Below the pieces are notes generated by a model. That model worked only from the letters and a program-made list of their open reading frames with translations, did not search any database and was not told the origin of the DNA. Shown piece by piece: positions 1 through 37,153 of a stretch of 37,153 bases of DNA; positions within the stretch are counted from its first letter, which is position 1; each line of letters begins with the position of its first letter. The position numbers were made by a program, and so were the translations under genes. The stretch comes from an uncultured Photobacterium sp. (lineage in GTDB: Bacteria; Pseudomonadota; Gammaproteobacteria; Enterobacterales; Vibrionaceae): positions 1 through 37,153 of the forward strand of contig CAMQXY010000021.1 in the NCBI GenBank assembly GCA_947039005.1, written 5' to 3'.

Positions 1-179
1 ATAATATAGCTGATACAAAATGACTTCCTTTTCTTAATCCACAAATACTCATAACGTCGCATTAAGCGGACAAAAATAGCGGGTTAAAATGTGTAGCGAA
101 ACGAAACCGAACATAACCAACTGTTTTTGTTACGTTTAAAGTTCTTGCTATGCTTTGCAGACACTTGGTTTAAATGACG

Positions 180-665
180 TTAATCAAACCCATGGCGATG
201 ATAGAGAATATTGGCAATTATGTCACAAAGGATTTGACGGTGACCTTTTTCCATAGAATCGATATTGTATTGCGATCTATCGAGAGCCGCTTTTACTCTT
301 CCGGCTGCAGCCTGGACCATGTCTGCTTGTTGATAATCTTCAAATCCGCCTTGCTCTAAGATTGTTTTATATCCCTCACCTTTCCAAAGATTGCCTTCTT
401 TATAAGCTTTATCCTGACAATTTTGATTATAAAAACCAACCAAAATATCTTCATTGTCATGATAATGTTTTGGAGGTTCAGCTGAAGCTATATCAATAAT
501 TAATTCATTTAATTCTTTTGCAAATGAATCCTCTTCTTCGGAATATCTCATATTGGAATCGTCCCAATATAGATCCCAATTTGAACGAATATGCTCTAAT
601 TGTATTAAACTTAATTCTAATAAATACTCACTATTATCGAAAAAAGTTTTAACTTGATAATTCAT
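180..665 (-). CDS. Hypothetical protein, 161 aa
   Basis: I do not recognise this family. The product is acidic and soluble, with no signal peptide or membrane segment. It is rich in Glu, Asp and Tyr in its first 60 residues and has a basic, helical-looking last third. The start is well supported: a GGAG/GAGG ribosome binding site precedes the ATG by a few bases. It stands alone, with no same-strand partner nearby, so the context gives no functional clue. Codon use resembles the neighbouring genes. I am fairly sure it is a real gene but cannot assign a role. Confidence 0.7.
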   Translation of the reverse strand: MNYQVKTFFDNSEYLLELSLIQLEHIRSNWDLYWDDSNMRYSEEEDSFAKELNELIIDIASAEPPKHYHDNEDILVGFYNQNCQDKAYKEGNLWKGEGYKTILEQGGFEDYQQADMVQAAAGRVKAALDRSQYNIDSMEKGHRQILCDIIANILYHRHGFD

Positions 666-950
666 ACCTCACTCCAGAAACATAACAACTTATTATATTA
701 ACAACTTGCCCGAATTTGTTCTTTGAACACGCGCCCGTATTTATCTTTTCAGAATATAAAAAACAATATAAATCAGCTACTTTTTTACATTTCATACCCG
801 ATAGTAATTACAAAATCGGGCACTCACCATTTAGTTTCCAGTTTTTATACTATTTAAGATCACAACGCGCAGTAAATAGATTCCCTAGCACCCTCAAGGA
901 ATTCACGATAAGAAATAACGCTCATCGGTTTAAAATATCGCAGCTAAAAT
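666..950. other. Intergenic, no convincing gene
   Basis: This stretch lies between two minus-strand genes. The only long reading frame, on the plus strand at 716-952, starts with TTG, has no ribosome binding site and runs into a terminator hairpin. I see no RNA gene or clear operator. Confidence 0.5.
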
Positions 951-985
951 AAAACCCCTATCATTATTAAAACAATAGGGGTTTT
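951..985 (-). terminator. Rho-independent terminator of the GNAT gene
   Basis: The stem AAAACCCCTAT pairs with ATAGGGGTTTT around a short A/T loop. On the minus strand it is followed by a T-rich run (TTTTATTTT). It sits about 30 bp beyond the stop of the gene at 1018-1485. The A and T flanks could let it work in both directions. Confidence 0.8.
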
Positions 986-1017
986 ATTTAAAATATTGCT
1001 ATTTAAACAACCGTAAA

Positions 1018-1485
1018 TTAAGCGGTGGTTTTAAAACATTGACGGGTTACATCGCCCCAGTATTCATCGTGATAAATATCTTCAACAAATACCTCGTTGG
1101 TGTAACTGCCAATCGCGCGTCGCCAAAAAGCAATCGCATTATCAGCACCCGCAATTTGCTTGCTTTGCCATAGACCCGGCATCATATCAAATAGGATATG
1201 GGCAAAACGCTGACCTGCTTTATGCTTACGGAACACTGGCACAACGTAGAAGTCACACACTTCGTAATGATCAACACTCTCGTTAGCAATCGCAGCTAAC
1301 CCTGCTGGCTTACCGTCGATATACAATAAATAACCAGTAACATTACCCTCAATCGGGGTATCTAACGCAAACTTACCCTCATCATCGGGTACTTTTTTAG
1401 TTAATGGTGAAAACTCAGCTTCATAAGCTTGGGTTAAATTTAAATAGATCGCTAGATTGGTTGAATTAACCGTAACTAATTCCAT
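1018..1485 (-). CDS. GNAT family N-acetyltransferase, 155 aa
   Basis: This is a small soluble acetyl-CoA-dependent acetyltransferase. The central segment with GYLLYIDGKPAGLAAI followed by YEVCDFYVVPVFRKHKAGQ is the usual beta4-beta5 strand and the R/Q-x-x-G-x-G/A acetyl-CoA pyrophosphate loop, in the degenerate form K-H-K-A-G-Q. The last strand contains NAIAFWRRAIG, typical of the C-terminal GNAT motif. AAGGA precedes the ATG. It starts 11 bp after the stop of the LptA-like gene, so the two probably form one operon. The substrate cannot be predicted. Confidence 0.85.
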   Translation of the reverse strand: MELVTVNSTNLAIYLNLTQAYEAEFSPLTKKVPDDEGKFALDTPIEGNVTGYLLYIDGKPAGLAAIANESVDHYEVCDFYVVPVFRKHKAGQRFAHILFDMMPGLWQSKQIAGADNAIAFWRRAIGSYTNEVFVEDIYHDEYWGDVTRQCFKTTA

Positions 1486-1496
1486 AAAAATTCCTT

Positions 1497-1985
1497 TTAC
1501 TTCGTTGCTGGCAATAATTTACTTTTAACTTGCTGAGACTTAGTACCGGTTGCTTTCATAAATTGTGCTTTGAGATTATAACTAATAGTATTGGCACGAA
1601 TAGTATTACCATTTTGGGTCACTTTTACGTTCTTCTTTAATACCATCATGCTATCAGAAGGCGTATAGATACCGTAACCCGATTCACCAGTGATCACTTT
1701 GCCATCTTTCATAACCCGTTTGAAGTGCACAGGCTTGCCATACACTTCAATGGTTTTTAATTCTTTGGTTTTACCATCCAATTTAATAATAGCTTTATCC
1801 GCTTTAATGGTAATACCACCTTGGACAATATCAACTTTACCTATTAGCGTGGTTGTATTGTTTACAACATCAACATCTTGCGTAACTGATGATAGCTGAA
1901 TCGGTAACTGTGTTTCTGCAGTGGCAGCAAAAACAGATGTACTCAAAAGTAAGAGTAAAGTCGCAGTAAATAGCTGTTTTTTCAT
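1497..1985 (-). CDS. LptA/OstA-like periplasmic protein
   Basis: The protein has 162 residues and an N-terminal signal peptide (Lys-Lys, a Leu-rich core, and a probable cut after SVFAA). It then shows repeated short beta strands of the OstA/LptA type: a segment with VDVVNNTTTLIGKVDIVQGG, then ITIKADKAIIKL and GYGIYTPSDSMMVLKKNVKVTQNGNTIRA. LptA forms the periplasmic beta-jellyroll bridge that carries lipopolysaccharide to the outer membrane. The usual kdsC-lptC-lptA-lptB context is absent, and a GNAT gene follows instead. This may be a second LptA-like copy rather than the main one. The family call is fairly firm; the role in LPS export is inferred. Confidence 0.75.
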   Translation of the reverse strand: MKKQLFTATLLLLLSTSVFAATAETQLPIQLSSVTQDVDVVNNTTTLIGKVDIVQGGITIKADKAIIKLDGKTKELKTIEVYGKPVHFKRVMKDGKVITGESGYGIYTPSDSMMVLKKNVKVTQNGNTIRANTISYNLKAQFMKATGTKSQQVKSKLLPATK

Positions 1986-2304
1986 TATTTATTGTTCTCA
2001 TCAATTGCTGCTAATTTTGCTGCGATAATACCAAGGAAATTAAGACGCAATTACCTTACTTCTTACTCACCTACATATATCGCCCTTTATTATATTCTAA
2101 CTGATTTTTGAGTATTTATCTTAAAGCTATTTTTCTATTTCAATTTATGTTTTAGTCGCACTGATGTATTCCATATAATCAATATTTTTTAAATTATGAC
2201 AATAATCCTCGTTAGTCCCCTATAAACATTTGATGAACCCACGCTTAACCGCTCAATACTCTATTAACAATCGCCATGACTTCATCTAGATCCACGAATA
2301 ACTA

Positions 2305-2318
2305 TATGTTATAACATA
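2305..2318. promoter_or_regulatory. Perfect 14-bp palindrome, candidate metal-responsive operator
   Basis: TATGTTATAACATA is a perfect inverted repeat about 65 bp before the ATG of the DUF1007/NicO pair. Its core TGTTATAACA resembles the half-sites of gammaproteobacterial Zur boxes, although the spacing is shorter than the usual Zur site. Nothing else in 1986-2383 looks like a gene. That it controls metal transport is inference. Confidence 0.45.
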
Positions 2319-2383
2319 ACAAATACGGTATTGTTTTTCTAAACCATTTTTACTCATCAAACGATGAATATGGAGCTTTTCAC

Positions 2384-3046
2384 ATGCGCAGGAATGTCCT
2401 TTGCAGTTTTATACTATCAATCGCAGCCTTATCACCCATAACCAGCCAAGCACACCCTCATTCATGGATTGAGATGAAGACTTACATTGAAGGTAGTAAT
2501 AACCAAATAACAGGCTTTAAGATGGTATGGACATTTGATGCCATGACCACCGCTTATATGCTGGATGGTGAAGATATGTCAGCAGCACACAAACAGCAGA
2601 CATTAAAAGACACTGCGCAATCAGTCATGGAAAACATGAAAAATTCGCATTATTTTACGTATTTTTATGATAATGAAACCCCGATTAAATACCATATTCC
2701 TGCTGGCGGTGAATTAATTAAACCACGAGCAAAAGCTACCCTCACCTTTGAGTTACCACTGGCAAAACCTAAAACAGTCACTAAAGATTCGTTAAAATTA
2801 TTAATCTTTGAACCAAGTTATTATGTTGATATGTCATGGAATAATAAAAGTGACATCGTACTGTCACCTGAGCTAGCCAAAACTTGCCACTTTACACTTA
2901 TTGAACCACACCCAACCCCAGAACAAGTTACTTTTGCAATGTCTCTTCCTGCAGATGCCGATCCTGATAATAAATTAGGCCAAGTGTTTACACAGACGGT
3001 TCGGCTATATTGTGATGTTAGCAACACCTCGCCTTCCACTAAGTAA
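2384..3046 (+). CDS. DUF1007 family periplasmic protein
   Basis: The protein has 220 residues, starting with a signal peptide that ends near SQAHPHSW. The A-H-P-H-S-W-I motif right after the cleavage site is the hallmark of DUF1007, a family described as a periplasmic component of an uncharacterised metal transport system. The N-terminal histidines of the mature protein could bind a divalent metal. The rest is a beta-rich domain with two cysteines. The gene ends 21 bp before the NicO-type transporter, a pairing common in proteobacteria, so the two likely form one transcript. The metal (Ni, Co or Zn) is not settled by sequence. Confidence 0.82.
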   Translation: MRRNVLCSFILSIAALSPITSQAHPHSWIEMKTYIEGSNNQITGFKMVWTFDAMTTAYMLDGEDMSAAHKQQTLKDTAQSVMENMKNSHYFTYFYDNETPIKYHIPAGGELIKPRAKATLTFELPLAKPKTVTKDSLKLLIFEPSYYVDMSWNNKSDIVLSPELAKTCHFTLIEPHPTPEQVTFAMSLPADADPDNKLGQVFTQTVRLYCDVSNTSPSTK

Positions 3047-3067
3047 TTCTGATTTAGGATCTACCGC

Positions 3068-4141
3068 ATGAAATCCGCCTATAACTCAACCTCAGAGGCT
3101 GATAACGCTTCCTTGGTCTCATCATCTTGCTGTCACCAACATGATCACCACCACGATACATGTCAGCATCATTCAAAAGTGCATGCTGACGATCATCATA
3201 CAACCGGTGAGCATCATCATACCGATACTAGCGCTGCGCCTTCATGGGTAACCCGTATTGTCGTATTACTGGTCTTTATTTTAAGCGGCTATTATTTATG
3301 GCAACAATGGCCAACAATGCTAATAGCAAGTATTAAATGGCAACGCGATATTAATGGTCAATTAAGTGATTTACTTTATGATGCTCAACAAAATATCACC
3401 GCGGCTTATTCATTGGCTGGCTTGAGCTTTCTGTACGGTATTTTTCATTCATTAGGCCCAGGTCATGGCAAAATGATTGTCACCACTTATCTAGCAACTA
3501 ACCCCGCCAAAATAAAAGCCAGTTTAATCATGACGGTGGTATCAGCTTTTGTACAAGCCGTTGTTGCTATTACATTAGTCAGCATTCTATTGGTATTTTT
3601 TAAAGCCTCAATGCGCCAAGTGAACGATGCTGCGGATCAATTTATTAGCTACAGCTTTATGGCAATGCTATTACTTGGGGTAATTGTTATTTACCGCAGT
3701 TTAAAACAAGCATGGCAATTAAAAACAGCACATCAACATGAGCATGGTAGCGAATGCGGTTGTGGTCATAAACACTTCGCCAATGCAGATGAAATCAATC
3801 GCGCCACCAGTTTGCGCGAATATATTATTATTGTATTTAGCATCGGTATTCGCCCCTGTACTGGCGCTATTTTAGTGCTGTTATTTGCCAATATGGTTGG
3901 ACTGTATTGGCTCGGTGTCGTCAGTGCGATTCTAATGGCGGTAGGTACAGCGCTTACGACATCGGCTATCGCATTACTGACCTTATCGGGGAAAAAAATT
4001 GTCAGTCACTATTTAGCCACCAACGAACGTCAGCGTACAATGACCAGCATTATCGTTAAACTGATTGGCGGGATATTATTGGTGTTATTGGGTTTATTGC
4101 TACTTAATGGCCATAGCTATGGTATGTCGCCAGTGTTATAG
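3068..4141 (+). CDS. NicO/RcnA-like nickel/cobalt transporter
   Basis: This is an inner membrane protein of 357 residues. Residues 20-55 are a cytosolic or periplasmic His/Asp-rich tail (about 16 His). Roughly six to seven membrane segments follow, beginning near residue 63. The segment with FHSLGPGHGKMIVTTYL near residue 125 is the NicO family signature H-x-L-G-P-G-H-G-K. A second metal-binding loop, HQHEHGSECGCGHKH, lies near residue 230. RcnA-type members export Ni/Co, while other members of this superfamily import it. It follows the DUF1007 gene in one unit. Nickel supply for the hydrogenase in this window is one possible purpose, but a zinc role cannot be excluded. Confidence 0.82.
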   Translation: MKSAYNSTSEADNASLVSSSCCHQHDHHHDTCQHHSKVHADDHHTTGEHHHTDTSAAPSWVTRIVVLLVFILSGYYLWQQWPTMLIASIKWQRDINGQLSDLLYDAQQNITAAYSLAGLSFLYGIFHSLGPGHGKMIVTTYLATNPAKIKASLIMTVVSAFVQAVVAITLVSILLVFFKASMRQVNDAADQFISYSFMAMLLLGVIVIYRSLKQAWQLKTAHQHEHGSECGCGHKHFANADEINRATSLREYIIIVFSIGIRPCTGAILVLLFANMVGLYWLGVVSAILMAVGTALTTSAIALLTLSGKKIVSHYLATNERQRTMTSIIVKLIGGILLVLLGLLLLNGHSYGMSPVL

Positions 4142-4170
4142 CGTTATCTTTTTCCTGCACATCTGAACGA

Positions 4171-4231
4171 AAAAAGGTTGAGTGGTAATCACTTTCAACG
4201 AGAAAGAGATAACAGCATACTCAACCTTTTT
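4171..4231. terminator. Bidirectional terminator between convergent genes
   Basis: AAAAAGGTTGAGT pairs with ACTCAACCTTTTT across a loop of about 36 bases that itself can fold. It sits between the plus-strand NicO gene and the minus-strand flippase gene and has an A run on the left and a T run on the right, so it can end both transcripts. Confidence 0.7.
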
Positions 4232-4262
4232 ATTACTCTTGATGTATTTACCAGCATAACGC

Positions 4263-5567
4263 TTAATCTACAGCAATTCCTTGACGTCGATATTCACGCA
4301 AAATTTGCTGTTCTGCAATGGTTGATAAAATAAACATCATCATATAACCAAAACCTAGCGCAACGATAATCGCCACCACATTAGCGGTAAATAATGCTAA
4401 TAAATAATAGCTAACCACCAAGGTTACAATACCACTTAACCGAATCATTAAACTTAGTGTGAATTTTCCATGCGCTTTTATATATGCCAACTGGTAAGCA
4501 TTAAGCATCATGAAAATAAAGAAAATAGAAAAGTGAAATAATACAATCTCGGCACCTTTGTATTGCGCAGGGAAAATAAAACCAATAATGTCTTTCCCCC
4601 CAATAAGCATGACTAAGAAAAAGATCACACTGACAATCACCGCTAACCGATACACCCACCGACGAATAGCGCGTATTTGTTGATGTTCCCCTTTACGTAC
4701 ACTCTGTGATAACTCAGGTAACACAAACCGATAAATCGGAAATACAAATAGCATTGTCATGTAGGTAAAGATCGGTCTGACAACCACTTGGAAATCACCT
4801 AACTCGTCTAAGCTAAAATGGGTGATCGTTAACAGCACCGCGGCGTAAATCATCAGAATACTCGCCCCTGCTTCTAACGATGCAGTGAAACTTTTACGAA
4901 CATAATTACGCATATTAGGATCAAGTTGGACAGTCGTTAACGGCTTTGTCGCTATCTGCTTTCTGCGTTTCCAATACATGAAATGGGCAACAACCAATGA
5001 AGAAACCATCACACTATAAAAAAGAGAAGCTAATGCAGTAAAATGGAACACATAATAACAACACACAAAGGTGAGAACATTAGAGCTGGGTTCAATCCAT
5101 GTGACTTTATTAGACACATCATATAAACGGTACATGGCAATTAGGTTGGTAAAATATATTTTTAACCCCATACCAAAAATAACGCCAACCATTTCAAAAT
5201 AGCCGACATTAATATGCAGTTCATGTTTTATATAAGGTAAAACTAATCCCCATGTAATTAACACGACGACGATTAAACTAAAACGGAATATATTTATAAT
5301 ATCATGATCATTCTGAGTCTGGCTGTATGTCACTACCATCGATGATCGAAAACCTGTCATTAAAATTAATGATAATGACACAATATCAATAACACTATTA
5401 AATAAAGCTAAATCATCTTTTGCAACCCATTGTGCCAACCAGACTTTAAACAAAAAACCAATCGATATACTGGCTAATGTCGCCCAAATACCGGCAACAA
5501 ATGCTTTTTTTAAACGGGTTAATGTATCAACATCATCAACTAAAGGGATGGCCTGTGACTCTTTCAT
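4263..5567 (-). CDS. MOP-superfamily polysaccharide flippase-like membrane protein
   Basis: The product is a polytopic membrane protein of 434 residues with about 12 hydrophobic segments and short charged loops. The first helix carries AGIWATLASISIGFLFKVWL, as in Wzx/RfbX and related oligosaccharide flippases. Such proteins move lipid-linked sugars across the inner membrane. No glycosyltransferase or polymerase lies beside it, so the substrate is unknown and it may act as an orphan exporter. It is convergent with the NicO gene. The ribosome binding site is weak (TTATTACCT before ATG). Confidence 0.72.
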   Translation of the reverse strand: MKESQAIPLVDDVDTLTRLKKAFVAGIWATLASISIGFLFKVWLAQWVAKDDLALFNSVIDIVSLSLILMTGFRSSMVVTYSQTQNDHDIINIFRFSLIVVVLITWGLVLPYIKHELHINVGYFEMVGVIFGMGLKIYFTNLIAMYRLYDVSNKVTWIEPSSNVLTFVCCYYVFHFTALASLFYSVMVSSLVVAHFMYWKRRKQIATKPLTTVQLDPNMRNYVRKSFTASLEAGASILMIYAAVLLTITHFSLDELGDFQVVVRPIFTYMTMLFVFPIYRFVLPELSQSVRKGEHQQIRAIRRWVYRLAVIVSVIFFLVMLIGGKDIIGFIFPAQYKGAEIVLFHFSIFFIFMMLNAYQLAYIKAHGKFTLSLMIRLSGIVTLVVSYYLLALFTANVVAIIVALGFGYMMMFILSTIAEQQILREYRRQGIAVD

Positions 5568-5679
5568 AGGTAATAACTATAAATAAACATATAGCTATGA
5601 TACTGGATTTTTCACATGAGATCACAAGCGAATAAGCGTTTTAATAATGAACAAATAGAAAACATTATTACTATTTGAT

Positions 5680-5898
5680 TTATAATGATTTAGTTTTAAT
5701 AAACAGCGCATAAAGTATTTCAAATTCAGTACAACAACAGTCTAAATAACGCAACAAAAAGTGTACATTTTTATGACATCCATGACTCACATAATAACGA
5801 ATAATTCTTTCTGTACTTTTAATTTTAAATCGAGCAAAAATCAATCGATATTTTAATTTTAAGTGGGGTAATAAGGATAAACGTACTAATGAAGACAT
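5680..5898 (-). CDS. Possible small basic protein, 72 aa
   Basis: This is a small frame rich in Leu, Lys, Arg and Cys (HGCHKNVHFLLRYLDCCC). An ATG at 5898 is preceded by GGA at about nine bases, so I prefer it to the TTG six bases upstream. There is no known domain. The surrounding 5568-6155 region is very AT-rich and otherwise empty. It could be a real lineage-specific gene or a chance frame. Confidence 0.3.
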   Translation of the reverse strand: MSSLVRLSLLPHLKLKYRLIFARFKIKSTERIIRYYVSHGCHKNVHFLLRYLDCCCTEFEILYALFIKTKSL

Positions 5899-6155
5899 CT
5901 TCAATCCAAATAAAATATAACGTAATCATCTTTATACATTTTAACCATTTTCATAAAATGATTAACCATTTAAAATGAAATCAAAATTTTTAGAAATATC
6001 GTCTAACTACACAATAATATTCAAATAATCATTTATATGATCGGATCACAAATACAACTTTAGTTACAATTGACTTAATATTAATCATAATGATCAGATT
6101 GCATTCACTAGCAGCACTCGGTATAAATAGGTTTGGTCATCACTACGAGAAAAAA

Positions 6156-6635
6156 ATGAACATCATCCCTATCACATCATCACATTGGTTCCAAATAGAG
6201 CAGGTTCAACACGCGGCTTATGGTGATGCTTTTCCAGAAAGTATTGCAGTATTAAAAAGTAAAGTCGCGGCATCACCACAAACATGTTTTGTGTGTATTG
6301 ATGATCAACAAGTTGTGGTAGGTTATCTTATTAGCCATCCTTATCATAAAGGTTCAACACCTAAGCTACATCAAACAATGACGATCATTGATAGTGTTCA
6401 TTTACATCTGCATGATCTAGCCATTACAACCACATCACAAAGGCAAGGACTACCTACATTATTGCTTAATCATTTATTTACTGTACTTAATACGATGACT
6501 TATCAATCTATTTCATTAATTTCAGTACAGGATTCAGCTAAGTTTTGGGGTAAATTTGGATTTATTAGTGATAACACCCTTGCCACACCAACAACCTATG
6601 GTGACAATGCTGTATGTATGTCTCGCCCAATATAG
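6156..6635 (+). CDS. GNAT family N-acetyltransferase, 159 aa
   Basis: This is a soluble acetyltransferase. The open frame begins at 6090, but MNIIPITSSHWFQIEQVQHAAY is a standard GNAT beginning, and the ATG at 6156 has a GAGA-type binding site, so I place the start there. VVVGYLISHPYH is strand beta4. LHDLAITTTSQRQGLPTLLLNHL is strand beta4-beta5 with the R-Q-G-x-x-T variant of the acetyl-CoA loop (Q/R-x-x-G-x-G/A). ISVQDSAKFWGKFGFI is the C-terminal motif seen in RimI-like enzymes. Its target is unknown. Confidence 0.8.
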   Translation: MNIIPITSSHWFQIEQVQHAAYGDAFPESIAVLKSKVAASPQTCFVCIDDQQVVVGYLISHPYHKGSTPKLHQTMTIIDSVHLHLHDLAITTTSQRQGLPTLLLNHLFTVLNTMTYQSISLISVQDSAKFWGKFGFISDNTLATPTTYGDNAVCMSRPI

Positions 6636-6719
6636 AATCTGAATAATATCAATTACAATAAATTTATGACCTAATTTAATGTTTTTGAAAGATGACCACT
6701 TAATTAATAGGATTAGTAT

Positions 6720-6749
6720 AGTATTAACTGTGCAACGACAGTTAATACT
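6720..6749. repeat. Perfect 12-bp inverted repeat between convergent genes
   Basis: AGTATTAACTGT and ACAGTTAATACT flank the loop GCAACG. The hairpin lies between the GNAT gene and the decayed GGDEF gene. There is no clear T run on either side, so it may be a weak terminator or a transcript-stabilising stem. Confidence 0.55.
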
Positions 6750-6764
6750 TAGAGAATGAGATAT

Positions 6765-7032
6765 TTATACGATAGTAATACGATTACGACCATTATTTTT
6801 TGATATATAAAGTGCCTCATCAATATTTTTAAGCACGACCTCTAGTTGATCATTTTGTGGTGAAAATGATGTAAGCCCTATTGACACCGTAATACGAATA
6901 ACTTGATCTTTATATAAAAATGAATGATTACTAATCGCTGTTAGAATACGTAAGCAAACTTCATCAGCATTAACTTTATTGGTTTTATCCATAAATATCA
7001 TTTACTTTTTTAAAATGATCGATATCTAATTA
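6765..7032 (-). pseudogene. Decayed GGDEF (diguanylate cyclase) domain
   Basis: The minus strand at 7032-6990 still encodes the GGDEF-domain segment DIDHFKKVNDIYG but then hits a stop. In the next frame, from 7001 to 6765, the C-terminal part of the same domain continues (ITVSIGLTSFSPQ, then NIDEALYISKNNGRNR). The part that should lie between them, including the GGDEF active-site loop and the R-x-x-D inhibitory site, is missing. A frameshift plus an internal deletion explains this. No start or upstream sensor part remains, so I expect no cyclase activity. A 78-residue product from the ATG at 7001 is possible but has no good ribosome binding site. Confidence 0.75.
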
Positions 7033-7194
7033 CAAATATCATCATTTACTATAGAAATTTAAGGCGAAAAATAAAAACAAATATGATGTATAAAATATTA
7101 TTATACTGACTAATGCCTTACTCAATAATGTACAACATAATAATCGCTGCTATTTACAACAATAAATATCCAAAACAGCCCATTTTATTCATAT
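7033..7194. other. AT-rich spacer before tRNA-Gly
   Basis: I see no gene here. It contains the upstream edge of the tRNA promoter and decayed sequence adjoining the GGDEF remnant. Confidence 0.4.
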
Positions 7195-7224
7195 TTGACA
7201 CTTATTCTAGTATTAACTGATAAT
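7195..7224 (+). promoter_or_regulatory. Sigma-70 promoter of the tRNA-Gly gene
   Basis: A consensus -35 TTGACA at 7195-7200 is followed after 18 bases by GATAAT at 7219-7224. This predicts a start near 7231, about 37 bases before the mature tRNA 5' end. Confidence 0.65.
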
Positions 7225-7267
7225 TATATTGACCCTATTCGTACAAGAGCTTATGGTATCTACCTCA

Positions 7268-7341
7268 GCGGATATCGTATAATGGTATTACCTTAGCTTC
7301 CCAAGCTAATGACACGGGTTCGATTCCCGTTATCCGCTCCA
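7268..7341 (+). tRNA. tRNA-Gly (anticodon CCC)
   Basis: This 74-nt tRNA has an encoded CCA end. The acceptor GCGGATA pairs with TATCCGC. The anticodon stem TTAGC/GCTAA encloses the loop TTCCCAA, giving anticodon CCC for codon GGG. The T arm has ACGGG-TTCGATT-CCCGT. The long gap on either side means it is a single-gene transcript. I find no duplicated 3' end that would mark an attachment site. Confidence 0.96.
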
Positions 7342-7547
7342 ATATTGACTCAGTACAAATCAACTAATCTACCTAATAAATCAACTATTCAGATCATTCT
7401 ATCTAAATATTTATACATAACAGAACAATAAATGATTATATTATACGTTACAAAAACGACAACCAATACCTAGTTATGTTTTTGCAAGAATAATGCTTAA
7501 CCCCCCCTTTATTTACAAAATATCCACCCACATGAAAAAGTGATTAT
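7342..7547. other. AT-rich spacer after tRNA-Gly
   Basis: A run of seven C at 7501-7507 is the only notable item. No strong hairpin followed by T was found directly after the tRNA, so its 3' processing signal is unclear. Confidence 0.4.
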
Positions 7548-8834
7548 TTAATGTAAAATAACTGTATACTTATTTCTTCCAGTACGCTTTGACTCATAAA
7601 GAGCTTCATCTGCATATTTAAACGCATCAGATAACATAACATTACTTGGCGATAAAAAAGCACCAATTGATATAGTTATATCTATATTACATATTTTTTT
7701 ATCACTTATTACATGCAATAATTCATTAAGCTTTATATGTAAATCAGTAATACTCATAACACCATCTAATAGAACAACAAACTCTTCACCACCCCATCGA
7801 ATCCCTATATCTGTTTTCCTAATAGCATTTCTAATCCGATCTGATACTTCAGCTATTACAGAATCCCCAATTGGGTGCCCATATGTATCATTTACTTTTT
7901 TAAAATGATCAATATCTATAACTATAATACAATTAATACTATGACTCGTAGTATTAAAACAATCTTTTCTATAAAATCCAGTTAATTTATCTTTTTTATT
8001 ATCATTTATATTTTTTATCAAAAGTGAAATAGATTCATGTGCTACAAATAAAAATAGATAAATAACAATAACTAGCAATGGAAAAAAGAAATAACTTCTT
8101 TGTATTGGTATCTCTACAGGATCACAATATCGCTGTTTCGCTATAATATTAAAAACAAACGTCTCGATATCTATATTTTCATCAATCCTAAAATAAGTTA
8201 GATTTCGTTTATTAAACTCAGATACATAATCACTCAGGAAACCAGCCTTTATATCTAATGATAATATTGATTCTATTTTCCTATCTAAATACAATGGGTA
8301 ATATATTGATATTATTTCTTCATTTGTTTCATCTTCAATATATGGCCCATACACTTTAATGGTTTCATATACGGTTAAATTAGAACGTTCTAAATTACGT
8401 TTTATTCTCTCTGATTTTACTAAATAGTTAAAATAACTTTTATTCTTCATTCCATGATTTTCTAACAGTTCTTTATATCCATCTCTATATGGTTTAATAT
8501 ATATATAATTAGGATAAATATTTGCTACCGTCCATAAATTATCATTAACTATTCTATTTTTAGAAACAAGATGAAAGAAATCCTTAATTATTTCAGATAT
8601 ATCATTTACTTTATCATTGTTTTTAGGATTATTAAGGTATAATAAATCACTTGTTTCATTTGTTACTAATTTTGCGTTAAATGCATTAATTTGATATCTA
8701 TAAATAGTATCACTTAAAAATCTAAAATGTTGTTCAACTTCATATTCAAGTTTATCTTTTTTAATCTCTGTGAAATTCAATGCGACAAAAAAAGATATTG
8801 TAACCATTAAAAACAATTTATATATTTTAATCAT
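7548..8834 (-). CDS. Membrane sensor diguanylate cyclase (GGDEF)
   Basis: The protein has 428 residues. A membrane segment at about 7-22, a periplasmic sensing region of about 220 residues (alpha/beta, Cache-like in appearance but not assignable) and a second membrane segment at about 247-268 precede a cytoplasmic GGDEF domain from about 285. The domain has VIDIDHFKKVNDTYGH, the active site GGEEF at 348-352 and the inhibitory R-x-x-D (RKTD, 339-342) five residues before it. It should therefore make c-di-GMP and be product-inhibited. It lies 35 bp after the EAL gene on the same strand, so synthesis and breakdown may be co-expressed. The ribosome binding site is weak. Confidence 0.92.
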   Translation of the reverse strand: MIKIYKLFLMVTISFFVALNFTEIKKDKLEYEVEQHFRFLSDTIYRYQINAFNAKLVTNETSDLLYLNNPKNNDKVNDISEIIKDFFHLVSKNRIVNDNLWTVANIYPNYIYIKPYRDGYKELLENHGMKNKSYFNYLVKSERIKRNLERSNLTVYETIKVYGPYIEDETNEEIISIYYPLYLDRKIESILSLDIKAGFLSDYVSEFNKRNLTYFRIDENIDIETFVFNIIAKQRYCDPVEIPIQRSYFFFPLLVIVIYLFLFVAHESISLLIKNINDNKKDKLTGFYRKDCFNTTSHSINCIIVIDIDHFKKVNDTYGHPIGDSVIAEVSDRIRNAIRKTDIGIRWGGEEFVVLLDGVMSITDLHIKLNELLHVISDKKICNIDITISIGAFLSPSNVMLSDAFKYADEALYESKRTGRNKYTVILH

Positions 8835-8869
8835 ACGAATACAACACTAAATAAAGAATAAAATTACCA

Positions 8870-9601
8870 CTATAATATATTTATCTTTTCAATAGGCATT
8901 GGTTTATGATACAAGTATCCTTGATATAATTTAATGCCAGCATCATTTAATAATTTAGCTTGCTCTATCGTTTCTACACCTTCAGCAATCACAGTTAAAT
9001 CCAATTTATCTGATAATGCTATAATTTCTTTTATTTCATTTAATTTATTAACATCACTATCAATTAATGATACGAATTTTCTATCTATTTTAATGATGTC
9101 AAATTTATACTTAGATAATCGTTTATTGTTATTAAGACCACAACCAAAATCATCAATAGCTAATTTGACACCATGCTTTAATAACATATCTAATTTAAAT
9201 ATAAATTCATCTTCATAATCAATAATATCATCTTCTAAAATTTCTATTACAATATTAATATGTTCATGCAAAGAAAGTATATCTTCAATTATAGTTATAG
9301 ACAGTGAGTCACTGTATATATTAAGATGAAGATCAAGATGTAAATAACATTGTTGACAAAAATAATAATTTAATTGTTCTATAATACTAGCAGTCCATTC
9401 CTCTAACAATTTACGGTTAGATTTCAAATCTCCAATAAACTCATAAGGTAAAATCACCTCATTATCAGATCTTATCCATCTTGATAATACCTCGAATCCT
9501 TTAATATTATTATTAAAATCAACAATAGGTTGTAAATAAGGTTTAATTTGCTTTGTTTTAACTGCTAGTGACATTATATTAAGTTTATTATTATCTATCA
9601 T
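8870..9601 (-). CDS. EAL-domain c-di-GMP phosphodiesterase, stand-alone
   Basis: The protein has 243 residues and is almost only an EAL domain, with no membrane segment. All catalytic positions look intact: EVLSR (37-41, the EAL motif), Asn94, Glu120, DDFG (150-153), Lys171 in KID, EGVE (207-210) and Gln227 in YQGY. It should hydrolyse c-di-GMP to pGpG. It has no sensor domain of its own. It is the first gene of a pair with the membrane GGDEF protein, which could supply or oppose the signal. Codon use is very AT-rich. Which process it controls is unknown. Confidence 0.92.
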   Translation of the reverse strand: MIDNNKLNIMSLAVKTKQIKPYLQPIVDFNNNIKGFEVLSRWIRSDNEVILPYEFIGDLKSNRKLLEEWTASIIEQLNYYFCQQCYLHLDLHLNIYSDSLSITIIEDILSLHEHINIVIEILEDDIIDYEDEFIFKLDMLLKHGVKLAIDDFGCGLNNNKRLSKYKFDIIKIDRKFVSLIDSDVNKLNEIKEIIALSDKLDLTVIAEGVETIEQAKLLNDAGIKLYQGYLYHKPMPIEKINIL

Positions 9602-10296
9602 ACAAATTCTTAGTACTCAATTATTCATCTTGATAATTTCCTTATTTATTCATGAAAAATATTCATGAATCATTTATCCTTAAATGATATTAATCATTAG
9701 CGATTATATTAGCTATACCAACTTTCATAATGATCGCTATTACTTACATCGTATCTTTATTATTAAATGATCAACCTACCAATTATCACCATTAATATAT
9801 CAATGATAATATATACCTATTTTATTACTTGTTAAATTCATGAAATTCAACATGGAAAGAGTATAAACATAAATATAATCTATGTAATTAAAAATGATGT
9901 TTTTATCGTTAAAATACCTAAAAAAAAGACAATATTGACCGATAAAATTATAAATTAAATGATTAAGATCACGTTTAATATTCTATTTTACAAATACTAA
10001 AAATAAATATTCCCCAAACACTAGTTATATTCCTTTAAGGGACATTAAGAGCGAAGTGATATTTACTTAAACTGATTAATATTATTTATAGTGACAATAA
10101 TAAATTTAGAATCATTAAATTAATTATTAGCTATCCTATAAAAACAAGCAACGAACGCAATATTTATCTAAAGATATTTTTTCTCTTGCTTTATTGATCC
10201 ATTTTGATTTTTCATACTAGACATTAAACTATTATATTTCCGTATGGTTTAGATAAAAACAATTAATACTTGTTGTCATTTTAATGGGAAAATAAC
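9602..10296. other. Long AT-rich intergenic region, no gene seen
   Basis: About 700 bp with no convincing reading frame in any frame. It contains short palindromes (for example ATTCATGAAT near 9660) and must hold the promoter of the EAL/GGDEF unit, which I cannot place with confidence. A small RNA cannot be excluded. Confidence 0.4.
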
Positions 10297-10329
10297 AAAA
10301 GCGATATCAAGATCATTGATATCGCTTTT
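10297..10329 (-). terminator. Terminator hairpin with 14-bp perfect stem
   Basis: AAAAGCGATATCAA pairs perfectly with TTGATATCGCTTTT. It lies about 60 bp downstream of the minus-strand gene at 10391-10867. On the minus strand the stem ends in TTTTGTTATTTT. Confidence 0.75.
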
Positions 10330-10390
10330 TACACACAATTAAGATTATTTCATCAGCGTCACATACGATTTATGCACATTAAACTATCTT

Positions 10391-10867
10391 TTATGATTCA
10401 TTCCACGCCTGTACAAAACCGTTGGCTGAGATCCTAAAATTTAACTCTGCTTTTTGTTTATATATATTAATAAAAACCTTATGAATACTCACTGTTTCAG
10501 TATATTTAAATTGTGTAATTAAAAAGGCTAAACCCTCATTCGTTGTTGGCGTATATACCCAATAATTTTTGCTATCTTCAGTTCTACGACAAATCTTATC
10601 CATCTGAACTTTTTGACCATTGATAGTCATTGATACCGTCTTATCAAAACCATTTTTGTTACACTGGCTTAAAAAGCGCTCAAAACCATTATTGTTATAC
10701 TTTGCCTTATAAAGCGAAAAGAACACTTTTTGCTGTCCCTGTTGCTCATCAATCAATGAAGAGAGAACATAATGACCATCGATCCCTGAAGAATTCCACT
10801 CAGATGCACTTGTATAACTAGGTAATAGTGCGGTACAAACCCAAGCAAGCCAAAAAAATTTACTCAT
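10391..10867 (-). CDS. Hypothetical exported protein, 158 aa
   Basis: I do not recognise this family. A signal peptide is clear: MSKFFWLAWVCTALLPSYTS with a probable cut after TSA. The mature part of about 137 residues has alternating strands and two cysteines (near FLSQCNKNG and DKICRR) that could form a disulphide. A strong AAGGA binding site lies before the ATG. It is a single gene with its own terminator. A periplasmic or secreted location is inferred from the signal peptide only. Confidence 0.7.
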   Translation of the reverse strand: MSKFFWLAWVCTALLPSYTSASEWNSSGIDGHYVLSSLIDEQQGQQKVFFSLYKAKYNNNGFERFLSQCNKNGFDKTVSMTINGQKVQMDKICRRTEDSKNYWVYTPTTNEGLAFLITQFKYTETVSIHKVFINIYKQKAELNFRISANGFVQAWNES

Positions 10868-11263
10868 ATTATTCCTTTAACATCAATAAAATAAACAATA
10901 CCAGCATGACATTGTTTTGATCCAATTTTAAATCTTATGGCATTACTTTCTAAAAAACATCGCAATATAATAACGACAAATTCAGTAATGAAAATCTTAA
11001 ATAAAAACGAATAAGCCCTGATCACAAAAAAAATTTAAATAATATTTAATGCTGCATTTTTTTTGCGATAGACATCATAAATATTCATTTAAATTTCATA
11101 CAAAAATAATAATATTATCGTTAAAATCGACTGAATTTATTTTATAAAACCAAAAATATAAAACGAAAAATCACCTTAAAAATACCACCACCACATTGAG
11201 AAATAATAAAAAATACCAAAATGGAACATTTTGCCCAAATAATAAAATAGTGGCAATTTTTAT
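10868..11263. other. AT-rich intergenic region, no gene seen
   Basis: About 400 bp between divergent genes, with A-rich tracts (for example near 11,030 and 11,200) and no reading frame worth reporting. Confidence 0.4.
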
Positions 11264-11293
11264 TTGATAACAATCACACTATATACATATAAG
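11264..11293 (+). promoter_or_regulatory. Candidate sigma-70 promoter for the gene at 11358
   Basis: TTGATA at 11264-11269 and TATAAG at 11288-11293 are separated by 18 bases. The predicted start is near 11300, just before the leader hairpin. Confidence 0.45.
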
Positions 11294-11304
11294 TGCACTA
11301 CTTG

Positions 11305-11340
11305 ATTAATGAATTACTTATCATTCATTAATTCTTTTTT
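11305..11340 (+). terminator. Leader hairpin with U tract, possible attenuator
   Basis: ATTAATGAAT pairs with ATTCATTAAT around an 8-base loop and is followed by TCTTTTTT. It has terminator form but lies 18 bp upstream of a start codon on the same strand, so it could end transcription early in the leader. The stem is all A/T apart from one G-C pair, so its strength is uncertain. Confidence 0.45.
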
Positions 11341-11357
11341 ATCGAGCATGTTATTGA

Positions 11358-12008
11358 ATGTACACTAATTTAACTGAAAATTTAGCCGTCCCTTTATACT
11401 CATATCCTCAATCAATATTACGACAGAACTTTCTCCAATTTATTGATGAGCATATCAAATTACATAGCGATGCTGACTTCTTTGCTACCTTAGTCACCGC
11501 GAGAATAGAGACGATTAATCACTTAATGCCATACCAAACAGATAATCTATATCAATGCATTACCAGTGATTATGCACAAACAATTAATGCTGTTGTACCT
11601 TTAAATGATCTTGATCTGTATTATATTGAAATTGAAAAACAAGCTATTGAATTATTTGGTAATATTTTATCTTGCTGGGCTGAGTATGAACATTACCGTA
11701 TTCTACAGCAAGTGATTAAGCACCCATTAGCCAAGAACAAAATCCCACAACGAGTAAAGAATAATAAAAATATAACTGAAGTTGTCGCTAAAATTGAAAA
11801 TGATACGCGCTTATTTATAACGCCATATAGTGATCTTCCAATGATTCTAAGTAATGCTATTGCCTTAAAAATCATTACAAGCTTAGTGAAGGAAAAACAT
11901 TGTTACGAATTACTCTATTTTTTAGCACTTTCAGCCAATGGGGAGTATGTGATTCATTATCAGTGCACAACTCTGTTTCCTACACTGATTGCGACAGCAC
12001 ACTTTTAA
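11358..12008 (+). CDS. Hypothetical protein, 216 aa
   Basis: I do not recognise this protein. It appears soluble and alpha-helical, with no signal peptide and no full membrane segment. Residues 95-145 are rich in charged residues and look like a helical bundle. The only upstream Shine-Dalgarno-like bases are GAG about 12 bases from the ATG. It is convergent with the small lipoprotein gene, and a shared hairpin lies between them. A candidate promoter and leader hairpin sit upstream. Confidence 0.65.
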   Translation: MYTNLTENLAVPLYSYPQSILRQNFLQFIDEHIKLHSDADFFATLVTARIETINHLMPYQTDNLYQCITSDYAQTINAVVPLNDLDLYYIEIEKQAIELFGNILSCWAEYEHYRILQQVIKHPLAKNKIPQRVKNNKNITEVVAKIENDTRLFITPYSDLPMILSNAIALKIITSLVKEKHCYELLYFLALSANGEYVIHYQCTTLFPTLIATAHF

Positions 12009-12025
12009 TGTGCAATCTAACCCCA

Positions 12026-12060
12026 TAAAAAATGCTCGTACCAATTATGATACGAGCATC
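12026..12060 (-). terminator. Terminator of the small lipoprotein gene
   Basis: ATGCTCGTA pairs with TACGAGCAT around a 10-base loop. On the minus strand it is followed by TTTTTTAT, right after the stop codon at 12072. Confidence 0.75.
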
Positions 12061-12071
12061 TTAAAAATCAC

Positions 12072-12377
12072 TTATAAGCCAGTCCACATTGCAGCGCCAG
12101 CGGCCCAAACTTCAACATAATTGACATTACATCGAAATTTTAAATAACCACGATTATTATCTTTTTGATAATTAACATATACCCAACCACGATTATCTTG
12201 AGATTTATTGTCTACACTATTATCAGACATCATAGCGACGGCATAATTTGTTTTGACAGCAATACGTTGTTGACACATTTCAATATCGTTCGCTGTAGGT
12301 GGTTGGCGTGTTTCAGTAGTGATATCACAGCCAGATAATAATAATACTGCTGCTGCAACAAAGGTGTGTGTTTTCAT
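12072..12377 (-). CDS. Small predicted lipoprotein, 101 aa
   Basis: The N terminus MKTHTFVAAAVLLLSGCD has a clean type II signal with lipobox L-S-G-C, so Cys17 should be lipidated. Asp at +2 suggests retention in the inner membrane by the E. coli rule. The mature part has two further cysteines (MCQQR, FRCNV) and several aromatic residues. The function is unknown. It is a single gene with its own terminator. Confidence 0.72.
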   Translation of the reverse strand: MKTHTFVAAAVLLLSGCDITTETRQPPTANDIEMCQQRIAVKTNYAVAMMSDNSVDNKSQDNRGWVYVNYQKDNNRGYLKFRCNVNYVEVWAAGAAMWTGL

Positions 12378-12575
12378 TGGCTACTTACGTTGTTTATCAT
12401 CAAAATTATCGCTAATGAGAGACATAACGCAAGTACGCGCTTAAGCTCTGCTAGCTAATGTGCGCGGGATTTTATAGAAAAATCAAAAAAATGATAGTAA
12501 TAATTTGTCTCTTTAAACGATTTTTTGAGCGTTATCACTAATTAGAGATAGATATAGGTTATACATTAAAAACAC

Positions 12576-12613
12576 AAAAAAATGCTGCATATATAGAAAC
12601 GATATACACAGCA
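12576..12613 (-). terminator. Terminator after hypB
   Basis: On the minus strand TGCTGTGTATAT pairs with ATATATGCAGCA (two G-U pairs) and is followed by seven T. It marks the end of the hyp transcript about 30 bp after the hypB stop. Confidence 0.8.
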
Positions 12614-12642
12614 AATTCATAAGCATAAATTACAGTAATTAA

Positions 12643-13731
12643 TTACAATTGCTGTCGATTTTCGTTTAACCAGTTAAGCCATGCGTCCATCCCTTCACCT
12701 GTTTTGGCTGAAAGCTTAATCACTTGAATATTAGGATTCACTTTACGGGCATTAGCGACACAATCTTCTATATTGACATCAACATAAGGCAACAGATCGA
12801 TTTTATTGATGATCATTAAATCTGCCGCTGCAAACATATTTGGATATTTAAGGGGTTTATCCTCGCCTTCCGTCACCGATAAAATCGCAACTTTAGACGC
12901 TTCACCAAGATCAAAACTGGCAGGACAGACTAAATTACCAACATTTTCAATAAATAAAAACCCAGGTTCATTGATCGCTAATTGATGATAAGCATCATGG
13001 ATCATTTGCGCGTCAAGATGACACCCTTTACCTGTATTAACTTGAATAGCGGGCACAGCTGTCGCACGAATACGATCAGCATCATTGCTCGTCTGTTGAT
13101 CACCTTCGATCACTGCGCAAGCACACTGATGTTTTAATTTCATTAAGGTTTCGGTTAATAAAGTCGTTTTACCTGAACCTGGACTTGAAACAAGATTAAG
13201 TACTAATTGACGGTTTTCAATAAAATGCTCACGGTTATGTGCTGCAAGCTGATTATTATTACCTAAAATATCCATCTCTAATGTTAATAGCTGTCGCTGT
13301 GATACGCCTGCAACATGCACTTCCGCTTCACCTTTACCATAATGTAAATCACCCGTTTCTAAACGCTCAGGTTGATGCGCTTGATGGTGGTGATGATCAG
13401 CATGATGGTGATCGTGTGAATGTACGTGATCATTTTCATTTTCATGCTCATGGTGATGTTCATGTGCAGCCTGCTGAGGCATGGTTCCAGCAGGCAACGT
13501 ATAATGAACATGATGATGAACATCACCTTGATGGTGATAATGGTGATGGATCACAACGGCTTGTGGTGCATCTGCTGCTGAATGATGATGCTCATTCTGC
13601 TGATGCGGATGTTCATGATGATGGTGTTTATCATGGCTGTGATCATGATGCTCATGAGCATGTTCGTGAGAATGGTGTTCATGAGAGTGACCTTCAATTC
13701 GGCTCTCACCGCAACCGCATACATTACACAT
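12643..13731 (-). CDS. hypB: HypB, hydrogenase nickel-insertion GTPase with His-rich tail
   Basis: The start is ATG at 13731 (MCNVCGCGE), giving 362 residues. An in-frame TTG nine bases earlier is less likely, because the MCxxCGC start is conserved in HypB and GAGG lies at a good distance. Residues 2-7 carry the C-x-x-C-G-C high-affinity nickel site. Residues 15-119 hold 45 histidines. The GTPase domain follows, with [11 protein letters not shown] (P-loop), [21 protein letters not shown] and NKIDLLPY. HypB works with HypA to load Ni into the HycE precursor. It is the last gene of hupE-hypF-hypA-hypB and begins one base after the hypA stop. Confidence 0.97.
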
Positions 13732-13732
13732 A

Positions 13733-14074
13733 TTATTCAACCTCGATATGTTTAATCATTAATTCTTCTCCAGTTTCAACTTTAAGTTGATAACCATGAC
13801 AACGCGGACAACTCACGCCACGCTCTGGAATTTCTACATGTTGTTGACAATCTAAGCACCATACTCGCGCTGCAACGGATTCAATCTTTAATTGGGCATT
13901 TTCTGCAATGGTGCCACGGCTAGCAAATTCAAACCCTGTCGCTAATGCCTGATGTTCAATACATGACAATGTACCAATGGCTAATGTCACGCTTGTCACA
14001 CGTTTAAAGCCTTGTTTTTGTGCTTGTTCAACCACGGTATCAACCGTATTTATACTCAGTGATAATTCATGCAT
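13733..14074 (-). CDS. hypA: HypA, hydrogenase nickel chaperone
   Basis: This 113-residue protein is the usual HypA size. The frame is open further upstream, but MHELSLS is the required N terminus because Met1-His2-Glu3 forms the nickel site. Two CxxC pairs (WCLDC and CPRC) near residues 73-92 form the zinc site. It hands Ni to the hydrogenase large subunit together with HypB. It starts two bases after the hypF stop and ends one base before the hypB start, so translation is tightly coupled. Confidence 0.96.
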
Positions 14075-14076
14075 TG

Positions 14077-16503
14077 TTACGGTGCCTCTGACTCGATGGT
14101 TGAATGAAGATGGGAATGGTGAAGTGCATACCAAAGCTGTCCTGCGGCAATTGCACCATCATTTGATGGTAGTTTTTCGCCACAATACAGCGAGTGTGAT
14201 TGTTCTGAGAATTGGTGATAAATTTGATCAACTAATACTCGATTTTGAAATACACCACCACCGAGAACTACCGCATGGTTAGGATGTTGTTTAGCTATCG
14301 TGACTATCATTTTTGCAATCGCCATCAACACGCTGTGCGCTAAACTATTAATCCACGCCTGACGCTGGTCATCACAGATCTCACCAACAAGCGGTAATAC
14401 GTGGGCAAATAAAGGCTCCCAATCGATAATGCCGTCAGCGGTAATTTGAAACGATAACGGAAGATGATAAATATCATGCTTAGCGGCTTGTTCTAATAAT
14501 AATCCACATTGACCTTCATAATTAACCTTATCGACCAAACCTAATAGACAAGCCCAAGCATCAATAAATCGCCCGATTGAAGAGGTATAAGGTGAACGGC
14601 TGCCACTTTGCCATAACTGATACAGATTATTAAAGTGTGCTTCACTCCATGTAGAAAAAGCACTGAGCTGCATCGCTTTAATATCCTCAAGCGCATAGCA
14701 CTCAAGTAACATTGCCAATAATAACCGCGCAGGTTCTTTTATCGCTTGCTCTCCCCCAATAAGTCGGAAAGGACGTAAATGACCAATGCGTTGATAATCT
14801 TGGCATGATGCAAGTAACACTTCCCCGCCCCATACAGTGTCATCATCACCCCAACCCGTACCGTCAAAAGTAAAACCAAGTACCGGTTTGGTAAGATTAA
14901 ATTCTGCCATTACCGCTAAAATATGCGCATGATGATGCTGAACTTGAAGTAGTTCTACTGGCGTTTCAGAAGCGGTGATCAGTTGTTTTGCATAAGCAGT
15001 CGAGTAATAACTAGGGTGTTTATCACAGACAACTTGTGGTGCAGTCACCTGATATAAGGCTTGTAAATCAGTCACGGTTTGTTGGTAACGCTGCTCAGTA
15101 TCGAGATTATTAAGATCACCAATATAAGGCGATAATACCCACTGCTGCGGTAATGCTAATCCGATGGTTGATTTTTGTTGTGCCCCTAACGCTAACGTTA
15201 TTGTCTCGGCTTTATTGCCAAATTGACTATAAGGCGCATAACCACGTGCCATACGCAGAGTTCGTATTTTGCCCCCAGCATAGTGAACCACACTATCATC
15301 ACAGGCATGAACAATCGGACGATTATGATCAAGGACACTATCAATCGTGCCTAAAAATTGCTGCTCGATTTGCTGGATCTCAGTGGCTATGGGCATCCCT
15401 GAGACGTTAGCACTGGTCATCACTAGCACAGCGGTTGCATTAATTTCAGCTAACGCGGTGAACAATAAATAATGCAGTGGTGTATAAGGCAGCATGACCC
15501 CTAAATAAGGCACATTCGGTGCTACATTCATCGCGACATTAACCGCGAGATTGGTAGAATTAACGCTCATCGAAGTTGGGATTTGAGCTTTATGCATTAG
15601 CACAATCGGACGAGCTTGAGAATCCAATGCTTGCCATTCAATCTGCTCACCTATCACCAATTGCTGTGCAGTCTCAATATCAGCGACCATCACTGCCAAG
15701 GGTTTTTGTTGACGATGTTTAATTTGACGTAATTTTGCGACCGCTTGAGCATTGGTGCCATCACAAACTAAGTGAAATCCACCGAGTCCTTTAATAGCAA
15801 CCACAGCACCAGTATGAAGACGTTTGGCTAATTGATTAATCGCTGCTTGCTGAATTAACTCGGCACTATGACTTATCGCGGCAGATGAGAAATTATGATT
15901 ATGGCTATAATCAATAAAACGTGTCCACGGACCACACACCGCACAGCTTATTGGTTGCGCATGATAACGGCGATCAAGTGGATTTTCATACGCTTGCTGG
16001 CAATCGCTACACAATACAAAATTTTTCATACTGGTGGTTGCTCGATCATAAGGCAACGCGCGAGTAATACTGTAACGAGGACCACAATGGGTACAGTTAG
16101 TAAAAGGATATTGATAATAACGCGAGGTAGGATCGGCAATGTCTTGTTTACAGGCATTACAAAGCCCTTGATCGGGAGAAACACACACCGTAGTGCTATC
16201 ACAATGCTGACTTTTCTCGATACGAAATAAAGCAGGCTTTTCAGCGGCTGACCATAAAGAGCGTGATACAACCGTCATTTGATCAATACGGCTTAGCGGT
16301 GGTGCTTGTTGCTGAAGAGCGGCAATAAATTGTTCAAGGTCTTCAGTGTTACCTTGAGCATCTATTTTTACCCCTTCTGAATCATTAATTACCCACCCGA
16401 CTAACGCATATTGCAGCGCCAGTTGGTAGACAAAGGGGCGGAAACCGACCCCTTGTACAATGCCGGTAATATGAATATATTGTCGTGCAAAGTTGTCTTT
16501 CAC
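14077..16503 (-). CDS. hypF: HypF, carbamoyltransferase for NiFe cyanide ligands
   Basis: HypF makes the thiocarboxamide on HypE that becomes the CN ligand of the NiFe site, from carbamoyl phosphate and ATP. The protein has 808 residues. It has an acylphosphatase domain with VQGVGFR at 16-22, then four CxxC zinc motifs at 115-118, 137-140, 165-168 and 187-190. A YrdC-like domain (KGLGGFHL onward) and a Kae1-like domain with the metal motif HHHAH follow. The start codon is GTG, 18 bp after hupE. The partner HypE is not in this window. Confidence 0.97.
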   Translation of the reverse strand: MKDNFARQYIHITGIVQGVGFRPFVYQLALQYALVGWVINDSEGVKIDAQGNTEDLEQFIAALQQQAPPLSRIDQMTVVSRSLWSAAEKPALFRIEKSQHCDSTTVCVSPDQGLCNACKQDIADPTSRYYQYPFTNCTHCGPRYSITRALPYDRATTSMKNFVLCSDCQQAYENPLDRRYHAQPISCAVCGPWTRFIDYSHNHNFSSAAISHSAELIQQAAINQLAKRLHTGAVVAIKGLGGFHLVCDGTNAQAVAKLRQIKHRQQKPLAVMVADIETAQQLVIGEQIEWQALDSQARPIVLMHKAQIPTSMSVNSTNLAVNVAMNVAPNVPYLGVMLPYTPLHYLLFTALAEINATAVLVMTSANVSGMPIATEIQQIEQQFLGTIDSVLDHNRPIVHACDDSVVHYAGGKIRTLRMARGYAPYSQFGNKAETITLALGAQQKSTIGLALPQQWVLSPYIGDLNNLDTEQRYQQTVTDLQALYQVTAPQVVCDKHPSYYSTAYAKQLITASETPVELLQVQHHHAHILAVMAEFNLTKPVLGFTFDGTGWGDDDTVWGGEVLLASCQDYQRIGHLRPFRLIGGEQAIKEPARLLLAMLLECYALEDIKAMQLSAFSTWSEAHFNNLYQLWQSGSRSPYTSSIGRFIDAWACLLGLVDKVNYEGQCGLLLEQAAKHDIYHLPLSFQITADGIIDWEPLFAHVLPLVGEICDDQRQAWINSLAHSVLMAIAKMIVTIAKQHPNHAVVLGGGVFQNRVLVDQIYHQFSEQSHSLYCGEKLPSNDGAIAAGQLWYALHHSHLHSTIESEAP

Positions 16504-16521
16504 TGCTATTTTCCAGCTAAA

Positions 16522-17109
16522 TTACGACAGCATTAAAATGCCACCAAAAGCTGCCATAACAATCCCAACCACACGCATTACACGTTGGTTTACTGCTGAT
16601 GTCATGACTAACTTACCTAATGCAATGCCTGATACATGTAAGATTGCGGTTGCTACAACAAAACCACTAAAGTATTCCATTGCTTGTGCATCAAGCGGCA
16701 TTTCCATACCGTGTGCCATGCCATGGAATAATGCGAATGCCATTACCAGACCCGTTGCCAATTTTTCAGACATACGACCACCAGCCAATAACATTGCACC
16801 CATGCCGATCACTGATAGAGCAATACCCATTTCAATGCCAGGTAATACCATTCCAGCAACACCTAACGCGCCACCGATAACCATAATGCCAATAAACGCC
16901 ATTGGCAGACGTGATACGGCTTTACCGCCAATTAATGCTGCCAATAGACCGACACCAATCATTACAGATAAGTGATCAAGGCCAGTAAATGGGTGTAAAA
17001 AACCCGTCATAAAACCGGTTGTAGTATGAGGACCAATATGTCCTGGATGTGCTAAAACGAGTGGTGAAAAAAGAGTAAGCGCACCAGCAACAATATGTTT
17101 AAGTTTCAT
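16522..17109 (-). CDS. hupE: HupE/UreJ family nickel permease
   Basis: This is an inner membrane protein of 195 residues with a cleavable-looking N terminus ending at LAHPGH and six further hydrophobic segments. The motif H-P-F-T-G-L-D-H-L near residue 40 is the HupE/UreJ metal-binding signature. A second His pair (FHGMAHG) lies near residue 130. These proteins take up nickel for hydrogenase or urease. Its place directly before hypFAB ties it to the hydrogenase. AAGGA precedes the ATG. Family assignment is firm; the Ni direction is inferred from family knowledge. Confidence 0.92.
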   Translation of the reverse strand: MKLKHIVAGALTLFSPLVLAHPGHIGPHTTTGFMTGFLHPFTGLDHLSVMIGVGLLAALIGGKAVSRLPMAFIGIMVIGGALGVAGMVLPGIEMGIALSVIGMGAMLLAGGRMSEKLATGLVMAFALFHGMAHGMEMPLDAQAMEYFSGFVVATAILHVSGIALGKLVMTSAVNQRVMRVVGIVMAAFGGILMLS

Positions 17110-17142
17110 TTATTTTTATCCTTAGTGTATATAGAATCAAAA

Positions 17143-17195
17143 CCCGCCTTAACGGGCAATTTATGACTAATAAGTAGGAAGGAGACTTACTTATT
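17143..17195. repeat. Two small hairpins between fdhD and hupE
   Basis: AATAAGTA/TACTTATT (17169-17195, 11-base loop) and CCCG/CGGG (17143-17156) with TTTT after it on the minus strand. The second looks like a weak terminator, so fdhD transcription may only partly continue into hupE. I found no sigma-54 promoter in this gap. Confidence 0.4.
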
Positions 17196-17222
17196 AACAT
17201 TAAATTCAATACCTAAGCGTTG

Positions 17223-18056
17223 TTAAATCATCCCTGTAATACGTTCAGGATGTGCATAAGCATCTGCACGACCATTACGACAATGACCCAATAACGTCAG
17301 ATTAAGTTTTTCCGCCAGATCAACCGCCATTTTGGTGGCCGATGAAATCGCTAACAACACTTCAACCCCTGCAGATGCGGCTTTTTGAACCATCTCAAAG
17401 CTTGCTCGACTGGTCACTAACACTGCGCCACCCGTTAACTGTCGCTGGTGAATACATCCCACCAATTTATCCAAAGCAATATGACGACCAACATCTTCAA
17501 AAATAGCTTCTACTTGACCTTGTTGGTTGATATATACCGCCGCATGAGCAGAGCCAGTTAACTGATTTAATTGCTGTTTACGTAATAATTGTTGTAAGAC
17601 AGGATCAAGGAAACCTAAATCAAACTGTACTGATGACGGCACAGGATCTAATGCACGGCATACTGTTTCTAATTTTTCTTCACCACAAATGCCGCAGCCT
17701 GTTAGTCCAGCAAGAGAACGACGTTTTTGTTGTAAACGCGCCACACAGCGATTCGCAATCGTGACATTAATGTTGATGCCATCACAGGTAGGCATCATTT
17801 CAATATCATGAATATCACGATGATGATCGATGATCCCTTCTGATAATGAAAAGCCAATCGCAAACTGCTCTAAGTCATTTGGCGTACACATCATTACGGT
17901 GTAAGCGACACCATTAAAAGCAATCGCAACCGGCGTTTCTTCAATGATGTAGTCAAGTTCACAGCAATCACTTTTGCCTTTACGGTAACGTACAATAGAA
18001 CGTTCGCTTGCATTACAAAACATCGATTCCGGTAACGCTTCTAAGGTGGTCAACAT
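17223..18056 (-). CDS. fdhD: FdhD, formate dehydrogenase sulfurtransferase
   Basis: FdhD carries sulfur from IscS to the molybdenum centre of formate dehydrogenase, which needs this Mo-S ligand for activity. The protein has 277 residues, the normal length. The catalytic pair C121-G-I-C124 lies in LTGCGICGEEKLE, at the same numbering as in E. coli. The C terminus has the conserved SRASFEMVQKAASAGVEVLL substrate-binding region. A strong AGGA site precedes the ATG. It lies between fhlA and hupE on the same strand and serves the FdhF encoded nearby. Confidence 0.97.
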   Translation of the reverse strand: MLTTLEALPESMFCNASERSIVRYRKGKSDCCELDYIIEETPVAIAFNGVAYTVMMCTPNDLEQFAIGFSLSEGIIDHHRDIHDIEMMPTCDGININVTIANRCVARLQQKRRSLAGLTGCGICGEEKLETVCRALDPVPSSVQFDLGFLDPVLQQLLRKQQLNQLTGSAHAAVYINQQGQVEAIFEDVGRHIALDKLVGCIHQRQLTGGAVLVTSRASFEMVQKAASAGVEVLLAISSATKMAVDLAEKLNLTLLGHCRNGRADAYAHPERITGMI

Positions 18057-18072
18057 CTTTTTCCTTTACTTG

Positions 18073-18098
18073 TTTATTACGTCATATTTATTACGACA
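18073..18098. repeat. 12-bp direct repeat in the fhlA-fdhD gap
   Basis: TTTATTACGTCA and TTTATTACGACA are tandem copies 14 bp apart, 17 bp before the fdhD start. On the minus strand each contains TGWCG, the half-site core of the probable FhlA boxes. No GG-N10-GC promoter follows, so a regulatory role is only a suggestion. Confidence 0.4.
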
Positions 18099-18141
18099 AT
18101 CACTGTTTGTTTATAAAATTTTGTTTATAACATTCAGCTGA

Positions 18142-20202
18142 TTAACGATAATCTTGGCTACTTAAACCCATTTTTTTCATACGAGACAATAACGTGGTTC
18201 GTTTTAGCCCCAATTGATTTGCGACCCCATTAGGTCCAGCGATTACGCCATGACAATTGATTAACGCATCCACTATCATCTGTCGATCAATCACCGCTGG
18301 TGTCGATTTAACCGCGGTGGATAGTGCAACCTGTGGCTCAATTGACTCGATAACCGTATTAACCACCATTGGCGATATCGACACCAACTCTTGAATCGGT
18401 ACATTCAGCACCTGACCACGGGTTAAAATAACAGCCCGTTCAATCACATTACGCAATTCACGTACATTACCCGGCCATGAAAATTGCTGCATAATCGCCA
18501 TATCTTCCACCGCAATCGAAGTAATGGTTTTACCCATTTTCTTGGCAAGTTCACGGGTAAAATGTTTAACCAATAAGGGAATATCTTCTGCTCGTTCTCG
18601 TAACGGCGGGATCTCAATCGGGAAAACATTTAAGCGATAATACAAATCATTACGAAATTGTTTCTGTTGTACCATTTGCAATAAATTGACATTGGTCGCG
18701 ACCACAATCCGTACATCGACACTGATTAGCTGGTTTTTACCGACACGCTCAATTTCATTTTCTTGCAAGGCACGTAATAATTTAGGCTGTAATTCCAGTG
18801 GCATATCACCAATTTCATCAAGAAATAGCGTGCCTTTATGAGCTTGTTCAAATCGACCCACACGTTGAGTAACGGCACCCGTAAATGCACCGCGCTCATG
18901 ACCAAATAATTCACTTTCAAACAAACCACTCGGGATCGCCGCACAATTCATCTTTACCATGTCAGTTTTACTGCGATGACTCATTTTATGGATCGCACGT
19001 GCAATCAATTCTTTTCCTGTGCCTGATTCACCTAAAATCAACACCGTACTATCGCAACTTGCTACTAATGCAACTTGCTCTAGCACTTTATTCATTACTT
19101 CACTTTGACTGATAATGTCATCAAAAATAGCATGTTCATCATAGCTATCCTCAACACTAATAAACTTGGTCTGAGAACGGTGTGGTGTTGCCGATTGATG
19201 CACTTTAATACTGTGCATCGCCAGAGCAACACGGGCTGATATTTGTTTAAATAATTCAATATCACCGGGTTGAAATTTTGCTTCAACCGCCTTGACATAA
19301 CAGATATAACCGATAGTTACACCACGGAATATCATCGGCATTATGCAAGCACTTTTCGCCTGTGATGAAAAATAAGGACTGTTATCGTCATGTTTTAATT
19401 TATAAATATCATTAGCCGTCAAAATAACTGCTTTATTATTTTCAACCGCATTTTTAATCATGCTGTCATCAGTGAAAAAATGGCATTGATAATCCATATC
19501 TCCATTAATATCACCACTAGAATATTGATTATAGTGGCCATCTTGAGACTGTATTATCGATAGCTCATTCATCCCAAATCGTTGATATAAAAAACGTAAT
19601 AACGAACTAATCAGTTCTTTTTTTGAACTCTGATTAATAACGGCATTGGTAATATCAACTAAAAACTGGAAGTTCTTATGTTCATTACTTAATTGTTGCG
19701 TTAAGGATGAAGCAATTTGATGCTCAAGAATATGTTCGATCATTGCAGCAACCATATTATTGAACAACTTAAATTGCTTTTCTACATCATCATAATCAGG
19801 TAAACGGAGATTAATATATTCAATAGCTCCTAACTGCTGATTGGCTATTAGTAGCGGTATTTTACAGTAAGTTTGGATATTAGTGTATGCCGGATGGAGA
19901 GATAATTGAGGAAAAGTTCGATAAAGTTCTTCGCCATTAATATAATGACTATACTCACAGGAAACAACATGATGTAAACTCAAACTATCTTCTGAATAAT
20001 CATACTGTTGAAACTTATTTTCCGCATCTTGATAATATAGAATTGATTGAGCATTTATGTCATCTTTTAGAATAATATTAACACGATCGGCATCAATAAA
20101 TAACAAACGTTCATTATTTAGAAAATTAATCACACCTGATATATCATTAATAGACAATAATGCCTTAGAAAAGATCATTAAATCGCTTTCAAAATTTTCC
20201 AT
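18142..20202 (-). CDS. fhlA: FhlA, sigma-54 activator of formate hydrogenlyase genes
   Basis: FhlA senses formate and activates the sigma-54 promoters of the FHL genes. I start it at the ATG at 20202 (MENFESDLM), giving 686 residues against 692 in E. coli. The frame stays open to an ATG at 20259, but a likely -10 (TATAAC, 20267-20262) sits just before that codon. Two GAF-like domains fill the first half. The AAA+ domain has GESGTGKELIARAIHKMSHR (Walker A), ESELFGHERGAFTGA (the GAFTGA loop that contacts sigma-54) and LFLDEIGDMPL (Walker B). A Fis-type helix-turn-helix (NQLGLKRTTLLSRMKKMGL) ends the protein. An FNR-type site lies upstream. Confidence 0.95.
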   Translation of the reverse strand: MENFESDLMIFSKALLSINDISGVINFLNNERLLFIDADRVNIILKDDINAQSILYYQDAENKFQQYDYSEDSLSLHHVVSCEYSHYINGEELYRTFPQLSLHPAYTNIQTYCKIPLLIANQQLGAIEYINLRLPDYDDVEKQFKLFNNMVAAMIEHILEHQIASSLTQQLSNEHKNFQFLVDITNAVINQSSKKELISSLLRFLYQRFGMNELSIIQSQDGHYNQYSSGDINGDMDYQCHFFTDDSMIKNAVENNKAVILTANDIYKLKHDDNSPYFSSQAKSACIMPMIFRGVTIGYICYVKAVEAKFQPGDIELFKQISARVALAMHSIKVHQSATPHRSQTKFISVEDSYDEHAIFDDIISQSEVMNKVLEQVALVASCDSTVLILGESGTGKELIARAIHKMSHRSKTDMVKMNCAAIPSGLFESELFGHERGAFTGAVTQRVGRFEQAHKGTLFLDEIGDMPLELQPKLLRALQENEIERVGKNQLISVDVRIVVATNVNLLQMVQQKQFRNDLYYRLNVFPIEIPPLRERAEDIPLLVKHFTRELAKKMGKTITSIAVEDMAIMQQFSWPGNVRELRNVIERAVILTRGQVLNVPIQELVSISPMVVNTVIESIEPQVALSTAVKSTPAVIDRQMIVDALINCHGVIAGPNGVANQLGLKRTTLLSRMKKMGLSSQDYR

Positions 20203-20296
20203 GCTAACATTAACTCTTGCTGATAATATGGCCCGAATAGCGAATAATAATCCAAGCATTTGTTATACAATTCTCAATCATTTTAATAACAAAGTA

Positions 20297-20310
20297 TTGA
20301 TCCATATCAA
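20297..20310. promoter_or_regulatory. FNR-type site upstream of fhlA
   Basis: TTGATCCATATCAA is a perfect match to TTGAT-N4-ATCAA. Its centre is about 48 bp before the transcription start predicted from the -10 at 20267-20262. It suggests that fhlA is switched on without oxygen. CRP cross-recognition is possible but the half-site TTGAT favours FNR. Confidence 0.7.
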
Positions 20311-20420
20311 TCAATAATTACTAACAATAGCATCATTAAAATAAACCTAATAATAATACCAATTTTTTGAGCAAATAAATAAATTAGAATGGTTATTTTA
20401 ATAATAAAAAACATAAGGCA

Positions 20421-20452
20421 CCAAGATAAAAATAATCAATCTTTTATCTTGG
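20421..20452 (-). terminator. Terminator after fdhF
   Basis: CCAAGATAAAA pairs with TTTTATCTTGG around a 10-base loop, 70 bp after the fdhF stop. A T-rich stretch (TTATGTTTTTTATT) follows on the minus strand, separating hydN-fdhF from fhlA. Confidence 0.6.
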
Positions 20453-20522
20453 AAACCTTAATTTCATTTATGCAGTGATATAATAAATATAAACCTTAAT
20501 AGGTCTTATTTAAATAATATGC

Positions 20523-22667
20523 TTACGCATTCTTAACATGGTTTTTCAAGCGTGCTTTCAAATTACTGTACTCAGTTTGTACGTAATTTTCAGCCCACGG
20601 TTGATCATCAATATTTTCTACTTTAACAGCACAATATTTAAATTCAGGCGTACCTGAAATAGGATCAACATGTTCAATGGTTAATTCATTACATGCACCA
20701 ATCCACCATTGGTATGTCATGTAAACAACACCTTTGTTAACACGCTCATTGTAGTTAGCTCGAGAGATAACTTTACCACGGCGAGAAGACACCCAAACTA
20801 ATTGTTGATCATCGATCCCCAACGCTTTGGCGTTATCTGGATGCATTTGCACATAACCAGGTTCATCAGCCAATGTTTGTAGCGCAGCACAGTTACCTGT
20901 CATTGAACGACAAGAGTAGTGGCCTACTTCACGCACAGTTGACAACACTAACGGGTAATCAGCATCTGGTTGCTCTAGCGGCGGACGCCAATCAGCACCA
21001 ATAAACATCCCTTTACCTGATGGTGTAGTGAACTTGTTATCTTTAAATAAGTAAGATGTACCTGGATGATCTTCTGTTGGACAAGGCCATTGCACAGATT
21101 TCAGATCAGCCATTTTCTCATACGTTACGCCCGCATAATCAGGGCATAATACACGTAACTCATCCCAGATTTCTTCAGTATTGTTATACGACATAGGATA
21201 ACCCATGTACGTTGCTAACAAACTAAAGATTTCCCAGTCCGGCTTCACATTACCCGTTGGGATCACTGCTTTATAAAAGCGTTGGAAACCACGGTCAGCA
21301 CTGCTGTAAACACCTTCATGCTCGCCCCAACTTGTCGCAGGGAAAATCACATCAGCAAATTCAGCGGTTTGGGTCATGAAGATATCTTGTACGATAACCA
21401 GATCCATCTTGCGCATAGTATCGCGCATTACTGCTAGATCTGCTTCAGTTTGTGCTGGATCTTCACCAAAGATATAGAAAGCTTTACAAACGCCTTCGTT
21501 TACCTTGTGACCTAATTCAGTTAAGCGGTAACCCGGCTTACCTGACAGCTCAACACCCCATGCGTTTTCAAACTTTTCACGGTTTGCATCAACATCGACA
21601 TTCTGATAGCCAGGGAACTGGTGCGGCAACATACCCATATCACAGGTACCTTGAACGTTGTTTTGACCACGAACCGGACCACAACCCACACCAGGACGAC
21701 CAAAGTTGCCCGTTAGCAATGCAAGACCTGCTAAACCACGAACAACATCAACCGCTTGACCATACTGAGTAACACCCATACCCCAAAGAATCATCGCTTC
21801 AGGTGCAGCAGCGTAAGTACGTGCCGCCAAGCGAATATCTGCCGCTGTAAGACCGGTTACTTCTTCTACTGATTCAGGTGTGTAACGTGAAGCAATTTCA
21901 CGGAACTCAGCAAAACCTTCAGTATTATTTTCAACGAAAGATTTGTCGTATAAGTTTTCTTCGATAATCACATTCGCTAACGCATTAACGAGTGCCATGT
22001 TCGAACCGTTCTTTAACGCTAACCATTGATCAGCAACACGCGCAGATTCGATCTTACGTGGGTCACATACAATAATTTTAGCGCCATTTGCACGGGCTTT
22101 AAGAATATGTCTTGCTACAACTGGATGAGAATCAGCCGCGTTGTAACCGAAAATGAGTAAGCATTTAGTAAGTTGAATTTCGGGAATAGCGTTACTCATT
22201 GCGCCATTACCTACTGTTGTCTCCAGACCGGAGACTGATGGTGCGTGTCACACCCTAGCACAGTGGTCAACATTGTTGGTTCCGATCACCGCCCTTGCGA
22301 GTTTTTGCATCACATAGTTGGCTTCGTTACCCGGACCGCGGGCTGAACCTGTTGTCATTATCGCATCTGGACCATACTGCTTTTTAATTGCCATTAGCTT
22401 ATCGCCGGCAAATTGAATAGCTTCGTCCCAAGACACGGCTTCTAAGGCTGATTCACGTGTACGGCGAATCATTGGTTGCTTTAGGCGTGGTGTTAATAAG
22501 TTGGTATCGTTGAGAAAATCCCAACCATAGTAGCCTTTCAAACAAAGTTGGCCTTCATTGGTACGACCCATTGCTGGCTCTGCTGCCACGACTTTGTTAT
22601 TTTCGACAACCAACTTTAGTTTGCACCCAGTACCGCAGTAGGGACAAACAACAATTGATTTTTTCAT
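20523..22667 (-). CDS. fdhF: FdhF, selenocysteine formate dehydrogenase H
   Basis: FdhF oxidises formate to CO2 in the cytoplasmic arm of formate hydrogenlyase. Read through one in-frame TGA at 22250-22248, the gene encodes 714 residues (E. coli 715). That TGA is codon 140, the same position as Sec140 in E. coli, in the context ARV-U-HAPSVSGLE. C8, C11, C15 and C42 bind the [4Fe-4S] cluster and K44 is the electron relay. GTDNV-type and TSWGEHEGVYSSADRGFQR segments bind the two molybdopterin guanine dinucleotides. Simple gene finders split it into two frames (139 and 558 residues). It follows hydN by 58 bp, with AAGG before the ATG. Confidence 0.97.
22219..22250 (-). promoter_or_regulatory. 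Sec TGA codon and bacterial SECIS hairpin of fdhF
   Basis: The TGA is at 22250-22248. Starting 12 nt later, GTCTCC pairs with GGAGAC around the loop GGTCT (22235-22219 on the minus strand). The loop keeps the GGUCU sequence that SelB recognises in E. coli fdhF. The distance from the codon also fits the bacterial SECIS rule. selA, selB and selC in this window supply the decoding factors. Confidence 0.9.
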
Positions 22668-22725
22668 ACTAACCTTTTGGCTGTAATTGTTATTAATATG
22701 TATTGTAAACCGAAGGTTTATAACA

Positions 22726-23274
22726 CTAGCGAGTGATCGCTACAGCAGCATTGAGCGCAGCTGCTTCACGTTTTTGTTTGCTTGTTTCAATCAATGTTTC
22801 AGCTTCGATAATCTGAATTGCGCCAGTAGGACAAACTTCTACACACGCAGGACCTGCTTCACGATGAGAACACAAGTCACATTTCAATGCTTGAGATTTA
22901 GGCACCATACGCTTAAACAGCGATGCACCTTTTGATTCTTCAACCATCTTAGTCACGACATTCATTGCACCGTAGGGACAAGCAATGACACAGGTTTTAC
23001 ACCCGATACAGCGTGATTGAATCACTTTTACATAGCCATCTTCTAAAACGATAGCGTTATTAGGACAAACCTGCGCACAAGGTGCATCATCACATTGACG
23101 GCACATTACGGGCGTTGTCACATGCGCATTTTTCACCAAGGTCAACCGTGGTGAAAAATCTGCGGGTGCAACCCCTGTTAGCTTGCCATCTGCTTGATGA
23201 GAAACAACACAAGCAATTTCACAGGTTCGACACCCAATACACAGATTTGGATCTGCAAAAACAAACCGGTTCAT
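22726..23274 (-). CDS. hydN: HydN-type 4Fe-4S electron transfer protein
   Basis: This is a cytoplasmic ferredoxin-like protein of 182 residues with four [4Fe-4S] clusters in the HycB/HydN/DmsB pattern: CIGCRTCEIAC at about 12, CRQCDDAPCAQVCP at about 58, CIGCKTCVIACP at about 89 and CDLCSHREAGPACVEVCP at about 132. It is the first gene of a unit with fdhF and probably carries electrons from FdhF to the hydrogenase. It is about as similar in layout to HycB (30576-31190). AAGG precedes the ATG, and a sigma-54 promoter lies about 62 bp upstream. Confidence 0.93.
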   Translation of the reverse strand: MNRFVFADPNLCIGCRTCEIACVVSHQADGKLTGVAPADFSPRLTLVKNAHVTTPVMCRQCDDAPCAQVCPNNAIVLEDGYVKVIQSRCIGCKTCVIACPYGAMNVVTKMVEESKGASLFKRMVPKSQALKCDLCSHREAGPACVEVCPTGAIQIIEAETLIETSKQKREAAALNAAVAITR

Positions 23275-23335
23275 GGTCTATACCTTGTTGATATCGATAC
23301 ATCGCAACATAGTCTTATGTTGCTATTCCTTTTAA

Positions 23336-23350
23336 GCATTAGTTGTGCCA
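23336..23350 (-). promoter_or_regulatory. Sigma-54 promoter of hydN-fdhF
   Basis: On the minus strand TGGCACAACTAATGC matches TGGCAC-N5-TTGC with the essential GG-N10-GC spacing. The predicted start is near 23324, giving a leader of about 50 nt. A partial IHF-type site (AATCATTAATTTA, one mismatch) lies at 23361-23373. Confidence 0.85.
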
Positions 23351-23400
23351 CAAATTACTAAATCATTAATTTATTTTTAACTGACTGAAATTAAATTAAA

Positions 23401-23438
23401 AAAAAAGGAAGTACATGCAATGCAGTACTTCCCTTTTT
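23401..23438. terminator. Terminator downstream of hycI
   Basis: GGAAGTAC pairs with GTACTTCC around a loop, with six A on one side and TTTTT on the other. It can end the hyc transcript on the minus strand. It lies between the FhlA-type enhancer and the hydN promoter. Confidence 0.75.
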
Positions 23439-23443
23439 ATTAA

Positions 23444-23527
23444 TGTCGATAAAGTCATTAACTTCGTCAATTGTATCGACACTGTTCGTCAGTTATTATC
23501 GACACCCTTCGACAATCAATGTCGACA
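23444..23527 (-). promoter_or_regulatory. Probable FhlA enhancer of hydN-fdhF
   Basis: Minus-strand motifs TGTCGA or TGACGA occur at least six times here. Two form the composite TGWCGA-N4-TGTCGA: TGTCGAAGGGTGTCGA at 23499-23514 and TGACGAACAGTGTCGA at 23476-23491, 23 bp apart. The near edge lies 140 bp upstream of the -12 GC. The same composite stands in front of the hyc operon at the same distance. FhlA as the binder is inferred from position and the local fhlA gene. Confidence 0.7.
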
Positions 23528-23544
23528 GTCACCACCAATAAACA

Positions 23545-24069
23545 TCAACAATGCTCAAAACCACCCGACCCTTGCCACTCAGGTAAGCGCTGGTAAATCG
23601 TTTCAACCGCGGTTTGCACCATCTCGGTTAGCGGAAATGAAAACGCCACAATAGCCGGTTGAATACCAACAAAAATAACCTCTGGCACAAAGGTTTTTAA
23701 GTCGTCAATCAAAAAGTTAAGCGGTAAACTATGGGTCGAAACCACATACATATCGACAATGGTTTCTGGATCAATAATTCGCACTTCGCCCGCTTGTTCA
23801 CCAATATCCGCCGCATCCACCACAATCACACGTTGGGGCTGCGCTTTACGAATAAGATGTAAACAATCTTCAGGCATCGAGCCACCTTCCAGCACGCTCC
23901 ATCCTGAAATCGGATTATCTTTGATCATTTTTGCTAATAATGGACCAGCGCCATCATCACCCATCATGCTATTACCGACAGTCAGCACGATATTACTAAC
24001 CGATAAATCAACATCATCGTTAGAAACACTTTCACCCATCACTGTCGACAAATTCACTTCCTGAAGCAT
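23545..24069 (-). CDS. hycI: HycI, hydrogenase 3 maturation endopeptidase
   Basis: HycI removes the C-terminal peptide of HycE after nickel has been inserted. The protein has 174 residues; E. coli HycI has about 156, and the difference is mostly an N-terminal extension of about 24. The core VGNSMMGDDGAGPLL carries the nickel-binding Asp. VVDAADIGEQAGEVRIIDPE and VSTHSLPLNFLIDDLK hold the second Asp and the His ligand. The last residues ...GSGGFEHC match the family end. A clear GAGGTG binding site supports the start at 24069. It is the last gene of hycB-I. Confidence 0.95.
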   Translation of the reverse strand: MLQEVNLSTVMGESVSNDDVDLSVSNIVLTVGNSMMGDDGAGPLLAKMIKDNPISGWSVLEGGSMPEDCLHLIRKAQPQRVIVVDAADIGEQAGEVRIIDPETIVDMYVVSTHSLPLNFLIDDLKTFVPEVIFVGIQPAIVAFSFPLTEMVQTAVETIYQRLPEWQGSGGFEHC

Positions 24070-24091
24070 ATTTTCACCTCATATAGCATAG

Positions 24092-24541
24092 TTAGCGTAT
24101 TCCTCGAATCATCATATACATCGTCGGTTCGCGGTGAATATCCCCAAGCGCGGTAATAAAATCACGGGTTAACTGCTGTGATAGTGCATTTTGAGTCGAG
24201 GTATCAATCCGATCAAACGCTAACGCCAACATATTAAGGTGTTCAGGGTAAATGGTGATTTCACCAAACACAAAATAGCCTTTCATTTTATTGAACGCTT
24301 CGCCGTCTTGTGGCAAACCGCTGATCCATGTCAGATATTCATCGCCTTCACATTCAATCACGGCTTTTAGACAATCAACTACGCCTAAATGGTGACCAAT
24401 CGCCAAGCTGTAATACATGATCTGTTTAGCTTCTTCAGGCACATCATAGCTTTCATCAACAAACTTACGCCCTAATGTATAAAAGTAGACGCGGCCTTGA
24501 AAATGGCGAGATTGTGTTAATTCCGCTAAAACATCACTCAT
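24092..24541 (-). CDS. hycH: HycH, hydrogenase 3 maturation protein
   Basis: HycH is needed to make active hydrogenase 3 in E. coli but its biochemical role is not known. The protein has 149 residues when started at MSDVLAEL, whose ATG overlaps the hycG stop by four bases (ATGA). The upstream part of the frame is discarded for that reason. It is a soluble protein with conserved-looking [13 protein letters not shown] and [23 protein letters not shown] segments. It lies between hycG and hycI, as in E. coli. Confidence 0.9.
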
Positions 24542-25377
24542 TGCTGACAACCTCCACATGATGGCGAACCTTGCTGTGCACTAGGGCACGCTTCAGAACC
24601 AGTGAGTGCCGCCATGGTCTTTGACAGTAAAATATTTACGATTTCAGTAAGTCGTGGATCATTTTTAGTCGCAAGGTAAGCACTGATTTTTTGATCAACA
24701 TCATCGGCACTACAAGTGGCGAGTACATTCATAACGTCATCAGCAATACGTTGTCCTTGTACATAACCTGCAAGTACACGCGCTTGACGTTCAATCATCA
24801 CTTTAATATCCAATGGAATTTCAGTGTGTTTTAAACTCGCCTTTTGTTCTTCAGGTTGGTGTACTTTGGCTTTCAATTTTTGGTCAAGCAAACCCAACGC
24901 AACCGCAAAACCAAAAATAGTTGCGGCTGGTGTCGGTGGACAACCCGGAATGTAAACATCTACTGGGACAATTTTATCCGTACCGCCCCACACACAATAA
25001 AGATCGTGGAAAATACCACCATCACAACCACATGCACCGTATGAAATCACAATCTTTGGATCCGGCGCGGCTTCATAAGCACGCAGCGCAGGCGCACGCA
25101 TTGCACGAGTTACCGAACCGGTATAAAGCAAAATATCGGCATGACGCGGTGAAGCGACAATTTTGATACCAAAACGCTCAGTATCAAAAATAGGCGTAGT
25201 TGCTGCAAAAATCTCAATCTCACAGGCATTACAACCGCCGCAGTCAACGCGGTAGACATACGCTGAACGACGAATTTCCTTGATCAGCGCATCTTTTAGC
25301 TTTTGGCTATTGGGTGGCAGTTCAACAGGTACGGTTTGAGTATGGGCTGTGCCTACTAGTTGTTTAATACCTTTCAC
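24538..25377 (-). CDS. hycG: HycG, small subunit of hydrogenase 3
   Basis: HycG is the NuoB-like Fe-S subunit that passes electrons to the NiFe site in HycE. The protein has 279 residues (E. coli 255). [11 protein letters not shown] near residue 46, [13 protein letters not shown] near 112 and [10 protein letters not shown] near 146 provide the four cysteines of the proximal [4Fe-4S] cluster. After the family core it has a tail ending [19 protein letters not shown], with three cysteines. The gene overlaps hycF by four bases (ATGA), which suggests translational coupling. Confidence 0.95.
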
Positions 25378-25922
25378 TTTTGCTCCTCAAGGTAACGTAG
25401 GTGACTGACATTTTCGCTGTCTAACATATTGTTGCTGCGACGACATTCAGGGCAGGTTTCGATTTGCTTACGACGTTCTTGAAGTTGTTCACCCGTTACG
25501 CCACTGTGCTCAAGGGTATCGATAACATATTCAAGTAACTTACGCGCCACAAATGGACGCTCACATTGACGACAATTGGCTAAAGTAAAGACCGCTTCAT
25601 CATAAAGATCGGCTTTACTGGTCACGGCTAACTCAAAATTCTGAGTCAGTTTAATCGCATGAGTTGGACACACTTCTTCACAACGACCACAGAAAATACA
25701 ACGTGCAGTTGATAGTTCCCAACGGCGAGTGCCCGCTTTAGTATCGGTTTCCATGATCAAGGCATTAGCAGGACAAGCACGCGTACATGCACCGCAAGAT
25801 AAACACTGATCAGCATCAAGTTCTGGTTTACCACGAAAATCTTCATTCACTTCCATCGGAGCAAAAGGATATTTAGTGGTAACTGATCCTGTTTTTATTA
25901 CCGTTTTTAATAACTTAAACAC
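25374..25922 (-). CDS. hycF: HycF, 4Fe-4S subunit of hydrogenase 3
   Basis: HycF is a NuoI-like ferredoxin subunit of 182 residues that links HycB to HycG. Two classical [4Fe-4S] motifs are seen: [13 protein letters not shown] near residue 40 and [13 protein letters not shown] near 76. A later group, CRQCERPF and CPECRR, resembles the zinc or Fe-S site seen in the E. coli protein. The start is GTG (MFKLLK), preceded by a strong AGGAGG. An ATG two bases upstream is out of frame. It starts eight bases after hycE. Confidence 0.95.
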
Positions 25923-25930
25923 ATGACCTC

Positions 25931-27685
25931 CTAAAGCTTGAATGGCGAATTCTTGCGGTCAATGCTGTATTGCTCAATCGCTTTATAAGGAACGGTTTTA
26001 CTGCGCTGTTTCTTAGTATCGACAATCGTTACACGGTCAGTACATGAGTAACAAGGATCTAAGCTACCAATAATTAACGGTGCATCAGCAACAGTGTTAC
26101 CTCGTAACATATAACGCAATGTTGGCCAGTTAGCGTATGTAGCCGCACGACAACGCCAGCGGAATAACTTCTGGTTATCGCCAGTCATACTCCAGTGAAC
26201 GTTTTCACCACGAGGGGCTTCAGTAAAGCCAAGTGCAAACTTGTTCGGTTTATAATCAAACCCTTCGGTTAGAATCGCACCCGGTGGCAAGTGATCAAGA
26301 CCGTATTCAATCACATTTAAAGATTCAAATACTTCACGTACACGTACCATCACACGTGAGAATACATCGCCATTTTCCATCACTTGAATATCAATCGGCA
26401 CACTGCCGTATGACTCTAATGATTGACCATGCACAGTACGTACATCGCGGTTAAAACCACTCGCACGAATCAATGGACCTACAGGGCTGTAATCACGAGC
26501 GATTTGCTTGGTTAAAATACCTACGCCTTCAGTACGGCTACCAATATTAGGCGTTGAAAGTAAAACATCCACCAGCTCAGAGAACTTCTGACGCACTTCT
26601 TTCACCATCGCAATACCTTGTACGCGCTGCTGTTTTAGAAAATCGCGACGTACACCACCGATAAGGTTCATGCCGTATGTTTTACGCGCACCCGTTAGTA
26701 GTTCAGCCAATTCCATGGTCTTTTCACGAACACGGAAAAATTGCATAAAGCCAGAGTCAAAACCAACAAAGTGACTTGATAGACCAATGTTTAATAAGTG
26801 GCTGTGTAGACGTTCAACTTCAAGCAATACAGTACGGATCATCTTGGCGCGGAATGGCACATCAACCGATAATGCATTTTCGATAGTATTGCTGTAACCG
26901 ACACTATGCGTAAAACCACAAATACCACATACACGGTCAGTTAACTGTGCCACTTCATGGTAACCCATGCGTGTTTCAGCTAATTTTTCCATGCCACGGT
27001 GAACATAGAACATACGGTAATCGGCATCAACAATGTCTTCACCATCAACGAACAAACGGAAGTGACCCGGTTCATCAGAGGTAATATGCAACGGACCTAC
27101 AGGTACGATACGGTTGCTATCATCACCTAGCTGGTTATCAAACTGGTAAGTTTCTGTTTCAGTGGTTGGTTGTGGACGCTGACGGTAATCCATCGCATCT
27201 TTACGTAATGGGTGTAGGTTTTCAGGCCAATCATCCGGCAGTACTAAACGACGCTCATCGGGTAAACCTACAGGACGTAAACCGTACATATCACGGATTT
27301 CACGCTCGCCCCATACCGCAGCAGGAATAGTTGGCGTAATAGAGATAAACTCTTGGCTATTAGCATCAACCAATACTTTTACCGTTACCCAGCTTTTCAC
27401 TTCACCTTCCATAGAAAGCGCATGATAAACCGCAAAATGACCGTTTAAAGTACGTTCATCGTTACCAAACGTAACCGTTAACCAGCCACCTTGATCGTAA
27501 TAAAGCCATTTCATCACTTCAACTAACGACGTCATTTTAACCGTGATAGTCACTTGGTTTTCTGTTTGCCACTCTTCATCAATAATCGCGGATGGAAAGA
27601 AATGATTCACACCATCGACATAGTTTTTACCAATACGACCCGCTTGTGGCTGCGAGTGAAATTGTTGAGATGTATTGTTTGTCAT
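25931..27685 (-). CDS. hycE: HycE, large NiFe subunit of hydrogenase 3
   Basis: HycE carries the H2-producing NiFe centre. The protein has 584 residues (E. coli 569). The first 170 residues are the NuoC-like domain and the rest is NuoD-like. Nickel ligands lie in RVCGICGFTHS near residue 245 and in DPCYSCTDR near 543-551. By comparison with E. coli the HycI cut should follow Arg551, removing a 33-residue tail that begins VTIVDTKKQR and ends in NSPFKL. The gene lies nine bases after hycD. No selenocysteine codon is present in it. Confidence 0.97.
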   Translation of the reverse strand: MTNNTSQQFHSQPQAGRIGKNYVDGVNHFFPSAIIDEEWQTENQVTITVKMTSLVEVMKWLYYDQGGWLTVTFGNDERTLNGHFAVYHALSMEGEVKSWVTVKVLVDANSQEFISITPTIPAAVWGEREIRDMYGLRPVGLPDERRLVLPDDWPENLHPLRKDAMDYRQRPQPTTETETYQFDNQLGDDSNRIVPVGPLHITSDEPGHFRLFVDGEDIVDADYRMFYVHRGMEKLAETRMGYHEVAQLTDRVCGICGFTHSVGYSNTIENALSVDVPFRAKMIRTVLLEVERLHSHLLNIGLSSHFVGFDSGFMQFFRVREKTMELAELLTGARKTYGMNLIGGVRRDFLKQQRVQGIAMVKEVRQKFSELVDVLLSTPNIGSRTEGVGILTKQIARDYSPVGPLIRASGFNRDVRTVHGQSLESYGSVPIDIQVMENGDVFSRVMVRVREVFESLNVIEYGLDHLPPGAILTEGFDYKPNKFALGFTEAPRGENVHWSMTGDNQKLFRWRCRAATYANWPTLRYMLRGNTVADAPLIIGSLDPCYSCTDRVTIVDTKKQRSKTVPYKAIEQYSIDRKNSPFKL

Positions 27686-27694
27686 ATCTATTAC

Positions 27695-28648
27695 TTACCA
27701 ACCAAAAATTAAAAAAATCAGTGCCAATACAGCCACCAAAAAAGCAGGGAAAATCGTGCGATGGATCTGAGTAAAACGTACACGCGCCATGGTGTTTTCA
27801 ACTAAACCTGCAATCAAGAACACCACAAACAATTTGATCAACAAAATAAGCGTTGCTGAAAATAAGCCGCCAAAACTCAAGCTACTTGCTTTACCCCAAG
27901 GAATGAAAATCGCAAGAAATAGCTGTGCAACAACAAGCTGTTTTAAACCTAAACCAAGTTTAACCATTGCCAATGCAGAGCCTGAATACTCTGTCACTGG
28001 ACCTTCTTGTAGCTCTTGCTCTGCTTCTGCGCTATCAAACGGCACTTTGCCCATTTCGATAAACAGCGCAAACGCACACACAATACCTGCAAGAATAACG
28101 GTTAATGGATGCTGCCAATGATTATTGGCTAACGCATGGCTGATATAACCTAAGTCAGTGGTACCGACACTTAACGCAACCACCACAATCGCAAGGATTA
28201 ATACTGGTTCAACTAAAATACCTAGCGTTAATTCACGGCTACTACCGATACCTGCAAACATGCTGTTTGAATCAATACCTGATAATGCGAAGAAAAAACG
28301 GAAAATCGCTAACAAGTAAATATCGGTAATAATGTCACCCGAAATTGGAAACGGTGACACTTGTGTAACAGTTGGTAACGCCATACCAATTAATAGCATC
28401 GTTACTACAAGTACCCACGGCATGATCCAGAAAATAAATCCGGAGTTAGCAGGAGCCACTGATTGACGACGTAATAATTTGGCAATATCACGGTAATCTT
28501 GTAAGACACCCGGCCCTTGGCGCGAATGGATTTTAGCGCGAATAACGCGAGAGAAACCTGTCGCAAGTGGCGCTAACATCAACATTAAAATGGCTTGGAC
28601 AATCGCTAATACAATCCAACCCGCAGTTGGCATTTCAAGTGGGGACAT
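27695..28648 (-). CDS. hycD: HycD, membrane anchor subunit of hydrogenase 3
   Basis: HycD is a NuoH-like membrane protein of 317 residues with about eight helices. The motifs SRQGPGVLQDYRDIAKLL near residue 42 and EMGKVPFDSAEAEQELQEGPVTEYSG near 200 are the NuoH/HycD signatures; the acidic loop faces the cytoplasm and the soluble arm. It anchors HycE/HycG to the membrane and may take part in proton handling. Its ATG shares one base with the hycC stop (TAATG). Confidence 0.95.
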   Translation of the reverse strand: MSPLEMPTAGWIVLAIVQAILMLMLAPLATGFSRVIRAKIHSRQGPGVLQDYRDIAKLLRRQSVAPANSGFIFWIMPWVLVVTMLLIGMALPTVTQVSPFPISGDIITDIYLLAIFRFFFALSGIDSNSMFAGIGSSRELTLGILVEPVLILAIVVVALSVGTTDLGYISHALANNHWQHPLTVILAGIVCAFALFIEMGKVPFDSAEAEQELQEGPVTEYSGSALAMVKLGLGLKQLVVAQLFLAIFIPWGKASSLSFGGLFSATLILLIKLFVVFLIAGLVENTMARVRFTQIHRTIFPAFLVAVLALIFLIFGW

Positions 28649-30579
28649 TAGAGACTAACTCCTGAAATGAGAGGAACGAACAACACCACAACCACCACGG
28701 CAATAATGCAGAATCGGCACACTTTACGACTATCCAGTGTTGGATTTTCGCCACCATTACTTAAGTAAGGCAGTACAAAACGCTCAGTAAATGACGTTTG
28801 GCGGTTGTTATAAATAAAACCAAACATATTACGCATCGGGCGAGTAATACTTGCCGCAGAAACTGTCATACGTTGTTCGTATTGGTAACCACACGCCCAA
28901 GGATCACCTTGATGACGACGCGCAAGACGACGGTGACGGAATGCATAAAGTAACGCGGCAGGCACTAACGTTAATAGCGCAAGTGCAATCGCAATCACGG
29001 GGGTAGAAAGGATAGCTTGATCAGCAACCGCAGGGTAAACCGTTAAACCATTCGCAACCGTTACGGGTGCCATGTTCAACATTGACGATGCAATTGATGA
29101 AAAGTACGGTGCGATCCACGGTGCACAAACACCTAATACCACACACAATACCGCTAACGATGTTGTCGCGGTGATCATCGCAGGACCCACTTCACGGGTA
29201 TTCGCTGCTTGCTCTGTTTTAGGCGCACCAGTAAAACAAATACCATACACTTTCACAAAACACATACACGCTAACGCACCCGTAAAGGCAAGCATTACCA
29301 TACCAAATGGACCAAACACTAAGTTAGCAACCGTACCGACTTTACCCATGCTAAATAGCGACTGGTAAATAAACCATTCAGACACGAAGCCATTTAATGG
29401 TGGTAAGGCACAAATCGCCAACGTACCAATCAAAAATGCAGCCGCTGTTTTAGGCATCGTTTTTGCTAAACCGCCCATATCATCCATTTCTTTGGTATGC
29501 ATACGGAATACGATTGAACCAGAGCCTAAACATAATAGACCTTTGAACACCGCGTGGTTTAACAAATGGTATAAGCCACCTAAAAGACCAAGCAATGCCA
29601 ATACTGGGTGATGAGATGCGATACCAATCATGCTCACGCCAACACCGATTAAGATGATGCCGATATTTTCAATGGTATGGTATGCCAATAATCGTTTGAT
29701 ATCGTGTTCTGCCAACGCATACATTACGCCAAGCACAGAAGACACCGCACCAAAGATTAGAACAAGGAAACCCCACCATAATTGGGTTGCACCAAGGAAT
29801 AAAATCGCAAACTTCAAAATACCGTAAATGCCAATTTTTACCATGACACACGAAATTAAGGTTGAGCAATATGACGGTGCTAGCGGATACGCTTTCGGTA
29901 ACCAGCCATGTAAACCAATACCTGCTGCTTTAATACCAAAACCAACCAATGCCAGTAAGAATACCAACGATGCGGTTGCACCAGTAACAGGATTATGCAT
30001 GATGGCACTGAATTGATAGCTGTCAGCATGAGAGGCAACAATCATAAATGCCACCACAACCAATAGGCTCGCGGCATGATCAGCAATAAAATATTGCAAA
30101 CCCGCTTTTTTACTTGTAACGCTACCATCACTGATAACAATCAGCCAAGAAGCCAGTGAAATGATCTCCATAAAGATAATAAAGACCATTACATTGGCTG
30201 ACACCACAAGGGCTGTCATCGCTGCAGCAAAAATATTGAAAAGTACATTAACCTTCCAACCGCCTTTGCCATAGTACTCTTCAAGGTAGTTAATTGAATA
30301 AACAGACGCTGCCATGGTGACCACAGAAATAACCACCACCATCAGTGCTGATAACATATCCATGCTAAACCAATGCCCGATTGCGGCAGTGGCATCGGCA
30401 GTATCATAACCTGTCGCTATAGTGCTAACCCCGGCAATGATGCCAAACAGACCACCAAACGCACTGATCACACCCGCAAGGCGTAAACTTTCTTGCTCAT
30501 GTTTACGCCCTTGATACGATAAAATCGCAGCCACGGCATAACTGATTAAAGCAAAACAAACTAAAACTAATGGGCTCAT
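28648..30579 (-). CDS. hycC: HycC, antiporter-like membrane subunit of hydrogenase 3
   Basis: HycC is related to NuoL/NuoM and Mrp antiporter subunits and has about 14 to 16 membrane helices. I start it at MSPLVLVCF, whose ATG overlaps the hycB stop (ATGA), giving 643 residues (E. coli 608). The frame is open further upstream inside hycB. Conserved features are GIKAAGIGLHGWLPKAYPLAPS, with the helix 7 lysine region, and HTIENIGIILIGVG with LLNHAVFKGLLCLGSG in helices 10-12. No other antiporter-like subunit is present, so this is the Hyc (FHL-1) form, not the larger Hyf form. Confidence 0.95.
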   Translation of the reverse strand: MSPLVLVCFALISYAVAAILSYQGRKHEQESLRLAGVISAFGGLFGIIAGVSTIATGYDTADATAAIGHWFSMDMLSALMVVVISVVTMAASVYSINYLEEYYGKGGWKVNVLFNIFAAAMTALVVSANVMVFIIFMEIISLASWLIVISDGSVTSKKAGLQYFIADHAASLLVVVAFMIVASHADSYQFSAIMHNPVTGATASLVFLLALVGFGIKAAGIGLHGWLPKAYPLAPSYCSTLISCVMVKIGIYGILKFAILFLGATQLWWGFLVLIFGAVSSVLGVMYALAEHDIKRLLAYHTIENIGIILIGVGVSMIGIASHHPVLALLGLLGGLYHLLNHAVFKGLLCLGSGSIVFRMHTKEMDDMGGLAKTMPKTAAAFLIGTLAICALPPLNGFVSEWFIYQSLFSMGKVGTVANLVFGPFGMVMLAFTGALACMCFVKVYGICFTGAPKTEQAANTREVGPAMITATTSLAVLCVVLGVCAPWIAPYFSSIASSMLNMAPVTVANGLTVYPAVADQAILSTPVIAIALALLTLVPAALLYAFRHRRLARRHQGDPWACGYQYEQRMTVSAASITRPMRNMFGFIYNNRQTSFTERFVLPYLSNGGENPTLDSRKVCRFCIIAVVVVVLFVPLISGVSL

Positions 30580-31190
30580 CGTGTTACTGCTCCACCTTTG
30601 GCTGACGCTGCACTGTCGGCTGCACACTCACGTTTAATATCACGTGCTTTAGCGATATTTGCTGCATCAATTAGCACTATCGCTTGTGTTGGGCACACTT
30701 CAGCACAAGCTGGTCCTTGTTCTCGGAAACCACACAAATCACATTTAACCGCAATGCTCTTTACTCCAGGTTCCCAAGCAAGAATATCTTGACCAAATGT
30801 GCTTGGAATTGAAGTCGAAGGGTTACTTGAACGAATGGTTGAAGGAATATAGGTATCGTAACTATTTGCCATCGCAATAGGTCGACTACCATCAAAAGCG
30901 ATTGCACCAAAAGGACAAGCAACAGCACATAACGTACAACCGACACATAATGTTTCATTAAGCATGACGCGATCTTGTTGCTTGGTGATCGCTTGCACTG
31001 GACATACTGTGGCACAAGGTGCATCTTCACAATGACGACACATCACAGGCGCTGTGGCATCATCTAATTTAACCACGGTTAGGCGGGGATGGCTTTGCAG
31101 TCCTTGTTGTTTATGTACTGTCGAACATGCTGCCATGCAGGTGCCGCAACCAATACACTTCTCAGGATCTGCAATTACAAAGCTTTTCAT
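30576..31190 (-). CDS. hycB: HycB, 4Fe-4S electron carrier of formate hydrogenlyase
   Basis: HycB is a ferredoxin-like protein of 204 residues (E. coli 203) that connects FdhF to HycF. Four [4Fe-4S] motifs are seen: CIGCGTCMAACS near 13, CRHCEDAPCATVCP near 53, CVGCTLCAVACP near 83 and CDLCGFREQGPACAEVCP near 150. A Ser/Thr-rich insert separates the third and fourth. It is the first gene of the hyc operon. The repressor gene hycA, which precedes hycB in E. coli, is absent. A sigma-54 promoter lies about 35 bp upstream. Confidence 0.94.
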   Translation of the reverse strand: MKSFVIADPEKCIGCGTCMAACSTVHKQQGLQSHPRLTVVKLDDATAPVMCRHCEDAPCATVCPVQAITKQQDRVMLNETLCVGCTLCAVACPFGAIAFDGSRPIAMANSYDTYIPSTIRSSNPSTSIPSTFGQDILAWEPGVKSIAVKCDLCGFREQGPACAEVCPTQAIVLIDAANIAKARDIKRECAADSAASAKGGAVTR

Positions 31191-31224
31191 TGTCTACCTA
31201 GTCAATCGCAAAAAAAACTATTAA

Positions 31225-31240
31225 AGCAAGAAATATGCCA
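31225..31240 (-). promoter_or_regulatory. Sigma-54 promoter of hycBCDEFGHI
   Basis: TGGCATATTTCTTGC on the minus strand has GG-N10-GC spacing and a perfect TTGC -12 element. The predicted start is near 31214, leaving a leader of about 24 nt before the hycB ATG. Confidence 0.88.
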
Positions 31241-31269
31241 CATAGGTATTATCAGTATATACAATTAAA

Positions 31270-31282
31270 TATCAATAAGTTA
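31270..31282. promoter_or_regulatory. IHF-type site between hyc enhancer and promoter
   Basis: TATCAATAAGTTA fits WATCAA-N4-TTR exactly. It lies between the sigma-54 promoter and the upstream boxes, where a bend would bring the activator to the polymerase. The motif is loose, so chance matches occur in AT-rich DNA. Confidence 0.55.
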
Positions 31283-31332
31283 AAAACCGATACTAGTAAA
31301 ATAATACTTTCCACAATAAAAATACCGACATC

Positions 31333-31394
31333 AAAGTGTCGTCATCTTCAATCTCGACAGTTAATGTCGACACCTTTCGTCACTTACTGTCGAA
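31333..31394 (-). promoter_or_regulatory. Probable FhlA enhancer of the hyc operon
   Basis: On the minus strand TGACGAAAGGTGTCGA at 31367-31382 is the same composite motif found before hydN. It is joined by further TGTCGA and TGACGA half-sites. Its near edge is 141 bp upstream of the -12 GC, against 140 bp at hydN. FhlA binding is inferred. Confidence 0.7.
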
Positions 31395-31444
31395 TCGATG
31401 CCTAACAATGTGCGTTTTTTTAGTGTCTCGCCGCGATGATATAA

Positions 31445-31489
31445 AAAAACGCCCCTTACTTATTGTTGTGTTAAGTAAGGGGCGTTTTT
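31445..31489 (-). terminator. Strong terminator after selB
   Basis: AAAAACGCCCCTTACTTA pairs perfectly over 18 bp with TAAGTAAGGGGCGTTTTT around a 9-base loop, with T and A tracts on both sides. It separates the sel transcript from the hyc regulatory region. Confidence 0.92.
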
Positions 31490-31526
31490 CAATTTCAATG
31501 GGTATCGAATGTTATGTTACATGCCT

Positions 31527-33377
31527 TTATTGCCATGCTTTTAGGATAATACGCTCATCATCATCACGTTTAACCCAACCGTCTTTTTCCATACGATTCG
31601 CTAATGGAATCGAATATTTACGGCTTAATTCGGTACGATCTTTAATATCAGTCATAGTAATACGATCATGCGGTTGGTGATCAGCAATCACGGCTTTCAC
31701 AAGATCTAAATACACCCCCATATCAAAATAGATATTTTCATCAAGCGCAGTAATGTATTTTTGATGGCTTAATTGACGTAACCACTTTTTACCACCAGCA
31801 ATTTTGACTTTATTTAACTCAAGCCCTGCTTTGCCAAACTGACGAATTTGATGCAATATATCAAGCGCATCTTGGGGTAAATCATCTTCGTTATCACCTT
31901 GCCCAACACACCATTTACCGTAACTTAAATGCACTTTCTGTTGTTGCTTCAAACGCTGCATAATCAGTTCAATTACAGCATCATTGATCCGTAATCGACT
32001 GCATAACTCAGCAGAAGCCATTGAGATCCCCGCACCGAGTAATGTTTCAAGCTGTTGCGATATATCCGCTAGCCATTGATTATCAAAACAAAATGGCGCA
32101 ATGAAGGTTTGTTGTTCAGTGGGTTTAAAATCAGCCTCATGGCATTCAAAATAACCTTGCAAAACAAGTAACATTTGTCGTTGGGATTGTGGCTGTAATT
32201 GTTGAGGTAAATTATTGAGTACATTGTATAAACGGCGTTTTTGATAACCAAAAATATAATCAGTCCACACCACTTCTGCGCCATGTTGTAAACCACTCCC
32301 CCCTTTTTGGATCATCGCTAATCGTTGTCCAAATAATAACGGCATTGGTTTATCAAACACTAATCGCGCCAACTCAGTATTGGGAATGTAGCTCAAACGT
32401 GCTGTACCGTGCCACGTTCCCATCGCCACTTCCACTTGGCGTTGTTTTTTAACTTTTAACTTTATCGCCGTTTTGGTTAATCGCACAATACACTGATCAC
32501 GCAAGGTAATCTGTTGATTAATACCAGTGATCAACTGCCCTCTGCCGATATCTTTACGACCCACACCTTTAACATTTACCGCCACACGGCATGTTGCTGA
32601 AACTGACGTTAATTGCTGGTGATAAGCCTGAATCGATCGCACCGTACCAATAAGATTTGATGGATGACAACGTACTTTATCGCCAATCGCTAATTGCCCT
32701 TGTGCGAGTGTGCCTGTTAGCACCGTACCTATTCCGTTAACAACAAACACCCGATCAATATACATCAGAGGATCTGTCGCTTGTTCAACCACTGAATTAT
32801 CATCACTGTTTGCTGGAGCAACGATTTTATGGCGTGCAATGTTAACCTGTACGGTTTCAATTAAAAGCTGGCGTAATGCTTCAATGTTATCTTTTTTCAA
32901 TGCAGAAACAGTGACGATTTCAGGTAATAAACCGCTACGTTCCATCACTTGTTCTAAGACTTGATCTTCTATTTCCGCTAATTGCTCCGCGCTGACTTTA
33001 TCGCGCTTATTGATACAAACAACAATATCTTCAATCCCCATTGCATGCGCAACGTCAAGATGTGAAGTCGTCATTGGCATCCAGCCTTCATCGGCGGCAA
33101 CCACTAATAACAACACGTTAAGATGCCACACACCCGCGACCATATTACGTAAATAACGCTCATGCCCGGGAACATCAACTACCCCGATAGTATTACCATC
33201 ATCATCTTGAAAATGCGCAAAGCCTAAATCTTGGGTCATGCCTAATTGCTGCTCATGAGGACGCGCGGTGATCATGCCCGTCAATGCTTCAATTAATGCG
33301 GTTTTACCATGATCGACATGACCAGCAAGACCAACCACAGCTTGATATTGTTTTTTATGCGTTGATATCGCCACCAT
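31527..33377 (-). CDS. selB: SelB, selenocysteine-specific elongation factor
   Basis: SelB binds GTP, Sec-tRNA-Sec and the SECIS hairpin and delivers selenocysteine to the ribosome at UGA. The protein has 616 residues (E. coli 614). The G domain has GHVDHGKTALIEALTG at 19-34, DVPGHERYLRNMVAG near 68 and NKRDKV near 122. A beta-barrel domain and C-terminal winged helices, ending with DRTELSRKYSIPLANRMEKDGWVKR, bind the mRNA. The first 12 residues extend beyond the E. coli start. Its ATG shares a base with the selA stop, so the two are translationally coupled. Confidence 0.97.
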   Translation of the reverse strand: MVAISTHKKQYQAVVGLAGHVDHGKTALIEALTGMITARPHEQQLGMTQDLGFAHFQDDDGNTIGVVDVPGHERYLRNMVAGVWHLNVLLLVVAADEGWMPMTTSHLDVAHAMGIEDIVVCINKRDKVSAEQLAEIEDQVLEQVMERSGLLPEIVTVSALKKDNIEALRQLLIETVQVNIARHKIVAPANSDDNSVVEQATDPLMYIDRVFVVNGIGTVLTGTLAQGQLAIGDKVRCHPSNLIGTVRSIQAYHQQLTSVSATCRVAVNVKGVGRKDIGRGQLITGINQQITLRDQCIVRLTKTAIKLKVKKQRQVEVAMGTWHGTARLSYIPNTELARLVFDKPMPLLFGQRLAMIQKGGSGLQHGAEVVWTDYIFGYQKRRLYNVLNNLPQQLQPQSQRQMLLVLQGYFECHEADFKPTEQQTFIAPFCFDNQWLADISQQLETLLGAGISMASAELCSRLRINDAVIELIMQRLKQQQKVHLSYGKWCVGQGDNEDDLPQDALDILHQIRQFGKAGLELNKVKIAGGKKWLRQLSHQKYITALDENIYFDMGVYLDLVKAVIADHQPHDRITMTDIKDRTELSRKYSIPLANRMEKDGWVKRDDDERIILKAWQ

Positions 33378-34837
33378 TATTTAGCCTCAGTATTAATATA
33401 AGATTGAATATAATCGTCAAGCTGAACAATAAATACAGCATGATCACTGTCTAATAAGGTCGCGACATTTAATAGCAGTTGGTTACTATTAACATAACCA
33501 ATAATCGGGGTCGGTAACTCACGTAGCGCATCTAAATGCAGTTGTGCTTTACCTGGTAAAGTAAGTTTTAGACCATAACAAGGATAGGTTTCACTAGGAA
33601 TTGCGCCACCACCGACTTGCATCACCAGAGGAACAGCTTGAACATAAGGTTGCCAACGTTGCGCCCATTGTTGGGCTAACGTTTGGCTGATCTTGGCACG
33701 ATCTAACGCTTGTTGCGCCACACCAAAACCAGCAGGATCACGGTTTAGTTTCTGAACTAATAATTGCTCAAGCATTGATAAGACAATTCGCCCCGGACGG
33801 AAAGTACGCATCATCGGATTTTTGGCTAATCGCTGACAAAGATTTGGGCAACCCGCAATGATACCGGCTTGTGGTCCACCGATAATTTTATCGCCAGAAA
33901 AACACACTAAATCAGCACCCATCTGCAAATAACGCGGTAATGACACTTCACTTTGCGCATATTGTTCAGACGATAAACCCGAACCTTGATCGATCACTAA
34001 TGAAACATGCTCAGGTAAACGTTCCGCCACATCTTGAATATCTGGCGACTCAGTAAACCCCTGCATGGAGAAATTAGACTGATGCACCATTAATACCATC
34101 GCGGTATTTTCAGTGATCGCATTAATATAGTCATCACTGGTAGTGATATTGGTGGTGCCCACTTCAACAAGTTTGCACCCAGAAAGCGCTAAAATATCAG
34201 GAATACGAAAACCGCCGCCAATTTGAACTTGCTCACCGCGTGACACAATGACTTCTTTACCCGCCGCTAAAGCATGTAACACTAAATACACTGACGCGGC
34301 ATTATTGTTCACGACCACACAATCTTCAGCGCCAATCCAGCTCTGGATCAAGGTTGGTAATAAACCGTTACGATCACCACGCTTACCATCACTTAATTTC
34401 AATTCAAGATTGTTATAGCCAACGTTCACGGCTTTAACACTGTCCCAAATTTGCTCATCAATTGGCGAACGACCAAGGTTGGTATGCACTGCAATCCCAG
34501 TTGCATTAATCACCCGTTGCTGGCGACGGCGGTACAATTGACGACAACTATCAAGCACTAATGCCATCACATCAAGATGATTAACACCTTGAGTTTTAAA
34601 ATCAGGATGCTGACGAATAGACGCAAAAAGTTGACGCAGAGTATTTGTTACGACAGGTCGACTTAATAAGCGCACGTAATCGGCTAAATCTGAATGTTGA
34701 AGTAGTTGCTCAATCTGGGGTAAACGATAATTGATTATTGTTTTTTTTGATGACAAAAGTGATGAAGATGGTAGTTCTGAAGAGGTTATCGTGGTCACGG
34801 TAAGTTCCTTGGCTGAATTGCAGACAACAGCACTCAT
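33377..34837 (-). CDS. selA: SelA, selenocysteine synthase
   Basis: SelA is a PLP enzyme that converts Ser-tRNA-Sec to Sec-tRNA-Sec with selenophosphate. The protein has 486 residues (E. coli 463). NATGIAVHTNLGRSP near 111, ELKLSDGKRGDRN near 145 and FSGDKIIGGPQAG, with the PLP lysine at about residue 317, are all present. The first 30 residues are a Ser/Thr-rich extension not expected in SelA, yet no later in-frame ATG precedes the core. AAGG lies before the ATG. It sits 62 bp after selC on the same strand. Confidence 0.97.
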   Translation of the reverse strand: MSAVVCNSAKELTVTTITSSELPSSSLLSSKKTIINYRLPQIEQLLQHSDLADYVRLLSRPVVTNTLRQLFASIRQHPDFKTQGVNHLDVMALVLDSCRQLYRRRQQRVINATGIAVHTNLGRSPIDEQIWDSVKAVNVGYNNLELKLSDGKRGDRNGLLPTLIQSWIGAEDCVVVNNNAASVYLVLHALAAGKEVIVSRGEQVQIGGGFRIPDILALSGCKLVEVGTTNITTSDDYINAITENTAMVLMVHQSNFSMQGFTESPDIQDVAERLPEHVSLVIDQGSGLSSEQYAQSEVSLPRYLQMGADLVCFSGDKIIGGPQAGIIAGCPNLCQRLAKNPMMRTFRPGRIVLSMLEQLLVQKLNRDPAGFGVAQQALDRAKISQTLAQQWAQRWQPYVQAVPLVMQVGGGAIPSETYPCYGLKLTLPGKAQLHLDALRELPTPIIGYVNSNQLLLNVATLLDSDHAVFIVQLDDYIQSYINTEAK

Positions 34838-34899
34838 ACTGTAACCTTAACAAAGGAAAAGTAATGAGTGGCAGAGGAACCATTTAAACGCGCGAAAAA

Positions 34900-34991
34900 T
34901 GGCGGAAGAGGCAGGAATTGAACCTACCAAAGCTTATACAGCTCACATCGGTTTTGAAGACCGAGAAGGCCACCAGACCTCATCTCATTCC
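34900..34991 (-). tRNA. selC: tRNA-Sec (anticodon UCA)
   Basis: This 92-nt tRNA has an encoded CCA end. The anticodon stem TCGGT/ACCGA holds the loop CTTCAAA with anticodon TCA, as in E. coli selC. A 6-bp D stem (GAGGTC/GGCCTT), a long variable arm (GAGCT/AGCTT) and the T arm GTAGG-TTCAATT-CCTGC mark it as tRNA-Sec. The 5' acceptor strand is GGAATGAG (8 nt), but the 3' strand is CTCTTCC (7 nt) and lacks the A that would pair with T5. This leaves a one-base bulge. It lies upstream of selA without a clear terminator between them. Confidence 0.92.
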
Positions 34992-35032
34992 GAAATTCTT
35001 GGGCATGATAATGTAACTACCGTTACTATTAT

Positions 35033-35046
35033 TTGATTTACATCAA
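35033..35046. promoter_or_regulatory. FNR-type site upstream of selC
   Basis: TTGATTTACATCAA is a perfect TTGAT-N4-ATCAA. Its centre lies about 48 bp before the mature 5' end of tRNA-Sec and about 39 bp before a start predicted from a -10 CATTAT at 35013-35008. This is close to the class II FNR position, so anaerobic activation of selC-selA-selB is likely. Confidence 0.7.
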
Positions 35047-35060
35047 TTCGCAGTGCGAAT
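35046..35060. promoter_or_regulatory. 15-bp perfect palindrome next to the selC FNR site
   Basis: ATTCGCA-G-TGCGAAT is a perfect odd palindrome that touches the outer edge of the FNR site. It could bind a second regulator of the sel promoter. It has no T run and stands at the operator position, so it is not a terminator. Confidence 0.4.
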
Positions 35061-35143
35061 ACTTCAATACCACTAGGGAATTAGATTAAGTGCGTAATAT
35101 TTCATCATACAAACGTTAAATTTCGTTATTATTATGCCTAAAA

Positions 35144-35167
35144 AAGCCTTACGCTAACGTAAGGCTT
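35144..35167 (-). terminator. Terminator of the lipoprotein gene at 35241
   Basis: AAGCCTTACG pairs perfectly with CGTAAGGCTT around CTAA. On the minus strand the stem ends in six T. Confidence 0.85.
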
Positions 35168-35182
35168 AAACAATACAATGCG

Positions 35183-35224
35183 TTTATAGTAATTAGTTTA
35201 TAGCAATTAGTTTATAGCAATGCT
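35183..35224. repeat. 14-bp tandem repeat, three copies
   Basis: Units TTTATAGTAATTAG, TTTATAGCAATTAG and TTTATAGCAATGCT follow each other directly in the 3' region of the lipoprotein gene. The copies differ by one and three bases. Confidence 0.75.
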
Positions 35225-35240
35225 GGATTCAAGCATTAGG

Positions 35241-35852
35241 CTATCGCACCACCCCATTCTCTTGTAGATTTTTAATTAAAATATGTGTTAATTCACCAAT
35301 AATGTCATTCATATCGGTTGGATCAACCGACTCTGATGCTGTTGACCAAATAGGTTTATGGCTTTTAGTATCAAATAACGTAAATTCAACATTAACGAAT
35401 TCATACGATACGGTATAGCTATCATCATAAATATAACTATAAGAGTTATTATAATAATTATTAAATGAAAGCCCGCGACTATAACCGCCATAGCCATAAC
35501 CCAAACGACTGCCTGGATAATTAACATTCTTTTCTTCTATATTAACTAATTTAGCGACGAATACTGTTTGTGTGTTATTTTTTCTAATATACCCCGCAAT
35601 ATCATTTTTTGATGGCAGTTTATTAGGGAACAATTGCGAACTAGCAATGGCATTAACACCTTTTAATTGTAGTTCTTGGACCATATCATCTTCAAATATA
35701 CGTCTTATCCGTAAATTATCAGACATCGCAACCACTAATGAGCTTTTTATAGGCATGCCAGCATAGGTTTTATCTACCCATGAGGACGTTAAATTACTCG
35801 ACGCACACGATGTTATTAATAAGCAAAATAATGAAATAAAGAATAAACGCAT
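35241..35852 (-). CDS. Predicted lipoprotein, DUF4136-like
   Basis: I place the start at 35852 (MRLFFISLFCLLITSC), which has AGGA at a good distance; the open frame continues 28 codons upstream without one. This gives 203 residues and a lipobox I-T-S-C with Cys16 lipidated. Residues SSWVDKTYAGMPIKSSLVVAM begin a fold that resembles the DUF4136 / GNA1162 type of outer membrane-associated lipoprotein. A central Gly/Tyr/Asn/Ser-rich loop (GYGYGGYSRG) follows. The function is unknown. It is divergent from the Sel1 gene with 62 bp between the starts. Confidence 0.7.
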   Translation of the reverse strand: MRLFFISLFCLLITSCASSNLTSSWVDKTYAGMPIKSSLVVAMSDNLRIRRIFEDDMVQELQLKGVNAIASSQLFPNKLPSKNDIAGYIRKNNTQTVFVAKLVNIEEKNVNYPGSRLGYGYGGYSRGLSFNNYYNNSYSYIYDDSYTVSYEFVNVEFTLFDTKSHKPIWSTASESVDPTDMNDIIGELTHILIKNLQENGVVR

Positions 35853-35914
35853 AATACATCCTTTTAAGTTATGTTCTAAAATTAACAATAGTACAGGGAT
35901 AGGAGAAATCAATA

Positions 35915-37033
35915 ATGAAAAGAGTGATATTATCAAGTTTAATTATTATTTCAGGATGCTCCATAGATACAGAAGAACCTGAAGCGACCTTACAAGAAAA
36001 AACAATCCAACCAACAGTAATCGAAACAAAAAAGATTAAAGAAATATCACCGTTAACACTTGCCATTTTAAAAATTGAAGACCCGAAAACATCAAGTGAT
36101 ATACGTCAGCAACAAATAGAAAAAATAAAAAAAATATCCGCATATAATGTCGATGCCGTATTCTATTTAGCCGCATTATATGAAGAAGGGAAACTACTGC
36201 CTTTATCTGAAAAAAAAGCACGGAATCTCTATCAGCTAGCCGCTAAAAAAAATCATGTTCTTGCTCGGTATTATTATGCCTTAATGCTGATTGATGGTAG
36301 AGGCGGTCGTGTTGATTACGATAATGCCGAATCGTATCTACTCATTAACCATAACAATGCACATACGCCATCATCCTACTCTCTTGGGTATTTATATTTT
36401 ATTCAAAAAAAACATGAGAATGTAATAAAAACCCTTGAAAAAAATAGCCATCAACATAATGAATATTCTTCTTACTTATTAGCTATTTCTTACCTTGAAT
36501 TAAATAAAAAAACCACAATCGCTATTGATTTATTACAACGTTCAGCGGCAAAAGGACATCAATTCTCACATTTGATTTTAGGGGGAATATATCGTAATGG
36601 CCTCTACAAAACGCCTATTAATACCCAAAAAAGCTTTACTCACCTTCATGCGGCAGCCGCTAACAATGATCCAAAAGCGTTATATGACCTTGCTACATTA
36701 AGCATTGAACATTTAGAATTAATTAATAACGATATTAATATAGCAATAAACCAACTTAAAACAGCGGATAAAAATGGTTATCCAGAAGCAAGTTTCGAAT
36801 TAGCTAAAATTTATGACCAAGGTAATTTAATTAAACAAAACTTTACCGAAGCCATTTATTGGTATAAAAAATCAGCATCTCATGGCAATAATAAAGCTAT
36901 GTATAACTTAGCCAGTATTTATATAAATGGTGATGGTGTTGACATGTCCATCTCACAAGCTGAATATTGGTTAAAAAAATCAGCTTTACAAGGTAACAAA
37001 CGAGCTATTAATATTCTCTCCAATAATCAATAA
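35915..37033 (+). CDS. Sel1-repeat (SLR) lipoprotein
   Basis: The protein has 372 residues and a short lipoprotein signal ending I-I-S-G-C, so Cys15 should be lipidated. A linker rich in Glu, Thr and Pro runs to about residue 45. Six to seven Sel1-like helical repeats follow, with the A-x-x-x-L/Y-x-x-G-x-G pattern; the best examples are near residue 70 (FYLAALYEEGK), 105 (YYYALMLIDGRGG), 295 (FELAKIYDQGN) and 330 (YNLASIYINGDGV). Such proteins form superhelical scaffolds for protein contacts in the envelope. The partner is unknown. A good binding site (AGGAGA) precedes the ATG. Confidence 0.85.
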   Translation: MKRVILSSLIIISGCSIDTEEPEATLQEKTIQPTVIETKKIKEISPLTLAILKIEDPKTSSDIRQQQIEKIKKISAYNVDAVFYLAALYEEGKLLPLSEKKARNLYQLAAKKNHVLARYYYALMLIDGRGGRVDYDNAESYLLINHNNAHTPSSYSLGYLYFIQKKHENVIKTLEKNSHQHNEYSSYLLAISYLELNKKTTIAIDLLQRSAAKGHQFSHLILGGIYRNGLYKTPINTQKSFTHLHAAAANNDPKALYDLATLSIEHLELINNDINIAINQLKTADKNGYPEASFELAKIYDQGNLIKQNFTEAIYWYKKSASHGNNKAMYNLASIYINGDGVDMSISQAEYWLKKSALQGNKRAINILSNNQ

Positions 37034-37047
37034 TCAACCATTTAATA

Positions 37048-37081
37048 AAAGCTTATAATTATTTCATTAATTATAAGCTTT
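37048..37081 (+). terminator. Terminator of the Sel1-repeat gene
   Basis: AAAGCTTATAATTA pairs perfectly with TAATTATAAGCTTT around TTTCAT and is followed by TATTTTTAC. It lies 15 bp after the stop. Confidence 0.75.
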
Positions 37082-37084
37082 ATT

Positions 37085-37127
37085 TTTACATAAAAAAATT
37101 TACATAAAAAAATTTACATAAAAAAAA
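37085..37127. repeat. 14-bp tandem repeat, three copies
   Basis: Three units of TTTACATAAAAAAA are exact apart from one extra A in the last. They fill the space between two terminator hairpins. Confidence 0.8.
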
Positions 37128-37129
37128 CT

Positions 37130-37153
37130 TGCTTGATCAATAATAACCAAGCA
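37130..37153 (-). terminator. Probable terminator of a minus-strand gene beyond the window
   Basis: TGCTTG pairs with CAAGCA at the right edge. On the minus strand it is followed by AGTTTTTTTT. The window ends at the hairpin base, so the gene it serves is not seen. Confidence 0.5.

Follow-up and report, generated by a model that had tools for sequence, protein, structure and literature searches.

The window (the whole stretch of DNA that was analysed, 37,153 nt, being contig C21 of the 3.69 Mb draft genome of an uncultured Photobacterium sp.) carries on its minus strand a variant gene for the selenocysteine (Sec) tRNA, selC2, followed by the genes for selenocysteine synthase (selA2) and the Sec-specific elongation factor (selB2), and beyond these a formate hydrogenlyase cluster (Table 1). 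The three sel genes are adjacent and co-directional, as in a selABC operon; 62 nt separate selC2 from selA, and the selA stop and the selB start overlap by 1 nt. An initial annotation, made from the letters of the window alone, had read them as one run with no terminator in between, and this was borne out by two hairpin scans (the second allowing loops of up to 12), in which no terminator-like hairpin was found from selC2 to the end of selB2. Behind selB2 there is a strong intrinsic terminator, which escaped the first scan because its loop of 9 exceeded the limit of 8. Because of this terminator, selC-selA-selB looks like a transcription unit of its own ahead of the formate hydrogenlyase cluster; the idea that its transcript runs on into hyfA was rejected, since the terminator and a sigma54-like site separate the two. 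The initial annotation included neither this terminator nor the second selC and selB of the genome, to which we return below. A gene for a Sel1-repeat protein lies upstream of the selC promoter and runs the other way (window positions 35915-37033, plus strand).

Table 1. Features of the sel unit and of the neighbouring formate hydrogenlyase cluster, in window coordinates.
Feature	Position	Strand	Basis
FNR-type box TTGATGTAAATCAA (transcribed orientation; palindromic)	35033..35046	-	exact match; column conservation
Predicted -10 hexamer TATCAT	35005..35010	-	TANNNT 30-35 nt from the box centre in relatives
Predicted transcription start	34998..34998	-	inferred from box and -10 geometry; box centre then at -41.5
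selC2, tRNA-Sec(UCA), variant, CCA encoded	34900..34991	-	ARAGORN 34900-34990; Rfam RF01852 34904-34991, 61.4 bits
selA2, selenocysteine synthase	33377..34837	-	TIGR00474, 450.8 bits; only SelA found in genome
selB2, Sec-specific elongation factor	31527..33377	-	TIGR00475, 261.2 bits, cut-off 242.25
Strong intrinsic terminator closing selCAB	31444..31490	-	hairpin -27.1 kcal/mol, z -7.98, then T-run
Sigma54-like promoter TGGCATATTTCTTGCT before hyfA	31225..31240	-	1 mismatch to TGGCACN5TTGCW
hyfA-B-C-G-H-I, hycH, hycI (hydrogenase-4-like, formate hydrogenlyase)	23545..31190	-	NCBIfam
Sigma54-like promoter TGGCACAACTAATGCT before hydN-fdhF	23335..23350	-	1 mismatch to TGGCACN5TTGCW
hydN-like ferredoxin protein	22726..23274	-	NF007658, 223.5 bits, below cut-off 260
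fdhF, formate dehydrogenase, in-frame TGA codon 140 (Sec, U140)	20523..22667	-	both halves match TIGR01591 best; TGA read as U
Second perfect FNR box, between fdhF and fhlA	20297..20310	-	exact match
fhlA-like formate-sensing sigma54 activator	18142..20259	-	NF011958, 549.2 bits, best match, below cut-off 830

The neighbouring cluster combines hyf genes, an FdhF with an in-frame TGA and a predicted hairpin behind that TGA, which places it among the Sec-dependent formate hydrogenlyases; the unit thus adjoins an anaerobic enzyme that would need Sec, as the initial annotation had supposed, namely FdhF with U140. Several of the hyf and hyc matches fall below curated cut-offs, and the gene letters were assigned by order and best match. 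The consensus of sigma54 promoters is TGGCACN5TTGCW, and with near matches to it before hyfA and before hydN-fdhF the hydrogenlyase genes look like FhlA/sigma54 units. Further neighbours are fdhD, a HupE-like gene, hypF and hypB; the region 14077-17109, considered as a TGA-split Sec formate dehydrogenase, proved to be hypF together with the HupE-like gene.

A family search covering 296 genomes gave SelB2 at 53% identity or more in 27 (counted from its rows), and SelB matches at 37-39% identity were not taken as SelB2. A contig scan gave one SelB2 relative at 73% (L102, from Photobacterium sp. GB-56), and the other 79 of its best 80 loci reached at most 42%. Of the 27 SelB2 genomes, 25 have a full-length FdhF with an in-frame TGA; the FdhF is partial in G127, which keeps the TGA, and in G150, where the part present does not include that codon. 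One genome (G017) has a Sec-type FdhF and no SelB2, and another (G199:C1:527653-529791) has, besides its Sec-type FdhF, a second FdhF without in-frame stop that is 79% identical to that of the window. A perfect FNR box also follows fdhF in 19/27 loci. Reading the box at 20297 as a class II site was rejected, given that TANNNT stands at the class II offset in 0/19 of these fhlA boxes; without that -10 spacing, the start of fhlA or its mode of control merits a look.

The tRNA itself is of an unusual, previously recognized form. By alignment and folding, selC2 has a 7-pair acceptor stem, GGAA(U)GAG/CUCUUCC, with one bulged nucleotide, a 6-pair D-stem, UCA and a G before CCA (G73), which makes it a 7/5 bulged tRNA-Sec, and its minimum free energy fold assigns the last acceptor pair to the T-stem. 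It is nearly identical in 10/10 genomes of the window's clade (clade A below), and scores 61.4 bits in Rfam, against 81.7 bits for the canonical selC1 of the same genome. Unusual tRNAs were reportedly treated by Mukai et al. in 2017. This bulged type is already published: the portion of Santesmasses et al. 2017 (PMC5330540) available to us describes bulged tRNA-Sec species of 12 pairs, which come from Gammaproteobacteria among other groups and belong for the most part to selABC operons; Photobacterium profundum 3TCK is mentioned as having two complete operons. A review, likewise seen in part, mentions minor 8/4 tRNA-Sec species (PMC7609411).

Upstream of selC2 stands the 14-mer TTGATTTACATCAA (35033-35046), centred 48 nt 5' of the tRNA gene and matching the FNR consensus at 10/10 positions. 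The hexamer TATCAT (35010-35005, minus strand) begins 30 nt from the centre of the box, which is the class II spacing. Because this is the usual distance, transcription is predicted to start near 34998, roughly 7 nt before position 1 of the tRNA, with the box centre at -41.5. The perfect FNR site that the initial annotation had reported near the class II position of selC is thereby confirmed, relative to a start that is itself predicted. A promoter-pair scan returned no sigma70-type hexamer pair for the selC2 promoter on the minus strand. In E. coli MG1655 the identical 14-mer lies 5' of nirB, at a site which we take to be a class II FNR promoter. An FNR orthologue is encoded in the genome (NF008365, 505.7 bits, cut-off 228), in which perfect boxes number 48, against 5 for the reversed pattern used as a control.

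Conservation was followed in 20 selC2-led loci, ten from clade A and ten from elsewhere in the same genus and from a second genus of the family. In 18 of them a box with no more than one mismatch lies 44-48 nt from G1 of the tRNA, and in ten it is perfect. Conservation in close relatives, suggested as a check when the site was first noticed, holds in full: both half-sites are perfect FNR half-sites in all ten genomes of clade A, where 13/14 box columns are invariant, compared with 43% of the other 136 columns. Outside clade A, the left half begins with A, G or C instead of T in eight of the 18 boxed loci. Two selC2-led loci are without the box, G060 (right half only, three mismatches) and G150 (none). 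At the former (L060) the selCAB-hyf cluster looks complete, the left half of the box is lost, the right half is kept and a -10-like hexamer is present; its selA was suspected to be broken by a TAA inside the tblastn match and was cleared by the family search, which gives a reading frame free of stops. In the second genus, three loci (L066, L068 and L069) have, beside their one-mismatch box, an extra perfect box 126-153 nt from the tRNA, so that their main site could be another one.

The spacing is conserved along with the box. TANNNT occurs at the class II offset (30-35 nt from the box centre) in 24/24 promoter-bearing loci, that is, the 18 boxed selC2-led loci and six orphan-selB2 loci with a promoter, and in 9/9 hand-picked representatives, among which no other offset between 15 and 49 shows it in more than one; among all 24 loci it is also found at offset 25 in ten, and the form TANNNT was picked after the sequences had been viewed. 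The fhlA boxes, none of which has this spacing, served as a control for its specificity. These counts leave aside L060 (three-mismatch box, TATCTT at offset 30) and L067 (no box), and the upstream sequence of L027 is too short for a promoter comparison. The -10 is weak at L065 (TACCGT) and L070 (TACTGT). The orphan genes stand under what was the selC2 promoter (L055-L059 and L063): these six relatives are without selC2 and selA2, and keep the box plus -10 directly before selB2 (one perfect, four with one mismatch, one with two). That the promoter is kept there after the loss of the genes in between suggests that it also serves selB2. Across the order, the exact pattern of box, -10 and GGAATGAG occurs in 2/394 genomes, both of the window's family (control: 0); being strict, this pattern says little on other selC types. 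Taken as a whole, the comparison supports a selectively conserved promoter of the FNR-type class II before selC-selA-selB.

The genome has a second Sec machinery. The canonical tRNA gene, selC1, lies on contig C72, where its neighbours are fdhE-fdnI-H-G, whose fdnG has an in-frame TGA, and a further selB (L016:4101-11565; no SelA1 between fdhE and selB1). Upstream, selC1 reads as sigma70-like (TTGCAG, 17 nt, TAAAAT). Among 20 canonical selC1 genes none has an FNR box within 60 nt and two have a one-mismatch box at 126 nt, and among the seven fetched genes of a third selC type there is no box within 200 nt. A one-mismatch FNR box is found 5' of fdnG (L016:11746), at the same distance in three other clade A loci and in none of the clade B loci. 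The initial annotation had suggested that oxygen may control the whole Sec decoding machinery, and this part does not stand as worded, as selC1 and selB1 sit beside fdnGHI and that selC has no such box. A weaker form does stand, as the only SelA found in the genome lies inside the unit, and FNR would therefore still gate Sec synthesis.

How the two machineries are distributed bears on this single SelA. Clade A (10 genomes including that of the window) has selC1, selC2, SelB1 and SelB2, with SelA2 as the only SelA found; in 10/10 genomes the gap between fdhE and selB1 is about 20 nt and holds no selA1, and in 9/10 fdnG has its TGA (the tenth contig ends too early). Clade B (7 genomes) has SelA1 as its only SelA above the cut-off, two SelA-like matches below the cut-off being left out of the counts. 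In six of the 7 the order is fdhE-selA1-selB1; selC2 and selA2 were found in none of the 7, and SelB2 is kept, six of the 7 having enough upstream sequence to show the orphan promoter described above. Their fdhF lies 33-46 kb from selB2 on the same contig in 5/7 genomes and on another contig in two. The seventh clade B genome (G127; loci L230 and L063) has a fragmentary selB1, no fdn match in the fetched stretch, incomplete selB2 and fdhF matches and an FNR box with two mismatches, so that both of its Sec channels look decayed. In a tree of FdnG/H/I from 19 genomes (without G127, and rooted by our choice on G037 and G076), clade A forms one group (support 0.995) and clade B another (0.998). 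G060 and G037 each have SelA1 as well as SelA2 and branch outside clades A and B, so the common ancestor of the two clades probably had both synthases.

The hairpins predicted behind the two TGAs differ, with apical GGUCU in fdhF against AGUCU in fdnG and with different stems, and the simplest reading would be that two SelBs with different SECIS preferences share one SelA. More fully, there may be two Sec-insertion channels, one of tRNA-Sec1 (8/5), SelB1 and FdnG and one of tRNA-Sec2 (7/5 bulged), SelB2 and FdhF, fed by one shared, oxygen-gated synthase. Each SelB would be kept for its own SECIS hairpin and SelA would be interchangeable, so that clade A could retain only the FNR-controlled SelA2 and its sister only SelA1, with selA2 and selC2 dropped and SelB2 left under the old FNR promoter. 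We regard this wider scheme as evenly balanced between right and wrong. If it holds, Sec would be an oxygen-regulated amino acid in clade A, SelB2 would work with the other tRNA in clade B, and the reciprocal loss would amount to a natural experiment on why SelA can be exchanged and SelB cannot; the questions it raises are which SelA accepts the two kinds of tRNA and which SECIS each SelB recognizes.

For the promoter itself, what can be read directly from the DNA is the box, its spacing, its conservation, the gene content and the single SelA, and from these we put at roughly 80% the probability that FNR acts at the box as a class II activator and drives selC2-selA-selB2 as one anaerobic transcript. 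Without oxygen, FNR bound at -41.5 and RNA polymerase at TATCAT would start a transcript about 7 nt 5' of selC2, which would cross selC2, selA and selB2 and end at the hairpin behind selB2, the read-through from selC to selA being an assumption. The tRNA would be released by RNase P and the other steps of tRNA processing, and SelA and SelB2 would be translated from the remainder. Sec produced in this way would go to the FdhF of the adjoining cluster, the structural genes of which appear to be driven by FhlA and sigma54. As no other SelA was found in clade A, the same switch would also set the Sec supply for the canonical selC1, SelB1 and FdnG, one SelA then serving both tRNAs. Should this be right, the oxygen sensor FNR would directly control a tRNA gene along with the making of an encoded amino acid, and Sec supply would be tied to the anaerobic enzymes that use Sec.

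Other readings of the promoter were weighed against these data. The class II position is used by CRP as well as by FNR, and CRP, or both regulators, might act at the site, so that the unit would answer to carbon supply and not to oxygen. Eight outlying loci have GTGAT, ATGAT or CTGAT as their left half, and because that half begins with A, G or C, CRP might act at these distant selC2-led loci. For the window it is decidedly unlikely: its box matches FNR at 10/10 positions and CRP at 7/10, the 11 boxes scored match FNR at 9-10 of 10 and CRP at 6-7 of 10, with FNR the better in each case (the two-mismatch box of L063 is outside the 11), the half-sites of clade A are perfect for FNR throughout, and the adjoining cluster is anaerobic by family. 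That the box is a chance or relic match with no function is barely credible. The DNA is AT-rich and rich in palindromes, and matches with up to two mismatches number 105 in the window where 46.7 are expected; perfect TTGATN4ATCAA occurs twice (35033 and 20297), against a mean of 0.11 in dinucleotide shuffles of the window, of which 1/100 reached two, and box and spacing survive across two genera while the flanks diverge, also where neighbouring genes have been deleted.

A functional box might still drive selC2 alone, with selA and selB2 on promoters of their own and oxygen acting on the tRNA and not on the enzymes. Processing of the tRNA would indeed cut the transcript in the short gap before selA, and promoter-like pairs are present on the minus strand inside selA, though this region has fewer of them than its shuffles. 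The lack of a detected terminator between the genes, the overlap of selA with selB and the promoter kept before selB2 in six loci without selC2 and selA2 all make this unlikely. We similarly doubt that selC2 is a non-functional or suppressor-type tRNA, such that only SelA and SelB2 matter. Its lower Rfam score and imperfect acceptor stem would fit that reading, as would the ability of clade B to do without it; against this, the gene is nearly unchanged throughout clade A, its D-stem and G-CCA end are kept, and the fold is one described, in the text available from PMC5330540, as a tRNA-Sec type found mostly in selABC operons.

Related systems are known, and parts of this one are in print. Among the literature matches listed (mostly non-subscription literature), none connects FNR with selC or selA, and none describes a shared SelA after reciprocal SelA loss; the words FNR and Photobacterium are absent from a 2026 review of the prokaryotic selenoproteome (PMC13188914). 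It has been published, to go by the excerpts of these papers, that the Sec trait has moved horizontally, with P. profundum and Treponema denticola involved (PMC1794560), and a selB-selC locus has been described for P. damselae (PMC8124441). The closest parallel to the genes is provided by the selABC operons with 7/5 bulged tRNA-Sec (PMC5330540), which have the 7-pair bulged acceptor and selC beside selA and selB in Gammaproteobacteria; in that paper, however, the words FNR and promoter are absent from the main text, and the portion available has no case of one SelA with two tRNAs. Judging from part of its description, the formate hydrogenlyase-2 cluster of Pectobacterium atrosepticum (PMC7384014) likewise brings together hyf, fdhF, a regulator of the FhlA/HyfR type and hypF, but its FdhF uses Cys and there is no Sec machinery, whereas here a Sec FdhF belongs to a cluster led by selCAB. 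The sel genes of E. coli have the same functions, and its selC carries UCA, yet there is neither selA nor selB within the surrounding 801 bases, and no FNR-like box (up to two mismatches) in the 322 nt upstream. With the class II FNR promoters of the E. coli nirB type the present site shares the box centre at a predicted -41.5, the -10 element and the identical 14-mer; it differs from them in that a tRNA gene comes first and that what would be controlled is the synthesis and decoding of an amino acid, not a respiratory or fermentative enzyme. If the reading holds, this would be a known class of promoter on an unexpected target.
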